From contig NZ_FMZI01000002.1 in the NCBI RefSeq assembly GCF_900101505.1, positions 124,001 through 188,000 of the forward strand: a stretch of DNA of 64,000 bases. Reading direction: 5' to 3'. This document shows positions 1 through 64,000 of the stretch, one piece after another. A program made the position numbers and the translations under genes. The notes beneath the pieces were generated by a model. It worked only from the letters and a program-made list of their open reading frames with translations, made no database searches and was not told the origin of the DNA. Position 1 is the first letter of the stretch. Every line of letters starts with the position of its first letter. This DNA comes from Antarctobacter albus (GTDB taxonomy: Bacteria > Pseudomonadota > Alphaproteobacteria > Rhodobacterales > Rhodobacteraceae).

Positions 1-1024
1 AGTTCTGGAAGAAGCCGAAAAAGACCGGCGGTTGCGCGTCGCGGACACCGCCGACAGCCCAGACGGACTGGCGGATCAGCCGCGCGTCGCCCCAGAAGCC
101 CTCGACCAGGCCCGCGTCCGGCCCGGAGGTGGCAGAGCCGCCGGTGCAGGTGCCCGCCGCCTCCATCCCGAAGGCGGTATAGGAAAATCCGGTGTCGGTG
201 CGGCGGACCGCCTCGAAGGGCAGGCCGCCGCGCGACCAGGCGTCGGGATCGCTGGTCATCTGGTCCTGCACCTTCAGGTAGAGATTGTTGCAGCCATTGC
301 GGATCGCCGCGTCGCTGATCCGGGTTGGCGGGGCGATGCCCAGGATGCCGATGTCCCAGCGCGCGGCCTCTTCGACGCGGGTGACATAATGCATGTCGGT
401 GGCAGGGGTGGCGTGCATCCGCGCCGCCAGCGAGGGCGCGAAACGGTAGGTCACGAGGTTGCGAAAGATCAGCTCGCTCACCGCGACGGAAATCTCGTAG
501 GCACGGGCGACGGTCGCGGCGTCATAGCGGCCTTCGGGGACGGTCAGACTGGGCGCGTGAAAGCCAAGCCGCCCGTCGACATGCAGAAAACGGTTTACCG
601 AGACGCCGAAATCCGTTTCCGTCGAATGACTGCCCGCCATGAAGACCAGCGCACAGGCGCTTTCGCAGCGGGCGCCGGCGCGGATGACCGTGCCGAGGGT
701 GCCATGCACCAGCCGGGTCAGCGCCATCGCTTCTGTCAGCGCGCCGCCGGGACTGTCGAGACAGAGGTTCATCGGCTCGTAGATGGCGACGTTGGGCGTG
801 CCACCCGCCGGGTCCTCGTTCACGTAGATCGTATTGGCATAGCGCGGCAGGGACGCGGCCTGTCTGAGCAGCGCCAGCAGCCTATCGCTGTCGCCCTCGG
901 CGATCTGGCCCTCCAGCGCGATGAGGCAGCCATAGTCCGCGTCCTGGGTCAGCGACAGTTGCGCGGCCTGGGATGCGGTGGGCAGGGTCAGAAAGACCAG
1001 GGCGATCATCAGCAGGCGGTGCAT
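1..1024 (-). CDS. Exported ClpP-like periplasmic protein (COG3904 type), 3' end outside window
   Basis: The ATG at 1024-1022 is preceded on the minus strand by a strong GAGAGAGGAG ribosome binding site, and the frame stays open to base 1, so the C-terminus lies outside the window (at least 341 residues). The first 20 residues form a signal peptide (MHRLLMIALVFLTLPTASQA), so the product is exported. A ClpP/crotonase-like core follows: a CLDSPGG turn, a hydrophobic helix and a GARCESACALVFMAGS segment. The CESAC serine/cysteine region and the upstream SPGG are typical of predicted periplasmic ClpP-like proteins (COG3904). Proteolytic activity is inferred from fold resemblance only. It is transcribed away from the neighbouring lipoprotein gene. 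Confidence 0.75.
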   Translation of the reverse strand, partial: MHRLLMIALVFLTLPTASQAAQLSLTQDADYGCLIALEGQIAEGDSDRLLALLRQAASLPRYANTIYVNEDPAGGTPNVAIYEPMNLCLDSPGGALTEAMALTRLVHGTLGTVIRAGARCESACALVFMAGSHSTETDFGVSVNRFLHVDGRLGFHAPSLTVPEGRYDAATVARAYEISVAVSELIFRNLVTYRFAPSLAARMHATPATDMHYVTRVEEAARWDIGILGIAPPTRISDAAIRNGCNNLYLKVQDQMTSDPDAWSRGGLPFEAVRRTDTGFSYTAFGMEAAGTCTGGSATSGPDAGLVEGFWGDARLIRQSVWAVGGVRDAQPPVFFGFFQN

Positions 1025-1214
1025 GGGCGGCTCCTCTCTCCTCGGGTGGCCCTCCCGGGCCGTCCGCCCGGGCAGCAAAGCAAAGCCGCCCCTCAAAGGC
1101 GAGGAATTTCGTGGCAGGCCTGCAGGGTGCACTGGTTTTAGACATTCGGGATCTTGCAGTTGACCCTGCGAAAGAGCAGACTCGGGCGCAGATTCCGAAC
1201 GAGGGGGACTCTCA

Positions 1215-1511
1215 ATGAAACTCAAAGTCGTCGCGGCCACCGCATTGGTCGCCCTGGCCGCTGCCTGCACCCAGCCCGAGCCGGTGCCGGTCTATGTGCC
1301 GGTCGAGTTCGACAAGTACGGCAACGTGGTCGGCGGGTCGATCGTGGATGGCAATTACGTGCTGGATGACGGCACCGTGGTCGGCCCGGTCAGCCCGGAC
1401 GTCAGCGCCGGAAACCGCAATCGCAATCGCAACCGGGAACGGACAGAACAGCAGTACCAGCAGCAGCAGGTCCAGCAGACCCAGACCCAGCAACAGAAGA
1501 TGGGCGGCTGA
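1215..1511 (+). CDS. Small Q-rich lipoprotein
   Basis: This 98-aa protein starts with an ATG nine bases after a GAGGGGG ribosome binding site. The N-terminus is a lipoprotein signal with lipobox LAAAC, so Cys18 would be lipidated. The middle is a proline/valine stretch (PEPVPVYVPVEF) followed by short beta-like repeats rich in G, D and V. The tail has an alternating NR run and then a glutamine-rich segment. No enzymatic domain is visible. It stands alone and converges on the bactofilin gene, with a hairpin terminator between them. Function unknown; an envelope-anchored protein is the safe reading. Confidence 0.75.
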   Translation: MKLKVVAATALVALAAACTQPEPVPVYVPVEFDKYGNVVGGSIVDGNYVLDDGTVVGPVSPDVSAGNRNRNRNRERTEQQYQQQQVQQTQTQQQKMGG

Positions 1512-1566
1512 CCCGCCCGGGTCCGTTCCGGCGGGCCAGGGTGGCGAAAACACCGGCTGCGAAATC

Positions 1567-1596
1567 AAAAGGCCCCGCCAATGGCGGGGCCTTTTC
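1567..1596. terminator. Bidirectional intrinsic terminator
   Basis: A perfect GC-rich stem (AAAAGGCCCCGCC / GGCGGGGCCTTTT) with a short AAT loop lies between the convergent lipoprotein and bactofilin genes. A-tracts on one side and T-tracts on the other let it serve both strands. Confidence 0.85.
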
Positions 1597-1623
1597 ACGT
1601 TGTCAGATGCAAGAGCGTCGCGA

Positions 1624-2139
1624 TCAGTCGTTGCTGGCCGCCGTGGTCGGGGCCGCTGCGGGGGCCTGGGGCGCCGGCTGCTGGCGCTTGCCGCCGTTCA
1701 GCGGATCGTCCTGACGCTGCACCGAGCCTTCGAAATGGGCGCCGGATTCGATCGCGATGGTCTTGTGAATGATGTCGCCCTCGACACGGGCGGTGGCGGT
1801 CAGGCGCACCTTGAGGCCGCGCACGCGGCCCACGATACGGCCATTCACCACCACGTCGTCGGCGACCACTTCGCCCTTGATGGTGGCGCTTTCGCCGATG
1901 GTCAGGACATGGGCGCGGATGTCACCTTCGACCGTGCCTTCGACCTGGATGTCGCCGGTTGTCTTGATGTTGCCCGTCACGTGCAGGTCGGCCGACAGCG
2001 ACGAGGCCGGCGGCTTTGCCTTGGGCGTGGCTGCGGGCTTGTACTCGCCTGCGGAGGATTTCGAGGGCTCGGGCATGGCCGGTTTCGACGTATCGTCGGC
2101 CTTGTGGCCGGGCTCATTGATCTTGCTCTTAGAAAACAT
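1624..2139 (-). CDS. Bactofilin (DUF583 family)
   Basis: This 171-aa cytoskeletal protein has the usual bactofilin layout: a disordered, proline/lysine-rich N-terminal tail (residues 1-45), a beta-helical core (about 48-140) built from short repeats (GNIKTTGDIQVEGTVEGDIRA), and a disordered QPAPQAPAAA tail. Bactofilins polymerise into membrane-associated filaments without nucleotide and position cell-wall enzymes. The start overlaps the stop of the upstream M23 peptidase gene by 11 bp, so the two are co-translated. This is a recurrent pairing in which the bactofilin scaffolds the peptidase for local wall remodelling; that role is inferred from the pairing. Confidence 0.92.
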   Translation of the reverse strand: MFSKSKINEPGHKADDTSKPAMPEPSKSSAGEYKPAATPKAKPPASSLSADLHVTGNIKTTGDIQVEGTVEGDIRAHVLTIGESATIKGEVVADDVVVNGRIVGRVRGLKVRLTATARVEGDIIHKTIAIESGAHFEGSVQRQDDPLNGGKRQQPAPQAPAAAPTTAASND

Positions 2140-3436
2140 CTTTCGCAGCCTTGATATAGATCATCGGATTGACGGGTTTGCCGCCGACTCGGACTTCGTA
2201 GTGGAGATGAGTCCCGGTCGACCGACCGGTGTTCCCCATATCACCGATCCGATCCCCGCGCGAGACCCTTTGGCCGACCTTCACGCGGATTTTGGACATA
2301 TGCGCGTAACGGGTCTCGATGCCGAATTCATGCTGGATCTTGACCAGCCGGCCATAGCCCGACTGCCAGTCCGCGTGGATCACGACGCCGTCGGCGGTGG
2401 AATAGATCGGCGTGCCGTGCGGCGCCGCGAAATCCGTGCCCGCGTGCAACCGGCCCCAGCGATAGCCGAACCCGCTGGTAAAGCGGAAGCTGTCCTTGAG
2501 CGGCGAGGCGAAAGGCGCCTTCTGGGCGGCGATCCGGTAGAGGTTCAGCCGGTCCATCTGGTTGAGGATGCGGTTGGCGCGCAGCGTCTCGGGGGAGGTG
2601 GCGTCGCCCTTGGTCGAAAAGCTGAGCGGCGTCATCGGGCCGCCCTGGCCGGAGTAGCCCTTGCGGACCTCGTTCAGGATGCGGTCCGGGTCCATGCCGG
2701 CCTTTTCGAACATCTTGTCCAGCGGCATGACGGAAACGGTCATCGCCTCTTCCAGTTGGCGGAAGATGCGGTCGTTCTTGTCTTCGAGGATCTCGATCTC
2801 GGCCTGCATCTCTGCGGCGCGGATCAGCGCGGCCTGGGCATCGGCAATCACCTGGTCGCGTTCCTCTGCGACGCGGGTCAGCGCCTCGTTCAGCAGCTTG
2901 ACGGTGGCATCGTCGCCGCTGGCGCGGGCCAGGGCCACTTCGCCTTTAAGGTCGCTTTCCAGTTCGGCCAGCCGGGCGGTCGCCTCTTCGCGCGACTTCA
3001 TCACCTCGCGCAGCGTGGCCTGGATCACGTCGATCCCGGTTTCCAGTTCGCGCCGCTGTGCCTCGGAATTCAGCAGTTCGGTCTGCATGACCGAGATCTG
3101 CTTCAGCGCGGAGGCAAAGCGATCCTGCGCGGCCAGCGCCTCGGCGGCGCGGGCGTCGCGCTCGGCCGACAGGGCGTTCAGTCGTTGCTGGTAGGTCAGC
3201 TGGTCGCGCTTGGCCTGGTCGCGAAAGTTGCCGGCACCGATCGAATCCATCAGCAGGATCGACGTGGCCACGATGCTCCAGCCCACCAGCAATGTCAGAC
3301 CGACAAAGCCGACCGCCTGCGTTTCCGATCTCAGCCGGATAAAGCGCGTGTCGCTGTCGGATCTCAGAAAGAGCCTGCGTTCCGGAAAGAAGCGCTCTAC
3401 GAGCGCATGAAGTCTGATGGTCAGACGTGATCTCAC
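2129..3436 (-). CDS. Membrane-anchored M23 family metallopeptidase with coiled coil
   Basis: About 435 aa. A GTG at 3436 is chosen because AGGGGA lies seven bases upstream; the frame is open to a GTG at 3484, which would add 16 residues without a ribosome site. A single transmembrane helix follows a basic cytoplasmic stretch (TQAVGFVGLTLLVGWSIVA), then a long charged coiled coil, then a C-terminal LytM/M23 domain. The zinc-binding motifs are visible: HAGTDFAAP (H and D), and HLHYE near the end. The predicted role is periplasmic peptidoglycan endopeptidase, or an amidase activator if metal binding is lost, but the ligands look intact. It is coupled to the bactofilin gene downstream. Confidence 0.9.
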   Translation of the reverse strand: MRSRLTIRLHALVERFFPERRLFLRSDSDTRFIRLRSETQAVGFVGLTLLVGWSIVATSILLMDSIGAGNFRDQAKRDQLTYQQRLNALSAERDARAAEALAAQDRFASALKQISVMQTELLNSEAQRRELETGIDVIQATLREVMKSREEATARLAELESDLKGEVALARASGDDATVKLLNEALTRVAEERDQVIADAQAALIRAAEMQAEIEILEDKNDRIFRQLEEAMTVSVMPLDKMFEKAGMDPDRILNEVRKGYSGQGGPMTPLSFSTKGDATSPETLRANRILNQMDRLNLYRIAAQKAPFASPLKDSFRFTSGFGYRWGRLHAGTDFAAPHGTPIYSTADGVVIHADWQSGYGRLVKIQHEFGIETRYAHMSKIRVKVGQRVSRGDRIGDMGNTGRSTGTHLHYEVRVGGKPVNPMIYIKAAKDVF

Positions 3437-3599
3437 CTGACTGTCCCCTAGTCCCGTCCCAATCAAGGTGCGCACAGTCCCCACTTAACGGCACCCTGTC
3501 GTCGGGCTTACCCCAGCCTTTCACGCAACCGCAAGATTTTTGGCCATGCGATTCGGTCGCACCGGCGGGAAGGGGCCAAAATGGCAAAAATCCGCCGAT

Positions 3600-4424
3600 T
3601 CAACGGCTTCGGTTCGGGGTCTGATCCGCAAGCGGCCAGTAGAAATCCGGCGGCAATCCGGCCTCGGCGCGTTTTTCCTCGTTGAAAGGCGGTTTCAGCG
3701 CGCCTTTGAAGTACTTTCTCACCAGCTCGTGAAACACGCTTTTGGGGTCCGTGTCATGACGGCCACAGAGGAAATGGAACCACTTCGACCCGTAGGCCAC
3801 ATGGCTCACTTCCTCGGCATAGATGGTCTCCAGCGCGGCGACCGCGCTGTCCATCCCGGCCTTGCGGAAGATCGCGATCATGCCCGGCGTCACGTCCAGG
3901 CCACGCGCCTCCAGCACCATCGGCACCACCGCCAGCCGCCCCATGAAATCATCGACGGTGTCCTCGGCGGCGCGCCACATGCCCGCATGGGCGGGCAGGG
4001 CGCCGTAAAAGCTGCCCAGTTCCTCCAGGCAGTCGCACATCAGGTTGAAATGCTTGCTCTCCTCGTCCGCCGCCTTGACCCAGTCGTCGTAAAACCCGGC
4101 GGGCATCGGCGTTTCGGCAAAACGCGGGATGATGTCCCAATGCAGATCGACGGCGTTCAGCTCGATATGGGCGACGGCATGCAACAGCGCGATGCGCCCC
4201 TGCGGGCTGCCTGGCTTGCGCTTGGGCACCTCGCGCGGGTCCAGCAGTTGCGGCGCCTCGGGGCGCGCAGGGCGCAGGGGCGCCGCCGCCCGCCCCAGCG
4301 GGATCTCCTCGCCGGCGGCGCGCGCCGCGAACCACCGCGCGGCATGGGCCCGCGACTTGGCGGTTTTCCGCCGCCCGTCCGCGGTGGTCAGAACGTCCAC
4401 CGCCATCTCGCAAAGGCTCATCAT
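3600..4424 (-). CDS. DUF455 ferritin-like protein
   Basis: This 274-aa protein matches the DUF455 (COG2833) family, a helical ferritin-like fold related to MiaE-type di-iron proteins. Putative metal-ligand motifs appear in order: HAVAHIELNAVDLHWD, then DEESKHFNLM, then an EARGLD/EEVSHVAYG pair, giving the E/ExxH pattern of a di-iron site. Family substrate and reaction are not established. It lies downstream of the peroxiredoxin gene on the same strand, separated by a dispersed palindromic repeat. The GC-rich N-terminal 60 residues are less conserved-looking; a downstream start is possible but has no better ribosome site. Confidence 0.85.
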   Translation of the reverse strand: MMSLCEMAVDVLTTADGRRKTAKSRAHAARWFAARAAGEEIPLGRAAAPLRPARPEAPQLLDPREVPKRKPGSPQGRIALLHAVAHIELNAVDLHWDIIPRFAETPMPAGFYDDWVKAADEESKHFNLMCDCLEELGSFYGALPAHAGMWRAAEDTVDDFMGRLAVVPMVLEARGLDVTPGMIAIFRKAGMDSAVAALETIYAEEVSHVAYGSKWFHFLCGRHDTDPKSVFHELVRKYFKGALKPPFNEEKRAEAGLPPDFYWPLADQTPNRSR

Positions 4425-4457
4425 CCCGCGCCCGCGTCCCTTTCCGGTCTGTCCAGG

Positions 4458-4505
4458 TTTCTTCTTGGCAAAAATACTCCCGGGGGTATGGGGGCAGCGC
4501 CCCCA
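4458..4505. repeat. Dispersed intergenic palindromic repeat, copy 1
   Basis: The motif is TTTCTT..TTGGCAAAAATACTCCCGGGGGTATGGGGGCAGCGCCCCC, ending in a GGGGGC-AG-CGCCCCC hairpin. Related copies lie at 13546-13593 and, inverted, at 15321-15372. All three lie between genes, next to gene 3' ends. Confidence 0.75.
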
Positions 4506-4535
4506 TGACGCAAGTCCCGGGCGCGGCTGCCGGGA

Positions 4536-4997
4536 CTACAGCGCCCTGGCCGCCTCCAGCACCGCCTCGGCATGGCCGGGGACCTTCACCTTGCGCCATT
4601 CCTGCGCGATGCGGCCTTCGGCATCCACAAGGAAGGTCGAGCGTTCGATGCCCATGAAGGTCTTGCCGTACATCTTCTTTTCCTTCCAGACACCGTAGTT
4701 TTCGCACATGTCCGACCCTTCGTCCGAGATCAGCGGGACGGTCAGCGCCTTCTTGGCCATGAATTTCTCGTGGCTGGCGATCGAATCCTTGGACACGCCA
4801 AAGACCTTCACGCCCAGTTTCTCGAACTCGGGCAGAAGCGCGGTGAAGGCCTCGTTCTCCTTGGTGCAGCCCGAGGTGTCGTCGCGGGGATAGAAGAACA
4901 GCACCACCGGCGCGCCCTTCAGGGCCGAGAGGGATACCTCGCCCGAGGTCGAGGGCAGGGTGAAATCGGGGGCGGTTTCCAGCGCGGTGTCGGACAT
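4536..4997 (-). CDS. bcp: Thiol peroxiredoxin (BCP/PrxQ type)
   Basis: This 153-aa protein reduces hydroperoxides in the cytosol. The ATG at 4997 is preceded by AAAGGAGAC. The AhpC/TSA thioredoxin fold is evident: APDFTLP near the N-terminus, then FFYPRDDTSGCTKE with peroxidatic Cys44, then the conserved ERSTFLVD strand. Most BCPs read TPGCT; here the proline is serine. The usual resolving Cys five residues after the peroxidatic one is absent, so Cys of SDMCENYG, or a partner thiol, would have to resolve the sulfenate. It is divergent from the large AsmA-like gene, with starts only about 80 bp apart. Confidence 0.9.
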   Translation of the reverse strand: MSDTALETAPDFTLPSTSGEVSLSALKGAPVVLFFYPRDDTSGCTKENEAFTALLPEFEKLGVKVFGVSKDSIASHEKFMAKKALTVPLISDEGSDMCENYGVWKEKKMYGKTFMGIERSTFLVDAEGRIAQEWRKVKVPGHAEAVLEAARAL

Positions 4998-5077
4998 GGG
5001 TGTCTCCTTTGGTGCGTTGCGGTATGATGTGCCATAAAGCTGTGCCAGGAGAGTAAGACAATGGGCGCGGGCTTCCA

Positions 5078-8000
5078 GTGAGCAGTCAGGCCGGAATGCA
5101 GGAAAAATCCACACCGCCCCGCCGCCGCAGGCGCGGGCGGCGGGTTCTTTACGTCCTTGTGGCGCTTCTGGCGATGCTGGGGGTGGCGGGCTACGCGATG
5201 GTCGGCCGCCCGGTGGACGCGCCCGAATGGGTCCGCGAACGGATCGAGACGCGCATCGCCGAAAGCCTGCCGGGAATCGAGGTCGATTTCGGCCGTATGA
5301 GCCTGCTGATCCAGCGCAGCGGCCTGGCACGGGTGATCCTCTGGGACGTCGAGATCCGCAATCTCAACGGCGAAACGGTGGCGCAGCTGTCGGACATCGA
5401 GGCGGGCCTGTCGCCCGCTGCGCTGCTGAACGGGCAGGTCGACCTGCGCGAGGCGCAGGTTTCCGGCGCCTTCGTCACCCTGCGGCGCGATGCGGACGGG
5501 CGGCTGGGCCTGTCGCTGGGCGATGCCTTTGCCGCCAGTTCCGAGATGCCCGACATCGGCCAGATCATCTCCCGCATCGACACGGTCATGGGCGATCCGC
5601 GGCTGGCGGGGCTGACCTCCTTCGAGGCGGACGCGCTGACCCTGCGCTACGAGGACCAGCGCGCGCGGCGAGGCTGGACCGCCGACGGCGGGCGCCTGCG
5701 GCTGGCGCGCGAGGACGGGCGGCTGGCTCTGTCCGGCGATGTGGCGCTGCTGGCGGGCGGCGACGGCGTGGCCACGGTCGAGGTCGAGGCGCAAAGCCCC
5801 ATCGGCAAGCAGAGCCTGGATTTCGGCGTCATCCTGCACGGGCTTGCCTCGCGCGACATCGCCACGCAAAGCCCGGCGCTGGCCTGGCTCGAGGAACTGG
5901 ACGCACCGATCTCGGGGGCGCTGCGCTCGGGTCTCGATGAAAGCGGCGCGCTGAAACCGCTGGAGGCCTTTCTGCGGATCGGCAAAGGCGCGCTGCAGCC
6001 CACCGCCGCCACCCGCGCGCTGCCCTTCGACAGTGCCGAAACCGCCTTTACCTACACGCCCGCCGAGGGGCTGCTGCGGTTCCAGCGGATTCGCCTGGCT
6101 TCTCCGCTGGGCAAGGTGACGGCGGCCGGGACAGCCCGGCTGAACGGGATCGAGACGGGCTGGCCGCAGGGGCTGACCGGGCAATTCACGCTGAGCGACA
6201 TGGCGCTGGCCAAGGGCGCACTGCTGGACCGCGAGGTCAGCCTGTCGGGGGCCGAGGCCGCCTTCAAGGTGCGGCTCGATCCGTTCGAGGTCACGCTGGG
6301 AGAGCTGCGCCTGACCGATCCGATCTACCCGTTGCGTGCCACGGGCCAGCTCTCGGCGCAGGCCGAGGGCTGGCGCCTGGCGCTGGACACGCGGATCGCG
6401 CAGACCTCGCCGGAACAGGTGCTGAGCTTTTGGCCCGAGGACCTGCACCCGGGCACCCGCCGCTGGGTCGTGAACAACGTCCACAGCGGACGGGTCGAGG
6501 ACGTGCAATTCGCCCTGCGTGCGGACCCGGGCGCGGATAAGCCCAAGACCTATATCGACTTCGCCTTTGCCGAGGGCGTGGCGACCTTCAACCCGCGCAT
6601 GCCGGGCCTGACCGGCGCCGCGGGCAGGGTGACGATCTACGACGGGCGGCTTGGGCTGCGGCTGGAGACGGGCACAACCGATGCGGGGCGCGGGCCCATC
6701 GACCTCAGCGGGACCGAATTCGTCATCGGCGATCTGCGGGTCAAACCCGCGGTGGGCGAGGTGCGCTTGCAGGCGCGGGGCAGCGTCACCGCCGCGCTGT
6801 CCTATCTCAACAACGAGGCCTGGCGCCTGATCGACAAGGCCGACCGGACCGTCGACATGGCCAGCGGGCGGGCGCGCGTCTCGGGTCGGATCGCGCTGCC
6901 GCTGGTCAGGGGGCTGACGCTGCAGGACGTGGCGCTGAACCTCGAAGGCACGTTGCGCGACGTGGATGCACCGACGGCCATTCCGGGCAAGCCGCTGACC
7001 GCCGACCGGCTGGCCCTGAGCGTCACCAACACGGCGGTGGCCCTCGAAGGGGCGGTGATCGTCGACGGTGTCCCGGCCACGGGCCGCTGGGCGCGGCCCT
7101 TCTCCGGCTCCGGCGGTGAGGTCGACGCCGAGGTGACATTGACGCCCGAAAGCATCGCGGCCCTGGGGATCGGCCTGCCGCCGGGCACGGTGCGGGGCAG
7201 TGGCAAGGGCATGTTGCGCATCGACATGCCGCGCGGCGCCCCGGCGCGGTTTTCGCTGACCAGCGACCTGGAGGGGATGGGCCTGTCGCTGCCGCAACTG
7301 GGCTGGGACATGGCGCCGGGCGAACGCGGCCGCTTTGCCGTCGCGGGCCTGCTGGGAGAGGTGCCGACCATCGAACGGCTTGAACTGCAGGGTGCTGGGC
7401 TCGAGGCCGAGGGCCGCGTCCTGCTGACCGCACGGGGCGGGTTCGACCGGCTGGAACTGTCGCGGCTGACGGTGGGCGACTGGCTGGACGTCACCGGGCG
7501 TTTGCGCGGGCGCGGCGCCGGGGCGCTGCCGGCGATCGAGGTCGGCTCTGGCAGCGTGGACATGCGGCGCGCGCCCTTCACCTCCAGCTCGGGCACGGGG
7601 GGCGGGGATGGCGGGCCTGGGGGCGGCGCGCCGCTGACCCTGACGCTGGACAGCCTGCGCCTGACCGACAGCATCGTCTTCGAGGACTTCCGCGCCGATT
7701 TCGACACGACACGCGGGCTGAACGGGCGGTTCGATGCCCAGCTTGGCGGGCGCACGCCGGTCAAGGGGCTGGCCGTGCCGCAGTCCGGGGGCACCGCCTT
7801 CCGCATCACCGGAGAAGACGCGGGCGACGTGCTGCGGGCCGCGGGCTTTCTCAAGACCGTGCGCGACGGCAGTTTTCAGCTGGACATCGCGCCGGTCCGG
7901 GGCCAGCCGGGCAGCTATGACGGGTTCATGCGGATCGAGGGGACGCGGATGCGCAAGGCCCCCGCCATCGCCGCGCTCTTGGACGCGGTCAGTGTCGTGG

Positions 8001-8368
8001 GCCTGCTGGACCAGCTCAACGGGCCGGGGATCTTCTTTACCGATGTCGAGGCGCGGTTCCGCCTGACCCCCAGCCGGGTGATCGTCAGCCGGTCCAGCGC
8101 GGTGGGACCGTCGATGGGGATTTCACTGGACGGGTATTACGACCTGGCCAGCGGCAGCATGGACATGCAGGGGGTGCTGTCGCCGATCTACCTGATCAAC
8201 GGCATCGGCCAGATCTTCTCGCGCCGGGGCGAGGGGCTGATCGGCTTCAACTTCAACCTGCGTGGCTCGGTCGAGAGTCCGCGCGTCATGGTCAACCCGC
8301 TTTCGGCCTTCACCCCGGGCATGTTCCGTGACATCTTCCGCCGGCCTCCGCCCAAGCTGTCACAGTGA
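5078..8368 (+). CDS. Large AsmA/YhdP-like envelope protein (DUF3971 region)
   Basis: About 1096 aa. An RR-rich cytoplasmic N-terminus (RRRRRGRR) is followed by one transmembrane helix ([20 protein letters not shown]) and then a very long periplasmic beta-rich region. Repeated short strands and the C-terminal pattern ([21 protein letters not shown]...[23 protein letters not shown]) match the AsmA-like C-terminal region of YhdP-type proteins. Family members form repeating beta-groove bridges that carry phospholipids between inner and outer membrane. Start is uncertain: GTG 5078, or ATG 5096 six codons later. It is followed after 17 bases by queA, so probably co-transcribed. Confidence 0.85.
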
Positions 8369-8385
8369 TTCCAACGGGTTGCCCC

Positions 8386-9441
8386 ATGAAGCTTAGCGAT
8401 TTCGATTTCGATCTGCCGGACGGGCTGATCGCCACGCGGCCCGCGCGTCCACGCAGCTCGGCCCGGCTGCTGGTGGCCGAGGGCGACAAGATCACCGACG
8501 CGCATGTCACCGATCTTGTGGACTGGCTGCGCCCGGGGGACCGGCTGGTGCTGAACGACACGCGGGTGATCCCGGCGCGGCTGCAAGGTGTCCGGCGGCG
8601 CATCTCCGACGCCGGAGAGACCGAGGCCCGGATCGAGGTGACCTTGCTGGAGCCGCGTGCCGGCGGCACCTGGGCGGCCCTGATCAAGCCGTTGAAGAAG
8701 GTGCGCGATGGCGAGGAAATCATCTTTTCCAGTGCCTTGAGTGCCACTCTTGAGGCGCGCGAAGAGGGGCAGGGCCTGTTGCGCTTCAACCTTGAAGGCG
8801 ATGATTTCGACGCCGCGCTGAACGCTGCAGGCGCCATGCCGCTGCCGCCCTACATCGCCGCCAAACGCCCCGCCGACGCGCAGGACCACGAGGATTACCA
8901 GACGGTCTGGGCCCGGCATTCCGGCGCCGTCGCCGCGCCCACCGCCTCGTTGCATTTCGACGACGCGCTACTGGCACAATTGCGCGATAGGGGCGTGGAG
9001 TTCACCCATGTCACCCTGCATGTGGGCGCGGGCACCTTCCTGCCGGTCAAGGTCGAGGACGTGACCACCCACAGGATGCACGGCGAATGGGGAGAGGTCA
9101 GCGAAAAGGCCGCCGGTGAGATCGCCGCCACCCGCGCCGCGGGCGGGCGGATCATCCCCGTCGGCACCACCGCGCTGCGCCTGATCGAGACGGCCGCACG
9201 TGGGGGCGAAATCGCGCCGTTTCAGGGGGTGACGGATATCTTCATCTACCCCGGTTTCACCTTCAACGTGACCGACGCGCTGATGACCAATTTCCACCTG
9301 CCGAAATCGACCCTGATGATGCTGGTTTCGGCCCTGATGGGGCCTGACCGCATCCGGGCGATCTATGCCCATGCGGTTGCCACCGAATACCGGTTCTTTT
9401 CCTACGGCGATGCCTCGCTATTGATCCCGCCTGCGGGCTGA
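8386..9441 (+). CDS. queA: S-adenosylmethionine:tRNA ribosyltransferase-isomerase
   Basis: 351 aa, full length for the family. QueA transfers the ribosyl moiety of SAM onto preQ1 in tRNA to make epoxyqueuosine (queuosine pathway, cytosol). Hallmarks: start [12 protein letters not shown], then [15 protein letters not shown], then [11 protein letters not shown], then SLHFDDALL, then the signature [12 protein letters not shown], then the C-terminal [17 protein letters not shown]. The ATG at 8386 gives the canonical N-terminus; an in-frame GTG 21 bases upstream would add seven atypical residues. It follows the AsmA-like gene closely. Confidence 0.97.
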
Positions 9442-9646
9442 GCAACCGCGCGGAGGTTCCGCATCGGTCACAAGCTGGACGGGGCAGGAAACCGAGTGTC
9501 GTGATCCTGCCGAAAAAAGTCGCAGCAATTCGCCAAGCGGTGACGCTTTTGGTTCCACAGCGACACAGAATCGGGCAGGGCGTCGCCAACGGCCATCCTG
9601 CAGTGGTGCGCCATTTTGCACTTTGCCGAAAAGAAAGGACAACGCA

Positions 9647-10906
9647 TTGGTCCATGTGCTGAAAAACTCCTGGGCGCTGCTCCTGGGCATGTTGCTCTTG
9701 ATGATCGGCAACGGTCTGCAGGGGTCGTTGCTGGGCGTGCGCGGCGCGGCGGCGGGGTTTTCCGCCGGCACCATGTCGATCGTCATGGCGGGCTATTTCG
9801 CCGGTTTCCTGCTGGCCTCGCGGACCGTGCCGGGGATGATCCGGCGTGTCGGGCACGTGCGGGTCTTTGCGGCGCTGGGGTCCTTTGTCTCGGCGGTGCT
9901 GATCCTGTTCCCGGCGGTCCAGGACCCGATCGCCTGGACGTTGGGGCGGCTGGTGCTGGGCTTTTGTTTCTGCGGCGTCTACGTCACCGCCGAAAGCTGG
10001 CTGAACAATGCCGCCGACAACGAGACGCGCGGCCAGACGCTCTCGGCCTACATGATTGTGCAAATGGCGGGCATCATCGTCAGCCAGGCTCTGCTGGTGA
10101 TCCCGGACGTGAGCGGTTTCCTGCTTTTCGTGATCCCCTCGGTGCTGGTTTCGATCTCATTCGCGCCGATCCTGCTGTCGATTTCACCGACTCCGGCCTT
10201 TGAGTCCTCCAAGCCGATGACCCTGCGTGAGCTCTACGGCGTGTCGCCGCTGGGCATGGTCGGGATGTTCCTGCTGGGCGGCGTCTTTGCGGCGCAGTTC
10301 GGCATGGCGGCGGTCTATGCGACCGAAGTGGGGCTGAAACTGACCCAGATTTCGATCTTCGTGGCCTCCTTCTATGTCGGCGCGCTGGTGCTGCAATATC
10401 CGCTGGGCTGGGTGTCCGACCGGGTCGACCGGCGCTGGCTGATCATGCTGGTGGCCGCCTGCGGAGCCGGTGCGGCGGTACTGGCGACCGTTTCGGGCGG
10501 GTCCTTCGCGGTGCTGGTCGCGGCGGCCTTTGTCATCGGGGGCTGTTCCAACCCGTTGTATTCGCTGCTGATTGCCTACACCAACGACTTCCTGAACCAC
10601 GAGGATATGGCAAGTGCATCTGCCGGGCTGCTGTTCGTCAACGGGCTGGGCGCCATCGCCGGCCCGCTGATCATCGGCTGGGTCATGGAACGCGCCGGGC
10701 CGCAGGGGTTTTTCCTGCTGATCTTCACCCTGCTGGCGCTGGTCTCGCTCTACGCGCTGTACCGGATGACCCAGCGGGCCGCGCCCTCGGTCGAGGATAC
10801 CGGCGCCTATGCTCCGGTGATGCCCTCGTCGACTCCGGTCGCCCTGGAAGTGGCGCAGGAATATTTCATCGACCAGCAAGAGGAAGACGAGGCCGATGCG
10901 CAATGA
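9647..10906 (+). CDS. MFS transporter (YcaD-like)
   Basis: About 419 aa with twelve predicted transmembrane helices and an MFS-type central cytoplasmic loop. The sequence (MIGNGLQGSLLGVRG, then GRLVLGFCFCGVYVTAESWLNN, then GWVSDRVDRRW) fits the YcaD-like MFS group, whose substrates are mostly unknown. A TTG at 9647 is chosen because AAGAAAGGA lies eight bases upstream; another TTG at 9623 is in frame but lacks a ribosome site. The C-terminal 40 residues are soluble and acidic (QQEEDEADA). It is monocistronic by spacing. A short hairpin (CTGTCA...TGACAG, 10907-10923) follows the stop. Confidence 0.88.
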   Translation: MVHVLKNSWALLLGMLLLMIGNGLQGSLLGVRGAAAGFSAGTMSIVMAGYFAGFLLASRTVPGMIRRVGHVRVFAALGSFVSAVLILFPAVQDPIAWTLGRLVLGFCFCGVYVTAESWLNNAADNETRGQTLSAYMIVQMAGIIVSQALLVIPDVSGFLLFVIPSVLVSISFAPILLSISPTPAFESSKPMTLRELYGVSPLGMVGMFLLGGVFAAQFGMAAVYATEVGLKLTQISIFVASFYVGALVLQYPLGWVSDRVDRRWLIMLVAACGAGAAVLATVSGGSFAVLVAAAFVIGGCSNPLYSLLIAYTNDFLNHEDMASASAGLLFVNGLGAIAGPLIIGWVMERAGPQGFFLLIFTLLALVSLYALYRMTQRAAPSVEDTGAYAPVMPSSTPVALEVAQEYFIDQQEEDEADAQ

Positions 10907-11005
10907 CTGTCAAAACCTGACAGAATTCGTGATTTGGGTACCGGTGATTCCTCGCGCAATATTATTTCGTGGCGGGAAGAGTACAGGGTGAAAGAGGAGA
11001 AACAG

Positions 11006-11587
11006 ATGACCACCCCCGACAGTATATTGGCCTTCTGGCTGGACGAGGTCGGCCCGGAGGGCTGGTATGCAAAGGACGACGCGTTGGATTCGGCGATCAC
11101 CGAGCGGTTCGGCGCCGCCTGGGAAGGGCTCATGGACGGCCGTTACGGCCTCTGGCTGACCTATCCCTCGGGGGCGCTGGCCTATATCCTTCTGGCCGAT
11201 CAGTTTCCGCGCAACATGTTCCGGGATGACCGACGCGCCTTTGCCTCGGACGACGTGGGCCGCGCGGCGGCGAAACAGGCGATTCATCGCGGCTGGGATC
11301 TCAAGATCGACCCGCCGGCGCGGCAGTTCTTCTACATGCCGCTGATGCATTCGGAAAACCTGTGTGACCAGGACCGCTGCGTGCGCCTGTTCAAGGAGCG
11401 CATGCCCGAAGCCGAAGGCAACCTGCTGCACGCCCGCGTGCACCGCGAGGTGATCCGCCGGTTCGGCCGGTTCCCCTATCGGAACGAGGTTCTGTCGCGC
11501 AAGACCAACGCGCCCGAGCAGAGCTTTCTCGAGCAGGGCAGTTATGGCGCCGTTCTGCGCGAGTTCCAGGCGGACGTGGCGGCCTGA
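11006..11587 (+). CDS. DUF924 family protein
   Basis: 193 aa. The ATG at 11006 follows AGAGGAGA by five bases. The sequence shows the DUF924 (COG3803) signature: ILAFWLDEVGPEGWY at the start, then LILLADQFPRNMFR-like (YILLADQFPRNMFRDD), then FFYMPLMHSENL, then GRFPYRNEVLSR. The fold is an all-helical TPR-like barrel of unknown biochemical role. Transcribed in the same direction as lpdA, 77 bp upstream of it. Confidence 0.9.
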   Translation: MTTPDSILAFWLDEVGPEGWYAKDDALDSAITERFGAAWEGLMDGRYGLWLTYPSGALAYILLADQFPRNMFRDDRRAFASDDVGRAAAKQAIHRGWDLKIDPPARQFFYMPLMHSENLCDQDRCVRLFKERMPEAEGNLLHARVHREVIRRFGRFPYRNEVLSRKTNAPEQSFLEQGSYGAVLREFQADVAA

Positions 11588-11664
11588 TCGGCGCCTGCTG
11601 CCGATTGCCCTTGTCCCGGTGACGGGCTAGCCTCCCCTGCGAAGGCCTGCAGGGGAGGAACGGC

Positions 11665-13059
11665 ATGGGCGCGAAACGCTTTGACATGGTGGTGATCGGC
11701 GCCGGCCCGGGTGGCTACGTCGCGGCGATCCGCGGCGCGCAGCTGGGGCTGAGCGTCGCCGTGGTCGAACGCGAACACATGGGCGGCATCTGCCTGAACT
11801 GGGGCTGTATCCCGACCAAGGCCATGTTGCGTTCTGCCGAGGTATTCCACCTGATGCACCGCGCGCAGGAATTCGGCCTCAAGGCCGAGGGCCTGTCCTA
11901 TGACCTGGACGCGGTGGTCAAACGCTCGCGCGGGGTGGCGAAACAGCTGAACTCGGGCGTCGGGCACCTGCTGAAAAAGAACAAGGTCACCACCCTGATG
12001 GGCACCGCGCGGCTGGATGGGCCGGGCCGGGTGCATGTCACCACCGACAAGGGCGAAGAGCTGCTGGAGGCGGGCAGCGTGGTGCTGGCCACCGGCGCCC
12101 GGGCGCGCGAGCTGCCGGGGCTGGAGGCGGACGGAAAACAGGTCTGGACCTACAAGCACGCGCTTGTCCCGCCGCACATGCCGAAGAAACTGCTGGTGAT
12201 CGGGTCGGGCGCCATCGGCATCGAGTTCGCCAGTTTCTACCAGACTCTCGGCGCCGAGGTGACGGTGGTCGAGGTCATGGACCGCATCCTGCCGGTCGAG
12301 GATGCCGAGATCGCGGCTTTTGCGAAAAAGCAGTTCGAAAAACAGGGCATGACCATCCACGAAGGTGCGAAGGTCGAAAAGCTGGAGCGCGGCGGGGCCT
12401 CGGTTGTCGCGCATGTGGATAAAAATGGGGAAAAGTCAAAAATCACCGTGGATACGGTGATTTCGGCTGTGGGTATTGTTGGAAATGTAGAAGGGCTGGG
12501 ACTCGAGGATCTGGGCGTCCGGGTGGAGAAATCCCATGTTGTGACCGATCCCTTCTGCCGCACCGGGGCCGAGGGGCTCTATGCCATCGGCGACGTGGCG
12601 GGCGCGCCCTGGCTGGCGCACAAGGCCAGCCACGAGGGCGTCATGGTGGCCGAACTGATCGCCGGGCAGCATCCACATGCCGTCGACCCCGACAGCATCG
12701 CAGGCTGCACTTATTGCCAGCCGCAGGTTGCCAGCGTCGGGCTGACCGAGGCGCAGGCCAAGGACAAGGGGCATGACGTCAAGGTCGGCCGCTTCCCCTT
12801 CATCGGCAATGGCAAGGCCATCGCGCTTGGAGAGCCGGAGGGGCTGGTCAAGACAGTGTTCGACGCCACGACGGGCGAACTGCTCGGCGCGCATATGGTC
12901 GGCGCCGAGGTGACGGAACTCATCCAGGGCTACGTCGTCGGCCGCCAGCTGGAGACGACAGAGGCGGACCTGATGCAGACGGTCTTCCCTCATCCGACGC
13001 TGAGCGAGATGATGCACGAATCCGTTCTGGACGCCTGGGGTCGGGCGATCCACTTCTGA
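11665..13059 (+). CDS. lpdA: Dihydrolipoyl dehydrogenase
   Basis: 464 aa, full length. E3 re-oxidises dihydrolipoamide with NAD+ in 2-oxoacid dehydrogenase complexes and the glycine cleavage system. FAD site GAGPGGYVAAI (residues 11-21), redox-active disulfide GGICLNWGCIPTK, NAD site GSGAIGIEFASFY, and C-terminal catalytic HPHPTLSE-like motif (VFPHPTLSEMMHE) are all present. The ATG follows GGGGAGGAA. No pyruvate or oxoglutarate dehydrogenase subunits are adjacent, so this is likely a stand-alone copy. Bases about 12415-12505 use strikingly AT-rich codons (AAA, AAT, GTA, ATT), unlike the rest of the gene. Confidence 0.97.
   Translation: MGAKRFDMVVIGAGPGGYVAAIRGAQLGLSVAVVEREHMGGICLNWGCIPTKAMLRSAEVFHLMHRAQEFGLKAEGLSYDLDAVVKRSRGVAKQLNSGVGHLLKKNKVTTLMGTARLDGPGRVHVTTDKGEELLEAGSVVLATGARARELPGLEADGKQVWTYKHALVPPHMPKKLLVIGSGAIGIEFASFYQTLGAEVTVVEVMDRILPVEDAEIAAFAKKQFEKQGMTIHEGAKVEKLERGGASVVAHVDKNGEKSKITVDTVISAVGIVGNVEGLGLEDLGVRVEKSHVVTDPFCRTGAEGLYAIGDVAGAPWLAHKASHEGVMVAELIAGQHPHAVDPDSIAGCTYCQPQVASVGLTEAQAKDKGHDVKVGRFPFIGNGKAIALGEPEGLVKTVFDATTGELLGAHMVGAEVTELIQGYVVGRQLETTEADLMQTVFPHPTLSEMMHESVLDAWGRAIHF
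12443..12464. other. Hairpin inside an AT-rich codon island of lpdA
   Basis: ATCACCGT-GGAT-ACGGTGAT is a perfect 8-bp inverted repeat inside the AT-rich stretch of lpdA. Whether it is functional or chance is unknown. Confidence 0.4.
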
Positions 13060-13068
13060 GGTGCGGGC

Positions 13069-13497
13069 ATGGCAGACCGGATGACACAGTCCTCAAAGAC
13101 CTCGGTCGCGGCCTTCCTTGACACTGTCGAACCGGCGCGCCGCCGCGAGGACGCAGGCGTTCTGGACGCGCTCTTCCGCGAGGTGACGGGCTGGCAGCCG
13201 GTGCTTTGGGGGACATCGATCCTGGGCTACGGGCGCTACGACTACACCTACGCCAGCGGGCATTCCGGCCAGAGCCTTGCCACCGGCTTTGCACCGCGCA
13301 AGGCCAACATGGTGGTCTACATCATGCCCGGCTACGCGGACTTCCAAGAGATCCTGTCACGGTTGGGGCCGCACCGCCTGGGCAAGTCCTGCCTCTACCT
13401 CGGCGCGCTGTCGAAAGTCGACCTGGACGTTCTGTCAGACCTGATCCGCGCCGGGCTTGCCGATCTCGGGACGCGCTGGGTGATCACGCCCAGCTGA
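13069..13497 (+). CDS. DUF1801 family protein
   Basis: 142 aa. Motifs of the DUF1801/YdhG-like family are visible: VAAFLDTVEP, then RREDAGVLDALFREVTGWQP, then WGTSILGYGRYDYTY, then GFAPRKANMVVYI, then GKSCLYL. Family members are small alpha/beta proteins with no settled function. It begins nine bases after lpdA and could be co-transcribed with it. Confidence 0.88.
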   Translation: MADRMTQSSKTSVAAFLDTVEPARRREDAGVLDALFREVTGWQPVLWGTSILGYGRYDYTYASGHSGQSLATGFAPRKANMVVYIMPGYADFQEILSRLGPHRLGKSCLYLGALSKVDLDVLSDLIRAGLADLGTRWVITPS

Positions 13498-13545
13498 GAC
13501 CTCGCGACTCCGATCCACGGCGACGAACAGGTCGCTGCGCCCCCT

Positions 13546-13593
13546 GTTTCTTTGGGCCAAAAAATACCTCCGGGGTCCGGGGCAGAGCCCCGG
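13546..13593. repeat. Dispersed intergenic palindromic repeat, copy 2
   Basis: TTTCTTTGGGCCAAAAAATACCTCCGGGGTCCGGGGCAGAGCCCCGG resembles the copy at 4458-4505 and nearly matches the inverted copy at 15321-15372. It ends with a GGGGC-AGA-GCCCC hairpin. Confidence 0.75.
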
Positions 13594-13670
13594 TTCGACA
13601 GTACCGCATTCAAGGGGTTGATAACGGCGCGCAAGGTTTTGAATTCAAAACCTTAAGCCGTACCTGGCAA

Positions 13671-13952
13671 TCACAGGTTCTCGTTGTCGGCGCCGGGTGC
13701 CAGCGCCTGGGGCGCCGCGTCGCCGCGTTTTTTCGCGTCCAGCGCCCGCTGGACGTGATCGTTCAGAAAATTCCGAGCCCGCCGCTCGGCAAGGCGGATG
13801 CGGACCGCGGCGCGAAAGATCTCCTCGGAGGAGGGGGACGAGGCCCCCAGCACCTTGGCGACCTGTTCCGGCAGGTTCTCATCCCCCAGGGCGTCCATCG
13901 CCTTGATCGTATCGCGGGCAAGCTTGTCTGCGAGGTCGTCGACGACGGACAT
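13671..13952 (-). CDS. Small conserved helical protein, unknown function
   Basis: 93 aa, rich in charged residues, predicted mostly helical (VDDLADKLARDTIKAMDALGDENLPEQVAKVL, RIRLAERRARNFLNDHVQRALDAKKR), with a flexible PQALAPGADNENL tail. No known domain is recognised. It lies 12 bp downstream of the alpha/beta hydrolase gene on the same strand, so the two are probably one transcript. The tight linkage and ordinary codon use support a real gene. Confidence 0.65.
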   Translation of the reverse strand: MSVVDDLADKLARDTIKAMDALGDENLPEQVAKVLGASSPSSEEIFRAAVRIRLAERRARNFLNDHVQRALDAKKRGDAAPQALAPGADNENL

Positions 13953-13964
13953 GCGGGCCTCCGG

Positions 13965-14618
13965 TTAGCGGGTGTTCTCGGTCAGGCGGCGTTTCACATA
14001 GGTCGAGACACTGTCCATAAGCGTCTCCATATGCGGTTCCTCGAAGAAGTGGCCAGAGCCTTCGACCTCTTCATGGGTGATCTGGATGCCCTTCTGCTCG
14101 TGCAGTTTCGACACCAGCGCGCGGGTGTCCGCGGGCGGGGCGACGCGGTCGGCGGCGCCGTTGATGATCAGACCCGAAGAGGGGCAGGGCGCCAGGAACG
14201 AGAAATCATACATGTTGGCGGGCGGCGAGACCGAGACAAAGCCGGTGATCTCGGGGCGGCGCATCAGCAGTTGCATCCCGATCCAGGCGCCGAAGGAGAA
14301 CCCCGCGACCCAGCAGTGTTTCGAGTTCTGGTTCATCGACTGCAGGTAGTCGAGCGCCGAGGCGGCGTCGGAAAGTTCGCCCACGCCCTGGTCGTATTCG
14401 CCCTGGGACCGGCCCACGCCGCGGAAATTGAACCGCAGCACGGTAAAGCCCATGTTGTAAAAGGCGTAGTGCAGGTTGTAGACAACCTTGTTGTTCATGG
14501 TCCCGCCGAACTGCGGGTGCGGATGCAGCACGATGGCAATCGGCGCATCGCGGTCCTTTTGCGGGTGGTAACGGCCTTCGAGACGGCCTTCGGGTCCGGG
14601 AAAGATGACCTCGGGCAT
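13965..14618 (-). CDS. Alpha/beta hydrolase (dienelactone-hydrolase-like serine hydrolase)
   Basis: About 217 aa. The ATG at 14618 follows AAGGAG by 12 bases; a GTG seven codons upstream has no ribosome site. Alpha/beta-hydrolase features: oxyanion region HPHPQFGGTMNN, strand FNFRGVGRSQG, nucleophile elbow GFSFGAW (Ser of G-x-S-x-G), acid in NGAADRVAP, and catalytic His in EVEGSGHFFEE. This is the COG2945-type predicted hydrolase group; the substrate is unknown. It is followed by a 93-aa helical protein and is divergent from iscR, with an Irr-type palindrome between. Confidence 0.87.
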   Translation of the reverse strand: MPEVIFPGPEGRLEGRYHPQKDRDAPIAIVLHPHPQFGGTMNNKVVYNLHYAFYNMGFTVLRFNFRGVGRSQGEYDQGVGELSDAASALDYLQSMNQNSKHCWVAGFSFGAWIGMQLLMRRPEITGFVSVSPPANMYDFSFLAPCPSSGLIINGAADRVAPPADTRALVSKLHEQKGIQITHEEVEGSGHFFEEPHMETLMDSVSTYVKRRLTENTR

Positions 14619-14699
14619 GGGGCGGAACAGCTCCTTCACAGTGGCGACGGGCGCGTGACCGCGGCGTGCCTGAAATTCTTGACCAAAACACGCGGCTTC

Positions 14700-14716
14700 T
14701 TTAGAAGAGTTCTAAA
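14700..14716. promoter_or_regulatory. Candidate Irr-type iron control box upstream of iscR
   Basis: TTTAGAAGAGTTCTAAA is a perfect 7-bp inverted repeat with a 3-base spacer, resembling the ICE motif bound by Irr in alphaproteobacteria. It lies about 88 bp before the iscR start and 82 bp before the divergent hydrolase start. Confidence 0.75.
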
Positions 14717-14803
14717 TCGGTTCGGGCGTGGTCCGGGCTGCGAAGCAGATAGGCAATGTGGCGGTCAAGGTCAATTGCCGCGGTACCTGGGGGCGTAAAC
14801 GCC

Positions 14804-15271
14804 GTGAAACTGAGCACAAAGGGACGCTATGCGATGGTCGCCTTGGCGGATATCGCGCTTCAGCCGGCCGGGGACCTGGTGACGCTGGGCGATATCTCGC
14901 GCCGGCAGGACGTTTCCTTGCCCTATCTCGAACAGTTGTTCGTCAAGCTGCGGCGGGCGGGCCTGGTCGAGTCGGTGCGTGGCCCGGGCGGCGGCTATCG
15001 CCTGTCGCGCCCACCGACCGAGATCCGCGTGGTCGATGTGCTGGCCGCCGTGGATGAAACCGTGGACGCGATGCACAAGGGGGCGGGCGCCTCGGGCGCG
15101 CTGTCCGGCAGCCGGGCGCAATCGCTGACCAACCGCCTGTGGCAGAGCCTCTCGGCGCATGTCTACGTCTTCCTGCACCAGACTCGGCTGTCGGACGTGG
15201 TGGACAACACGCTGGCCCCCTGTCCGGCGGTGCCCTCGATCTTTTCCGTGGTCGATGATGACAAGGCGTGA
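14804..15271 (+). CDS. iscR: Rrf2-family regulator IscR, single-cysteine type
   Basis: 155 aa. The GTG at 14804 gives the canonical N-terminus MKLSTKGRYA; the open frame upstream has no family resemblance. The Rrf2 winged helix is clear (TLGDISRRQDVSLPYLEQLFVKLRRAGLVESVRGPGGGYRLSRP). The classical cluster loop (three Cys around residues 92-104) is absent: residues 90-110 have no cysteine, and the only Cys is Cys140 in LAPCPAVP. A one-cysteine Fe-S IscR has been described in Rhodobacter, so this is a lineage trait rather than a defect. It heads the isc-suf operon and probably represses it when clusters are abundant. Confidence 0.92.
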   Translation: MKLSTKGRYAMVALADIALQPAGDLVTLGDISRRQDVSLPYLEQLFVKLRRAGLVESVRGPGGGYRLSRPPTEIRVVDVLAAVDETVDAMHKGAGASGALSGSRAQSLTNRLWQSLSAHVYVFLHQTRLSDVVDNTLAPCPAVPSIFSVVDDDKA

Positions 15272-15320
15272 GCCAGCGGAGCGCCTGCGGCGCGCAGGTG
15301 AAGGCGGCTGCCGCCGCCGG

Positions 15321-15372
15321 CTGGGGCTCTGCCCCAGACCCCGAGGTATTTCCAAACCAAAGAAGCAGGGGG
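15321..15372. repeat. Dispersed intergenic palindromic repeat, copy 3 (inverted)
   Basis: CTGGGGCTCTGCCCCAG hairpin followed by ACCCCGAGGTATTTCCAAACC and AAAGAAGCAGGGGG is the reverse complement of the repeat at 13546-13593 with few changes. It sits between iscR and the iscS-like gene, just ahead of the latter's ribosome site. Confidence 0.75.
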
Positions 15373-15394
15373 CTGCCGCCCCGTGGGGAATGTC

Positions 15395-16444
15395 ATGAGC
15401 CGGGTCTACCTGGATCATAACGCGACGACGCCACTGCGCCCCGAGGCCCGCGCGGCCATGCTGCGGGCGATGGACGTGGTCGGAAACCCTTCGTCTGTCC
15501 ATGCTGAAGGACGCGCGGCCAAGGGGGTGGTCGAGGCGGCGCGGGCGCAGGTGGCCCAGCTGGTGGGCTGCATGGCCAGCCAGGTGGTCTTTACCGGCTC
15601 GGCGACCGAGGCGGCGGCGCTGGCGGTGGCCCAGAAGGACCGGTACGGCGGGCGCTTTGCCGCGCTACCCACGGAGCATGACTGCCTGCTGGCCTGGAGC
15701 GAGGGTGGGGAGGATGCCGGGTTGCTGGCGATCTCTGCCGCCAACAGCGAGACCGGGATCATGCAGCCGGACCGCGCCGTGGTGGCGAACCGTGACGGGC
15801 AGGCTGTGGTCTGCGACATCACCCAGGTGGCGGGCAAGATGCCGGTGCGTTACCCCGAGGGCGGCAAGCCGTCCTACATGATCCTGTCGGCGCACAAGAT
15901 CGGCGGGCCCAAGGGTGTGGGCGCCCTGATCAATTTCACCCGCGACGATCCTCTGCCGATCCTGCGTGGCGGCGGTCAGGAGATGGGGCGGCGCAGCGGC
16001 ACCGAGAATGTCATCGGCATCGCCGGATTCGGTGCGGCGGCGGAGGCGGCACAGCGTGACGTGGCGTCCGGGGTCTGGGCGCGGGTGGAAAAACTTAGAA
16101 ACATTCTAGAAGAATCTCTTGAGGCTTCTTCTGACGTAACTATTTTTGTCGGGAAAGATTCGCCCCGTTTGCCGAATACCAGCTGTTTCGCGACCCCCGG
16201 GTGGAAGGGCGAAACGCAGGTGATGCAGATGGACCTGGCGGGATTTGCCGTGAGCGCCGGTTCGGCCTGTTCCAGCGGCAAGGTTCGCCGCAGCCGGGTT
16301 CTGGAGGCGATGGGATACGACGACGCGACCTCGGGCGGCGCCATCAGGGTGAGCCTGGGTCTGCAGACCACCGAAGAAGACGTGACGCGGTTCTGCGCGG
16401 CATGGATCGACAAGTACCAGCGGCACCGGGCACGGGCCGCGTGA
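15395..16444 (+). CDS. iscS: Cysteine desulfurase, IscS/NifS-like class V aminotransferase
   Basis: 349 aa, PLP-dependent; removes sulfur from cysteine as an enzyme persulfide for cluster assembly. Motifs: YLDHNATTPLRPEA at the N-terminus, TEHDC (His region), SAANSETGIMQP, PLP lysine in SAHKIGGPKGVG, RSGTENV, and the active-site Cys in SAGSACSSGK. The ATG at 15395 gives MSRVYLDHNATT. It is shorter than E. coli IscS (404 aa) and sits between iscR and sufB, as in other Rhodobacteraceae. A striking AT-rich stretch with rare codons (about 16090-16175) contains an Irr-like palindrome. Confidence 0.93.
   Translation: MSRVYLDHNATTPLRPEARAAMLRAMDVVGNPSSVHAEGRAAKGVVEAARAQVAQLVGCMASQVVFTGSATEAAALAVAQKDRYGGRFAALPTEHDCLLAWSEGGEDAGLLAISAANSETGIMQPDRAVVANRDGQAVVCDITQVAGKMPVRYPEGGKPSYMILSAHKIGGPKGVGALINFTRDDPLPILRGGGQEMGRRSGTENVIGIAGFGAAAEAAQRDVASGVWARVEKLRNILEESLEASSDVTIFVGKDSPRLPNTSCFATPGWKGETQVMQMDLAGFAVSAGSACSSGKVRRSRVLEAMGYDDATSGGAIRVSLGLQTTEEDVTRFCAAWIDKYQRHRARAA
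16094..16146 (+). promoter_or_regulatory. Candidate internal iron-responsive site and promoter inside iscS
   Basis: CTTAGAAACATTCTAGA (16094-16110) matches 12 of 14 arm positions of the perfect box at 14700-14716 with the same 3-base spacer. It is followed by TTGAGG (16119), 16 bases, and TATTTT (16141), a weak sigma70-like pair. The local codons are AT-rich and unlike the rest of the gene. It could drive sufB and the genes after it. Confidence 0.4.
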
Positions 16445-16459
16445 AAGGAAGGGAACCCG

Positions 16460-17992
16460 ATGGCGGCTTTTGAAGACGTGACGGTAAAAGAGGGTGTCGA
16501 CCAGGAGACGGTGGATGCCGTCAAGTCCGTTGGCACCTACAAGCACGGCTGGGAAACCGACATCGAGATGGAATACGCCCCCAAGGGGCTGACGCCGGAC
16601 ATCGTGCGGTTGATCTCGGAAAAGAACGAAGAACCCCAGTGGATGACCGACTGGCGGCTGCAGGCCTATGAACGCTGGCTGCAGAAGAAAGAGCCCGACT
16701 GGGCGATGGTCGACTACCCGGAAATCGACTTCCAGGAGCAGTATTACTACGCCCGCCCCAAGTCGATGATGGAAAAGCCCAAGTCGCTGGACGAGGTCGA
16801 TCCCAAACTTCTGGAAACCTATGAAAAACTGGGCATTCCGCTGAAGGAACAGATGATCCTGGCGGGTGTCGAGGGGGCCGAGGCCATGCCGGCGGACGGG
16901 CGCAACAGTGATCGCAAGGTCGCCGTGGACGCGGTGTTCGACTCCGTGTCGGTGGGCACGACCTTCCAGGCAGAGCTGAAGAAGGCCGGCGTCATCTTCT
17001 GCTCGATCTCCGAGGCGATCCGCGAGCATCCCGAGCTGGTCAAGAAATACCTGGGCTCGGTCGTGCCGGTCTCGGACAACTTCTACGCGACGCTGAACTC
17101 GGCCGTGTTCTCGGACGGGTCCTTTGTCTACGTCCCGCCGGGCGTGCGCTGCCCGATGGAGCTGTCGACCTATTTCCGCATCAACGCGGAAAACACCGGG
17201 CAGTTCGAACGGACACTGATCATCGCGGACAAGGGCAGTTATGTCAGCTACCTCGAAGGCTGTACCGCACCTCAGCGCGATACCGCGCAGCTGCACGCGG
17301 CCGTGGTGGAAATCATCGTCGAGGAAGACGCCGAGGTGAAATATTCCACGGTGCAGAACTGGTACCCCGGCAACGAAGAGGGCAAGGGCGGCATCTACAA
17401 CTTTGTCACCAAGCGCGCGGATTGCCGTGGCGACCGGGCCAAGGTCATGTGGACGCAGGTGGAAACCGGCTCTGCCGTGACCTGGAAATACCCGTCCTGC
17501 ATCCTGCGCGGCAACGAGAGCCAGGGCGAGTTCTATTCCATCGCCATCACCAACAACCATCAGCAGGCCGATACCGGCACCAAGATGATCCACCTCGGGA
17601 AAGACACGCGCTCGCGCATCGTGTCCAAGGGGATTTCGGCTGGCGTGGCGCAGAACACCTATCGCGGGCTGGTGTCGATGCACCCCAAGGCAAAGAACTC
17701 GCGCAACTATACCCAGTGTGACTCTCTGCTGATCGGGGACAAATGCGGGGCGCACACGGTTCCCTATATCGAGGTCAAGAACAACTCGAGCCGGGTGGAG
17801 CACGAGGCGACGACGTCCAAGGTGGATGACGACCAGCTGTTCTATTGCCGCCAGCGCGGCATGGACGAGGAAGAAGCCGTGGCACTGGTGGTCAACGGGT
17901 TCTGCCGCGACGTGCTGCAGGCACTGCCGATGGAATTTGCAATGGAAGCGCAACAGCTTGTCGCCATCTCGCTCGAAGGATCGGTGGGGTGA
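16460..17992 (+). CDS. sufB: Fe-S cluster assembly scaffold SufB
   Basis: 510 aa, full length. SufB, with SufC and SufD, forms the cytosolic scaffold on which Fe-S clusters are built. The C-terminal beta-helix is recognisable ([21 protein letters not shown]-like segment, [64 protein letters not shown]). The conserved ...[18 protein letters not shown] segment and C-terminal [11 protein letters not shown] are present. It begins 15 bp after the desulfurase gene, with AAGGAAGGG before the ATG, and its stop overlaps the next start (GTGA). Confidence 0.98.
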
Positions 17993-18201
17993 GCCTGCGC
18001 GGCGCGGGCAAGGCCGTTCTGCTGCTGGCCGGCATCATGATGCTGGTCAGCGGTGTCGGTTGGCAGGAACCGGCGTTGGCCGCCGGTCCGCGCTTTGACC
18101 CGCCGCTTTTGCCCGGGCTGGATGTCTGGAGCGCGCTGGACGTCCGGCGTTGCGTGACACCTCTCTTGCTGCCGCAGAACTGCGGCTGGTGGATGTGGTA
18201 A
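17989..18201 (+). CDS. 70-aa exported protein inside the suf operon, unknown function
   Basis: The GTG at 17989 overlaps the sufB stop in a GTGA junction, which argues for translational coupling. The product has a signal peptide ([24 protein letters not shown], likely cleavage after ALA) and a mature part of about 38 residues with two cysteines ([16 protein letters not shown]) and a Trp-rich end. The paired cysteines could form a periplasmic disulfide. No family is recognised. A small hypothetical protein at this place is common in Rhodobacteraceae suf clusters, but its role is unknown. Confidence 0.7.
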
Positions 18202-18337
18202 GCGCCCAGGGGGAACGCGAATGCGGGCGTCGACCCGGTCAATGAAATATTCAACAACATGCTGATGGAGCCGGCCAAGGGCACCGCGGTTCAGATCGTC
18301 AGATCCTGTGGTGCCAGGTCGAGTGAAAGGAAAGAAA

Positions 18338-19093
18338 ATGCTGGAAATCAAGAACCTGCACGTCAAACTTGAAGAAGAGGACAAGCAAATCCTCAAGGGC
18401 GTCGACCTGACCGTCGAGGCGGGCAAGGTGCACGCGATCATGGGACCGAACGGCTCGGGCAAGTCGACCCTGTCCTACGTCCTGTCGGGCCGCGACGGGT
18501 ACGAGGTGACGGACGGCTCTGCAACGTTGCTGGGCGAGGACTTGCTGGACATGGAAGTCGAGGAACGCGCCGCCGCGGGCCTTTTCCTGGCGTTCCAGTA
18601 CCCGGTCGAGATCCCCGGGGTGGGCAACATGACCTTCCTGCGCACCGCCGTGAACGCGCAGCGCAAGGCGCGCGGGCAGGAGGAGATGTCCTCGGCCGAG
18701 TTCCTCAAGGTGATCCGCGCCCGTGCGAAGGATCTGAAGATCGACGCCGAAATGCTCAAGCGTCCCGTCAATGTCGGCTTCTCGGGCGGCGAGAAAAAGC
18801 GCAACGAAATCCTGCAGATGGCCATGCTGGAACCCAAGATGTGCATCCTGGACGAGACCGACTCGGGCCTGGATGTGGACGCCATGAAGCTGGTGGCCGA
18901 CGGTGTGAACGCGCTGCGTGACGAGGGCCGGGGTTTCCTGGTCATCACGCACTACCAGCGCCTTCTGGACCACATCAAGCCGGACGTGGTGCACATCATG
19001 GCCAATGGCCGCATCATCAAGACAGGCGGCCCCGAGCTGGCCCTGGAAGTCGAGCAGAACGGCTATGCGGACATCCTCGAGGAGGTGGCGTAA
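18338..19093 (+). CDS. sufC: Fe-S cluster assembly ATPase SufC
   Basis: 251 aa, ABC-type ATPase of the SufBCD complex in the cytosol. Walker A GPNGSGKST (about residues 35-43), Q-loop AFQYPVEIPGV, the SufC-specific signature FSGGEKKRNE, Walker B CILDETDSGLD, and switch His in VITHYQRLL are all present. The ATG at 18338 (MLEIKNLHVKLEE) follows GAAAGGAAAG. The stop overlaps the sufD start (TAATG). Confidence 0.98.
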   Translation: MLEIKNLHVKLEEEDKQILKGVDLTVEAGKVHAIMGPNGSGKSTLSYVLSGRDGYEVTDGSATLLGEDLLDMEVEERAAAGLFLAFQYPVEIPGVGNMTFLRTAVNAQRKARGQEEMSSAEFLKVIRARAKDLKIDAEMLKRPVNVGFSGGEKKRNEILQMAMLEPKMCILDETDSGLDVDAMKLVADGVNALRDEGRGFLVITHYQRLLDHIKPDVVHIMANGRIIKTGGPELALEVEQNGYADILEEVA

Positions 19094-20370
19094 TGGCTTT
19101 GCCGCAGGCGAAACAGGACGCAACAGAGGCGCGGATCGCGGCGCTGAGCCTGCCTGAGGGCGGCTGGGCCGAGCCCGCGCGACGTGAGGCGCTGGCGCGG
19201 CTGCGGGCGATGGGCCTGCCCAATGCGCGTGACGAATACTGGAAGTTCACCCGGCCCGACACACTGGTCAGCGCAGAGGCACCTGCCGCGCGGGTTCTGG
19301 AAACCGACGAGACGCCGCTGTTCGACAGCCGGGACCGGCTGAAACTGGTCTTTGTCGATGGTGTTTTTTCCGCCGAGGAGTCCGATGACCCGAGCCTTGA
19401 GGGTGTCACGATCGACCGGCTGGCCGAGGCGAAAGATATTCATTGGGCCAAAGACTTGTACGGCGTTCTTGAGGCGCGCGGGCAGGACCCGGTGGCGCGT
19501 CCTCTGGCCGCGCTGAACACCGCTTTCGCCACCGACGGCCTGCTGATCCATGTGACCGGCAAGCCGTCGAAGCCGATCAGCCTGATCTACCGCCACGTCT
19601 CGGACACTTCCGACGCGATCCTGCATCATGTCATCAAGGTGGACGCGGGCGCCGAGGCGACGATCCTTGAAAACGGACCCGCCGCCGCGCGCTTCAACAA
19701 GTGCATGGAGGTCGACCTGGCCGAGGGCGGGCGCCTGCATCACATCCGTGCGCAGGGCCGCGACCATGAGCGCCGCGCCGCGACCCATGTCTTTGCCCGG
19801 CTGGAGAAGGAGAGCGTTTTCAAGAGCTTCACGCTCTCTGTTAACGGCGCCATGACCAGGAACGAGGTGGTCGTGGAATTCACCGGTGACGATGCGGTGG
19901 CGCATGTCGCGGGCGCCTGCATGGGCGACGGCGATTTCCACCATGACGACACGGTCTTTGTCACCCACGACGCGGTGAACTGCGAAAGCCGCCAGGTGTT
20001 CAAGAAGGTGCTGCGCAACGGCGCAACCGGCGTCTTCCAGGGCAAGATCCTGGTGAAACCCGACGCGCAGAAGACCGACGGCTACCAGATCAGCCAGTCG
20101 CTGCTGCTGGACGAGGACAGCCAGTTCCTCGCCAAGCCTGAACTCGAGATCTACGCCGATGACGTGGCCTGTTCGCATGGCTCGACCAGCGGCGCGATCG
20201 ACGAGGACGGGCTGTTCTACCTGCGGGCGCGCGGCGTGCCGCGCGGCACCGCCGAGGACCTGCTGACCATCGCCTTCATCGCCGAGGCGGTGCAGGAGGT
20301 CGAGGACGAGAGCCTTCAGGAAGACCTGGTGGAACGGGTCGCTGGCTGGCTGGCGCGGCGGCGCGGCTGA
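19093..20370 (+). CDS. sufD: Fe-S cluster assembly protein SufD
   Basis: 425 aa. SufD pairs with SufB in the SufBC2D scaffold and helps iron entry. Features: WKFTRPD near the N-terminus, the beta-helix with VTGKPSKPISLIY and VDLAEGGRLHHIRAQG, GKILVKPDAQKTDGYQISQSLLLDED and the conserved ELEIYADDVACSHGSTSGAID, ending with FIAEAVQEVEDE. The start codon overlaps the sufC stop, so the two are coupled. Full length for the family. Confidence 0.97.
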   Translation: MALPQAKQDATEARIAALSLPEGGWAEPARREALARLRAMGLPNARDEYWKFTRPDTLVSAEAPAARVLETDETPLFDSRDRLKLVFVDGVFSAEESDDPSLEGVTIDRLAEAKDIHWAKDLYGVLEARGQDPVARPLAALNTAFATDGLLIHVTGKPSKPISLIYRHVSDTSDAILHHVIKVDAGAEATILENGPAAARFNKCMEVDLAEGGRLHHIRAQGRDHERRAATHVFARLEKESVFKSFTLSVNGAMTRNEVVVEFTGDDAVAHVAGACMGDGDFHHDDTVFVTHDAVNCESRQVFKKVLRNGATGVFQGKILVKPDAQKTDGYQISQSLLLDEDSQFLAKPELEIYADDVACSHGSTSGAIDEDGLFYLRARGVPRGTAEDLLTIAFIAEAVQEVEDESLQEDLVERVAGWLARRRG

Positions 20371-20373
20371 GCC

Positions 20374-20874
20374 GTGAGCGTCACGACGGATATCGCGGCC
20401 AGCTATCGCGGGCCGGGCAAGGTGCTGCGCGCGCTTCTGGCGCGCGGAGCGCATGAGCCGCGCGCGCTGGCCTACCTGATGGGGGCCTGCGGCGTGATGT
20501 TCGTCGCGCAATGGCCGCGCCTCGCCCGCGAGGCGCACCTGGAAGACACCGAACTGCAGCCTGCCCTTGGCGGCGCGCTGCTGGCGACGCTGATCTTTCT
20601 GCCGCTGATCTTTTACCTGATCGCGGGGCTGAGCCAGCTGGTCGCGCGTGCCCTTGGCCGTCCGATCGACGGCTACGGCACGCGGCTGGCGCTGTTCTGG
20701 GCACTGCTGGCGGCCTCGCCGCTGGCGCTTCTCAATGGCTTGGTGGCCGGGTTCATCGGGCCGGGGGGGGCCTTGACGCTGGTCGGCATCCTGTGGTTCG
20801 CCGCCTTCCTGTGGTTCTGGAGCAGCGGGTTGCGCGAGGCGCGGCGCCTGAACGCCGGGGCGGAACCGGCGTGA
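20374..20874 (+). CDS. YIP1-like integral membrane protein
   Basis: 166 aa with about four transmembrane helices (LAYLMGACGVMFVAQW, LLATLIFLPLIFYLIAGLSQLVARAL, LALFWALLAASPLALLNGLVAGFI, LTLVGILWFAAFLWFW). The arrangement fits the YIP1/DUF family of small membrane proteins. It begins three bases after sufD and its stop overlaps the next gene, so it is part of the suf operon. A role in cluster assembly is not shown; association is by position only. Confidence 0.75.
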   Translation: MSVTTDIAASYRGPGKVLRALLARGAHEPRALAYLMGACGVMFVAQWPRLAREAHLEDTELQPALGGALLATLIFLPLIFYLIAGLSQLVARALGRPIDGYGTRLALFWALLAASPLALLNGLVAGFIGPGGALTLVGILWFAAFLWFWSSGLREARRLNAGAEPA

Positions 20875-21455
20875 CCTTGGACGGGTTCCTGAAACTGGCG
20901 CTGCAAAGCGTCACGAACCCGCGCGAGGTCGCGGCGCTGCTGTTGTCGATCCGCCCCAACCGCGAGGCGCTGTTGACGGGCTTTGCGCTGGTGGTGGTGC
21001 TGAACGCGCTGCTCTTTGGCCTGTCGATCCTGCTGGATCCGACAGGTGCGCCGGGATTCATCGGCGGACCGGTCAGTTTCCTGGTCATGCAGGGCCTGGC
21101 CCTAGTGGCGACGATCCTGGCCCTGACCTGGATGGGGCGGCTGTTCGGCGGCCGCGCCCGGGTCGAGGAAATCGCGCTGTTGATGATCTGGATGCAGGGT
21201 CTGCGGGTGCTGGTGCAGGCCGCGACGCTGCTGGTGGTGCCGGTCTCGCTGGCGCTTGCGGGGCTGGTGACGATGGGCGCAACCGCGCTTGGCGTCTGGA
21301 TCGCGGTGAATTTCCTGGACGAGGCGCATGAATTGCGCAGCCTCTTGCGTGCTCTGGCCGTCTTGGTATTGGGCATGCTTGCGATGGCCTTTGCGGTCTC
21401 GCTGATACTGACCCTGGCCGGGGTCACACCGGAAGGGATGTTGGACAATGTATGA
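20871..21455 (+). CDS. YIP1-family membrane protein
   Basis: 194 aa, starting at a GTG that overlaps the previous stop (GTGA). A short amphipathic start (LKLALQSVTNPREVAALLLS) is followed by five hydrophobic helices, the usual YIP1 layout (LLTGFALVVVLNALLFGLSIL, FLVMQGLALVATILALTWMGRLFGG, then two more and a C-terminal pair). It shares the GRLFGG/ARALG-type motif with its neighbour, suggesting they are paralogues or partners. Its stop overlaps the sufS start by 8 bp. Function unknown. Confidence 0.78.
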   Translation: MTLDGFLKLALQSVTNPREVAALLLSIRPNREALLTGFALVVVLNALLFGLSILLDPTGAPGFIGGPVSFLVMQGLALVATILALTWMGRLFGGRARVEEIALLMIWMQGLRVLVQAATLLVVPVSLALAGLVTMGATALGVWIAVNFLDEAHELRSLLRALAVLVLGMLAMAFAVSLILTLAGVTPEGMLDNV

Positions 21456-22668
21456 TATCGAGGCGATCCGCGCCGATTTTCCGATCCTCGCACGCGAGGT
21501 GAACGGCAAGCCGCTGGTCTACCTGGACAACGGCGCCTCGGCGCAGAAGCCGCAGGTGGTGATCGACGCGGTGACGCGCGGCTATGCCGAGGAATACGCC
21601 AACGTCCACCGGGGCCTGCATTACCTGTCCAACCTGGCGACCGAGAAATACGAGGGCGTGCGCGAGACCGTGGCGCGTTTCCTGGGCGCCAAGGACCCCG
21701 AGGAGATCGTCTATACCACCGGCACGACCATGGGGATCAACCTTGTCGCCTATGGCTGGGCCATGCCGAACCTAGAATCGGGGGATGAAATCGTCCTGTC
21801 GGTGATGGAACACCACGCCAATATCGTGCCCTGGCATTTCCTGCGCGAACGGCAGGGCGTCAAGATCAAGTGGGTGGATGTGGACAGCACAGGCTACCTC
21901 GATCCGCAGAAGGTGGTGGATGCCATCGGGCCGAAGACAAAACTGGTTGCCGTCACGCATCTGTCGAACGTCCTGGGCACCGTGGTGGATGTGAAGGCGA
22001 TCTGCGACGGCGCGCGCGAGAAGGGCGTGCCGGTGCTGGTCGACGGCTCTCAGGCGGCGGTGCACATGCCGGTCAACGTCGAGGAGATCGGCTGCGATTT
22101 CTACGCCATCACCGGGCACAAGCTGTACGGTCCTTCCGCATCCGGTGCGATCTGGATCAGGCGCGCCCGCATGGATGAGATGCGCCCCTTCCTGGGCGGC
22201 GGCGACATGATCCGCGAGGTCCACAAGGACGAAGTCACCTGGAACGACCCGCCGATGAAGTTCGAGGCCGGCACGCCCGGCATCGTCCAGCAGATCGGCT
22301 TGGGCGTGGCGCTGGACTACATGATGGGCTTGGGGATGGAGAACATCGCCGCGCATGAGGCCCGCCTGCGCGACTACGCGGTGTCGAAACTGGGCGGGTT
22401 GAACTGGCTCAGCGTGCAGGGCACGACACCGGACAAGGCGGCGATCTTCTCTTTCACGATGGAGGGGGCAGGGCATGCGCATGACATCTCCACCATTCTC
22501 GACAAGAAGGGCGTGGCGGTGCGCGCGGGCCATCATTGCGCCGGGCCGCTGATGGATCACCTGGGGGTGACGGCCACCTGCCGCGCCTCGATGGGCCTCT
22601 ACAACACCGAGGGCGAGATCGACGCATTGGTCGACGCGCTGGAACTGGCGCACGAATTGTTCGGCTGA
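21448..22668 (+). CDS. sufS: Cysteine desulfurase SufS
   Basis: 406 aa, group II desulfurase. Motifs: FPILAREVNGKPLVYLDNGASAQKP, YANVHRGLHYLS, TTGTTMGINLVAYGW, EHHANIVPW, PLP lysine in ITGHKLYGPSASG, and active-site Cys in RAGHHCAGPLM. It normally works with SufE or SufU; neither is in the window. It overlaps the YIP1 gene by 8 bp and is the last suf gene here. The DUF59 (sufT-like) and sufA/hesB genes that often follow in relatives are missing before the methyltransferase and tRNA. Confidence 0.97.
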   Translation: MYDIEAIRADFPILAREVNGKPLVYLDNGASAQKPQVVIDAVTRGYAEEYANVHRGLHYLSNLATEKYEGVRETVARFLGAKDPEEIVYTTGTTMGINLVAYGWAMPNLESGDEIVLSVMEHHANIVPWHFLRERQGVKIKWVDVDSTGYLDPQKVVDAIGPKTKLVAVTHLSNVLGTVVDVKAICDGAREKGVPVLVDGSQAAVHMPVNVEEIGCDFYAITGHKLYGPSASGAIWIRRARMDEMRPFLGGGDMIREVHKDEVTWNDPPMKFEAGTPGIVQQIGLGVALDYMMGLGMENIAAHEARLRDYAVSKLGGLNWLSVQGTTPDKAAIFSFTMEGAGHAHDISTILDKKGVAVRAGHHCAGPLMDHLGVTATCRASMGLYNTEGEIDALVDALELAHELFG

Positions 22669-22781
22669 ACGCCCCAAAAAGGGGCAGTGCCGCAGCGGAA
22701 GGGGTTATTTTCCCGGCAGGCGGTTCAATTCCGGGGCGCATCTTGGCAGGTTGCACGGGACGCAACAACCCGGAGACCCGC

Positions 22782-23792
22782 ATGCCCCTTTTGACCGAAG
22801 CCGACGAGATTTCGCAGATCGCATTTGGATTCATGGGCTCGAAGGCGCTTTTCGCCGCGCTCGAGCTCGAGGTCTTTACCCATCTCGCCAAGGGCGCCAT
22901 GACGGCCGGAGAGCTGGCCAAGGCCGCCGAGATGCACGAGGACCGCGCGATGACGCTGCTCACGGCGCTGGCGGGCATGGGGCTGGTGGCGGTCGAGGAG
23001 GGGTGCTTTTCCAACGCGCCCGCCGCCGAGGCCTTTCTGGTCCAGGGGGCGAAATACGATTTCTCGGATTACCTGCGCCTGCAGGTCGGCAAGCAGATGT
23101 ACCCGCTGATGGAACAGCTGGAGGGCGCGCTGTCGGGCGAAATGAGCGATGAGGACACCGCGTCCTATGCCGACTGGTTCTCGGATCCGGACGAGGCAAA
23201 GCTCTATTCCGAAAGCCAGCATGCCGGCTCGCTTGGCCCGGCGCGGCAACTGGCCCGCTCGCTGGACCTGACCGGCAAGACAAAGATGCTGGACGTGGGC
23301 GGTGGCACGGCGGCCTTCGACATCACCCTCTGCCAGAAGAACCCCGGGCTGAAAGCCACGGTGCTGGAGTTTCCCAATGTCGCGGCGCTGGGACGGGGCT
23401 ACGTCGAAAAGGCGGGCCTGTCGGACCGGATCAGCTACCTGGACGGCAACGCGCTGGAAACGCCCTGGCCCGAGGGGCAGGACGTGGTGTTGATGTCATA
23501 CCTCTTTTCCGGCGTCCCCGGGGAGACCCACGCCGGGCTCATCGCGCAGGCCTTCAAGGTGCTCAACCCCGGCGGTATGGTGCTGATCCATGATTTCATC
23601 GTCAACGAGGACCGCACCGGCCCCGGTCTTGCCGCTCTCTGGCAGTTGCAGCACACGGCCTTTACCCCCGAGGCGCGCTCGCTGGATGTGGGCTGGCTGG
23701 AAGGGGCGCTGGCCGCGGCGGGCTTCCAGGACGTGAGCGTCGGTGCGATGATCCCGGAGATGACCATGTTGGCGCAGGGCAAAAAGCCCTGA
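22782..23792 (+). CDS. SAM-dependent O-methyltransferase, family 2 (AdoMet_MTases/dimerisation domain)
   Basis: 336 aa. An N-terminal winged-helix dimerisation region ([26 protein letters not shown]...[12 protein letters not shown]) is followed by a Rossmann SAM-binding domain: [14 protein letters not shown] (motif I), [11 protein letters not shown], and [17 protein letters not shown]. This is the acetylserotonin/hydroxyneurosporene O-methyltransferase type. The substrate cannot be read from sequence. DsyB-type methylthiohydroxybutyrate S-methyltransferases belong to the same superfamily and should be excluded by alignment. It starts 113 bp after sufS and ends in a 10-bp stem hairpin before the tRNA. 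Confidence 0.85.
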
Positions 23793-23800
23793 CGCTTTTG

Positions 23801-23830
23801 CGCCCGCACCCCATTGCGGCGGTGCGGGCG
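23801..23830 (+). terminator. Terminator-like hairpin after the methyltransferase
   Basis: CGCCCGCACC and GGTGCGGGCG form a perfect 10-bp stem around a 10-base loop, eight bases after the stop. There is no clear U-tract, so it may act with Rho or as an mRNA-end stabiliser. Confidence 0.55.
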
Positions 23831-23852
23831 AGCGGTTATAGACAGCCGCGAA

Positions 23853-23929
<77 letters not shown>

Positions 23930-23964
23930 TTAAATCAATAGTTTAGCGTCTCGTGTCCGCTGAC

Positions 23965-23980
23965 GTATGTAATGCGTATG
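23965..23980 (+). repeat. Candidate integrase arm-type site, left
   Basis: GTATGTAATGCGTATG lies 35 bases inside attL. The same 16-mer with one mismatch occurs in the same orientation at 45707-45722, inside the right end. Direct repeats just within both ends are what arm-type integrase or Xis sites look like; the assignment is inference. Confidence 0.5.
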
Positions 23981-24204
23981 GAAAACGCGGGTGCAGATTT
24001 CACGTTTTGGGGGCAAAGATTAATCTCAGCGCCTAGCAACGCAGCGCCGAAATTTTGAACCAAACGCGAACCATTTCCGTAAGTTTGCGGAGGTCCCAAG
24101 GCGTGAAGCCGACTTGGCCGTCAGATCCATGCCAAATGATAGCTCTAGTGGATTGAACGCGACGAAGGAGGCCGAATTGGGATTCCATTCTGGCGTTGGC
24201 TGTA

Positions 24205-25138
24205 CGAGTCATCCTGATGCACACAGGAATTTCTTTCTCGGTCTCAAGTAGGGATCGATCCCGGCTTGAGGCGGTCTTTTCGCACCCTTCTTCGCCCCAG
24301 AAGCATGTCCGGCGCTGCCGCATTGTACTTCTGAGCGCTGACGGTGCCGGAACAACGTCGATCATGGCAACCACGGCAAACTCCAAGACCTGTGTGTGGC
24401 GATGGCAAGAACGTTTTTTAGCCGAAGGCTTGGAGGGGCTGCTGCGGGAGAAGACACGACGCGGGGAACTCCTAGGGCGCCGGACGAGAAGGTGGGCGAA
24501 GTGATCCGCTTGACCCAGGAACCGCAGCCGCATGAGGCGACGCATTGCACGATCCGGGGGATGGGCAAGGCGCATGGGCTGAGCCCGCACCGCTGGCGTC
24601 AGTTCAAGCTGCCGAACGACCGGGCCTTCGCCGGGAAACTGCACGATGTGGTTGGGCTCTACGTCGCGCCACCCGCCCATGCGGTTGTGCTGTCGGTGGA
24701 TGAAAAGTCGCAAGTACAGGCGCTTGACCGAACCCAGCCCGGCCTGCCACTAAAGAAAGGGCGCGGCCCGACCATGACCCACGATCACGCTCTTCGCGGC
24801 GCTCAAAGTGCTAGACGGATCGATCATCGGCCAGAACATGCAGCGCCACCGGCATCAGGAGTTCATCCGGTTCCTGAACCAGATCGAACGGGACGTCACC
24901 AAGGGCAAGGCCATCCACGTCGTCCTCGACAACTACTGTACCCACAAACCTTCCAAAGTGCGGGCCTAGCTGGTACGGCATCCGCGCTCGACGTTCCACT
25001 TCATCCCGACATCGTCATCCTGGCTGAACGCGGTGGAGGGGTTCTTTGCCAAACTAACCCGGCGCAGACACAAGCACGGCGTGTTCCACTCGGTCATCGA
25101 CCTGCAGGCCGCAATCAACCGCTTCATCGCCGAATACA
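24205..25138 (+). pseudogene. IS630-family transposase remnant
   Basis: Fragments in three frames together spell an IS630 transposase. The N-terminal HTH part (SPQKHVRRCRIVLLSADGAG, KTCVWRWQERFLAEGLEGLL) is in one frame to about 24480. A middle part (HGLSPHRWRQFKLPND, then HAVVLSVDEKSQVQALDRTQ with a catalytic Asp) is in a second frame. A third part from about 24785 (LFAALKVLDGSIIGQNMQRH, HVVLDNYCTHK with the second Asp, STFHFIPTSSSWLNAVEGFF with the Glu) carries an in-frame TAG at 24967. About 17 residues are missing before HGLSPHRW, and the C-terminus is lost at the junction with a cold-shock gene. Inactive. Confidence 0.88.
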
Positions 25139-25542
25139 GCCGTGGCGATGAAGCAAGCTTTTTCTTCCTCCTGCGATGCCATGCAAAAGGGACAGATGCG
25201 GGCATGGGGCTCGCCATCCTTGAATTGCAGGCGCGGCACCATGCGCTTTCCGCACGATACACATTTGACGCGATCGTCTCTTGATCGACGTTCTCTGCGT
25301 TCATCCTGCTCCTCTCTGGCTCGCGCAACAGCTGTTTCTACGATCCGAACCTCGGCCGCTGCTTTGCCTCTCTTGGATGGCTTCAATGAGAAAGCTACGA
25401 TGTCGCCTGGTCGAGGGGTATCGGGTCCAATCACGTCGGTTATATGGAAGAAATAATCTTGGAAATCATCATCGAGCGACTGTGTAATAAATCCGAATCC
25501 CTTACTCTCCGAAAACCACTTCACCTTTCCATGCATGCGCAT
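25054..25542 (-). CDS. Cold-shock-domain protein, C-terminus replaced by antisense IS630 sequence
   Basis: The frame encodes 162 aa. Residues 3-70 are a cold-shock domain with RNP motifs (GKVKWFSESKGFGFI, DYFFHITDV). A basic RERRSRDDR linker follows, then a four-cysteine zinc ribbon (CVSCGKRMVPRL...ICPFC), then the start of a CFIATA-type tail (EEEKACFIATAVFGD). From about 25140 down the frame runs antisense through the 3' part of the IS630 remnant, so the last 30 or so residues (ending VSAPG) are not native. It probably still makes an RNA-binding N-terminal domain; activity is unknown. The two genes overlap tail to tail. Confidence 0.8.
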   Translation of the reverse strand: MRMHGKVKWFSESKGFGFITQSLDDDFQDYFFHITDVIGPDTPRPGDIVAFSLKPSKRGKAAAEVRIVETAVARAREEQDERRERRSRDDRVKCVSCGKRMVPRLQFKDGEPHARICPFCMASQEEEKACFIATAVFGDEAVDCGLQVDDRVEHAVLVSAPG

Positions 25543-26142
25543 CTATCCTGCCTCAGATTCATTGGGCCTATCGCGCAGTTTCACTAATGAATGCAATCCT
25601 TTTGCCATGACAGCTGCGTTTTGTCGGGTCGCGGATTCGTAGGCCGCGAGAATGTGGCGCGGCGTGGTGCCAGAAGCTTCCGCGCAGTCGCACCGTGCAT
25701 CCGTTCAAGGTTGAATGAAAGAGCTGGGCGCGAGAGTCGCCGCTTCCTGCCAAAAGGGCACCTTGCCGCTCAGGGCCGGTCACGACGCCGAGTGCTTCGC
25801 TGCATGTGCAAAACGGGCACCGTCGGCCTCAGTCTAATTGGGCTCGTTGCTGACCTCGGATGCGACGCAGCATCAAGATGATCCGGCCTGCCGTATGAGG
25901 CAGAGACGGCCCAAACCGGACACTGATTAAGCTGCTCATTGCTGCATCGCAGCTTCCCTGAACCGGTCGTTGAAGGCAAACCCTCAAGTGTAAAATCCAT
26001 TCAGATGCCCCGCAGGTGGCGACGTCGGACACTCGCAACTTTGTAGATCTATGCGAACACAGCCCAAGTAAGAACGAACTCTGGTTGAACTCCCCTTTTT
26101 TCTTGGTTAGCCAATCCGCGAAAAAGAATAGGGGCACTTGAT
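25543..26142. other. 600 bp without a supportable gene
   Basis: Only short frames with no family resemblance on either strand, and composition below the window average. It looks like decayed island DNA between the cold-shock remnant and a small membrane protein. Confidence 0.5.
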
Positions 26143-26490
26143 ATGTTTTCAGCCACTTACGTCACGGTGGGCTTCATTTTCATGATGGCGAGCGGCCTTG
26201 TTTTCGAGGTCGATAAGAAGTGGTTTCCGGAAGGCCTCAAACGCGCGATAGTGCTTACCGCGGTTCTTTGCGGCATCTATGTGTTTGCTGCAGGAGTTCA
26301 CCTCTTGGGTGGTTGGGAAGAGCGCGTTGCCGGAATGTCTGAGGCTACTTCTGGCTCTGGCGGGCGTCGAGGAGGCTTCGTTGTCCTCTTCATCCGCTTT
26401 CTTCCGTTTGCCCTTATGGGCTTCTCCGCATACGCCCTGTTCTACCTGAGATATCCCGTTATCCGCATGATGAAAGGGGGCAAGGTTTAG
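26143..26490 (+). CDS. Small membrane protein, unknown function
   Basis: 115 aa with three predicted transmembrane helices (YVTVGFIFMMASGLVFEV, AIVLTAVLCGIYVFAAGVHLLGG, FVVLFIRFLPFALMGFSAYALFYL) and a short Gly/Ser/Arg loop (GSGGRRGG) between the second and third. The ATG follows AGGGGC by seven bases. No family is recognised. It lies among transposon debris in the island, so it may be a cargo gene or a leftover. Codon use is slightly more AT-rich than in the chromosomal genes. Confidence 0.55.
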   Translation: MFSATYVTVGFIFMMASGLVFEVDKKWFPEGLKRAIVLTAVLCGIYVFAAGVHLLGGWEERVAGMSEATSGSGGRRGGFVVLFIRFLPFALMGFSAYALFYLRYPVIRMMKGGKV

Positions 26491-26667
26491 GGTATGATCT
26501 CGGCCAGTAAACTCTAAGCGATTCCGTTGCTGACGGCCCTGAGCCGACCTCCGCCGTCAGATGCGATGCGGCAATGCAGCTTCACCAAGCCGGCCATTCA
26601 TGCCATCGTGCAGCATGGTCTGGCAGGCCAAGGTCAGCAGTGCGGACCAATGCGGCCGTTTAGACAT

Positions 26668-26834
26668 TTTTCAAAACCATCAAGGCCGAGCTGATTTGGC
26701 AGCGGCCATGGGCAACTAGGCGGCAAGCCGAGATGGCGATCGTCGAATACATCAATGGCTTCTACAATCCACGTCGAAGGCACTCAGCATTGGGTTGGAA
26801 AAGCCCGGTCGCCTTCGAACGGAAAGTGGCCTAA
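26668..26834 (+). pseudogene. IS3-family transposase (orfB) 3' remnant
   Basis: One frame reads FKTIKAELIWQRPWATRRQA followed by EMAIVEYINGFYNPRRRHSA and LGWKSPVAFERKVA, the C-terminal end of an IS3-type DDE transposase (the YNxxRRHSALGxxSPxxFE motif). Nothing recognisable of the catalytic core remains upstream (26491-26667). It ends about 115 bp before the nitrilase-fold gene and may mark the event that cut that gene's 5' end. Confidence 0.85.
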
Positions 26835-26949
26835 ACGAGCACTTGGGGCGGCACAACTACGTGACAGGTCCAACATGATATACCTGACTTGCGAAGAAGC
26901 TCTTTTTGCGGGAGTATTTGTATTAAGCTCCTTATGCTGAGGCTTTGGC

Positions 26950-28344
26950 GTGGCGTGGGTTGGATTTAAGTCATTTAGAGTGAGGCGGTTTTGCAGGACG
27001 GGGAAGGCGGCGGGTCACAGGGCTTTTGTCGACACAGTGCGGGAAATCGCCGCGCTGGAGGCTTGGAACCACTGGGATGGCGAGCAGAGTGTCGCGCGCG
27101 ACCTGCTGGCACGGCTCTTTCGCGCCTTGTCCGAAGCCGCAGAGGCGCTGCGGATCAACCGGGTCGATCGTTATGTTGAAAAAGATATCGACACCAGGGT
27201 TCAGCAGATCGGCCTCGGATTGGATACCCCCAACGGCCCGTTCTGGCCAGATTTCGACAGCGTTTCGGTCGAAGAAATTTTTGACGCCGCTTTCCTCGCG
27301 ATGCGGATGCTGGACGAAAAACTGTTTCAGGAACCGTACGTGATCATGCCCGAGCTGCTGGACGAATTCGAAACTAAGTCAGGCTATTTCGTTTTGCCCT
27401 GCCGCAAGATCACCGGGGATCCCGAGCATATGACAGGACAGGGGTTGTCCCGGCGGGGGTTGCTCTATCACCGGATAGCTCCGGTGCAGCATGACGGTGT
27501 GCGGCTGGCCCTGAATGTGCATCCCGACGTCGGACTCACTCCAGGTCACCTGCCGTCGACACGCAAGGTCGGTGCTGCGGTCTTCTCGGACCTGCAGCTT
27601 GAGACGCGGCCAAGCGAGATCAACGCTCCCGGCAACTTTATCGTGACTGGGCTGACCGCCGATCCGCAACAGGAACAGGCGGTGACCGACCAATGCCGGG
27701 AAGCAGTCGCGGCTGGGTGTGACACGCTTGTCTGGCCGGAACTGACGATGCCGCCGGACCGGGTCGAGCAGGTGCGCCGCCTGTTGCGAGATAAACCTCT
27801 GGATGGTGATCGTCCGGCAGTGGTGGTCGCCGGGTCATGGCATGTGGAGGGCGACAAGCGGTTCCGCAACCGGGGGGAGGTGCTAGATGGCCGGGGCGAA
27901 CGGATTCTCTGCTTCGACAAATGCCTGGCCTACATGGAACGGGGTACCTCCGAAGGCGGGGCCGAGGACATCGAGCCCGGCGAGACCGTGCAACTGCTGC
28001 TGGCCGAGGACGAGTTGATCGTCTTCATGATCTGCCTCGATTTCTGTCATGTGAACCGCCTTGCGCTTTTGGAGGCCTGTGATGCCTCTCTCGTGATCGT
28101 GCCGTCGATGGGCGAGGGATCAACCATCCGGGAACATACCGCGCGGGCGGCAGTGCTACAGACCACCAACAACACGCGGACGGTTGTGGTGCAACAGAGA
28201 TTGAAACAGGCCGGACCGTCCAAAAACGCTTTGATCGGCTATATCTTGCCGGGTGCGGCCAAGCCGCTGAAATTCACGGAAAATGACACATTGACGTCGC
28301 GACGCTTTAGTTCATTTTACACTGAAGGCGAAAAACCACAGTAG
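26950..28344 (+). CDS. Nitrilase-fold (C-N hydrolase) protein, probably 5'-truncated
   Basis: 464 aa as an open frame from GTG 26950. There is no ribosome site, and an in-frame stop lies at 26938, so the first 25 or so residues may be IS-junction sequence and the true N-terminus lost. Residues 30-200 form a helical region with no known match. Residues about 205-440 are a carbon-nitrogen hydrolase domain with the complete triad: Glu264 (VWPELTM), Lys324 (CFDKCLAY) and Cys362 (MICLDF). It is followed 63 bp later by a winged-helix gene. Nitrilase domains are fused to reverse transcriptases in some anti-phage systems (DRT type 1); no RT motif is present here, so that is only a possible origin. 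Confidence 0.75.
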   Translation: MAWVGFKSFRVRRFCRTGKAAGHRAFVDTVREIAALEAWNHWDGEQSVARDLLARLFRALSEAAEALRINRVDRYVEKDIDTRVQQIGLGLDTPNGPFWPDFDSVSVEEIFDAAFLAMRMLDEKLFQEPYVIMPELLDEFETKSGYFVLPCRKITGDPEHMTGQGLSRRGLLYHRIAPVQHDGVRLALNVHPDVGLTPGHLPSTRKVGAAVFSDLQLETRPSEINAPGNFIVTGLTADPQQEQAVTDQCREAVAAGCDTLVWPELTMPPDRVEQVRRLLRDKPLDGDRPAVVVAGSWHVEGDKRFRNRGEVLDGRGERILCFDKCLAYMERGTSEGGAEDIEPGETVQLLLAEDELIVFMICLDFCHVNRLALLEACDASLVIVPSMGEGSTIREHTARAAVLQTTNNTRTVVVQQRLKQAGPSKNALIGYILPGAAKPLKFTENDTLTSRRFSSFYTEGEKPQ

Positions 28345-28407
28345 TGATAAAGAGTTGTAAACAGTTATGAACGTATATAAGCTGTTCTCATCCATTCGGA
28401 GGCTTCT

Positions 28408-29493
28408 TTGACAAATACGCTTGAGAATATCGCGCGTGGAGAGGCAGACGCCTTCGCCGCCCGGTCAGAGATTGATCGCCATATCGAGGCAACCCGAGAC
28501 TTCGCCAAACCCTATTCGGTGCTGCTGCGCTGGACTTGGCTAGCGTTGTCGGAGCGGCGCGCGGACGACGACCTGCGCCACTGGCACCGGCTGATCCTTG
28601 ACGTCGCGGCACGGGCAGAACAGGGCAAACGCCCCTCTGTCAGCGCGCAGCCGGGGGTAGAGGAGTCGGGCGCCCATCTGGCCGAACGACTGCGCGCGCT
28701 GTCGGACTTGATCCGCGTATCCATCGGCATGCAAATGCGCCCGGACAAGGCGCGGCTGCTGACGCGCGCGCATGTTCCGGCGATTCTGCAGGCGCTGTAC
28801 GACCGCCAGAACGAGGCGGTGGCCCGCACCGACTTGCTGCAGGCGGTGGAACTGAAAACTGCGAACCTGTCGCGCATACTGACGCTGCTAATCCTCGAAG
28901 GGTTGGTCGAACGGCAGGCTGACGGCCGCACCGCACGCTTCCGCATTACCGTCGAGGGCATCAAGCACCTGGTCGACCACAAGGCGCGCAGCGAGGCATC
29001 TGTGGAAAAACGCAGATCCACGCCCAGTGTATCAAAGCGACCAACCCGGCGCTTGAAAATGACAAACCTTCCGATGCCAGAACCGGATCTGGTGGAAGCT
29101 TTACGGGCCTATTTAGAAGGCGATAAGCAACCGGCGAAGCGACACGAACGGCAGGTCGGTCACACTTATCGGGCGACAGCGAACGTGAAAACGGTGGCTT
29201 CAGCGCAAGGCAAGATGCGAGTCAGCGGTGCCGACGCTACGGGGCCGTTGCTGCCTGCCCACAAGTTGCGCGGGCGTCCGGCAACGGGTGACGTTGCCGT
29301 TTCGCCGGCTCACGAGGCGTTAAAGAGCGGCGTTCAGATCGGCAAGCCGATCGAGTTGGACACGCTACCGTATCGACAGGATCTCCTGATCTCCGGGAAC
29401 GAGCCGCATGGCCCCAAAACAGTTGACCCGGAATACACTGCGTTCGAAGCAATGCTGCCCACGCACAGCCCAGCAAAATCCGCCGACGGCTGA
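28408..29493 (+). CDS. Winged-helix DNA-binding protein in the nitrilase cassette
   Basis: 361 aa. The TTG start at 28408 is supported by CGGAGG five bases upstream. The N-terminal 110 residues are helical. A winged helix follows at about 125-195 (ILQALYDRQNEAVARTDLLQ, LKTANLSRILTLLILEGLVERQADGRTARFRITVEG), like MarR/PadR-type regulators. The C-terminal 160 residues are low-complexity and basic to mixed (KRRSTPSVSKRPTRRLK), without a known domain. It sits between the nitrilase-fold gene and a 146-aa unknown on the same strand, suggesting a three-gene unit of which this is the regulator or DNA-binding part. Confidence 0.7.
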   Translation: MTNTLENIARGEADAFAARSEIDRHIEATRDFAKPYSVLLRWTWLALSERRADDDLRHWHRLILDVAARAEQGKRPSVSAQPGVEESGAHLAERLRALSDLIRVSIGMQMRPDKARLLTRAHVPAILQALYDRQNEAVARTDLLQAVELKTANLSRILTLLILEGLVERQADGRTARFRITVEGIKHLVDHKARSEASVEKRRSTPSVSKRPTRRLKMTNLPMPEPDLVEALRAYLEGDKQPAKRHERQVGHTYRATANVKTVASAQGKMRVSGADATGPLLPAHKLRGRPATGDVAVSPAHEALKSGVQIGKPIELDTLPYRQDLLISGNEPHGPKTVDPEYTAFEAMLPTHSPAKSADG

Positions 29494-29517
29494 CGCCCGT
29501 GAACAGGAGGGCCCGGA

Positions 29518-29958
29518 ATGGCCGAAGAAGTAGAACAAGAAGCGACCGCCAAGGAGGAAACCCCGGGATTGTCACTGAGCGGCGTGTTGGCCGACCAGCT
29601 CTATGTGCTCAGCAGCTCGAGCATCGTGTTGACCACGACATTTGCACAGTCGAGCGAGGGCGGACCGGTCCTGCTGCCGCTGGCGGACTGGCGGATGCTG
29701 GGCCACGCGGTGGGCGAGGAACCCGACCAGGAAATCGCCTTTGAAGCGCTTTTGCCGCTGGACAATATTGCGTTCCTGCTGCGGGACATGAGCGGAGAAT
29801 TCCGCGAAGCGGTGGAAAATCTTGAAGCCATGACATCGGGCGCGCTGAACCTGTCTCAGATCGACACCACGCGCATGCGCGGATGGTTGTGTGACGTCGC
29901 GGAACAAGTGGAATCCGCTGTCGCGTCCCTCGACCGGATGGGGCTGGCGAACGATTGA
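29518..29958 (+). CDS. 146-aa protein of unknown function in the nitrilase cassette
   Basis: The ATG follows AGGAGGG by six bases, 24 bp after the winged-helix gene, so one transcript is likely. The product is acidic and mostly helical in the second half (DNIAFLLRDMSGEFREAVENLEAM, CDVAEQVESAVASLDRMG), with a serine-rich hydrophobic stretch at 30-45 (LYVLSSSSIVLTTTF). No signal peptide and no recognised domain. Role unknown; linkage to the two upstream genes is the only clue. Confidence 0.65.
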   Translation: MAEEVEQEATAKEETPGLSLSGVLADQLYVLSSSSIVLTTTFAQSSEGGPVLLPLADWRMLGHAVGEEPDQEIAFEALLPLDNIAFLLRDMSGEFREAVENLEAMTSGALNLSQIDTTRMRGWLCDVAEQVESAVASLDRMGLAND

Positions 29959-30379
29959 ACTGCAGTTCCTGGCGGCTGTCTGTTCAATTGACGCCACGAC
30001 CAAGCGAATGGTGACAGCACCCGATCACGTAGTGGCTGATTGCGTCGCGTACTCGTTGGAACCAGCAGGCTTTGCTTGACACGAGAAGGCAAGTTTGCGT
30101 GCGATATAAGGCTAGAATGTCCGAAAACCGTGAAGTTACTCGCTCTTGGCCCAAAAGTGGACATTCTCTGCGGCAATTATAAACTGCCGCAAATGGCCGG
30201 GCACGTCTCGCAGTACGACCATCGTTTGCTCTGCTGAGGGTTGAATGGCCGCTTTTGTAATGCGGGCGCGGAATCTGCGCAGACGCAGCTAAAGTCGGCT
30301 CTCCGCCGATTCCGTGGAAAAACACCTGCTCGCGACCGCAGCAATTCCCCGCCTGAGACGGCCGTGAATGCCTTTCCTG
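29959..30379. other. 421 bp intergenic stretch, no gene seen
   Basis: Short frames only. It holds the downstream flank of the IS1182-type transposase gene and a CGCAGACGCAG/GGCTCTCCGCC region, but no clear terminal inverted repeat could be paired by eye with the other flank. Confidence 0.5.
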
Positions 30380-31765
30380 TCAGGCTTTCCGCGGTTGCTG
30401 CGGTGCGGGAACGATCTTGGCCAGCTTGCGGAGGTTCTGGGCGGTGGCGGCGAGGAGGAATTCGTCATTTGCGCCGCATGGGCAGCGTAGTCGGAGCCGT
30501 CCCAGGCCGAGTATTCGCTTGAGGTGCGCAAAGAGCATCTCGACCTTCTTTCGCAGCTTCATCGAGATCAGGTATTGGTCGGTCTTGGAGATGTCGCGGG
30601 CAACCTGTCGGGCGTCTTCATGTTCCTCGCGGGTGATCTTGCGAGCATCCGCGTTCGGGCAGCACATGGCCTTGGATGGGCAGGCTTGGCAGACCTCTTT
30701 CAGGGCGCGATAGCGGGCGGTCCCCTTGCCGGTCGGTCCACGGGTGGAGTCGGAATAGTTTCGGCGGAACTGCTTTAGCTCGTGCCCCGCGGGGCAGATG
30801 TATTTGTCGTTCTCTGCATCCCACTCGAAGTCGGCGCGGGTCCAGATCCCGTCATTGCGCCCCGACTTGTCGATGACGGGGATATGCGGGGCGATCTTGC
30901 GATCGACCAGCCAGCCCAGCATCGGCCCGGTGCCGTATGCGGTGTCCGCGATCAGGCGTTCAGGGTGAAGGTCGAAATTGGCCTTCACCCGCCTGAGCAT
31001 GGTCTTGGTTGATCCCACTTCGGCCTGCCGGATCGACCTTGTCGCCTCCACGTCCACGATGACACCATGGTCCGTGTCGATCAGGTAATTGTCAGAATAG
31101 CTGAAGAATGCCGGGCCTTTCCGGGCCGCGGTCCACTGGCTCGCCGGGTCGGAATGCGAGGTGAACTTGGGCTGGACCTCGCTTGCTGCGCCGAATGCGG
31201 CGTCGTCCAACACGTCCAGATACTCGCGAACGGCCCGGGGCGCATCAGCGGGATCGATCTGCCCGACGTCCCAGTCCTCCTTCGGCGATGAGTTCTGCTT
31301 GTTCGAATCCGCTTCGATAAGGCTGGCATCAACTGCCATGCGCTGGCCGCTAACCAGCCCCTCGTCGATGCACCGGGCCACGGTCGTCTCGAACAGATGC
31401 CGCAACAGCTCGCTGTCCCGGAACCGGCCGTGCCGGTTCTTCGAAAAGGTCGAGTGATCCGGGACCCGGTCGCTGAGGTCTAGGCGGCAGAACCACCGGT
31501 ATGCGAGGTTCAGATGAACCTCCTCGCAGAGCCGCCGTTCCGACCGGATGCCGAAGCAATACCCCACCAACAGCATGCGGATCAGCAACTCTGGATCGAC
31601 AGACGGGCGACCCGTATGGCTGTAGAAATCGGCAAGGTAAGCGCGGATGCCGGACAGATCCACGAACCGGTCAATCGAGCGCAGAAGGTGATCTGGCGGG
31701 ACATGATCTTCCAGCGAGAACTCGTAGAACAGCGCCGGCTGCGCCTCCTGCCGCGGTCCCATCAT
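30380..31765 (-). CDS. IS1182-family transposase
   Basis: 461 aa, apparently intact DDE transposase. An N-terminal DUF772-type region (LEDHVPPDHLLRSIDRFVDL, GRPSVDPELLIRMLLVGYC, DHSTFSKNRHGRF) precedes the catalytic core. Candidate acidic residues are in MAVDASLIEAD, ERLIADTAYGTGP and KKVEMLFAHLKRILGLGRLRLR. Four cysteines (CPAGHE...CQACPSKAMC) mark the IS1182 insertion domain. It separates the nitrilase cassette from the hsd operon. Element ends are not defined. Confidence 0.92.
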   Translation of the reverse strand: MMGPRQEAQPALFYEFSLEDHVPPDHLLRSIDRFVDLSGIRAYLADFYSHTGRPSVDPELLIRMLLVGYCFGIRSERRLCEEVHLNLAYRWFCRLDLSDRVPDHSTFSKNRHGRFRDSELLRHLFETTVARCIDEGLVSGQRMAVDASLIEADSNKQNSSPKEDWDVGQIDPADAPRAVREYLDVLDDAAFGAASEVQPKFTSHSDPASQWTAARKGPAFFSYSDNYLIDTDHGVIVDVEATRSIRQAEVGSTKTMLRRVKANFDLHPERLIADTAYGTGPMLGWLVDRKIAPHIPVIDKSGRNDGIWTRADFEWDAENDKYICPAGHELKQFRRNYSDSTRGPTGKGTARYRALKEVCQACPSKAMCCPNADARKITREEHEDARQVARDISKTDQYLISMKLRKKVEMLFAHLKRILGLGRLRLRCPCGANDEFLLAATAQNLRKLAKIVPAPQQPRKA

Positions 31766-32089
31766 TGCCGATCCTCCAACCCAGTGTGGGAATTGAATCA
31801 GCCAGAGGCACCTCGATCAAGCACGAGCTTTTCAACGGAATAAGCCCACCTGCCTATGATCTTCGCGGTCGCAGCGAGGGCCGAGCACCCTTGGAGAATG
31901 GCACGAATGTCCGCTTAGCAGCCCTACGCGAGCAGTTCGCATGAGCCGCGAACGACGGTTCGAGTTGTCTGATTCAATCCACTAGAACATCCGAGGCAAA
32001 CGAGGTTTTCTGTCGGCTCCTTGCATCTGCATGCATTGGCAAAGTAGCGTCAGGCAATATTCCTTTTTGTGAGCAGTTGGGTGTGGCAG
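31766..32089. other. 324 bp upstream of hsdR, no gene seen
   Basis: Contains the upstream flank of the IS1182-type transposase and the presumed hsd promoter region. No good sigma70 pair or operator is evident. Confidence 0.45.
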
Positions 32090-34543
32090 ATGGACAAGCG
32101 GAGTTTGAGCGAGCGCGATATCTGCACGAAGTTCATCACCCCGGCCCTTGTCTCTGCTGGGTGGAACATCACGACCCAGATCCGCGAAGAGGTCAGCTTC
32201 ACCAAAGGCCGTATCATCGTGCGGGGCAAGATGGTCAGCCGTGGTGAGGGAAAACGGGCTGACTACATCCTCTCTGCCAAGCCCAATATACCAATCGCGA
32301 TCATCGAAGCGAAGGACAACAAGCAACCCATCGGTGGTGGGATACAGCAGGCCCTGGGCTATGCCGAAACGCTGGATATCCCGTTCGTGTTTTCTTCGAA
32401 TGGTGACGGCTTCGTTTTCCACGACCGAACGGGCACGTCATCCGAGGTTGAACAGACCTTGGGATTGGATGAGTTTCCCAGCCTTGAGGAGCTTTGGCAC
32501 CGCTACAAGGTTTGGAAGGGCCTGACCGACGCGGAAGAACAAGTTGCACTTCAGGACTACCACGACGACGGATCGGGCAAGGAGCCGCGCTACTATCAGG
32601 TCAAGGCCATCAACAAGACGATGGAGGCGATCGCCAAAGGGCAAGATCGGGTGTTGCTCGTCATGGCGACCGGGACGGGCAAGACCTATACGGCGTTTCA
32701 GATCATCTGGCGCTTTCGCAATGCCTTCCCGGGGAAACGTGTGCTGTTCCTGGCCGATCGCAACGTGCTGATCGACCAGACCATGGTCAACGATTTCCGG
32801 CCGTTCAGCGGCAAGATGGCGAAACTGTCGACGCAGTCGAAGACCATCGAGCGTCCTGACGGCACCAAGGAAAGCGTGCCCCTCGCGCTGGACAAAAAGC
32901 GCCGGATCGACTCGTCTTACGAGATTTACCTTGGGCTGTATCAGGCGATCACCGGGCCGAACGAGAGCCAGAAGATCTACCGGGAATTTTCCAAGGACTT
33001 CTTCGACCTGATCATCATTGACGAATGTCACCGGGGCAGCGCATCGGCGGACTCAGCCTGGCGCGAGATCCTCGATCACTTCTCATCCGCCGTGCAGATC
33101 GGCCTGACGGCGACGCCGAAAGAAACCGAATACGCCTCGAACATCGATTACTTCGGCGCTCCGGTCTACAGCTACACCTTGAAGCAAGGCATCCGCGACG
33201 GTTTCCTCGCGCCCTACAAGGTCATCAAGGTCCATATCGACCGCGACGTGCAGGGGTATCGTCCCGAGAAGGGGCAGTTGGATCGCGACGGCGAGGAGGT
33301 CGAGGATCGCATCTACAACGCCAAGGACTTCGATCGAACCGTGGTGCTGGACGACCGGACCAAGCTCGTCGCGAAGAAGGTGACCGAGTTCCTGCGCGAA
33401 AGCGGAGATCCCATGGCGAAGACTATTGTGTTCTGCGTGGATCAGGAACACGCGGCACGCATGAGGCAGGCCTTGATCAACGAGAATGCCGACCTCGTCG
33501 CGAAAAACGCGCGCTATGTCATGCGCATCACCGGGAACGACAAGGAAGGGATCGATCAACTCGGAAACTTCATCGACCCCGAGGCTTCCTACCCCGTGAT
33601 CGTCACGACTTCCAAGCTGCTGTCCACCGGTGTCGATGCCCAGACCTGTCGCTTGATCGTCCTCGATCGCGAAGTCGGGTCGATGACCGAATTCAAGCAG
33701 ATCGTCGGGCGCGGAACGCGCGTGCACGAGGACACCCGTAAACTGTTCTTCACGCTGATGGATTTCCGTGGGGCGTCGAGCCACTTCGCCGATCCCGACT
33801 TCGACGGCGAACCGGTCCAGATCTACCAGCCCGGGCCGGACGATCCTGTGACCCCACCGGACGAGACCCCAACCAACAATGATGACACCTCGATCCCGGA
33901 TGACATCGGTGAGAACGAGACCGTTCTGATCGATCCGCGCAACGTCACCATCACAAGCGACACCAGCACCGGCCCGCGCCCCAAGGCCTACATCGACGGC
34001 GTGGGGGCGGATATCGTGGCCGAGCGCGTCGAATACCTCGACGAAAACGGGAAGCTCGTGACAGAGTCCCTACGCGACTACACACGCAAGGCCATGCGCC
34101 AGCACTTCACCAGTCTCGACGATTTTCTACGCCGCTGGAAGCAGACCGAGCGCAAGAACGCCCTGATCGAAGAACTGGCCGAAGAAGGGCTGCCCCTCGA
34201 CGTGATCGCCGACGAACTGGGCCTCGACCTCGATCCCTTCGACCTGATCTGCCACGTCGCCTTCGATGCCAAGCCGCTGACCCGCAAGGAGCGCGCCGAG
34301 AACGTCAAGAAACGCGATGTCTTCACCAAATACGGCCCACAGGCACGTGCAGTCCTCGAAGCCCTGCTCGAGAAATACTCCGACGACGGCGTCATCAGCA
34401 TCGATGACCCCAAGATCCTGAAAATCAATCCCTTCTCAGGTATGGGCACCGAGGTTGAACTGATCCGGGCTTTCGGTAAGAAACCGGACTACATCCGCGC
34501 CGTGCATGAAATGCAGGCCGCGCTCTACGAAGAAAGTGCTTAA
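32090..34543 (+). CDS. hsdR: Type I restriction enzyme, R subunit (EcoEI-like)
   Basis: About 817 aa from ATG 32090 (an upstream GTG adds seven residues; neither has a strong ribosome site). HsdR cleaves unmodified DNA after ATP-driven translocation. An N-terminal PD-(D/E)xK nuclease region is visible (KRADYILSAKPNIPIAIIEAKDNK: D, ExK). A superfamily 2 motor follows: Walker A MATGTGKTYTA, DEAD-box-like IIDECHRGS, motif III GLTATPKET, motif VI IVGRGTRVHED. The C-terminal helical part ends in KINPFSGMGTEVEL, typical of EcoEI-type HsdR. It precedes hsdM by three bases. Confidence 0.95.
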   Translation: MDKRSLSERDICTKFITPALVSAGWNITTQIREEVSFTKGRIIVRGKMVSRGEGKRADYILSAKPNIPIAIIEAKDNKQPIGGGIQQALGYAETLDIPFVFSSNGDGFVFHDRTGTSSEVEQTLGLDEFPSLEELWHRYKVWKGLTDAEEQVALQDYHDDGSGKEPRYYQVKAINKTMEAIAKGQDRVLLVMATGTGKTYTAFQIIWRFRNAFPGKRVLFLADRNVLIDQTMVNDFRPFSGKMAKLSTQSKTIERPDGTKESVPLALDKKRRIDSSYEIYLGLYQAITGPNESQKIYREFSKDFFDLIIIDECHRGSASADSAWREILDHFSSAVQIGLTATPKETEYASNIDYFGAPVYSYTLKQGIRDGFLAPYKVIKVHIDRDVQGYRPEKGQLDRDGEEVEDRIYNAKDFDRTVVLDDRTKLVAKKVTEFLRESGDPMAKTIVFCVDQEHAARMRQALINENADLVAKNARYVMRITGNDKEGIDQLGNFIDPEASYPVIVTTSKLLSTGVDAQTCRLIVLDREVGSMTEFKQIVGRGTRVHEDTRKLFFTLMDFRGASSHFADPDFDGEPVQIYQPGPDDPVTPPDETPTNNDDTSIPDDIGENETVLIDPRNVTITSDTSTGPRPKAYIDGVGADIVAERVEYLDENGKLVTESLRDYTRKAMRQHFTSLDDFLRRWKQTERKNALIEELAEEGLPLDVIADELGLDLDPFDLICHVAFDAKPLTRKERAENVKKRDVFTKYGPQARAVLEALLEKYSDDGVISIDDPKILKINPFSGMGTEVELIRAFGKKPDYIRAVHEMQAALYEESA

Positions 34544-34546
34544 CCA

Positions 34547-35995
34547 ATGTCCGTCCGCAACCTCGTCAAATCCATCCAGGACATCATGCGTAAGGACACC
34601 GGCGTCGACGGTGACGCGCAGCGCATGTCGCAGCTGGTCTGGATGTTCTTCCTCAAGATCATGGACGATCAGGACGAGGCGCTGGAAATCACGCTGGACG
34701 ACTACACCTCGCCCATCCCCGAGGACCTGCAATGGCGCTCTTGGGCGGCCGATCCCGAGGGCATCACCGGCGACAGCCTGCTGGCCTTCGTCAATGACGA
34801 GCTCTTCACGCGCCTCAAGATCCTGTCGCCCCAGAAAGGCCCCCGCGCCAAGGTCGTGCGCGACGTCTTCGAGGACGCCTACAACTACATGAAATCCGGC
34901 CAGCTCATGCGGCAGGTGATCAACAAGATCAACGAGGTCGACTTCAACAATCTGTCCGAGCGCCAGCACTTCGGCGACATCTACGAACAGCTGCTGAACG
35001 ACCTCCAGAACGCGGGCAACGCCGGCGAATACTATACGCCCCGCGCCGTCACCGCCTTTATGGTGCAGCAGGTGGACCCGAAGCCCGGCGAAATCCTCAT
35101 GGACCCGGCCTGCGGCACCGGTGGCTTCCTGACCTGCGCCATGCGCCACATGCGCGATACCCACATCAAGCGCCCCGAGGACGAGACGCTGATGCAGGCC
35201 TCCCTGCGCGCCGTCGAGAAGAAACCGCTCCCCCACATGCTCTGCGTCACCAATATGCTGCTGCACGGGGTGGAGGAGCCGTCCTGGGTACGCCATGACA
35301 ACACGCTCGCCCGCCCACTGGTCAGCTGGGGACAGGCGGACAAGGTCGACATCGTCCTGTCCAACCCGCCCTTCGGCGGCAAGGAGGAGGACGGGATCGA
35401 GAACAACTTCCCCACCTTCCGCACCCGCGAAACCGCCGACCTCTTCCTCGCCCTCATCATTCGCCTGCTCAAGGATACGGGCCGCGCCGCCGTGGTCCTG
35501 CCCGATGGCTCGCTCTTTGGCGAGGGCATCAAGACCCGGCTCAAGGAACACCTGCTTGAGGAATGCAACCTGCACACCATCGTGCGGCTGCCGAACTCGG
35601 TCTTCAAACCCTACGCCTCCATCGGCACCAACCTGCTGTTCTTTGAAAAGGGCACGCCTACGCAGGACATCTGGTATTGGGAACACCGCGTGCCAGAGAC
35701 GCAGAAGGCCTATTCCATGACCAAGCCAATCCGGCTGGAGCATCTGGACGACTGCGCCGCATGGTGGGGCGGGCCGACCCGCGAGGGGCGGCAGGAAAGC
35801 GAGCGCGCCTGGAAGGTGTCGATCAACGAGATCCGCGAACGCGGCTTCAACCTCGACATCAAAAACCCGCATGTCGTCGAAGAGGACTGGGGCGACCCCG
35901 AGACCTTGCTGAACGACCTGACCAAGGCCGAGGCCTCGGTCGACAGTCTGCGGGCCGAGCTGAAAGAAATTCTGACGGAGGCATTGGCACGATGA
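34547..35995 (+). CDS. hsdM: Type I restriction-modification, N6-adenine methyltransferase subunit
   Basis: 482 aa. HsdM N-terminal helical domain (VRNLVKSIQDIMRKDTGVDG, LVWMFFLKIMDDQ), then the methyltransferase: motif I DPACGTGGFLTCAM and catalytic motif IV SNPPFGGKEEDG, with YTPRAVTAFMV before motif I. Full length. The stop overlaps the next start in ATGA, so translation is coupled. With HsdS it methylates the host target; with HsdR it restricts. Confidence 0.96.
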   Translation: MSVRNLVKSIQDIMRKDTGVDGDAQRMSQLVWMFFLKIMDDQDEALEITLDDYTSPIPEDLQWRSWAADPEGITGDSLLAFVNDELFTRLKILSPQKGPRAKVVRDVFEDAYNYMKSGQLMRQVINKINEVDFNNLSERQHFGDIYEQLLNDLQNAGNAGEYYTPRAVTAFMVQQVDPKPGEILMDPACGTGGFLTCAMRHMRDTHIKRPEDETLMQASLRAVEKKPLPHMLCVTNMLLHGVEEPSWVRHDNTLARPLVSWGQADKVDIVLSNPPFGGKEEDGIENNFPTFRTRETADLFLALIIRLLKDTGRAAVVLPDGSLFGEGIKTRLKEHLLEECNLHTIVRLPNSVFKPYASIGTNLLFFEKGTPTQDIWYWEHRVPETQKAYSMTKPIRLEHLDDCAAWWGGPTREGRQESERAWKVSINEIRERGFNLDIKNPHVVEEDWGDPETLLNDLTKAEASVDSLRAELKEILTEALAR

Positions 35996-37074
35996 CCAAG
36001 CCCGCTTTTTCCGATTATGCCATTGGGCGACTCAGGGCTGCAAAAGCTGCCATGTTGGAGGACCGCGAAGTCAGCGAAATCCTCGAGGCAAAAGACAGTG
36101 TTCTGGCGCGCTACAGCCCCACGTTCCAGCCAAATCAAATCTCTCATATCGAAGAAGACGTCCTCCGGTCGTTCTTGTATTTCGAGAACAACAGGCACTG
36201 GACGGGACTAAACCGGCAAGTGAACCGCATCTGTGGTGACATGGCGACAACGCGCGTGGCGCTGACACATCTTGTGGACGAAAGCCGCCCAATTGCGGAC
36301 CGCCTGCAGCCGGTTACCGATATCAGGGGCATGGGAAAAGGGATCATCACGGCAATCCTGCACGTTGCCTACCCCGACAGATACGGCGTCTGGAACAACA
36401 CGTCCCATGCAGGGCTGATGGAACTGGGCTTGATGCCTGACATTCCCCGCGGCGCGCAATTCGGAACGCGGTTTGCCGCTGTAAATGAAGTCTTCGTGGC
36501 TTTGAGCCAGGTCCTCGACATTGATCTCTGGACCCTTGATGCCGCGTGGTGGTTCCTCAAGGACGACGACAACACCGATGACGATTATGACGACGAACCG
36601 TCTCCGGTGCAGGCACATACGGCAAAGCCCAACGTTGTCCGCGCAAAACGGTTCTCCCTCGAACGGCACCTGCACGACTACATGAGCGACAACTGGGACA
36701 CGCTTGACCTTGCCCAAGACTGGGAAATCTACGCTCGGGATGGCGAACCGGATGCAGGCTACGAATTCGTCACCCCGGTCGGCCGCATCGACTTGCTGGC
36801 AAAGCACAAACGGGAACGGCGCTGGCTGGTGATCGAACTCAAACGCGAAAAATCCTCGGATGCAGTCGTCGGTCAGGTCTTGCGATACATAGGCTGGGTG
36901 CAACGCCACCTGATCGACTCTGGCGAAACGGTCGAGGGGCTTGTGGTCGCCACCGAAGGCGACCCACAGCTGCACTATGCGCTCGACGTTGTGCCGAAGG
37001 TATCTTTCAAATCCTATGAGGTCGAATTTCGCCTGAAGGATGGCCCGACCTTTGAAGAGTATCAGAAGCCATGA
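35992..37074 (+). CDS. NucS-like (DUF91-type) nuclease domain protein embedded in the hsd operon
   Basis: 360 aa, coupled to hsdM (ATGA) and to hsdS (ATGA). Residues 60-190 look like a helix-hairpin-helix DNA-binding fold (ITDIRGMGKGIITAILHVAYP-type segment, YGVWNNTSHAGL). An acidic linker (DDDNTDDDYDDE) follows. The C-terminal 110 residues match the NucS/DUF91 catalytic region: GRIDLLAKHKRERRWLVIEL with K after EL, then QVLRYIGWVQ, giving a D...ExK...Q nuclease signature. It could add a second cleavage activity or a repair function to the RM system. Not a standard hsd gene. Confidence 0.75.
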   Translation: MTKPAFSDYAIGRLRAAKAAMLEDREVSEILEAKDSVLARYSPTFQPNQISHIEEDVLRSFLYFENNRHWTGLNRQVNRICGDMATTRVALTHLVDESRPIADRLQPVTDIRGMGKGIITAILHVAYPDRYGVWNNTSHAGLMELGLMPDIPRGAQFGTRFAAVNEVFVALSQVLDIDLWTLDAAWWFLKDDDNTDDDYDDEPSPVQAHTAKPNVVRAKRFSLERHLHDYMSDNWDTLDLAQDWEIYARDGEPDAGYEFVTPVGRIDLLAKHKRERRWLVIELKREKSSDAVVGQVLRYIGWVQRHLIDSGETVEGLVVATEGDPQLHYALDVVPKVSFKSYEVEFRLKDGPTFEEYQKP

Positions 37075-38771
37075 ACGCGGAACGGTTGCTGGACGTCTAC
37101 GAGCAGATCAGTGAGGCGCCGGATGCCATCGCCCGGCTGCGGCGCTTCGTGCTGGATCTGGCGGTGCGTGGGAAGCTGGTGGAGCAGGATGCGGACGATG
37201 AGCCGGCATCCACACTGATGAAAGCAGCAAAGGGTCTACAAACCAAGGAAGACGTCAAGATCAAAGCCGACCCATTGCAGCCCAACGAAACGCCCTTTCC
37301 GGCTCCGCTCGGGTGGCTCTGGACGCGTGTCGGTCTGATCGCTTTGCAGACAGGGTCCGGCAGCACCCCTCGCGGCGGAAAATCCGCATACGCCGACGAA
37401 GGCACGTCGTTTCTGAGGTCCCAGAATATCTACGACGATGGTCTCCGACTGGATGACGTGGTGTTCATTAACGACGAAACCAACCAGAAGATGAAGCGCA
37501 CGCAGGTCAAGGCAAAGGACCTGCTGCTGAATATCACTGGCGGGTCGATCGGCCGCTGCACGCGCGTTCCCGACGAGTTCGCAGGCGCAAACGTCAGCCA
37601 GCACGTCGCGATCATTCGCACTGCCGCCCCTGGGACAGAAGACTACCTGCACCTTCTGGTCAGGTCACCATTTTTTCAGGAGTACGTAGTCGGAGAACAG
37701 ACCGGCGCAGGGCGTGGTGGGCTACCGAAGAACCGTATGGACCGCATCCCAGTCCCGCTTCCCCCTCTCGCCGAACAGCACCGGATCGTCGCCAAGGTCG
37801 ATGAGCTCATGGCGCTTTGTGATAGACTGGAGGAGGCCCGCAAGACGCGGGAGGAGGTGCGCGACAAGCTCACCGCCGCCAGCCTCGCCCGCCTGACCGC
37901 CTCGGACACCACGGCAGAGGACTTCCCCACCTACGCCGCCTTCGCCCTCGAGGCGCTCCCCGCCCTCACCACGCGCCCCGACCAGATCAAAACCCTCCGC
38001 CAAACCATCCTCAACCTCGCCGTCCGCGGCAAACTGGTAGAACAGGACCCGGCGGATGATCGTGACAATCAGGGCCTCTTACGTCCGGACAATGAGGCCG
38101 AGAGCTATGATAGCCGTTCATTCAATGACCGAGCCTCTCTTTTCACGCTGCCAGAAGGCTGGACTATCCAACCACTCTCACGCGTCGCCGAACGAATTGT
38201 GGATTGTCCGCACACGACGCCGAAGTGGACGGATTCTGGCGTCCTTTGCATCAAAACAAACCAAGTTCGCGCGGGATTGCTTGACTTGAGTGCGCCCAAC
38301 TTCGTTAGCGAAGAAACCTACAGTATTCGAATTGAGCGCCTCACCCCGAAATCTGACGACATTCTTTACATCAGAGAAGGTGGAATTCTTGGCGTAGGCT
38401 GCCGCATTCCGAAAGATACCCGGCTCTGCATGGGGCAGCGCCTTATGCTGATCCGTGCAAACGGATCCGTTGCTCCGGCATTCCTCGAACTGTGCCTGAA
38501 CTCGCCTTGGATAGCCGATTTTGCGGCCGAAAAGACGACTGGCGGAGCTGCGCCAAGAGTGAATATGGCATTGGTTCGAGGCTATCCGATCCCGGTGCCG
38601 CCCCTCGCCGAACAACACCGCATCGTGGCCAAGGTCGACACCCTCATGGCCCTTTGCGACCGGCTGGAGGCCGCCCTGACCACCGCCGACACCACCCGCA
38701 CCCGTCTCCTCGGAGTCCTCCTCCACGAGGCGCTGGACCCCGCCACCGACACCCTGAAAGCCGCCGAATGA
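37071..38771 (+). CDS. hsdS: Type I restriction-modification, specificity subunit
   Basis: 566 aa. Two target recognition domains (about 65-215 and 340-500), each followed by a conserved helical segment (PLPPLAEQHRIVAKVDELMALCDRLE and PVPPLAEQHRIVAKVDTLMA), the classic HsdS architecture. The TRDs determine the bipartite target, which cannot be read here. It overlaps the NucS-like gene upstream and the next cargo gene downstream (ATGA). Its last 126 bp occur again, diverged, at 39144-39270. Confidence 0.95.
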   Translation: MNAERLLDVYEQISEAPDAIARLRRFVLDLAVRGKLVEQDADDEPASTLMKAAKGLQTKEDVKIKADPLQPNETPFPAPLGWLWTRVGLIALQTGSGSTPRGGKSAYADEGTSFLRSQNIYDDGLRLDDVVFINDETNQKMKRTQVKAKDLLLNITGGSIGRCTRVPDEFAGANVSQHVAIIRTAAPGTEDYLHLLVRSPFFQEYVVGEQTGAGRGGLPKNRMDRIPVPLPPLAEQHRIVAKVDELMALCDRLEEARKTREEVRDKLTAASLARLTASDTTAEDFPTYAAFALEALPALTTRPDQIKTLRQTILNLAVRGKLVEQDPADDRDNQGLLRPDNEAESYDSRSFNDRASLFTLPEGWTIQPLSRVAERIVDCPHTTPKWTDSGVLCIKTNQVRAGLLDLSAPNFVSEETYSIRIERLTPKSDDILYIREGGILGVGCRIPKDTRLCMGQRLMLIRANGSVAPAFLELCLNSPWIADFAAEKTTGGAAPRVNMALVRGYPIPVPPLAEQHRIVAKVDTLMALCDRLEAALTTADTTRTRLLGVLLHEALDPATDTLKAAE

Positions 38772-39127
38772 GCTTCCGCGTTCTTGATGCCCTGCCCATC
38801 CTCGTCCTGCGCTTCGGCGAAACAATCAACAAGGTGCCCAAAAACCGCAACGGACGCGAGGGTCTGGAAAACAAGAAGGTGATGGGTTTTCGAACGCCAT
38901 CGGGAAAGGTCCTCGCCCTCGATATGGATGGTGAATTCGAGGAGGTGAAGATCTGGATCGAAGATACTTCTGCGCCACCGAAAATCAGCGGCATCGACAT
39001 CCTCGCGCCGCGGGAAAGCCACGACCTCCACCGCAAGGAACTCGCACCGCTCAGCCGCAAAGCAGGCATCTATCTGAAGGCCGAGAACAAGGCCGCATTC
39101 GAGGCGCTGCTCTCATGGTATTCTTGA
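38768..39127 (+). CDS. 119-aa unknown protein coupled to hsdS
   Basis: The ATG lies in the ATGA overlap with the hsdS stop, so it is translationally coupled. The product (MSFRVLDALPILVLRFGETI, KVMGFRTPSGKVLALDMDGEF, IDILAPRESHDLHRKELAPL) is a small alpha/beta protein of unknown function. It sits between hsdS and a duplicated hsdS tail, and may be an accessory or anti-restriction regulator; nothing proves this. Confidence 0.65.
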   Translation: MSFRVLDALPILVLRFGETINKVPKNRNGREGLENKKVMGFRTPSGKVLALDMDGEFEEVKIWIEDTSAPPKISGIDILAPRESHDLHRKELAPLSRKAGIYLKAENKAAFEALLSWYS

Positions 39128-39143
39128 ATCCTCGTCGTCCTTG

Positions 39144-39270
39144 TGTGGCCCTCTGCGACCGGCCGGAGGCCGCCCTCACCAACGCCGACACCACCCGCAC
39201 CCGCCTCCTCGAAGCGCTCCTCCACGAGGCGCTGGACCTCGCCTCCGGCACCCTGAAAGCAGCCGAATGA
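39144..39270 (+). pseudogene. hsdS: Duplicated 3' tail of hsdS
   Basis: One frame reads VALCDRPEAALTNADTTRTR and LLEALLHEALDLASGTLKAAE then stop, matching the hsdS C-terminus (ALCDRLEAALTTADTTRTRL, LLHEALDPATDTLKAAE). No start codon or TRD remains. Its stop overlaps the next start in ATGA, exactly as hsdS does with its own downstream gene. Confidence 0.9.
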
Positions 39271-39860
39271 CAGAAGACGGCACCCCCTTCGAGATCGGCG
39301 CGGCGAACGTGCGATCCTGGGAAAAGGTGCGGCCCATCTTTCACGAGTATTTCCAATTCTGGCCCGACCATGAGGATCTGATCTGGGCCAAATCCGTTTG
39401 GCCTATCCTCGACGATGCCGGTTTCTTTGCAGACTTCGACGAAGAGGCCGATGCATGGGTCCGCAGAAACGTCCTCGCCCTGGCCATCTTGTACGCGGAA
39501 TCCGCTGTGCGCTTCGGCACGCCGGATTACCAATGGTTGGACAAATTGGAGCGCGGATGGCTGACGGTTTTCTTCGGCTCGCGTGAGAACCTCGACGACA
39601 CCCTGTGGGAGATCGGGAGCACGTTGTCGCAACACTACGACATCGACCATTGGAGCGAGGGCAACGCCGGCCTGTTCCTTCCCCTCATCCGCAGTTTGGT
39701 CACCGGCAGCGGCTTTCATACCGAAGGCCCCGAGCTTGATGCCTATCTCGAACGCGCATGGAAGCACCATCCGGATATGTGCGAGTTTCGGGAGGATGAA
39801 TTACACCGGATGTGGGTCGGCGGGCATTTTTCCTCAGCACAGATGGCTTGTTTTCCCTGA
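39267..39860 (+). CDS. 197-aa unknown protein behind the duplicated hsdS tail
   Basis: The ATG sits in the ATGA overlap with the duplicated hsdS tail. The product is acidic and Trp-rich (WEKVRPIFHEYFQFWPDHED, IWAKSVWPILDDAGFFADFDEE, WLDKLERGWLTVFFG) and predicted largely helical, without a recognised family. The second half is soluble (HHPDMCEFREDELHRMWVG). It looks like a stand-alone cargo gene brought in behind an hsdS copy. Function unknown. Confidence 0.65.
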   Translation: MTEDGTPFEIGAANVRSWEKVRPIFHEYFQFWPDHEDLIWAKSVWPILDDAGFFADFDEEADAWVRRNVLALAILYAESAVRFGTPDYQWLDKLERGWLTVFFGSRENLDDTLWEIGSTLSQHYDIDHWSEGNAGLFLPLIRSLVTGSGFHTEGPELDAYLERAWKHHPDMCEFREDELHRMWVGGHFSSAQMACFP

Positions 39861-40067
39861 GTAAACAGGGCCTCTGACATAGTGATTGAATACGTATCTT
39901 GTCGCCTGGCGGCTCAAACCTTCCAACAATAGGCTCTTCAAACGATCGCCGCATGTTGACCGGAACAAAAGCGAGGATCGAGGTATTTGGGTCGCGCTAC
40001 ATTTCCCACACTGTAGGACGACCGTTTGGTGCAGCAGCCGGACCGACCCCGCCAGTTCGCGCCGCAA

Positions 40068-40619
40068 TCATGGCGGTTTGGTCTTCAAATCGAACTGTCG
40101 ACGCTTCTGCAATACCTCGATCCTCGCTTTCAATTCCTCGTCAGACAGAGCGGCCGTTGCCGCGCACTTCGGGCATTCGTTCTTATCTTCACCGCCGCCC
40201 CCGCTCGTCGCGCTCCAGTCATGTCGGCGGCGCACTTGCAGCCAATGGATTGCCGCCTTGGTGTCGGGAGGGATCTCTGTCAGGGTCTGGGTGACGACGA
40301 TCTCGCCTTGTTTGTTTTTCATTGCCCTCTCCGATTTTATGGTCATCCCTGCGGCGCGCTTGTATAGCGCCAAAGAAACTTCGGCGTCGGCGATTTCTTT
40401 TCCGCTGTGGACTGCGTCACGAAAACCGGGATTTTCAGCCTTCCAGCGATGGAAGGTGTTGCGGCTGACATCAAAAAATCGGGCCATTTCAGCCTCGGTA
40501 TGGCCGAGCAGCGATAGCTTGTAGGCCTGCTCATCCATAGCCGGATCGTAACCACATTTGCGGCCAGGGCCGGGTTCCGTACCGTTCAAATAACGGCCTG
40601 TCTCATCTCGCTTTTCCAT
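40068..40619 (-). CDS. Terminase small subunit-like protein
   Basis: 183 aa. The N-terminal half has a helix-turn-helix of the terminase small subunit type (YKLSLLGHTEAEMARFFDVS then TFHRWKAENPGF), followed by the helical oligomerisation part (GKEIADAEVSLALYKRAAG, TEIPPDTKAAIHWLQVRRR). A C-terminal CPKCAA pair and a basic tail follow. Phage TerS proteins recognise the packaging site; in phage satellites a lone TerS diverts packaging to satellite DNA. It is preceded on the strand by a TerL fragment and lies at the inner edge of the int-alpA-rep block. Confidence 0.8.
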   Translation of the reverse strand: MEKRDETGRYLNGTEPGPGRKCGYDPAMDEQAYKLSLLGHTEAEMARFFDVSRNTFHRWKAENPGFRDAVHSGKEIADAEVSLALYKRAAGMTIKSERAMKNKQGEIVVTQTLTEIPPDTKAAIHWLQVRRRHDWSATSGGGGEDKNECPKCAATAALSDEELKARIEVLQKRRQFDLKTKPP

Positions 40620-40652
40620 TTTTCCTCAAGAATGTTCTATGTTGATGGGAGG

Positions 40653-41081
40653 TCACAGATTGGAGAGAGTGAAGGCCAAGTCGAGGCGTGTTCTTACCCG
40701 CTCGACATGGTCGATCTTAAGCTGCGGGCTGCGCCGGATCGTGAAGGCTTCTTGCTCATCCTCGGGAAGCGACCGGATGAAGCCCACCACGAAGTCAAAC
40801 GCGATGCGCGCCTGATCCCGCGTTCGGGCCGCTATCAGGATTTCACGCCGGGGCTGACGATCCCAGACGCACTTGACCGCGCCAAGGGCGATGATCGCCG
40901 ACGGGGCGGTTTTCGCATTGCCCCTGCCGATGCGCAGACAGGCCACGTTCACCCCGTCCGCTAAGGCACCCTTTACGAATCTCTTTTGGAACGGGGCTAA
41001 CTTCACCGCCTGACCGGCTTTCGGCCCCTCGGGGATGCTCAGGCTTTCAAGAAAGCGGGTTGTAGACATGGGGGAGGTCAT
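40653..41081 (-). CDS. Terminase large subunit, N-terminal fragment
   Basis: 142 aa starting at an ATG with GGGAG seven bases upstream. It carries the TerL ATPase start: KLAPFQKRFVKGALADG, Walker A-like IGRGNAKTAPSA and EILIAARTRDQARIAFDF. The frame ends after ERVRTRLDLAFTLSNL, well short of the usual 450-600 residues; Walker B and the nuclease domain are absent. So the motor is non-functional alone. It stands upstream of the TerS-like gene, the reverse of normal phage order. Confidence 0.75.
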   Translation of the reverse strand: MTSPMSTTRFLESLSIPEGPKAGQAVKLAPFQKRFVKGALADGVNVACLRIGRGNAKTAPSAIIALGAVKCVWDRQPRREILIAARTRDQARIAFDFVVGFIRSLPEDEQEAFTIRRSPQLKIDHVERVRTRLDLAFTLSNL

Positions 41082-41095
41082 GCAAGCACTCCCCT

Positions 41096-41323
41096 ATGAA
41101 AACGAGGATTCTGACAATTCTCGCTGCGGTCACTCTTGGAACTCAATCGGTAGAGGCAGGCCGCTATGGACCAGACGACAGCGAAAAAATCCTTATGGAA
41201 GGCGAGGTAATTGCTTACGCGGCTCAAAACGGATTTGGCCTCGTCGTGCGCTACCGCAACGAAATCTTCCTCTGCCGAGTCGGTACGAAAACTGTGGAGA
41301 ACAAAAGGGTGATGGAGACCTAG
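41096..41323 (+). CDS. Small secreted protein, unknown
   Basis: 75 aa. The N-terminus is a clean signal peptide (MKTRILTILAAVTLGTQSVEA). The mature part of about 54 residues has one cysteine and beta-type composition (MEGEVIAYAAQNGFGLVVRY, NEIFLCRVGTKTV). It is the only plus-strand gene inside the satellite-like block and lies divergent from the TerL fragment with 14 bp between starts. Unknown; could be a surface or exclusion factor, but this is guesswork. Confidence 0.55.
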   Translation: MKTRILTILAAVTLGTQSVEAGRYGPDDSEKILMEGEVIAYAAQNGFGLVVRYRNEIFLCRVGTKTVENKRVMET

Positions 41324-41424
41324 TGTATGGATAACGGTAGGGACTGACCTAGCAATCCTGCATAGCGCGAAAGCGCAAGTTAGCCCCCCGATTTCCTGTC
41401 CTCCTAAGATCGGAGGCATTGGGA

Positions 41425-41514
41425 TCAGATCAGGACCACCACCAAATTCAGAGCAGCCCCAACGGGCAAGGCAACGCCCAAAGGCGCGCCGCAAAGAAAC
41501 GGCAGGGTTATCAT
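41425..41514 (-). CDS. 29-aa hydrophobic micro-ORF
   Basis: The ATG overlaps the stop of the preceding 56-aa ORF (ATGA), and GAGG lies eight bases upstream. The peptide MITLPFLCGAPLGVALPVGA then ALNLVVVLI is almost wholly hydrophobic, long enough for one membrane helix. It resembles small membrane toxins or holin-like peptides in character only. Real translation is suggested by the chain of overlaps from the rep gene, not proven. Confidence 0.4.
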   Translation of the reverse strand: MITLPFLCGAPLGVALPVGAALNLVVVLI

Positions 41515-41681
41515 TGAAAGACCTCGATTGGTTGAAATTGCCCCACCCCACGCCAAACAGGTGATGCACGCCCCACCACCCCCGCCCCCCCCTTTAGGGG
41601 CGGGGTGGTGTGGCACCTGTTTTCAGGGGAGTTTGCCCCACCTTGCCACACCATGCTTTCAGGGGTGGGTGTGGCACTCAT
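41511..41681 (-). CDS. 56-aa micro-ORF coupled to the rep gene
   Basis: The start overlaps the stop of the RepA-like gene (ATGA) and the stop overlaps the next micro-ORF. The product is Gly/Pro/Thr-rich (MSATPTPESMVWQGGANSPE, TPPLKGGAGVVGRASPVWRG) and probably disordered. The DNA contains repeated TTTCAGGGG, GGTGTGGCA and GCCCCACC words, so the frame may be a by-product of cis-acting repeats. Confidence 0.4.
   Translation of the reverse strand: MSATPTPESMVWQGGANSPENRCHTTPPLKGGAGVVGRASPVWRGVGQFQPIEVFQ
41540..41676. repeat. Cluster of short repeats next to the rep gene (possible origin iterons)
   Basis: GCCCCACC at 41540, 41570 and 41635; GGTGTGGCA at 41607 and 41668 with its inverse TGCCACACC at 41644; TTTCAGGGG at 41621 and 41657. 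Dense direct and inverted words beside a RepA-like helicase gene suggest an origin; the region also holds a long C-run and a GGGGCGGGGTGG stretch. Confidence 0.4.
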
Positions 41682-42868
41682 TGGTTTGCCCATTCGCCTA
41701 CCTCCAAATAGGGACGTCCCATGCGCTTTGCGTCCGGTATCTTGACCTTTTTCAAAGCCCCGGATTTCAGCCACGCCTCGATCATTTTCTTGATGCGCTT
41801 GCGGTCCGCCGTGGCGTCCAGCCCCAGCGTCTCGGCCACGGTCACGCCCGCCCAATCGTCGCCAGCCTGATCCGAGTAGCGACAAGACAGCGTGTCTTTG
41901 CCGTCGAGAGCGCGTTGCACCAACAGCAGATCATCGACCGATACGCCGTCGAAAGTGTCGGGGGGCATCCATACTTCGCAGACGCCTACATTGTCGCCGT
42001 TGGCAAGGGAGACGGTTGCCATGCGCCGCCATTCCCGCGCCCCCTCTGGTGCGAGGTTTGCCTTGTCCCTGTTGATTCCAAAGAACGTGGCCGGATCATC
42101 CATCAGCCCCCACTTCTCTCGCAAAGTTGGGTGCATCTTGTTGAGCACTCGACCCAACCGCGCCGCCGCCAGCAGGGCAGATGCACCGCGCCCGCTTTCG
42201 GTCGTTGCTTCCTCGCCATTGGTCTTGCGGGTGTGGTGGACCAGTTCGATTGCGCAGTTGCACCGATCCGCCAGACGCGCCCATTCCTTTGCCACCAGGT
42301 CGATTGCGCCGTTGTCGTTTTCGGACGCTTGATGCGATGACACGAAAGGGTCGATCACCAGCACGTCGATTTCCCGCACCTCGATCTCATCGGCCAGCGC
42401 ATCCAGTTCCGGCTTGATGATCTGAACGCCTTCACGGGTTTGGATCGCCGTGCTCAGGGCACGTTCCCGGCCCGTGTCCACATAGAGCCGCCCCGCGATT
42501 TCCTCGGGGCTGACGTGGTGGTGTTGCATCGCCGCGATGATGCGACGATCCATTTCGTCGCGCGGGTCTTCAAGGTTGTAGAGCCAGACCTTGAGGCCCT
42601 TGGTCGTCCAGTCGCCTAGCAGTTCCCGCCCGGATGCCATCGCCAGCGCCTCACAGATCGTCAGAGACGATTTCCCAACGCCGCCGGGGGCAACCGTCAC
42701 CGATACTTGTTTGCGGATCAGGTGACGCCCATAAACCCAAGGGCGAGGGGGAATGCTGGACGGGTCACGCCAGACAAATTCGGTTGGCAGGCGGTCCCCC
42801 CGATTACGGGGAAACTCGGCCCGGTGCGCGTGAAGCTGCATCGCCATGTCAGAAAAGTCACGCGCCAT
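41678..42868 (-). CDS. RepA-like/AAA_25 hexameric helicase
   Basis: About 396 aa. An ATG at 42868 overlaps the upstream stop (TGATG); a GTG one codon earlier is possible. RecA-fold motifs: Walker A TVAPGGVGKSSLT (about residue 62), Walker B DVLVIDPF, and a Q/H motif ELVHHTRK, as in RSF1010 RepA-type helicases found in plasmids, satellites and prophages. A winged-helix-like C-terminus follows (DATADRKRIKKMIEAWLKSGALKKV). It probably unwinds the element's origin. It is the middle of a coupled chain: 133-aa ORF, rep, 56-aa ORF, 29-aa ORF. Confidence 0.85.
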   Translation of the reverse strand: MARDFSDMAMQLHAHRAEFPRNRGDRLPTEFVWRDPSSIPPRPWVYGRHLIRKQVSVTVAPGGVGKSSLTICEALAMASGRELLGDWTTKGLKVWLYNLEDPRDEMDRRIIAAMQHHHVSPEEIAGRLYVDTGRERALSTAIQTREGVQIIKPELDALADEIEVREIDVLVIDPFVSSHQASENDNGAIDLVAKEWARLADRCNCAIELVHHTRKTNGEEATTESGRGASALLAAARLGRVLNKMHPTLREKWGLMDDPATFFGINRDKANLAPEGAREWRRMATVSLANGDNVGVCEVWMPPDTFDGVSVDDLLLVQRALDGKDTLSCRYSDQAGDDWAGVTVAETLGLDATADRKRIKKMIEAWLKSGALKKVKIPDAKRMGRPYLEVGEWANQ

Positions 42869-43269
42869 CACGCCGCTTGCCTCCCCTGCACATGGTCAAG
42901 GAAAGCCGCCTGCCGACCGCGCGGCATGGCGTTGAAGCTGGCAAGGCAATAGGCTTCCAGCTCCTCGGGATCAGCCATATCGGCCCAGAACGCCGCCTGA
43001 TCCATGAAGCCAAAGAACGGGGCTTGAGGTTGTCCAGCGCCAGCACAAAGCGCCGCCTCAGCCGTCATCGTGGCGTCATCGCGATCCTGTGACTTGAGCG
43101 CCATGAAGGCCAGCGCGGCCCGTTCCTCGACCGTGAGACGCGCCATGAGCACTGGCGCAACGCCCAACCATGCTTCCTGGCTTCCCAGTGTCAAAGTATA
43201 CCTAAGCATCCGCACCACCTTGAGGTGTCGAGATTTCATTTGCGCTGAAAACGAAGGTTGATTTCTCAT
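42868..43269 (-). CDS. 133-aa unknown protein upstream of the rep gene
   Basis: Mostly helical, alanine-rich (VAPVLMARLTVEERAALAFMAL, MTAEAALCAGAG, MADPEELEAYCLASFNAM). The stop overlaps the rep start, so the two are coupled. It has no recognised domain. Start uncertain: MRNQPS at 43269, or downstream methionines. Proteins of this kind are common before rep genes in Rhodobacteraceae elements; possibly a replication accessory. Confidence 0.6.
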   Translation of the reverse strand: MRNQPSFSAQMKSRHLKVVRMLRYTLTLGSQEAWLGVAPVLMARLTVEERAALAFMALKSQDRDDATMTAEAALCAGAGQPQAPFFGFMDQAAFWADMADPEELEAYCLASFNAMPRGRQAAFLDHVQGRQAA

Positions 43270-43479
43270 TCCGAGAACCCCAAGCAGAGTGAGATTATCG
43301 GATGACGTGCCACCAGAGATGCGCTATCGGATTCGATGAACTTTTGCGCTTCGTAGGTTCCTTCAGCGCCGTTGCGGGGTCCAAGCCGCAGCGGCGCCTT
43401 CCTTTTTGGGAACACTCGGAAGATTTTCGACCGACTGCGCGGTGCCACAAATTTCAGGGCTGGCGAAGAGGTGTTTCAT

Positions 43480-43665
43480 CTACACCTCCTGCACTTCGCG
43501 GCTTTCGAGCCACGCGTTGATGTCGCTTTCACGCCATGCGACAAGGCGAGCGCCGAGTTTGAGCGGTTGCGGAAAATCCCCTTTCTTCATCCAGTCGTAA
43601 AGGGTGGAGCGCGAAAGACCGGTGCAGGCTTCCACCTCGGGGCGGCGCAGCAGTTTTTGTGCCAT
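43480..43665 (-). CDS. alpA: AlpA-family excisionase/regulator
   Basis: 61 aa. The ATG at 43665 follows GAAAGGAACC. It is a classic AlpA/MerR-like HTH: LLRRPEVEACTGLSRSTLYD, WMKKGDFPQPLKLGARLVAW and ESDINAWLESREV. AlpA proteins bind the attachment region as excision factors and act as the activator of Gram-negative phage satellites. It lies between the replication genes and the integrase, as expected of such elements. Confidence 0.92.
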   Translation of the reverse strand: MAQKLLRRPEVEACTGLSRSTLYDWMKKGDFPQPLKLGARLVAWRESDINAWLESREVQEV

Positions 43666-43706
43666 GTTGGTTCCTTTCGGTACCTGTTGAACATGACGAT
43701 AAACCT

Positions 43707-43760
43707 CGCACTCGCTTGAGCGTGCGTCTGTGGGGGAAACCCTAGGGGTTATCCCCTCAC
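43707..43760. promoter_or_regulatory. Two imperfect palindromes upstream of alpA
   Basis: GTGGGGGAAACCCTAGGGGT continuing TATCCCCTCAC (43730-43760) is a near-palindrome of about 31 bp. CGCACTCGCTTGAGCGTGCG (43707-43726) is a second inverted repeat. Both lie between the unknown HTH gene and alpA and could be operators or a terminator. Confidence 0.4.
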
Positions 43761-44329
43761 GGAGGCCTCGTTTCGCGGTTTGTTTTGTATCTTGCGCCGG
43801 CCGTCCGCAGCGCGCTCGGAAACTTCTCAACTGGGGTGATCGTGAGCCCGCGGAAAATCTCGCCACGATTCTTTTCCCAGTCTCGAACCGTAGAGCGGTC
43901 AACTTCAAAAGCTTCCGTAACACTTTTTATGAATGATCTGTCGGATATTCTCGCCGCACGCGCGTGCTCGATATAACTGAGCGCGGTAGCGATATCCCGT
44001 CGCTCCGGAGGAGAACGAGACGGATGGCCGCCGGCGTTGATATCCTGCACGATTAGGGGAATGCGCCCGGCAGCAAAATGTTCGGCAAGCCCTGCAGCTC
44101 GGCCTATGGCTGCGCCGGGGAAAGGATACAGTGGGACACCCTTCCCCGGCTGCCCGAGCGAACGAAAGTATTCCGTCAAGACCATGGCGAGGGCTTCAAA
44201 CCACTCCCTTGCAAGTAGCTCGCGTCGCGCCGGTCCAAATTCCTTCGAGTCGTTGGAGGCCTTCTTGAATGCCTCTTCCTCTTTTCTCAACAAATCCGCC
44301 CAACGCTTTGAGCGTTCTGTTTCAATCAT
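43757..44329 (-). CDS. 190-aa putative HTH protein between int and alpA
   Basis: Charged helical N-terminus (RSKRWADLLRKEEEAFKKAS, ARRELLAREWFEALAMVLTEYF), then a stretch IPLIVQDINAGGHPSRSPPERRD, and a helix-turn-helix-like end (SFIKSVTEAFEVDRSTVRDWEKN). The C-terminal HTH suggests a DNA-binding regulator. No specific family is recognised. It may be the repressor of the element. The stop overlaps the palindromic region ahead of alpA. Confidence 0.6.
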   Translation of the reverse strand: MIETERSKRWADLLRKEEEAFKKASNDSKEFGPARRELLAREWFEALAMVLTEYFRSLGQPGKGVPLYPFPGAAIGRAAGLAEHFAAGRIPLIVQDINAGGHPSRSPPERRDIATALSYIEHARAARISDRSFIKSVTEAFEVDRSTVRDWEKNRGEIFRGLTITPVEKFPSALRTAGARYKTNRETRPP

Positions 44330-44523
44330 TTTGCCACTCCCAGTCTAACCAGGTTTGTATCCAACACTTGATACCTGAGCAGGAAACCCACCCATGCCGC
44401 CATCATGTCGCGTCGCCGGTCAACGTCAGGAATTCCAGCGCCCGCGCGGCCATTTCATCGCGTTGCCGCAGGTTACGTATGAGAGGGGCATGTGGCATTG
44501 CCGCGCGTGCAGTGCAGAGAAGC

Positions 44524-45684
44524 TCACAGTGTCAAGCTTCCTAAGGCTGACAGAGCCGCGTCGCTAGACAGATGCCCATAATGGCGCTCGATCATCTCCG
44601 CGCTGGTGCCTGAGATTTGCGCAATTGTCAGAAGTGGAAGCCCTGCGCTTACGAGGTCGGTAATGGTGCTGTGCCTCAAGGTGTAGGCCGTGGCTCCCTT
44701 TGGCAGACCAGCAGCTGCTATTGCAGACGCAATTGGTGATTTCCAACTGTCCTTGTTCCATGCTTTGCCGTTAGCCCGCATGAATAAGGGGGCATTGGGA
44801 TGCTTGTCCATTGACTTTTCCGCAAGGAGTCTGGCGGCCTCTGTGGGCAACTTGATACGGCGCGGCTTGCCTGTCTTGTCCTTACCGATAGAGAGTTCGG
44901 CAGTACGCCCATCGAAGTCGCCGGCGGTCAATGCGGCCATCGCGCCTGGACGCAGAGGCAGGAGGCAAAGCGCCCTCACAAAAGGTGCAGCTTCAGGCGC
45001 ACAGCACTCCACCAACTTTCGGCGTTGGTCCCGGTCAAGATAGAGAGTTCGCCGACCATTGGCATTTGGAAATGGTTTCAATCCTTCCTGCCAAGCGGCT
45101 TCAGAATTGGGCGCTCCTGCAGTCAGCACCTTCGCGAGCGCTGCGCGCAATACGGCCATATCGCGATTTACAGTGGAAAGCGCACGATCACGATAGAGGA
45201 GGGCGCCGTCTTGGCCTCGGCTTGCAGCAGAAGGCCTGGCCTTGAGACGCTCCCGCCATTCGCACAGGTGACGGCGACGCAGTTTGGCCAACTTCAGCCT
45301 GGCGATTGGATCATTGTAAACGTAGCGACCGAACCTTTGTTCAGCTTCGGGACGGGTCTTTGCGTATTCGCGGCAGGCATCCGCGACCGTTTCTACTTTC
45401 GTCTGCTCAATGCCACCAGATTCTACCATTTCAGCATGTGCTTCGGCTGCTCGTTTGGCGGCGCCAAACATCTCATTGCCGGGGAGGCTGCCAAAGTCGC
45501 CCAGAGACTTCACGCGATACTTTCCGGCATCCTCATCGTAGGCGCGGGCGGTCCAAGTCCCTTTGCCCCCGCACTTGGACCGGCGGAAGCCGAGAAAGCA
45601 CCCTGCTCGAAGTCTCTGCCAGTGAGGTTCGCGTTTAACAGGCAGCTGCTCACGGGCGCCGACTTTGCTCAGATCCAATGCCAT
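44524..45684 (-). CDS. int: Tyrosine site-specific integrase
   Basis: About 386 aa from ATG 45684 (MALDLSKVGAREQLPVKREP); an ATG 22 codons upstream is possible. The N-terminal arm-binding region (GAREQLPVKREPHWQRLR...KCGGKGTWTARAYDEDAG) is followed by a SAM-like core-binding domain. Catalytic residues: Arg in LLPLRPGAMAALT, Lys in GKDKTGKPRRIKLP, HxxR-type box TLRHSTITD, and Tyr in MIERHYGHL. It abuts attR and reads inward, so it is the integrase of the tRNA-Arg island. Confidence 0.95.
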   Translation of the reverse strand: MALDLSKVGAREQLPVKREPHWQRLRAGCFLGFRRSKCGGKGTWTARAYDEDAGKYRVKSLGDFGSLPGNEMFGAAKRAAEAHAEMVESGGIEQTKVETVADACREYAKTRPEAEQRFGRYVYNDPIARLKLAKLRRRHLCEWRERLKARPSAASRGQDGALLYRDRALSTVNRDMAVLRAALAKVLTAGAPNSEAAWQEGLKPFPNANGRRTLYLDRDQRRKLVECCAPEAAPFVRALCLLPLRPGAMAALTAGDFDGRTAELSIGKDKTGKPRRIKLPTEAARLLAEKSMDKHPNAPLFMRANGKAWNKDSWKSPIASAIAAAGLPKGATAYTLRHSTITDLVSAGLPLLTIAQISGTSAEMIERHYGHLSSDAALSALGSLTL

Positions 45685-45706
45685 AGCGTTCGCCTTCCAT
45701 GCCGGT

Positions 45707-45722
45707 GTATGTAATGAGTATG
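45707..45722 (+). repeat. Candidate integrase arm-type site, right
   Basis: GTATGTAATGAGTATG matches the left copy at 23965-23980 in 15 of 16 positions and the same orientation. It lies upstream of the int start, about 100 bp from attR. Confidence 0.5.
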
Positions 45723-45820
45723 AAATACGTCCTGGGAACACCTCGGACAAGGCAGGAAGTTAAGTATTTGTGGTTAAATGGATATGTGTTCCGGTGAGGT
45801 CTGGTGGCATCCAAAATTCC

Positions 45821-45869
45821 TGCCTTCCGAAGGCAGAGGCCATAGGTTCGAATCCTTTCGGGTGCGCCA
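45821..45869 (+). repeat. attR
   Basis: 49 bases matching the tRNA-Arg 3' part (23881-23929) with two mismatches, including one in the T-arm. No tRNA 5' half is present here. Confidence 0.92.
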
Positions 45870-46382
45870 AAAAACCAAGCACCTGTGTCGAACGTCCTGT
45901 CACCGTTTCTGTAACGCGTATCAGTTTCAACGTCTTGGCAAGGGTTCCCGTCGCATCCCGCGCCGACCGGATGAGCGCTGGCAAGCGGTTTTGGCAGACC
46001 AGCCTGGCCGTTTTTCCGACTTGCGCGAATCCGGGTTCATTTTCTCTGAGCCTCGTGCCTTGAACTCGACACATGCTCCTATTTCGCCGTCGCCATGATC
46101 GTCGGTCTCTGTTCGGTCGGGGCGTGGTCGCGGGGCATCGTTCTGCGACGGATGGGACGGGGCAGCGCGGCGCGCTCACGCGGGCTTGGGGCGGCACTGG
46201 TCGTTACAGCCCGACCAGTTGGCCAACTCAAGACCTGGCCATTGGCTATCTGCCTGGACAGTTGGAAGTGGTGGCGATTGTATGGTGTTCTGCCCTGTGT
46301 CGGCCTTGTTCGGGTGCCGGCGGATGCTTGGGCGCGGCTCGACGATATGGTCATTCGGCAATTCAAATCTTGATTTGGTTGG
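45870..46382. other. 513 bp between attR and the decayed oxidoreductase cluster, no gene supported
   Basis: A 92-codon plus frame (46095-46373) exists but has no family resemblance and no clear ribosome site. Nothing else is convincing. Confidence 0.4.
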
Positions 46383-47381
46383 TCACTCGTCGAGACCCCG
46401 ATACGCTTCAAGCGGGATGGGCTTGACCGGCAGATGGGCGTTGAAGCGACCGCATTTCGCGATCGGCATACCTCTCGACGCGGCAATTCGCGCTGCGATG
46501 GTGCCTTCGCAATAGCGCCCCTGGCACGGCCCCATCCCGCTGCGGCATTCCAGCTTCACCGGGCTTGCAGAGGACATGAAGGGATTGTCGGCCAGGGCCT
46601 TCTCGATCTGACCGCTGGTGATTTCCTCGCAACGGCAGATCACGGTGTCATTCCGGCGCGACAATTCGGCGAGCGCGTTGCGACGTGGGTCGAACATCCG
46701 TTGCATGACGCCGGACAACCTCTCGGCGCTCGCGAGGTGCTTGCGGGCGCGGGTCAGATCGGTGGTTTCGAGAGGGCCGGCCAGCGAGACGGCAATGGTC
46801 AATCCCGCCATGTGCCCCTCGGCCCGGGCGCGTTCGGCCCCGGCAACGCCTGTCGGCTCGCCTGCGACGTAAATGCCCGGCGCAGTGCAGCGGAAGGTGT
46901 CATCATGTTCGACCGTCCAGCCGCCGCCGGCAGAATTCCAGATCAGGTCGCAGCCGGCCTGCCGGGCCAGTTCGGTCGACGGGGTAAAGCCGTACCCAAG
47001 GGCAAGCACCTCGGCCGGTCCGGGCAGGTCGCGGGCCAGTGCGATGGCGGCGATTTCGGCCCCGGTCGCCAGCAGCAGGCGCCGCGCGGCGATCTGACGG
47101 CCTCCGCCGGGCGTGCTGACCGCCATGCTCAGGGTTGCGGCGTCCGGATCAACGCGATCCCGCAGGACGCCAAAGGCCGTGGAGCGGAAATGCGTCTGGA
47201 TGCCGGGGTGATCCTCGAACCGTTCGATCAGGTCGCGCGCCCAGCCATAGGGCCGGTAGGTGCCGTGCCGCGTTCCCCATTCCGCGGGCGGGCGGCGAAA
47301 GATCTGTCCACCCGCCCGGGCCTGTTCGTCCGCGACCGTGACCGTCAATCCGGCCCCGACGATGACAAGATCGCGCATCAC
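46383..47381 (-). pseudogene. Decayed FAD/BFD oxidoreductase (HcnB / opine oxidase A type)
   Basis: 332 aa in an open frame, but two large in-frame losses are apparent. At the N-terminus VIVGAG runs straight into LTVTVADEQARAGGQIFRRP, so about 15 residues of the FAD-binding GxGxxG helix are missing. In the middle, LLLATGAE joins IAAIALARDLPGPAEVLALG, losing about 110-130 residues that hold the NAD-site fold. Intact relatives are about 460-480 aa. The C-terminal BFD-like [2Fe-2S] region (CRCEEITSGQIEKAL, CRSGMGPCQGRYC) is preserved. Almost certainly inactive. Starts within the stop of the 94-aa ferredoxin-like gene. Confidence 0.75.
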
Positions 47382-47662
47382 GACCCCTCCTGCGCTCTGA
47401 CGTCCATTCCCTCACGCACATCCGTCAGGCAAGCGCGGACCAGCGGGTGCCCGTCGACGCGGACGGCACAGTCGAAACGGGTGCCCATGTTGCAGAACGG
47501 CAGGCGCGGTTGACCTTGGCGGGTGATCCCGAAGGCCGGGATGCCTGCCGCCAGCAATGCGGCGGCCAGTGTCTCGCCCGTGTGGCCGGTGATCGGTGCG
47601 CCGTCGAAGGTGAACCGGACTTCCGGGCCGCGCGGCGTTTCCATGCAAATGGCTTTGACCAT
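47378..47662 (-). pseudogene. HcnA-like [2Fe-2S] protein with a lost cluster cysteine
   Basis: 94 aa, length normal. The plant-type ferredoxin loop reads FCNMGTRFDCAVRVDGHPLV then RACL. In HcnA and sarcosine/opine oxidase homologues the pattern is C-x4-C-x2-C...C; here the second Cys is Arg (codon CGT, one base from TGT). That should prevent normal [2Fe-2S] binding. It forms a set with the FAD proteins on either side, all damaged. Confidence 0.6.
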
Positions 47663-47665
47663 CTG

Positions 47666-48515
47666 TCAGGTCCTCCTGTATCGGGCCGGGTCGAAATTCG
47701 ACAGGTCCGTTTCCGGTGTCCGGCCCGACACCAGCGCGGCCAGCGCCTCGGCAAAGCTGGGGCCGAGTGTGAAGGCCGATCCGCCGGTGGCGACGAAGGC
47801 GCCGGGCATGTCGGGCACCGGGCCGACCAGCGGCAACTGGTCCTCGGTCACGGTTGTCGTGCCGACCCAGCCGCGGATCGCGGGGACCCGGGCGAGTTCG
47901 GGCAGGACGCGGATCGCCATATCGGCATTGCCGGCCAGCGAGGCCGGCAGAAGCTCGGGCTTGACCGAGAAATCTGGGTCGCCAACCGCATCACGGATCA
48001 GCCGCGCGGGCCAGCCGCCACCGATCAGCACGTTGCCGTCCAGCGCCTGTTTCAGGGACAGCCGTCCGCCGGCGTGCTGGACCAGATGCGGGATCAGCTT
48101 CGGGACCTTGCGCGTCACCGTCATCATCAGTGCCAGCGGGATGGTCGGCAGATAGGCGCCATCATCGCGCCGATCCGCGTGGTCCAGACGCCTGCGGGGA
48201 TTACGATGGTCTGGGTGCTGACCGCTTCGGTCGCGCCGTCCGTCTTCAGGGTCACACGCCAGGCCGTGCCGCTACGGGTCAGGTCGGTGACCTCGGTCCG
48301 GGTGCGGATCTCTGCCCCGCACTTCTTCGCGGCGCGGGCGATCGCGGGGCCAGCGGTGCGGGCGTCGGCCTTGCCCTCCAGCGGCAGAGGGCCGCCGCGA
48401 TCACGCGATCCGAAAGATAGGGCGCGATGCGGTCGATCTCGGCCCGGTCGATGACCCGGTTGTCGAGGCCCCAGGCGCGCTGATCGGCCCCTTCGCCAAG
48501 GCAGGGCACCGTCAG
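47666..48515 (-). pseudogene. DadA/HcnC-type FAD oxidase, frameshifted
   Basis: The C-terminal part (RLSLKQALDGNVLIGGGWPA, IRGWVGTTTVTEDQLPLVGP, GAFVATGGSAFTLGPSFAEA) is in one frame to about 48127. The middle part (GKADARTAGPAIARAAKKCG, VSTQTIVIPAGVWTTRIGAM) is in a second, and the upstream piece (LTVPCLGEGADQRAWGLDNR, AEIDRIAPYLSDRVI) in a third. The N-terminal FAD Rossmann motif is gone. At least two frameshifts and a 5' deletion; inactive. Confidence 0.8.
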
Positions 48516-48700
48516 GCCAGCACCTCGCCGGGGTTTGCGACCGCCAGCGCCATGTCGCCGGGATGCTGTGGCGCGCCCGTGGCATCGGTGGCGCATTGAC
48601 CCGACAGGGTCAGGACGCGCGTTGCCCCGGTGACTTCGCGGGCATGGGCGAAACCGAAGCCGTCCTGCCATGTCCACGGGTTTATTTCTCTGGTGTCCAT
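48512..48700 (-). pseudogene. RidA-family protein, truncated
   Basis: 62 aa from ATG 48700. The N-terminal half of RidA/YjgF is clear (INPWTWQDGFGFAHAREVTG, RVLTLSGQCATD, PQHPGDMALAV), but the frame ends after GEVLA, about half the normal 125-130 residues. The second half, with the conserved Arg of the imine-hydrolysis site, is lost. It leads the decayed oxidase cluster; RidA usually removes reactive enamines or imines made by such oxidases. Confidence 0.75.
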
Positions 48701-48945
48701 TGGTGTCCTCACTGTTGTCATGACGTTTGGGGCTTGCCGGTCTTGCGCCGGCCCGCTCTTCACCCGGCCTGCGTGCCGTGGGGGGAAGGCTGCGACGACG
48801 CCTATTGTTCAGGAGGATAAAGTTGCAATAAATGACCGTATTTCGCGGATCGTGGTGCGATAAACGCAACGAAAAACCATGATTGTCAGTATCCTGATGG
48901 GTGCTGTCAAAATCGGCGGCTCCGACGCCTGACAAGGAGACCGAC

Positions 48946-49857
48946 GTGAAGCTGGATGATCGCCGGATAGCCCTTCTTTACGAGGCATGGCGCCACGGCT
49001 CCATGCGCGCTGCGGCCGACGTGCTGGACCTGGCCCCGTCTTCCATCAGTCGCCAGATCGCGCGCCTGGAAGAGGAAACCGGTGCCAGCCTGATCGAACC
49101 TGGCCGCCGCGAGATCCGTCTGACGGAGGCCGGTCACGCGGTGATGGACTATTTTCGGGCGCGCCGGGCCGGTGTCGATGAACTCGAAGGCCGCCTTCAG
49201 GACCTGTCTTCCGGCCGGTCAGGCCATGTCCATCTGGCGCTAGGCGAAGGGTTCCTGGGACCGGCTCTCTACGACACGCTTGACAGTTTCATGGACGGGT
49301 TTCCCGGCATGACACTCTCTGTCAGTGTGACCGACACCACGCAGATGGTGCGCCTGCTTCTCGAAGACGAGGTGCATTTCGGACTTGGCTTTCATTCCCT
49401 GTCCCATCCGCAGATCGTGTCGCGCTATCGCGCGCCGGTTCCGTTGATGGCGATCATGCGGGCGGATCGCCCCTTGGCCCGCCGCGAGAGTATCGGTTTT
49501 GACGCGCTGTGCCGCGAACCGTTGGCCTTGATGGGGCAGTCATTCCGGATCCGCCAGATGCTTGACGCCGCTGCCCTGGACAGCGGGCACAGCATCGCGC
49601 CCGGGTTCACCAGCAATTCCATCGCACTGCTGACCCGGACGGCCGTCGCGGGCCGCGCGCTGACGGTGCTGCCGGCTTTCAGCGTCAGCGCGGAAATCGC
49701 ATCCGGCACTTTGGCAGGCGTGGCCATCGAAGCGCCGCAACTCCAGGCCGTCTACGTTCACCTGCTGGCCCGGCGAAACCGGGTGTTTCCCCCGCATCTC
49801 GGCAGCCTGATCGAGCAGATCCGGACCCGGTTGCTTCCATCGGCCCTCAAGGCGTAG
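48946..49857 (+). CDS. LysR-family transcriptional regulator
   Basis: 303 aa, intact. The GTG at 48946 follows AAGGAGA by five bases. The N-terminal HTH (LYEAWRHGSMRAAADVLDLA, SSISRQIARLEEETGASLIE) and the periplasmic-binding-like effector domain (GHVHLALGEGFLGPALYDTL, ALTVLPAFSVSAEI) are typical. It is divergent from the decayed RidA/oxidase cluster and was probably its regulator; with those genes broken its targets are now unclear. Confidence 0.92.
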   Translation: MKLDDRRIALLYEAWRHGSMRAAADVLDLAPSSISRQIARLEEETGASLIEPGRREIRLTEAGHAVMDYFRARRAGVDELEGRLQDLSSGRSGHVHLALGEGFLGPALYDTLDSFMDGFPGMTLSVSVTDTTQMVRLLLEDEVHFGLGFHSLSHPQIVSRYRAPVPLMAIMRADRPLARRESIGFDALCREPLALMGQSFRIRQMLDAAALDSGHSIAPGFTSNSIALLTRTAVAGRALTVLPAFSVSAEIASGTLAGVAIEAPQLQAVYVHLLARRNRVFPPHLGSLIEQIRTRLLPSALKA

Positions 49858-50574
49858 GCAGTCAGGGCCGCCTGGCAAAAGGCCCACATCGGTTTGGCAA
49901 AATGCTGTTTTGCCTATGGTGCTCGATACCTTCGCGGACCCGTCCATGTCGCGTTGTGGGGCACGCAGTGGCCTGACGACGGCGCAATACCCGCCACCAG
50001 GATCGGATCGCCAAGCGATCTTGCCGCCCTTTGTGACGACCGCGCAGCGTGTCATCCGGTCGGTCGGCGGCTTGCCGGCCCTGAAACCTTGTCGGAGAAA
50101 TACTGCCACCAAAATTCTCCTGTCGAAGTCCCGGGACAGGAGGTTTCGGATGTGTTCGATAGGACGGGCCAGCCTGCCTCGGGCGTGGATTCCGGCAAGA
50201 ACGGCGAAACGCGTGCCGTGCTGGATCCGGAGGGATTGCGGTTCTATCGCAAGATGCGCGAAACCGTCAGGCGCAGGGCGGATGGTTTGCCGATGGGTTA
50301 ACGTGCGGCCTTGGTCGGTTTGTGGGGCCGCGCCGAAGCGCGGCACTGTCCACACGGGTCTGAACGGCTCATGGAACCGGGCCGGCACTACGGGTTCCGG
50401 ATCTGCGCCACGAAAGACTGGAAGGCCCTACGCAACTGGGCTTTGGAGGCCGTCCTCGACCAGTGAAGAGGCCCTTGCTGCCCCGCCCTGCACGAAATCT
50501 GCACAACTTGCGCGCAAGCCCTGCACGCAGCCAGGTCCATCCTGATCCCATTCCAAAACACGGGAGAGTGGGAC
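49858..50574. other. 717 bp with no recognised gene
   Basis: A plus-strand frame 49894-50301 (135 codons) continues after its TAA in the same frame to a TGA near 50466, reading GRHYGFRICATKDWKALRNW then ALEAVLDQ. It may be a decayed gene, but nothing is recognisable. No RNA gene is seen. Confidence 0.4.
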
Positions 50575-52059
50575 ATGGACAGGCAATTGAGTATTCCCGG
50601 GCTGCCACACGCATTGGCAAGAGACGGCTGGTGGCTTGACGAGGGCGCAGCCCCGCCAGCGCAGGGCGACGGCGGGTCCGGCCCTGCCGGGGTGCGGTTT
50701 CCGCGGCGGGTGGCGGCGGTCCTGACCCTTGTGGCGCTGGCGGACTTTCTGTTCTGGGGCAGGGCGCCGGGCCTTTCGGTGGTGATCTTTGCCGCGGCGA
50801 TCCTGGCATGGGGTCTGCAGGGGGCCGGTGCATGGTGGCGCCCGGTGGGGCTGTTCCTGGTCGCGGCCCTGCCGGCGGTCGATCATCTGCAGCCGCTCTC
50901 GCTGGCCTTCCTGCTGGTCGGGCTGGGAGGCGCGCTGACCTGGGCGCATCACCCGGCGGCGCCGATTGCGGCGCTGTCGTCCGCCACGGGCGCCTTTCTG
51001 GGGCGGTTGCCTGTGGCCTGGCTGGCACAGCTTGACCCGCGCCGCCTGTTTGCCTTGCCCGCTGTCCTGGCGGAGGCGCCGGTTCCGTTGGCGCGCAAGG
51101 TCTTGCGCGACTGGGCCTTGCCGCTGGGCGGCGCATTGGTGCTCGTGGCGCTCTTGATGCAGGCGAACCCTGTGTTGGCGCAGCTTGTGCAGATCGACCT
51201 GGATCTCTGGCAAATGGCACGGCGCCTTGTCTTCTGGGGCGGGATCGCGGTGTTGGTCGGCCCGTTCCTGGCGCCGGTGCCGCCGTGCGACCGGGCGACC
51301 CGCGGCCTTGTGATACCGTCGATTGCGCCGGGATGGCTCAACCCCGGATCCGTCCTGCGCGGCCTGGCGGTCTTCAACCTGCTGATCGCGGTACAAAGCC
51401 TTACCGATGTCTCGATCCTGCTCGGGGGCGCCGATCTGCCCGAAGGGATGACCCTGGCCGAATACGCGCATCGCGGCGCCTATCCGCTGTTGGCTGCGGC
51501 GGTGCTGGCCGGTGCATTCGCCCTGGCGGCGCGGCCTTTCCTGGGCGAACACCGCCTGATCCGGCCGCTGCTGCTGCTTTGGCTGATGCAGAACATGGTG
51601 TTGTGCGGGGCGGCAGCGCTGCGTCTGGACCTCTACATCGAGACCTTCGGGCTGACCTACCTGCGGCTGCACGCGCTGATCTGGATGGCGCTGGTGGCGG
51701 CGGGGCTGGGACTGGCGCTATGGCAGGTGCTGCGGGCGCGGTCGAATCGCTGGTTGCTGGTGCGGGGCGGTGTTCTGGGGCTGGCGACGCTGTACCTCTG
51801 CGCGATGGTGAATTTCGCCCAGGTGATCGCGGCACAGAACGTGACCCGGGCAGAGCCGGACCTGCGGTATCTCTGCGGTCTGGGTCCGATGGCCGCAGGG
51901 CCGATCGTCGAAAGCGGCCTGGGCCGGGTCATCGGGCGTTCGGTCCATTTGGGGCCGTGCCGGATCACTCGTCCCGAGGTCGAGGACTGGCGGGGTTGGG
52001 GCTTTCGCAGCTGGCGCGCAAGCCGTTATGTTCAAGGCGTGATGGTGGAGCGGCCCTGA
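50575..52059 (+). CDS. DUF4173 multi-pass membrane protein
   Basis: 494 aa. A soluble 45-residue start is followed by about eleven to twelve hydrophobic helices. The conserved C-terminal core (FGLTYLRLHALIWMALVAAG, YLCAMVNFAQVIAAQNVTRA) is typical of DUF4173. The ATG follows GGGAGAG. The stop overlaps the response regulator start (TGATG), so a three-gene unit with the two-component system is likely. It may be the sensory partner or output of that system; its function is not known. Confidence 0.82.
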   Translation: MDRQLSIPGLPHALARDGWWLDEGAAPPAQGDGGSGPAGVRFPRRVAAVLTLVALADFLFWGRAPGLSVVIFAAAILAWGLQGAGAWWRPVGLFLVAALPAVDHLQPLSLAFLLVGLGGALTWAHHPAAPIAALSSATGAFLGRLPVAWLAQLDPRRLFALPAVLAEAPVPLARKVLRDWALPLGGALVLVALLMQANPVLAQLVQIDLDLWQMARRLVFWGGIAVLVGPFLAPVPPCDRATRGLVIPSIAPGWLNPGSVLRGLAVFNLLIAVQSLTDVSILLGGADLPEGMTLAEYAHRGAYPLLAAAVLAGAFALAARPFLGEHRLIRPLLLLWLMQNMVLCGAAALRLDLYIETFGLTYLRLHALIWMALVAAGLGLALWQVLRARSNRWLLVRGGVLGLATLYLCAMVNFAQVIAAQNVTRAEPDLRYLCGLGPMAAGPIVESGLGRVIGRSVHLGPCRITRPEVEDWRGWGFRSWRASRYVQGVMVERP

Positions 52060-52733
52060 TGAAGATCCTGATCGTGGACGACGATCCCCGCCTGCGTGAA
52101 CTGGTGCGGCTGGCGCTGGAACGGGCGGGCCACGCGGTCATCACCGCCGGCGACGGGCAGCAGGCGCTGACCCATGCCGCGCGCGAGGCGCCGGACCTCG
52201 TGGTGCTGGACGTGGGTCTGCCCGAGATGGACGGGTTCGAGACCTGCCGCCGCATCCGCGCGCGATCCGAGGTCCCGATCCTCTTTCTGACCGCGCGGGA
52301 TGACGAGATCGACCGCATTCTCGGCCTGGAACTGGGGGCCGACGACTATGTGACAAAACCCTTCAGCCCGCGCGAACTGGTCGCGCGGGTGGGCGCGATT
52401 CTGAAGCGCACCGCGCGCGGGACCGTTCCGGCACGGCTGGAACGGGGGCGCTTGTCGCTCGATTGCCATGCGCGGCTCTGCCGCTTTGGTCCCGCCGAGA
52501 TCGCTCTGACCGCAACCGAATTCGGCCTCCTCGCGCGGCTGATGCAGGAGCCCGCGCGCCTGACGCCGCGCGCCGACCTTGTCGCCGCGCTTTGGGGGGC
52601 GCAAAGCGCGGTGTCGGACCGGACGCTGGACAGCCACCTTCGCAACCTGCGCCGCAAGCTTGCCGAGGCCGGCTGCGCCGAGGCGGTCGAGACGGTGCAC
52701 GGGCAGGGGATGCGGATGGGGCCGTGTCGATGA
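52059..52733 (+). CDS. OmpR-family response regulator
   Basis: 224 aa. Receiver domain with acidic pocket and phospho-acceptor ([35 protein letters not shown], Lys in [11 protein letters not shown]), then a winged-helix DNA-binding domain ([40 protein letters not shown]). Coupled on both sides: ATG overlaps the DUF4173 stop, and its TGA overlaps the kinase start. Confidence 0.95.
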
Positions 52734-53704
52734 CCGGGCATTGGCGGCCCTCGCTGAGCTTTGTCCTTGGCGGGGCGCTGGGCGCGACGCTGGTGGTGTC
52801 CTTCGCGGGGCTGGTGGCGCTGCGTTACCTGGGGCCGGTGATCGGGTTCCGCAACGCGGCGATCCTGCTGGCCCTGTCGATCACGCTGGTGACGGCGGTC
52901 CTGGGCTGGCTGCTGGTGCGGCTCTTGCTGCGCCCGATCCGCGCGCTCGAGGCCTATGCCGAGGCGCAGGAAAGGGGCGACACCCCGGCGCCGCCGCGCC
53001 ATTTCGGCACCCATGAACTGCATGCCACCGCCCGCCGGGTGATCGCGATGGCCGAGACGCTGCGCGACCGAGAGGCGACGATCCGCGCCTTTACCGACCA
53101 GGTGACACATGAGTTGCGTACCCCCGTCACCGCGATCCGCGCGGCCAGTGAGCTGTTGGAGGATGGCGGGGCGCTGGGCCGTGACGACGCGGCGCTGGTG
53201 GCGCAGGTCGACGGCGCCTGCACCCAGATCGAGCGCCAGCTTGCCGCGCTGCGCGATGTCGCCCGCGCGCGGGAGACGCGCTACCTCGGCACGTCCAGGC
53301 TGGACGATCTGCTGCCGGGCCTGCGCGAGGACCACGCGAATCTGGTCTTGCAGGTCGAGGGCGGCAGCGTGCCCTTGCCGATCGCCGGGGCGGGCATGAA
53401 GATCGTTCTAGGCCAGCTGTTGCGCAATGCGGGCGAACATGGCGCAGGCCGGGTTCTGTTGCACGCAGGGACAGGGAACGGCGCGGCCTTCCTGGAGGTG
53501 CAGGATGACGGGGCAGGGATTTCGCCGGGCAATGCCGGGCGCGTCTTCGACCCGTTTTTCACCACGCGACGCGGCGCAGGGGGCACCGGCATGGGACTGG
53601 CCATCGTCCGCAGCCTGCTGAGCGCCCACGGCGCCGCCATCCGGCTGCTGCCGGCGGAACGGGGCACGCGGCTGCGGATCGTATTCGCACCCAGCGTGCG
53701 TTAG
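52730..53704 (+). CDS. Sensor histidine kinase
   Basis: 324 aa. Two transmembrane helices ([40 protein letters not shown]) with almost no periplasmic loop, then a HAMP-like segment, HisKA with phospho-acceptor His in [19 protein letters not shown], and an HATPase_c domain (N box [11 protein letters not shown]1 DDGAGI, G2 [10 protein letters not shown]). The short loop suggests it senses membrane state or a partner; the coupled DUF4173 protein is the natural candidate. Start could also be GTG 52724. Confidence 0.93.
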
Positions 53705-53714
53705 CCGTCCGGGC

Positions 53715-54830
53715 CTAGGCAGGGGCGGGCAGGGGCGTGACCTGCGACAACCGCTGTTCATAGGCGGCATCGTTGCGGTCGAGGACCGGACGGTAGGACG
53801 GGGCATAAGGCGCGCCTTCGGCAATCGCCTCTGTCGGGTCGTAGTCCTCGAACATCCGCAGGTCGCCCTGACCCGGTTTGGGCAGCAGGCCCAGGCGGGT
53901 CTTGATGCGTTTCTTGGCGACCTCCAGGAACTGCCCGAGGCGAGTCAGCATGATACGGAAAAAGGCCAGGGGCGTCTCGATCATCGCCTTGCCCAGGATC
54001 GCACCAGCATCACGCAGGTGCAGGCCGCGCGACAGCCGGATCACCGCGTTGCTGTAGGTCGTGGCCAGGGCCAGCTTGCGGATTTCCCGGCTGATCCTGG
54101 GATCTGCCATGAACTTCTCGACCACGGCATTGCCGCCAAGCGACATCGCGTAACGGTTCGAGGACATGTTGCCCGCGTAGATGCGATAGCCGACAAGATA
54201 CTCGCGCACGACTTCCATCTTGTAGCGCCGCAACAGCCGCAACTGGAAATCCCGGTCCTCGCAGCCGCCGATGCCGTTCTGGGCATAGGAGGGATCGAAA
54301 CCGCCGACCTCCAGCGCTGCCTCGCGCCGGACAAGCAGGCTGCTGCCGTTGCCGACGTGGTTGACGACCAGGTGACTGGGAAAGATCGCGCCGCGCGCGT
54401 CATGCACCAGCCCGTCCCCGCGCACCTCACCGTGGGTGTTGATGGTGCGGAAGAGGGCGTAGCAGGCGACCCAGTCGGGATCGCCCTTGTGCCGTTCCAG
54501 CGCGGCGACCTGCCGGGCGATCTTGGTGGGGTGCCACAGGTCGTCCGCGTCGAGATAGGCGACATAGTCGGCGGCAGAGGCGCGGGTGCCGACATTCCGG
54601 GCATTGGCGACACCACCGTTGGGAATCGTAATCACGCGCAGGTTGTCCATCCTGGAAGCCAACTCGCGCAGGATGTCGGGCGTGGCATCCGTCGATCCAT
54701 CATCAACTACAATTATTTCAAGGTTTTCATGCGTTTGCCGTGAGGCCGACAAGATGGTAAGTTCAACGAAAGCAGCGCCGTTGTAGACCGGGATGATCAC
54801 GCTGACCGAAGGGGTATCCGCTTGCGACAT
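53715..54830 (-). CDS. Family 2 glycosyltransferase
   Basis: About 371 aa. The GT-A signature is clear: VSVIIPVYNGAAFVELTI, EIIVVDDGSTDAT, VANARNVGTRAS and the DxD in YVAYLDADDLWHP. It uses a nucleotide-sugar donor to extend a surface glycan. ATG 54830 (MSQADTPS) has GGAA before it; an ATG 11 codons upstream lacks a ribosome site. It is divergent from the UDP-glucuronate decarboxylase gene, with which it probably shares a polysaccharide pathway. Confidence 0.9.
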   Translation of the reverse strand: MSQADTPSVSVIIPVYNGAAFVELTILSASRQTHENLEIIVVDDGSTDATPDILRELASRMDNLRVITIPNGGVANARNVGTRASAADYVAYLDADDLWHPTKIARQVAALERHKGDPDWVACYALFRTINTHGEVRGDGLVHDARGAIFPSHLVVNHVGNGSSLLVRREAALEVGGFDPSYAQNGIGGCEDRDFQLRLLRRYKMEVVREYLVGYRIYAGNMSSNRYAMSLGGNAVVEKFMADPRISREIRKLALATTYSNAVIRLSRGLHLRDAGAILGKAMIETPLAFFRIMLTRLGQFLEVAKKRIKTRLGLLPKPGQGDLRMFEDYDPTEAIAEGAPYAPSYRPVLDRNDAAYEQRLSQVTPLPAPA

Positions 54831-54971
54831 TTCCGTGTCCGTGCTTTCTTGACAAGCTACCATTGATGGCAGAATTCACTGTGGTTTACGCCGGTATGGC
54901 GGCTTGGGTCCGGGGCGACAAGCCCATGCGCAGGATTTGGTTTCTCGGTTGATTGAAGTGAGATTTGACAG

Positions 54972-55967
54972 ATGAAAAGACACTCTTCCCCTTCCCGGGG
55001 CGCCAGAGTGCTTGTTTCCGGGGGGTGTGGTTTCATCGGCTCCCATTTGTGCGATGCATTGCTGGCGCGGGATGATCTGTCCGCCCTTGTCTGCGTCGAC
55101 AACCTGTGGACCGGGACGGTCGACAACATCGCGCATGTTCGCGACAGCCGCTTTTCATTTGCCGAATGCGATGTGGAAAAGTTCACCTCGGACAGCCTGT
55201 TCGACGAGGTGTATCACTTGGCGTCGCCCGCCTCGCCGCAATGGTACATGAGCGATCCGCAACGCACGATTTCGGCCAATATCGTCGGGGCGATCAACCT
55301 GCTGCGCTACCTGAAGGAGGACGGGCGGTTCTGCTATACCTCCACCTCCGAGGTCTACGGCGATCCGGTGGTGACGCCGCAGCCCGAAACCTATCTTGGC
55401 GCGGTCAGCTGTACCGGCCCGCGATCCTCTTACGACGAAAGCAAGCGCGTGACCGAGTCCCTGCTGTTCGAGATGCGCCGGACGCGGGGGCTGGATATCC
55501 GGGTCGCGCGGCTGTTCAACGTCTATGGCCCGCGCACCCGCGTCGACGATGGGCGGGCGGTGTCCAATTTCATCAGCCAGGCGCTGTCCGGGGCGCCGAT
55601 GACCATTTACGGCGATGGCACACAGACCCGCAGCTGGGGCTACATCGACGATATCGTCGAGGGGCTGGCGCGGTTCTTCTGGCGGGATGCGATCGACTAT
55701 CCCGGCCCGCTGAACATTGGCAATAACCGCGAGATCTCGGTGGGCGGCGTCGCGCGCTATATCGGCGACCTGACAGGCCAACCCGAGATCGTGCACATGC
55801 CCAGCCCGCCGGACGATCCGACCAACCGTTGCCCGGACCTGACGCTGGCCAACAAAATCCTGCCCGGCTGGAAATGCGAAGTCCCCTACGAAGACGGCGT
55901 GCGGCGCACGATGCAGTGGTTCCGGGACGTGATGAAACCCTCGCCGGACGTGCGGCGCGCGAAATAG
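54972..55967 (+). CDS. UDP-glucuronate decarboxylase / SDR epimerase
   Basis: 331 aa. Extended SDR fold: NAD-binding GGCGFIGSHLCDALL, EVYHLASPASPQWYMSDPQ (the UXS-type SPASP motif), catalytic STSEVYGDP and YDESKRVTESL (YxxxK), and VARLFNVYGPR. These match UDP-glucuronate decarboxylases, which make UDP-xylose for surface polysaccharides, more than GalE-type epimerases. Followed 13 bp later by an ABC exporter gene. Confidence 0.9.
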   Translation: MKRHSSPSRGARVLVSGGCGFIGSHLCDALLARDDLSALVCVDNLWTGTVDNIAHVRDSRFSFAECDVEKFTSDSLFDEVYHLASPASPQWYMSDPQRTISANIVGAINLLRYLKEDGRFCYTSTSEVYGDPVVTPQPETYLGAVSCTGPRSSYDESKRVTESLLFEMRRTRGLDIRVARLFNVYGPRTRVDDGRAVSNFISQALSGAPMTIYGDGTQTRSWGYIDDIVEGLARFFWRDAIDYPGPLNIGNNREISVGGVARYIGDLTGQPEIVHMPSPPDDPTNRCPDLTLANKILPGWKCEVPYEDGVRRTMQWFRDVMKPSPDVRRAK

Positions 55968-55980
55968 GGCGGCTTCGCGG

Positions 55981-57780
55981 ATGAAGGCTCTGTTGCGCGA
56001 CAGGATGCAAACCGCGGAATGGCGGCGGTTCGGGCGCGTGCTCGGTCTGCTCAGGGCCAGCCGGGGGTCGGTTTTCGTGGTTGTCGCACTGGGCCTTGTC
56101 TCGTCGCTTTTCGAGGGGATCAGCCTTTATCTCTTTCTGCCGATCCTTGCGCATCTGCCGGGCCAGTCGGGGGCAGAGGGCACGCTGCCGGCGCTGCTGG
56201 GCTGGGTCGACGACTGGTTTCCGCCGGACTGGGTCTTTACCGGGCTGCTGACAATGGCGGTGCTTGGCATCGTGCTCAAGAACGCGGTCAACTACCTGAA
56301 CGTGGCGGTCTTTGCCTTTGTGAACTGCCGTGCGGGCCACCTTTTGCGCAGCAAGCTGAACGGCCAGATCCTCATGGCCAGCAGCAGCCATATCAACCAG
56401 ACCCAGACCGGTGAGATCGCCAATGCCATGATCTCGGAAACCTGGCGCTCGGTCGAGGTTCTGGGCGACCTGTTCCGCATCCTGGTCAATGCCTGCGCGC
56501 TGGTGGTGCTCCTGGGAGTGCTGGCCATCGTGTCCTGGCAGGCGACACTGCTGGCGATGGGTGTCGGCGGGCTGTTCATGCTGGTGTCGCGGGTGATGAC
56601 CGATGCCACCAACCGCGCCAGCGCCGAGGCGGTGGCCTCGAACACGGATTTCATCGGCCGGTTCTGGGAAACGATGGAAGGTCTGCCGGCCATCCGCCAA
56701 TACGACCAGGCCGCCGCCGAGGGCGCGCGCTTTGATGCATTGTCGCGCCGGGTGGAAAAGGTCTACCTGCGAATGCAGCTGATCCAGAACGTGATCGGTC
56801 CCAGTTTCGAGGTGCTGGTCGCGATCTTCGTCGCGGTATTGCTGTCGCTGATGTTCCATTTCGGCATCGGCGGCCCCAGCGTGGCGGTGTTCCTGCTGAT
56901 CCTGTTCCGCGCTGCACGGTCGTTGCGCGGGGTCATGGTGGGGGTCAACAAGATGCGCCAACTGTCCTATGCCGTCGAAGAAGTGGGCCGCGTGGGCGAA
57001 GCCTGCGCCGCCTCGGCACTGCCCAGCGGAAACCGTCCCTATTCCGGCCTGGCGCAGGGCATCCGCCTGCGCGACGTCAGCTATCGCTATCCCGGTCGCT
57101 CAGAGCTCAGCCTGGACGGCATCGACATCGAGATCCCCGCCGGAGGGTCCGTGGCCTTCGTGGGTCATTCGGGGTCCGGAAAGACGACGGTTGCCCGGCT
57201 GCTGGGGCGGGAATTCGATCCGACGCAGGGGCATGTGGAGGTCGACGGCATGGACCTGCGCGAGATCGACCTGGGGACCTGGCGGCGGCGGGTGGCGATC
57301 GTGCCGCAGGTGACGCATATCTTTGACGGCACCGTCGCCGAGAATATCGCCTACGGCGCCCAGGATGCCAGCGAGGCGCAGATCCGCGAGGTCGCCCACC
57401 AGGCCCAGTGCGATACATTCGTCCAGGCCCTGCCCAAAGGGTTCGACACGCGCATCGGGGCCAAGGGCGTGTTGCTCTCCGGCGGCCAGCGCCAGCGGAT
57501 CGCCTTTGCCCGCGCCCTGTTGACGCGGCCGGATGTGCTGATCCTGGATGAGGCCACCAACGAGCTGGACACCCGCACAGAGACCGCGATCATGGAGAAC
57601 CTGCGCCGGTCCCAGGCGGGCAAAACGCTGGTCATCATCGCGCACAGGCTGTCGACCGTGACCTGGTGCGACAGTATCGTGGTTCTTTCCGAAGGCAGGC
57701 TGGTTGAAACCGGTACTCCGACAGAGCTGATGGGCCGGGCCGGTGGCGCCTTTGCCGGGCTGATCCGCAACCAGCACTAG
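55981..57780 (+). CDS. ABC exporter, fused membrane and ATPase domains
   Basis: 599 aa. Six transmembrane helices in the first 330 residues (LFEGISLYLFLPILAHL, WVFTGLLTMAVLGIVLKNAV, ALVVLLGVLAIVSWQATLL...), then an ATPase: Walker A VGHSGSGKTTVARLL, Q-loop IVPQVTHIF, signature LLSGGQRQRIAFARALL, Walker B VLILDEATNELD, H-loop IAHRL. MsbA/HlyB-like half-transporter acting as a dimer. It follows the UXS gene and probably exports a polysaccharide or lipid-linked product. Confidence 0.93.
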   Translation: MKALLRDRMQTAEWRRFGRVLGLLRASRGSVFVVVALGLVSSLFEGISLYLFLPILAHLPGQSGAEGTLPALLGWVDDWFPPDWVFTGLLTMAVLGIVLKNAVNYLNVAVFAFVNCRAGHLLRSKLNGQILMASSSHINQTQTGEIANAMISETWRSVEVLGDLFRILVNACALVVLLGVLAIVSWQATLLAMGVGGLFMLVSRVMTDATNRASAEAVASNTDFIGRFWETMEGLPAIRQYDQAAAEGARFDALSRRVEKVYLRMQLIQNVIGPSFEVLVAIFVAVLLSLMFHFGIGGPSVAVFLLILFRAARSLRGVMVGVNKMRQLSYAVEEVGRVGEACAASALPSGNRPYSGLAQGIRLRDVSYRYPGRSELSLDGIDIEIPAGGSVAFVGHSGSGKTTVARLLGREFDPTQGHVEVDGMDLREIDLGTWRRRVAIVPQVTHIFDGTVAENIAYGAQDASEAQIREVAHQAQCDTFVQALPKGFDTRIGAKGVLLSGGQRQRIAFARALLTRPDVLILDEATNELDTRTETAIMENLRRSQAGKTLVIIAHRLSTVTWCDSIVVLSEGRLVETGTPTELMGRAGGAFAGLIRNQH

Positions 57781-57862
57781 CCGCGGGCTTCCCGTTTGGC
57801 CGCATCCGCGCTAGGAATGAGAGAAGGTTGACAGGGCAACAACCTTGCCGGAGGGGGAAATC

Positions 57863-59536
57863 ATGGCCAAGCCCAGGAACATCCTGTTCATCATGTTCGA
57901 CCAGCTGCGCTGGGACTACCTGGGCTGCTACGGTCACAGGACGCTGAAAACCCCCAATATCGACCGTCTGGCCACGCGCGGGGTGCGCTTCGACCGGGCC
58001 TATATCCAGTCACCGATCTGCGGGTCTTCCCGGATGTCCACCTATACCGGGCGCTACGTCCACAGCCACGGGGCCAGCTGGAACGGCATTCCGCTCAAGG
58101 TTGGCGAGTTGACCCTGGGCGATCACCTGCGCAAGCTGGGCATGTCCTGCAACCTTGTAGGCAAGACCCACATGCGCGCCGATGCCGAGGGCATGGCCCG
58201 GCTGGGTCTTGAACCCGACAGCCTGATCGGGGCGCGGGTGGCAGAATGCGGTTTCGACGTCTTCGAACGGGATGACGGCATGCTGCCGGAGGGGCCGGAT
58301 GGGTCCTATGATCCGGACGGGGCCAGAGAGTACAACAAGTACCTGCGCGCCAGGGGCTATGAGAGCGACAACCCCTGGCATGACTTTGCCAATTCGGGGC
58401 TGGATGACGCCGGCAACGTCCTGTCGGGCTGGTTCCTGAAGAACGCCCGCGAGGCTGCCAACATCGCCGAGGAGGACAGCGAAACCCCCTACCTGACCGG
58501 GCGTGGCATGGCCTTCATGGAGCAGGCGACGGCGCCGTGGTGCTGTCACCTGAGCTTTATCAAGCCGCACTGGCCCTACATCGTGCCCGAACCCTATGCC
58601 AGCATGTACGGTCCCGACGACGTGCAGGAGGTCATCCGGTCTGACGGGGAACGGCAGGACACGCACCCGGTGCTGCGCGCCTTCATGGACACCCGTGTGG
58701 GCGAGGCGTTCTCGCGCGCGGAGGTGCGAGAGGCGGTCATTCCGGCCTACATGGGGCTTATCAAGCAGGCCGACGACCAGATGGGGCGGCTGTTCGACTG
58801 GATGGAGCGCACCGGGCGGATGGAGGACACGCTGATCGTGCTGACCTCGGACCACGGTGATTTCCTGGGCGACCACTGGATGGGGGAAAAGACCTTCTTC
58901 CACGACACCTCGACCCGGGTGCCGCTGATCGTCTACGACCCTTCGCCAGAGGCCGACGCCACGCGCGGCACGGTCTGCGACGCGCTGGTGGAAAGCATCG
59001 ACCTTGCGCCCACCTTCGTCGAGGTCGCGGGCGGTGAGCCGCCCGCGCATATCCTGGAGGGCGAAAGCCTTGTGCCGATCCTGCACGGTGAACGGACCGG
59101 CACGCTGCGCGACTACGCGATCTGCGAATACGACTATTCCGGTTCGCCCGTGGCGGCGAAGATACGGGCGCCGGTGCGCGATGCGGTCATGTTCTGCGTG
59201 ATCGACAGGCGGTACAAGCTGATCCATTGCGAAGGCGGCTATCGGCCCTTGCTTTTCGACCTGCAGGAGGACCCGCAGGAACTGGTCGACCTGGGCGCCA
59301 GTGCCGAGCATGCCGGGGTGATCGAGGACATGTACGACAAGCTGTTCGCCTGGACGCGGCGTCCCTCGCAGCGCACCACGCGGTCAGAGGCTCAGTTGAT
59401 GGAGATGCGGCAGAAATCCGGGCGGCGCGGCGTCGTCCTGGGGGTCTACGACGAGAACGACGTCCCGCTGGAACTGACGGTGCGCTACCGGGGCCGCAAG
59501 GCACCGGACATGAAGCGCGGGCCGAAAGGGGGGTAA
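57863..59536 (+). CDS. Sulfatase-superfamily hydrolase (sulfatase or phosphonate monoester hydrolase)
   Basis: 557 aa. The ATG at 57863 follows GGAGGGGGA closely. Alkaline phosphatase-like fold with NILFIMFDQLRWDYLGCYGH (metal Asp), TPNIDRLATRGVRFDRAY, the formylglycine site CGSSRMSTYTGRY (Cys53), and C-terminal metal site LTSDHGDFLGDHWMGEK. The usual activation motif is C-x-[PA]-x-R; here position three is Ser. Cysteine conversion may still occur, or the enzyme may use Cys/Ser directly. No signal peptide, so cytosolic. A GGCCGGG-CTA-CCCGGCC hairpin lies right after the stop (59537-59553). Confidence 0.88.
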   Translation: MAKPRNILFIMFDQLRWDYLGCYGHRTLKTPNIDRLATRGVRFDRAYIQSPICGSSRMSTYTGRYVHSHGASWNGIPLKVGELTLGDHLRKLGMSCNLVGKTHMRADAEGMARLGLEPDSLIGARVAECGFDVFERDDGMLPEGPDGSYDPDGAREYNKYLRARGYESDNPWHDFANSGLDDAGNVLSGWFLKNAREAANIAEEDSETPYLTGRGMAFMEQATAPWCCHLSFIKPHWPYIVPEPYASMYGPDDVQEVIRSDGERQDTHPVLRAFMDTRVGEAFSRAEVREAVIPAYMGLIKQADDQMGRLFDWMERTGRMEDTLIVLTSDHGDFLGDHWMGEKTFFHDTSTRVPLIVYDPSPEADATRGTVCDALVESIDLAPTFVEVAGGEPPAHILEGESLVPILHGERTGTLRDYAICEYDYSGSPVAAKIRAPVRDAVMFCVIDRRYKLIHCEGGYRPLLFDLQEDPQELVDLGASAEHAGVIEDMYDKLFAWTRRPSQRTTRSEAQLMEMRQKSGRRGVVLGVYDENDVPLELTVRYRGRKAPDMKRGPKGG

Positions 59537-59553
59537 GGCCGGGCTACCCGGCC
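59537..59553 (+). terminator. Hairpin after the sulfatase gene
   Basis: GGCCGGG-CTA-CCCGGCC, a perfect 7-bp stem starting one base after the TAA; no U-tract follows. Confidence 0.45.
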
Positions 59554-59751
59554 ATACCTGTCCCGCGGTGACCGGAGATGTCGTTGCCGCGATACAACGC
59601 CGTGACCTGGCGGGCAAACGGGTGTCGTGACCGAGACCGCTGGGGAAGTTTGGCCGATGAACCATTGCGTGCAAAAGGCGGGAAAGCCGTCGGGGCAGGG
59701 GGCCGTCATCTGCGCTGGCGACTGCGCCGAGGCTCTGCCCGGGGCAGGGAC

Positions 59752-60576
59752 ATGAGGCTGGCCCTCGCCCAGGCACCGGGAGAGCTTTCCACGGTCGTGG
59801 CGCGGCTGGACCGGCTGCGCGTGGCGCTGCCCGGAATCGCCGCTGACGGGGCCGATCGTGGGCTGCTGCCTGAACTCTTTGCCTGCGGATACAATATCGG
59901 CGATGCAGTGCACGAGCGTGCGGAACCGGCCAATGGCAGGATCTTTGGCGCAATGCGGGACCTTTCCCGCGAGGCTGGCGTGGCGATCCACTACGGCTTT
60001 GCCGAGGCGGCAGACTGGGGGCCACAACTCGGCGCTTTGTGTCTCTCCGCAAGGAGCGGTGCTGACCCGCCAACGCAAACTGGCGATCCCGCCGGGGTTC
60101 GAGAGGCGCTACTACACGCCGGGACAGGGATGCCAGTTTTCCGCTGGAGGGGTGTCACCTGCGCGACGCTGATCTGCTACGACGCCGAGTTTCCCGAAAC
60201 CCTGCGTCATGTCGCGGCAGAGGGAGCGCAACTGGTGCTTGTGCCCACGGCGCTGGGTGCGCAATGGCTGGTGGTGGCCCAGAACCTGATCCCCGCACGC
60301 GTCTTTGAAAACGGGTTCTACGTGGCCTATGCCAACAGCGCGGGGACAGAGAACGGCCTGGCGTTCCTCGGGGCAAGCTGCATCGTCGCTCCGGATGGCA
60401 CCGCCGCCGCACGGGCCGGCGCGGCGGCAGAGATCCTGATGGCCGATCTCGACATCGGCCGGGTGCATGCCGCGCAATCGCGGCTGCGCTACCTGGACGA
60501 CCGGCGGTCATTGCGGGTGGGCGGGGATCAGTCGGACTCGATCCGGGGGCGGACGACAAGGGATTGCAACGTGTAG
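59752..60576 (+). pseudogene. Nitrilase-family amidohydrolase with two compensating frameshifts
   Basis: 274 codons from ATG 59752 (GGCAGGGA upstream). The ends are normal nitrilase sequence: catalytic Glu41 in LLPELFACGYNIGD and Cys in ATLICYDAEFPET. Between about 60020 and 60130 the main frame is nonsense (GADPPTQTGDPAGVREALL), while the +1 frame reads SALCVSPQGAVLTRQRKLAI then PPGFERRYYTPGQG, which holds the catalytic Lys. So the gene shifts frame near the GGGGG at 60017-60021 and back near 60128. As written the triad is broken; two indels or sequencing errors at G-runs would explain it. Confidence 0.75.
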
Positions 60577-60887
60577 ACGAGGATCGCCAGCCCGATCGCC
60601 CCGGCCACGGCGATCCCCAGCAACAGGATCACGTCCACCGGCCCGCCGATGTTGGACAGGTGCGAATGGGTCATGCGCAGCACGAACCAGACCGCCGCCA
60701 CCGCGCCCAGTGGCATCGACAGCTGCGCCAGCAGGAATTTCCGCCAGCTGATGCTACGGTCGCGGATCAGGACGTAGAGATAGGCCAGCGTCACCAGCAC
60801 GGCCACCACGACCATGCCCCAGAACAGCCCCTTGCCAAAGATTTCTTCGAAGACGGCGAGGATGGTGCCGAATGTCAGGTCTTTCAT
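60528..60887 (-). CDS. DUF5368 family membrane protein
   Basis: 119 aa with three transmembrane segments (GLFWGMVVVAVLVTLAYLYV, MPLGAVAAVWFVLRM, VDVILLLGIAVAGAIGLAIL). This is a small membrane protein recurrent next to sulfide oxidation genes in Rhodobacteraceae; no activity is known. It lies 12 bp downstream of the SQR gene and its 3' end overlaps the nitrilase gene by 49 bp. Confidence 0.75.
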   Translation of the reverse strand: MKDLTFGTILAVFEEIFGKGLFWGMVVVAVLVTLAYLYVLIRDRSISWRKFLLAQLSMPLGAVAAVWFVLRMTHSHLSNIGGPVDVILLLGIAVAGAIGLAILVYTLQSLVVRPRIESD

Positions 60888-60899
60888 GGGTCTTTCTCC

Positions 60900-62219
60900 T
60901 CAGGCCCGGCCACGCAGCATGGCGTTGTAGGTGGCCTTGAGCGCGACCTCCTTCATCAGCCAGCTGATCCAGAGCTCTTCCAGCGGCGCGATCACGCCGG
61001 GGAAGGAGGGCACCAGGTTGTTGTTGTAGTCGAACTCGACCAGCATGGCGCGGCCGACGCGGGTGATCATCGGGCAGGAGGTGTAGCCGTTGTAGGCCTC
61101 GACCGTCTCGCGGTCTTCGATGGCGGCGATCAGCCCGTCCTCGACCACCGGCACCTGCCATTTGACGCTGGCGGCGGTCTTGCCCTTGGGCACGCCGGCG
61201 ACGTCGCCAAGTGCCCAGATGTTGTCGAAGCGCAGGTGCCGCAGGCTGGCCATGTCGCATTCGACCCAGCCCTGATCCGTCCACTTGTCGGCCCATGACA
61301 GGCCCGACTGGCGGATCACCTCCGGCGCGCGCTGCGGCGGGATGACGTGGATATAGTCGTATTCCATCTGCACATCGGCGCCCGTGGCATCGGCAAAGGT
61401 GGCCCGCTTTGCGCCGGCATCAATGGATTTCAATGTGTGCTGCATCGCCGTGTCGATGCCCCGGTCGCCGAACAGCATCCGCACCTTTTCCGCCACGATG
61501 GGCACGCCGAACAGCGATCCCTGCGGTGCGGCATAGAGGAACTGTGCCTTGCCGCGCGTGCCACTGGTGCGGGCGATGTCGTCGATCAGGAAAGTGTGTT
61601 TGAGCGGTGCCCCGGCGCATTTCATCTCTGTCGCCGGGCGGGTGAAGATCCCCAGGCCGCCGGTTTCGGTGAACCGTTGCGCGGCCTTCCAGGTGGCGGC
61701 GGCATATTGCGGCCCGGCATATAGCGCGCCGATGCCGTTTTCGCCCACCATGTCCAGCGAGAATCCCTCGATGGCGTCATGATCCAGGACCAACCCGGGT
61801 GCCACGACCAGAAAGTCATAGGACAGCGAGGTGCCGCCCGTCGTGGTCACGGTGCGGGTCTCGGGATCGATTCCGGCGGCGGCCTCGGGAACCAGCGTCA
61901 CGCCGCGCGGCAGCCAGTCGACCGTCTTCGAGACGACGTAGCCCGAGGGTTTGAGACCGGCGGCCACAAGCGACAGGCCGGGCTGGTACAGGTGGTCGGC
62001 GCGCGGGTCGACAAGGGTGATCCGGGCACCGTCCAGCCGCCGCACCAGGCGGTTGGCCAGAGCCGTGCCGCCGGCGCCCGCGCCGATGATGACGATCTTT
62101 GCTTTGGTGGCGGTCTGGGCCTGCGCCCGCTCGGCGGTGCCCGCCGCGGCCAAGGCACCCGCCCCGGCGGCCAGCGTAAGGAACCCCCGGCGCGAGGGCT
62201 TGAAAGGTGATTCTGTCAT
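60900..62219 (-). CDS. Sulfide:quinone oxidoreductase-like flavoprotein, Tat-exported
   Basis: 439 aa from ATG 62219 (CGGAGGAGCT upstream). A Tat signal (SRRGFLTLAAGAGALAAAG) directs the folded protein to the periplasm. FAD site VIIGAGAGGTALANRLVRRL. SQR motifs: redox Cys in EMKCAGAPLKHTFLIDD and Cys in GYTSCPMITRVG, matching the Cys pair that forms the sulfur bridge. It oxidises sulfide and passes electrons to the quinone pool. It shares its operon with the DUF5368 gene and lies 54 bp after a TTGAC-N4-GTCAA box. Confidence 0.9.
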   Translation of the reverse strand: MTESPFKPSRRGFLTLAAGAGALAAAGTAERAQAQTATKAKIVIIGAGAGGTALANRLVRRLDGARITLVDPRADHLYQPGLSLVAAGLKPSGYVVSKTVDWLPRGVTLVPEAAAGIDPETRTVTTTGGTSLSYDFLVVAPGLVLDHDAIEGFSLDMVGENGIGALYAGPQYAAATWKAAQRFTETGGLGIFTRPATEMKCAGAPLKHTFLIDDIARTSGTRGKAQFLYAAPQGSLFGVPIVAEKVRMLFGDRGIDTAMQHTLKSIDAGAKRATFADATGADVQMEYDYIHVIPPQRAPEVIRQSGLSWADKWTDQGWVECDMASLRHLRFDNIWALGDVAGVPKGKTAASVKWQVPVVEDGLIAAIEDRETVEAYNGYTSCPMITRVGRAMLVEFDYNNNLVPSFPGVIAPLEELWISWLMKEVALKATYNAMLRGRA

Positions 62220-62272
62220 GTAGCTCCTCCGAGACATGTGCGGGATTTTGAATACAACGGCATGCCGTGACA

Positions 62273-62286
62273 TTGACTCAGGTCAA
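62273..62286 (-). promoter_or_regulatory. Candidate Fnr/FnrL-type box upstream of the SQR gene
   Basis: TTGACTCAGGTCAA is a perfect 5-4-5 palindrome, centred about 60 bp upstream of the SQR start. The spacing and half-site match Fnr/Crp-family sites (consensus TTGAT-N4-ATCAA), consistent with low-oxygen induction. Confidence 0.7.
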
Positions 62287-62330
62287 GAAAGTTGAATGTG
62301 TGAGGCTGGTTTTCGCGGGCAATCCGGTCA

Positions 62331-62364
62331 TGAAAACGGGTCCGAACGGCAGGGTCCGGACCCG
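62331..62364 (-). terminator. Intrinsic terminator after the DsrE-like gene
   Basis: On the minus strand, CGGGTCCG...CGGACCCG (8-bp stem, 12-base loop) is followed by TTTTC, 20 bp past the DsrE stop. It separates the cyd/DsrE unit from the SQR unit. Confidence 0.8.
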
Positions 62365-62383
62365 ACCAGTGCAGGGCGCGGGT

Positions 62384-62824
62384 TCAGTAGCTGGCCACGC
62401 GGGCATTGGGCGCCATGATCGCGGCGGCCATCGTGCCGGGGTCGGCCACGGTCACGCCGTCCAGCAGAACCTCGGCGGTTGCGCCCTTGCCGGGCAGGTA
62501 GATGGCGCAGACTTCGACCTTGGTGTTCGGCTTGGACATGATCATCTGCATCAGCCCCTGGGGCGACATGCCCTTGGGCGGCTGTGCTGCGGTGGCGCTG
62601 TCGGGTGCGTCCTTCAGCGCGATGTCCGCGGCCGGACCGCAGAGCAGGACATGGGCGGATTTGCCCTGACCCAGGGCCTGCATGGTCAGCACCATCGCCA
62701 TCAGTTGCGTCTGGGGCTCGGGCGCGGTCAGCACGGTGACCAGCGTAACGGGCGCCTCCTGGGCGGCAGCAGGCAAGCCGAGGGTGGCAACGGCCAGCAT
62801 GGCCGCAGTGAAAAGGGTCTTCAT
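62384..62824 (-). CDS. Periplasmic DsrE-family protein
   Basis: 146 aa. Signal peptide (MKTLFTAAMLAVATLGLPAAAQ). The mature DsrE/F fold is recognisable (VTLVTVLTAPEPQTQLMAMV, HVLLCGPAADIALKD, VEVCAIYLP). Two cysteines (LLCGPA and EVCAIY) are possible sulfur carriers. Placed between cydX and the SQR unit, it probably binds or hands over polysulfide in the periplasm; this is inferred from context. Confidence 0.82.
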   Translation of the reverse strand: MKTLFTAAMLAVATLGLPAAAQEAPVTLVTVLTAPEPQTQLMAMVLTMQALGQGKSAHVLLCGPAADIALKDAPDSATAAQPPKGMSPQGLMQMIMSKPNTKVEVCAIYLPGKGATAEVLLDGVTVADPGTMAAAIMAPNARVASY

Positions 62825-62928
62825 GAGACCTCCTGTCGGGTTTGAGAGAGTGGGGACCGGGGCAGGCCGGGTTGACCCGCCCCGGTGGGGAAATCCGCCG
62901 CCGGGACGATTGACGGCGGATGTCTGGA

Positions 62929-63066
62929 TCAGTGGTCGTGGTCACCCACGGGGCAGTCGCCCTCTTCGGTGAAACAGGCGTCGGTGCGCAATTCCAGCCA
63001 CATCGCGTTCAACACGGCAAAGGCGGCGGCCAAAGGCAGGCCGAGAAGCCAGGCGAAATACCACAT
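62929..63066 (-). CDS. cydX: Cytochrome bd oxidase small subunit CydX
   Basis: 45 aa, starting ATG 63066 twelve bases after the cydB stop, with AAGGAG in the gap. The sequence MWYFAWLLGLPLAAAFAVLN carries the CydX/CbdX hallmark (MWYFAWxLG) and one transmembrane helix, followed by an acidic tail with two Cys and an HDH end (ACFTEEGDCPVGDHDH). CydX stabilises the bd oxidase haem pair. It is easily missed because of its length. Confidence 0.92.
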   Translation of the reverse strand: MWYFAWLLGLPLAAAFAVLNAMWLELRTDACFTEEGDCPVGDHDH

Positions 63067-63078
63067 GTGTTTTCTCCT

Positions 63079-64000
63079 TCAGTAGACGGTGTCGGAATTG
63101 CCGGTGACGTCATCCTCGGTGACCTTGCCCCAGAGCACCCTGTAGACCCAGGCGGTGTACATGAGGATCAGCGGCATGAAGATTGCGGTGACCACCAGCA
63201 TGATGAACAGCGTCTGGTGCGAGCTGGAGGCGTCCCAGACCGTCAGCGAACTGTTCGGGTCCACGGTCGACGGCAGGATGAAGGGGAACATGGTCAGCCC
63301 GACAGAGGCGATGATCCCGGTGATCCCCAGCTTGGACCAGAGCAGAGTCGTGACCTCGCGGCCCGAGACCAGCCCGCGCAGGGTCAGGGCGATGCCGAGA
63401 AAGCCCATGAGTGGGGCAACCGCGATCCAGGGGCGTTCGGCATAGGCGGACAGCCAGCTGCCGCCATGCGTGACCTGTGAATAGAGCGGGTTGGACGGGC
63501 CGTTGGGTGTGACCTCGTTTGCAAAGGCAAAGCCGTCGATCCCCAGGGCCAGCCAGAGCCCCGCCAGCGCATAGCCCCCGGCCGCGACCATTCCGGCGAT
63601 CACGCCGAACCGGCGCGCGCGGGCGGCCACCAGCCCCTGGGTCTTGAGGTTCAGCCAGGCCGCGCCATGCATGAGCAGCATCGAGATCGAGACCACGCCC
63701 GCCAGCAGCGCGAAGGGACGCAGGAGGCCCAGGAACTTGACCGCGAAATTGCCGTCATACATCGGCATCAGGTCCTCGGTCAGGTGAAAGGGCACACCCA
63801 AGAGCACGTTGCCCACGGCCACGCCGAACAGCAGGGCCGGGACCGCTCCGCCCGCGAAAAGCGCCCAGTCCCAGCGCGCGCGCCAGGCCGCACCGTCGCG
63901 CTTGGAGCGGTACTTGAAGGCCACGGGCCGGACGATCAGCGCCGCCAGCACGACGAACATCGCCAGGTAGAAGCCCGAGAAGGAGACCGCGTAGAGCGGT
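63079..64000 (-). CDS. cydB: Cytochrome bd oxidase subunit II CydB, 5' end outside window
   Basis: At least 307 residues; the frame is still open at base 64000 (PLYAVSFSGFYLAMFVVLAA...). Multi-pass membrane protein: VRPVAFKYRSKRD, PALLFGVAVGNVLLGVPFHL, SLTVWDASSSHQTLFIMLVV, and the C-terminal PLILMYTAWVYRVLWGKVTE are CydB signatures. With CydA (outside) it reduces O2 at high affinity without pumping protons and is resistant to sulfide, which suits the SQR genes nearby. Confidence 0.95.
   Translation of the reverse strand, partial: PLYAVSFSGFYLAMFVVLAALIVRPVAFKYRSKRDGAAWRARWDWALFAGGAVPALLFGVAVGNVLLGVPFHLTEDLMPMYDGNFAVKFLGLLRPFALLAGVVSISMLLMHGAAWLNLKTQGLVAARARRFGVIAGMVAAGGYALAGLWLALGIDGFAFANEVTPNGPSNPLYSQVTHGGSWLSAYAERPWIAVAPLMGFLGIALTLRGLVSGREVTTLLWSKLGITGIIASVGLTMFPFILPSTVDPNSSLTVWDASSSHQTLFIMLVVTAIFMPLILMYTAWVYRVLWGKVTEDDVTGNSDTVY

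What the first reader, a model, noticed from the sequence alone, without database searches (positions are those of the whole stretch)
40068..45869. Int-AlpA-Rep-TerS block resembles a phage satellite
Seen: a minus-strand block with tyrosine integrase, HTH gene, AlpA, a 133-aa ORF, RepA-like helicase, micro-ORFs, a TerL fragment and a TerS-like gene, ending at a tRNA att site. Known: Gram-negative phage-inducible chromosomal islands typically carry int, alpA, a replication protein and a lone TerS, and lack capsid genes. Inferred: this is a Rhodobacteraceae phage satellite (or its decayed form) whose cargo includes a type I RM operon and a nitrilase cassette. No capsid, tail or lysis gene is visible.
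Basis: partly seen in the sequence, partly recalled or inferred. Interest (0 to 1): 0.78.

Follow-up and report, generated by a model that had tools for sequence, protein, structure and literature searches.

The report
Gutted capsid-forming satellite carrying phage TerS
This is a bacterial parasite of phages whose relatives build their own virus heads; this copy has lost the head genes and carries a phage-type gene that chooses which DNA gets packaged, so it may show one kind of satellite turning into another.

Summary
The block is real. On the minus strand, within 40068-45869, lie an integrase, a weak HTH protein, AlpA, a 133-aa protein, a RepA-like helicase, a TerL fragment and an intact TerS-family gene. 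It is the right quarter of a ~21.9-kb island (23886-45869) bounded by a 48/50 direct repeat of the 3' end of tRNA-Arg.

The closest relatives of the Rep, 133-aa and TerL genes are ~10-kb elements with a head module (TerL, head closure, HNH, major capsid, protease, connector, portal) and little room for tails: cfPICI-like, here in Rhodobacteraceae. The window copy is such an element with its head module deleted. Its 142-aa 'TerL fragment' is TerL codons 1-125 fused to a piece of HNH. It keeps the origin-like repeats and a conserved pre-TerL block (candidate cos site). A phrog_309 TerS plus type I restriction-modification cargo now fills the head slot.

Most likely a tail-stealing cfPICI converted towards a TerS-type packaging hijacker. 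The origin is well supported; mobility today is inferred. A non-mobile, decayed defence island is the main rival. A new variant of a known kind.

The parts
23853..23929 (+). intact tRNA-Arg (CCG), integration site at the left end of the island
   Evidence: ARAGORN
23880..23929 (.). attL: 3' end of tRNA-Arg (31-bp exact core 23886-23916)
45820..45869 (.). attR: duplicated tRNA-Arg 3' end (48 of 50 bp; exact core 45826-45856)
44524..45750 (-). tyrosine integrase, 408 aa
   Evidence: PF00589 and phrog_1
43757..44329 (-). 190-aa putative HTH protein between int and alpA
   Evidence: weak HTH hit; no PHROG hit; at E<=1e-6 and 60% cover its seed found a single sequence in 199 loci that include the window's own copy
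43480..43665 (-). AlpA regulator/excisionase, 61 aa
   Evidence: PF05930 8e-21; likely start
42868..43269 (-). 133-aa conserved protein (marker of this satellite family)
   Evidence: 80-85% identical in L147, L148, L149 and L026, 36-64% in the 11 others aligned, A3; helical model without credible PDB match
41678..42871 (-). RepA-like AAA_25 replication helicase, 397 aa
   Evidence: 92% identical to the Phaeobacter marinintestinus copy
41538..41680 (.). origin-like array (short direct and inverted repeats and a C-run/G-run hairpin) directly 3' of Rep
41355..41430 (-). conserved block upstream of TerL, judged non-coding, candidate cos site; 12-mer core at 41415-41426 with 1 mismatch to the consensus
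41096..41323 (+). 75-aa ORF with signal-peptide-like start (by eye), opposite strand, between candidate cos and TerL stub
   Evidence: gene status unproven
40653..41081 (-). TerL stub: codons 1-125 of a ~504-aa TerL fused in frame to an HNH fragment
40656..40725 (-). fragment homologous to the HNH gene of cfPICI-like relatives (deletion junction about 40703-40725)
40068..40619 (-). intact TerS-family gene, 183 aa, with a GAGGA ribosome-binding-like sequence
   Evidence: phrog_309 1.1e-34
39141..39860 (+). 239-aa ORF next to TerS, no PADLOC hit
37071..38771 (+). HsdS, type I specificity subunit
   Evidence: PADLOC 2.3e-112
35980..37074 (+). PDC-S02-like candidate defence protein between HsdM and HsdS
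   Evidence: PADLOC 4.5e-42
34547..35995 (+). HsdM, type I methyltransferase
   Evidence: PADLOC 1.3e-216
32069..34543 (+). HsdR, type I restriction enzyme
   Evidence: PADLOC E=0 as printed
30380..31765 (-). transposase ORF (IS1182-like by eye), inserted in the cargo
   Evidence: family name recalled, no family search other than PADLOC (no hit)
26950..28344 (+).
   Evidence: no Pfam hit at E<=1; no PADLOC hit

Best explanation
[quoted passage not shown] The ancestor had int, alpA, the 133-aa gene, rep, an origin, a cos-like block and a head operon. It would have replicated with Rep, packaged itself with its own terminase into its own heads, and used a helper phage only for tails. In this lineage a deletion joined TerL codon 125 to the HNH gene, and the other head genes are gone. 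A TerS gene of a family found in many tailed phages now sits directly behind the scar, followed by restriction-modification cargo. Most likely mechanism today: helper infection turns on AlpA; Int and AlpA excise the island at the tRNA-Arg repeat; Rep replicates it from the array behind rep; the island's TerS, perhaps using a pac-type site on the island, recruits a helper phage's TerL so that island concatemers go into helper virions. Shown by sequence: the ancestry, the scar, the open Int/AlpA/Rep/TerS frames, the att repeat, the retained repeats. Inferred: excision, replication, helper type, TerS-directed packaging.
For: Ancestry: window Rep is 92% identical to a head-bearing element in Phaeobacter marinintestinus and pairs with head-bearing viral contig L026 at 100/97 support. 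TerL codons 1-125 are 84% identical to the 504-aa TerL of L025. Head proteins sampled from three relatives (L118, L026, L122) match phrog_9 TerL, phrog_161 head closure, HNH families, phrog_10 capsid, phrog_80 protease and phrog_12 portal; the connector had no hit. Scar: in 5 of 5 loci aligned, TerL homology ends at 40703 or 40711 and HNH homology runs from 40739-40722 to 40656. The cos-like 12-mer, picked by eye, occurs with <=1 mismatch upstream of TerL in 83 of 92 rows (70 exact; rows include duplicate records and 3 copies of the window) against 0 of 92 base-shuffled controls, and within 1.5 kb behind Rep exactly in 5 of 50 named-genome loci, 4 of them TerL-bearing and one cut by its contig end. 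An origin-like array follows Rep in all 12 other relatives printed (by eye). TerS: phrog_309 1.1e-34. A lone TerS behind the same Rep/133-aa core recurs in Sulfitobacter brevis L159 (phrog_606 3.4e-41), whose contig ends soon after. A congener (G005) carries a phage-like locus with TerS of the same family (37%) followed by phrog_38 TerL and a portal.
Against: No second island with this TerS was found: 2 of 101 relatives match at E<=0.001 and 3 of 292 order genomes at E<=1e-10, the own genome counted in each. No prophage was identified in the own genome with phrog_2 or PF04860, only a GTA-like cluster and two weaker TerL hits. The island is ~22 kb with two transposase ORFs; a paper passage gives averages of 9.5 kb (PICI) and 14 kb (cf-PICI). 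The window's cos-like core has a mismatch at a base conserved in most relatives. Two distant loci flagged with TerL (L185, L190) lack the 12-mer. Foldseek matches to TerS structures are weak (best E 0.037), and a profile search of PDB sequences gave no significant TerS match. No clean empty site was found.
Confidence: 0.55

Rival explanations
1. A decayed, no longer mobile remnant of a cfPICI: head genes deleted, cargo and insertion sequences accumulated, kept because of its restriction-modification genes. TerS is an accidental leftover of a recombination with a phage.
For: TerL is truncated and fused to HNH; two transposase ORFs, one broken; large size; parallel case L149, where a 112-aa ORF holds only the first ~68 codons of TerL and is followed by a type III-like modification gene.
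Against: Int, AlpA, Rep, the 133-aa gene and TerS are all open, the origin-like array is kept, both att copies are 96% alike, and partial packaging modules behind this core recur in other islands.
Confidence: 0.35
2. The island is packaged through the retained cos-like block by the terminase and heads of a co-resident, intact cfPICI relative (a satellite of a satellite); TerS is irrelevant.
For: The block and the origin-like array are conserved parts kept between Rep and the scar.
Against: The block has a changed base in its 12-mer core, and that it is a cos site is not shown. The Rep search at E<=1e-15 found only one Rep in the own genome, so no close relative with such a Rep was seen there.
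Confidence: 0.05
3. A degraded ordinary prophage rather than a satellite.
For: Integrase, TerL and TerS fragments occur in prophages too; Rep relatives of 42-48% identity lie in contigs of 52-69 kb with longer Rep proteins (about 750 aa) next to terminase- and portal-like genes, by eye (L030, L031, L040), and two islands with this Rep carry tape-measure-like proteins (L157, L158).
Against: The close relatives that carry heads are ~10-kb elements; in L148 only about 1.9 kb lies between portal and integrase, in L225 about 1.4 kb between portal and contig end. The 133-aa gene was not found in the stretches held of L030, L031 or L040. The int-alpA-Rep-array order is satellite-like.
Confidence: 0.05

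Closest known systems
Capsid-forming PICI (cfPICI; prototype EcCIEDL933, known here only through citing papers)
   Same: int, alpA, Rep, then terminase, head closure, HNH, capsid, protease, connector and portal in the relatives, with little room for tails; the window keeps the front half, the TerL start and an HNH piece.
   Different: The window copy has no head module left, a truncated TerL and a TerS not seen in the relatives. [quoted passage not shown] these are Rhodobacteraceae. I did not place the capsid protein in the cfPICI capsid tree.
Gram-negative PICI (EcCICFT073, PmCI172 type; PMC6092414 passages)
   Same: int, alpA, replication gene, origin, and in some members a lone terS; no head genes.
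   Different: Rep is a RepA-like AAA_25 protein shared with cfPICI-like elements, and a TerL-HNH deletion scar lies in front of terS. EcCICFT073 itself lacks TerS and uses Rpp with a cos site (PMC6092414, PMC6739421 passages).
PICMI (Vibrio; PMC10803314 passages)
   Different: PICMI115 has six genes and a fis target; here a tRNA-Arg target, TerS and a TerL scar.
VEIMEs and Tycheposons (marine elements named in PMC10803314 and PMC11389934)
   Same: Mobile elements of marine bacteria described as transduced or encapsidated; overlap with this family is possible.
   Different: Not compared: their papers did not appear in the library searches and no sequence was tested.
Sulfitobacter brevis island L159 (this study)
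   Same: int - 133-aa gene - Rep - origin-like array - TerS.
   Different: Its TerS is family phrog_606; no TerL was detected and no cos-like block in the ~1.4 kb behind Rep; the contig ends soon after TerS.

Membership tests
cfPICI | encodes its own head module (capsid, portal, protease, closure, TerL) | tested here: not met
   Only TerL codons 1-125 and an HNH piece remain; no DNA match to other head genes of the fetched loci in 23000-47000. Met in relatives.
cfPICI | int, alpA and replication module of this lineage | tested here: inconclusive
   Met for Rep, 86-92% identical to head-bearing L147, L148 and L150, and for the 133-aa protein, 84% and 85% to L147 and L148, 57% to L150. AlpA is only 37-48% similar where found, and the window integrase had no close match among the head-bearing relatives.
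cfPICI | uses helper tails to form particles | not testable with these tools
   needs experiment
PICI | specific attachment sites | tested here: met
   48/50 direct repeat at tRNA-Arg
PICI | AlpA-type regulator and replication gene followed by an origin | tested here: met
   origin by position and repeat structure only
PICI | no phage structural genes; optional lone terS | tested here: met
   but reached by loss, see the scar
PICI | phage-dependent induction, packaging and interference | not testable with these tools
   needs experiment
PICMI | int-alpA-primase (DUF3987/DUF5906) with fis target | tested here: not met
   Rep is AAA_25; target is tRNA-Arg
terminase small subunit, phrog_309 | sequence family | tested here: met
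   1.1e-34 over residues 19-137
terminase small subunit, phrog_309 | TerS fold | tested here: inconclusive
   model of HTH, long helix and hairpin, mean pLDDT 67.5; top Foldseek rows are TerS but none with E<=0.001; no significant PDB sequence match

The most novel reading that the evidence does not exclude
Alphaproteobacterial satellites share one int-alpA-133aa-Rep-origin chassis whose slot behind the origin is swapped between packaging strategies: full heads, TerS alone, capsid with TerS, large virion-like proteins, or defence cargo. The window is a caught-in-the-act conversion from a tail-stealing capsid-forming satellite to a TerS-based packaging hijacker, with the scar still readable and a candidate cos site left behind.
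Probability: 0.45. Interest if true: 0.72.

Novelty: new variant of a known kind. Interest (0 to 1): 0.55.

Why it matters
How satellites change packaging strategy is open. A 2024 review (PMC11389934, passages read) sets out reductive and de novo models and says that the step from defective element to efficient hitcher may be a key bottleneck. This island offers a readable intermediate, and its relatives give head-bearing and head-less versions with replication proteins 77-92% identical to it, so the conversion can be tested in the laboratory. It also points to cfPICI-like satellites in Rhodobacteraceae with a conserved candidate cos site. Seven searches of the paper library showed no paper on satellites of that group among the rows listed; several searches matched more papers than were listed, and the library lacks most subscription papers; the original cfPICI paper did not appear.

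Tried and rejected
Prophage remnant: judged unlikely, because close head-bearing relatives are ~10 kb with no room for tails and the order is satellite-like; distant Rep relatives in phage-sized contigs were not fully annotated. TerS native to this cfPICI lineage: not supported; no TerS hit at E<=1e-5 in the 117 loci except the window's own copies (L001, L003) and L002, which was fetched by TerS itself. The 163-aa ORF 41078-41569 as a gene: rejected; it overlaps the candidate cos block and relatives match it over 27 codons only (its one-sequence model also hits ORFs spanning the same block in L223 and L046). The conserved pre-TerL block as TerL coding sequence: rejected, because its distance to TerL varies from 69 to 779 nt among rows with at most one mismatch and is often not a multiple of three. 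Clean empty site: not obtained. tRNA-Arg is present in five congeners, but in none does window sequence from 45870 on follow it directly: in G005 window 50.4-53.7 kb lies about 5 kb beyond, in G002 window 57.9 kb about 0.2 kb beyond, in G001 only ~1.3 kb of contig lies beyond. 133-aa protein fold: helical model, mean pLDDT 82, no credible PDB match. HNH piece as a clue to the TerS source: too short (67-85 nt) to decide. TerS loci from viral contigs: a TerL-like neighbour was seen by eye in three of four listed (L129, L133, L136), and no HNH directly before TerS in those four.
Full report
What is there. On the minus strand of 40068-45869 lie, in transcription order, a tyrosine integrase, a 190-aa putative HTH protein, AlpA (likely 61 aa), a 133-aa protein, a RepA-like AAA_25 helicase, a TerL piece and a TerS-family gene. 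ARAGORN finds one tRNA in the window, tRNA-Arg(CCG) at 23853-23929. Its 3' end is repeated at 45820-45869, 48 of 50 bases, with a 31-base exact core. G+C per kb is 0.54-0.64 inside and 0.61-0.73 outside.

What the relatives are. A scan of IMG/VR with the TerL piece gave 268 confirmed stretches, of which the best 80 were kept; one with Rep gave 17. In the closest, the order is 133-aa gene, Rep, TerL (504 aa in L025), head closure, HNH, capsid, protease, connector, portal, within about 10 kb, with the closure gene placed differently in some. PHROG, on proteins sampled from L118, L026 and L122, confirms TerL (phrog_9, 2.5e-62), head closure (phrog_161, 4.3e-21), HNH (phrog_144, 3.6e-20), capsid (phrog_10, 2.4e-13), protease (phrog_80, 2.5e-16) and portal (phrog_12, 1.9e-6); the connector had no hit. 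Of 14 viral loci found with the 133-aa protein, 11 have TerL, HNH, capsid, protease and connector in this order (10 also the portal; L026 ends before it; TerL is split into several ORFs in L041 and L225), two (L230, L231) have another arrangement with a phrog_83-like TerS model hit, and one (L232) shows only HNH of the head genes. That collection holds sequences called viral, so it favours head-bearing elements. Tails: I ran no tail profiles on the head-bearing elements. In L148 only about 1.9 kb lies between portal and integrase, and in L225 about 1.4 kb between portal and contig end; the longest ORFs there are 223 aa and 257 aa. This is the content of a capsid-forming PICI as a paper passage lists it: capsid, portal, maturation protease, adapter, closure, HNH, terminases (PMC13230959). 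Rep relatives of 42-48% identity also lie in contigs of 52-69 kb with longer Rep proteins (about 750 aa) and, by eye, terminase and portal genes (L030, L031, L040); these may be full phages and were not annotated further.

In genomes, 19 of 394 genomes of the same family, the own one included, have a Rep match at E<=1e-15. A scan of 84,980 species gave 53 loci; 3 of these 53 carry the head module of this type (L147 Phaeobacter marinintestinus, L148 Maritimibacter sp., L150) and one (L149) a TerL stub; L185 and L190 have weaker TerL hits of another kind. Several loci are cut by contig ends (for example L151, L154, L172).

The scar. TerL homology in the window ends at 40703 (40711 in L048), and HNH homology of the same relatives covers 40739-40722 down to 40656, in the same orientation, in 5 of 5 loci aligned; the overlap is a short stretch shared by the TerL and HNH genes. 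In L026 the two points are about 1.6 kb apart. So an internal deletion with microhomology is the simplest reading, and the 142-aa ORF is a fusion stub. No other head gene of the fetched loci matched by DNA in 23000-47000. TerS starts 33 bases after the stub's stop codon. The HNH piece (73-79% identical) is more diverged than the TerL piece (86-91%), so it could also have arrived with TerS; it is too short to decide.

Ancestry. In a tree of 33 Rep proteins the window pairs with head-bearing L026 at 100/97 support; the wider group with L147 and L148 has 93/85. The labels head-bearing, head-less and stub need 6 changes on the tree, so the module is gained or lost often, and gains cannot be told from losses there; some 'head-less' rows are short contigs (L151 has the cos-like core before it ends). 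The scar itself shows loss in this copy. L149 is a second loss: a 112-aa ORF holding about the first 68 TerL codons, followed further on by a type III modification-like gene (PADLOC).

Non-coding parts. Directly behind Rep the window has an array of short direct and inverted repeats around a C-run/G-run hairpin; by eye the same layout, with changed repeat letters, follows Rep in all 12 other relatives printed. By position this fits an origin, as in PICIs where the replication gene is followed by ori (PMC6092414). Upstream of TerL lies a second block with the core GGTCCCAATGCC, chosen by eye. It has at most one mismatch in 83 of 92 TerL-bearing rows (70 exact; rows include duplicate records and three copies of the window) against 0 of 92 in one simple base shuffle per row. 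Of 53 named-genome loci, 50 had enough sequence behind Rep: 5 have the core exactly (L147-L150, TerL-bearing, and L151, cut by its contig end); the other 45 have 3 or more mismatches, among them L185 and L190, which carry weaker TerL hits. It seems to travel with this head module, hence the reading as a cos site, which is inference. The window keeps it with one mismatch.

TerS. The 183-aa protein hits phrog_309 at 1.1e-34, and tblastn finds 384 phage records, all below 60% identity; the 20 listed include podo- and siphovirus names and genomes of 39-54 kb. The model (mean pLDDT 67.5) has an HTH, a long helix and a beta hairpin; the top PDB folds are SPP1-like TerS (E 0.037) and Sf6 TerS (E 0.07, probability 0.97), weak by E-value. 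A profile search of PDB sequences gave no significant TerS match. It is rare: 2 of 101 relatives at E<=0.001 and 3 of 292 order genomes at E<=1e-10, own genome counted in both. In congener G005 it is followed by phrog_38 TerL and a portal, with tail-fibre, amidase and virion genes further on. Two island copies would be 43.9 kb, within the range of those phage genomes; a point worth testing, no more.

Swapped modules in relatives. Behind the same Rep and origin I found TerS (L159, phrog_606), capsid plus TerS with a protease-family member (L162; protease by clustering) or with a tape-measure protein (L158), capsid-like phrog_21712 proteins (L160, L164), phrog_5880 proteins (L155, L161, L164), a phrog_1916 protein with a weak tape-measure hit (L157) and a type IIG restriction gene (L156). 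A 607-aa protein in L169 had no hit. These are selected loci, not a census.

Cargo and host. The window cargo is a complete type I restriction-modification set with a PDC-S02-like protein between HsdM and HsdS, two transposase ORFs (one broken; by eye) and a 464-aa ORF that hit nothing in Pfam or PADLOC. In the own genome, phrog_2 and PF04860 found a cluster that looks like a gene transfer agent (gene order recalled, L222) and two weaker TerL hits, one of which I only listed as ORFs and one of which I did not open. So no helper is identified.

Literature. I read passages of PMC11389934, PMC10448857, PMC10803314, PMC6092414 (also its abstract), PMC6739421 and PMC13230959. The original cfPICI paper did not appear in the searches. 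[quoted passage not shown] Seven searches listed no report for Rhodobacteraceae among the rows shown; absence there is weak evidence.

Verdict. The island is a cfPICI derivative that lost its head module (about 0.9 by my judgement) and carries a phage-type TerS. That it now moves as a TerS hijacker is the best single mechanism (about 0.55); a non-mobile defence remnant is the main alternative (about 0.35).

Noticed in passing
window 23930 onward; L214-L218: What follows tRNA-Arg(CCG) differs from the window in all five congeners examined, as at an integration hotspot.
   Followed up: partly
L155:12440-15079, L160:11909-13705, L161:12141-13811, L164:11217-13154: Large proteins (556-879 aa) of phrog_5880 and/or phrog_21712 lie behind the Rep origin in head-less relatives; a recurrent virion-like module of unknown role.
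   Followed up: partly
window 41096-41323; L025 and L046 at the same place: A short plus-strand ORF with a signal-peptide-like start sits between the candidate cos block and TerL; L025 and L046 have different sequence inserted there, perhaps a moron slot.
   Followed up: no
L222 (own genome C22:238000-257900): A gene cluster with TerL and HK97-type portal looks like a gene transfer agent.
   Followed up: no
   Followed up: no
L149:11282-19242: Second cfPICI-like element with a truncated TerL, followed by a 1018-aa ORF and a type III modification-like gene.
   Followed up: partly
window 24196-25284: Broken transposase remnant (IS630-like by eye) just inside the left att site.
   Followed up: no
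L030, L031, L040: Longer Rep relatives (about 750 aa, 42-48% identical over the helicase part) in 52-69-kb contigs next to terminase- and portal-like genes; possible full phages sharing the replication module.
   Followed up: partly
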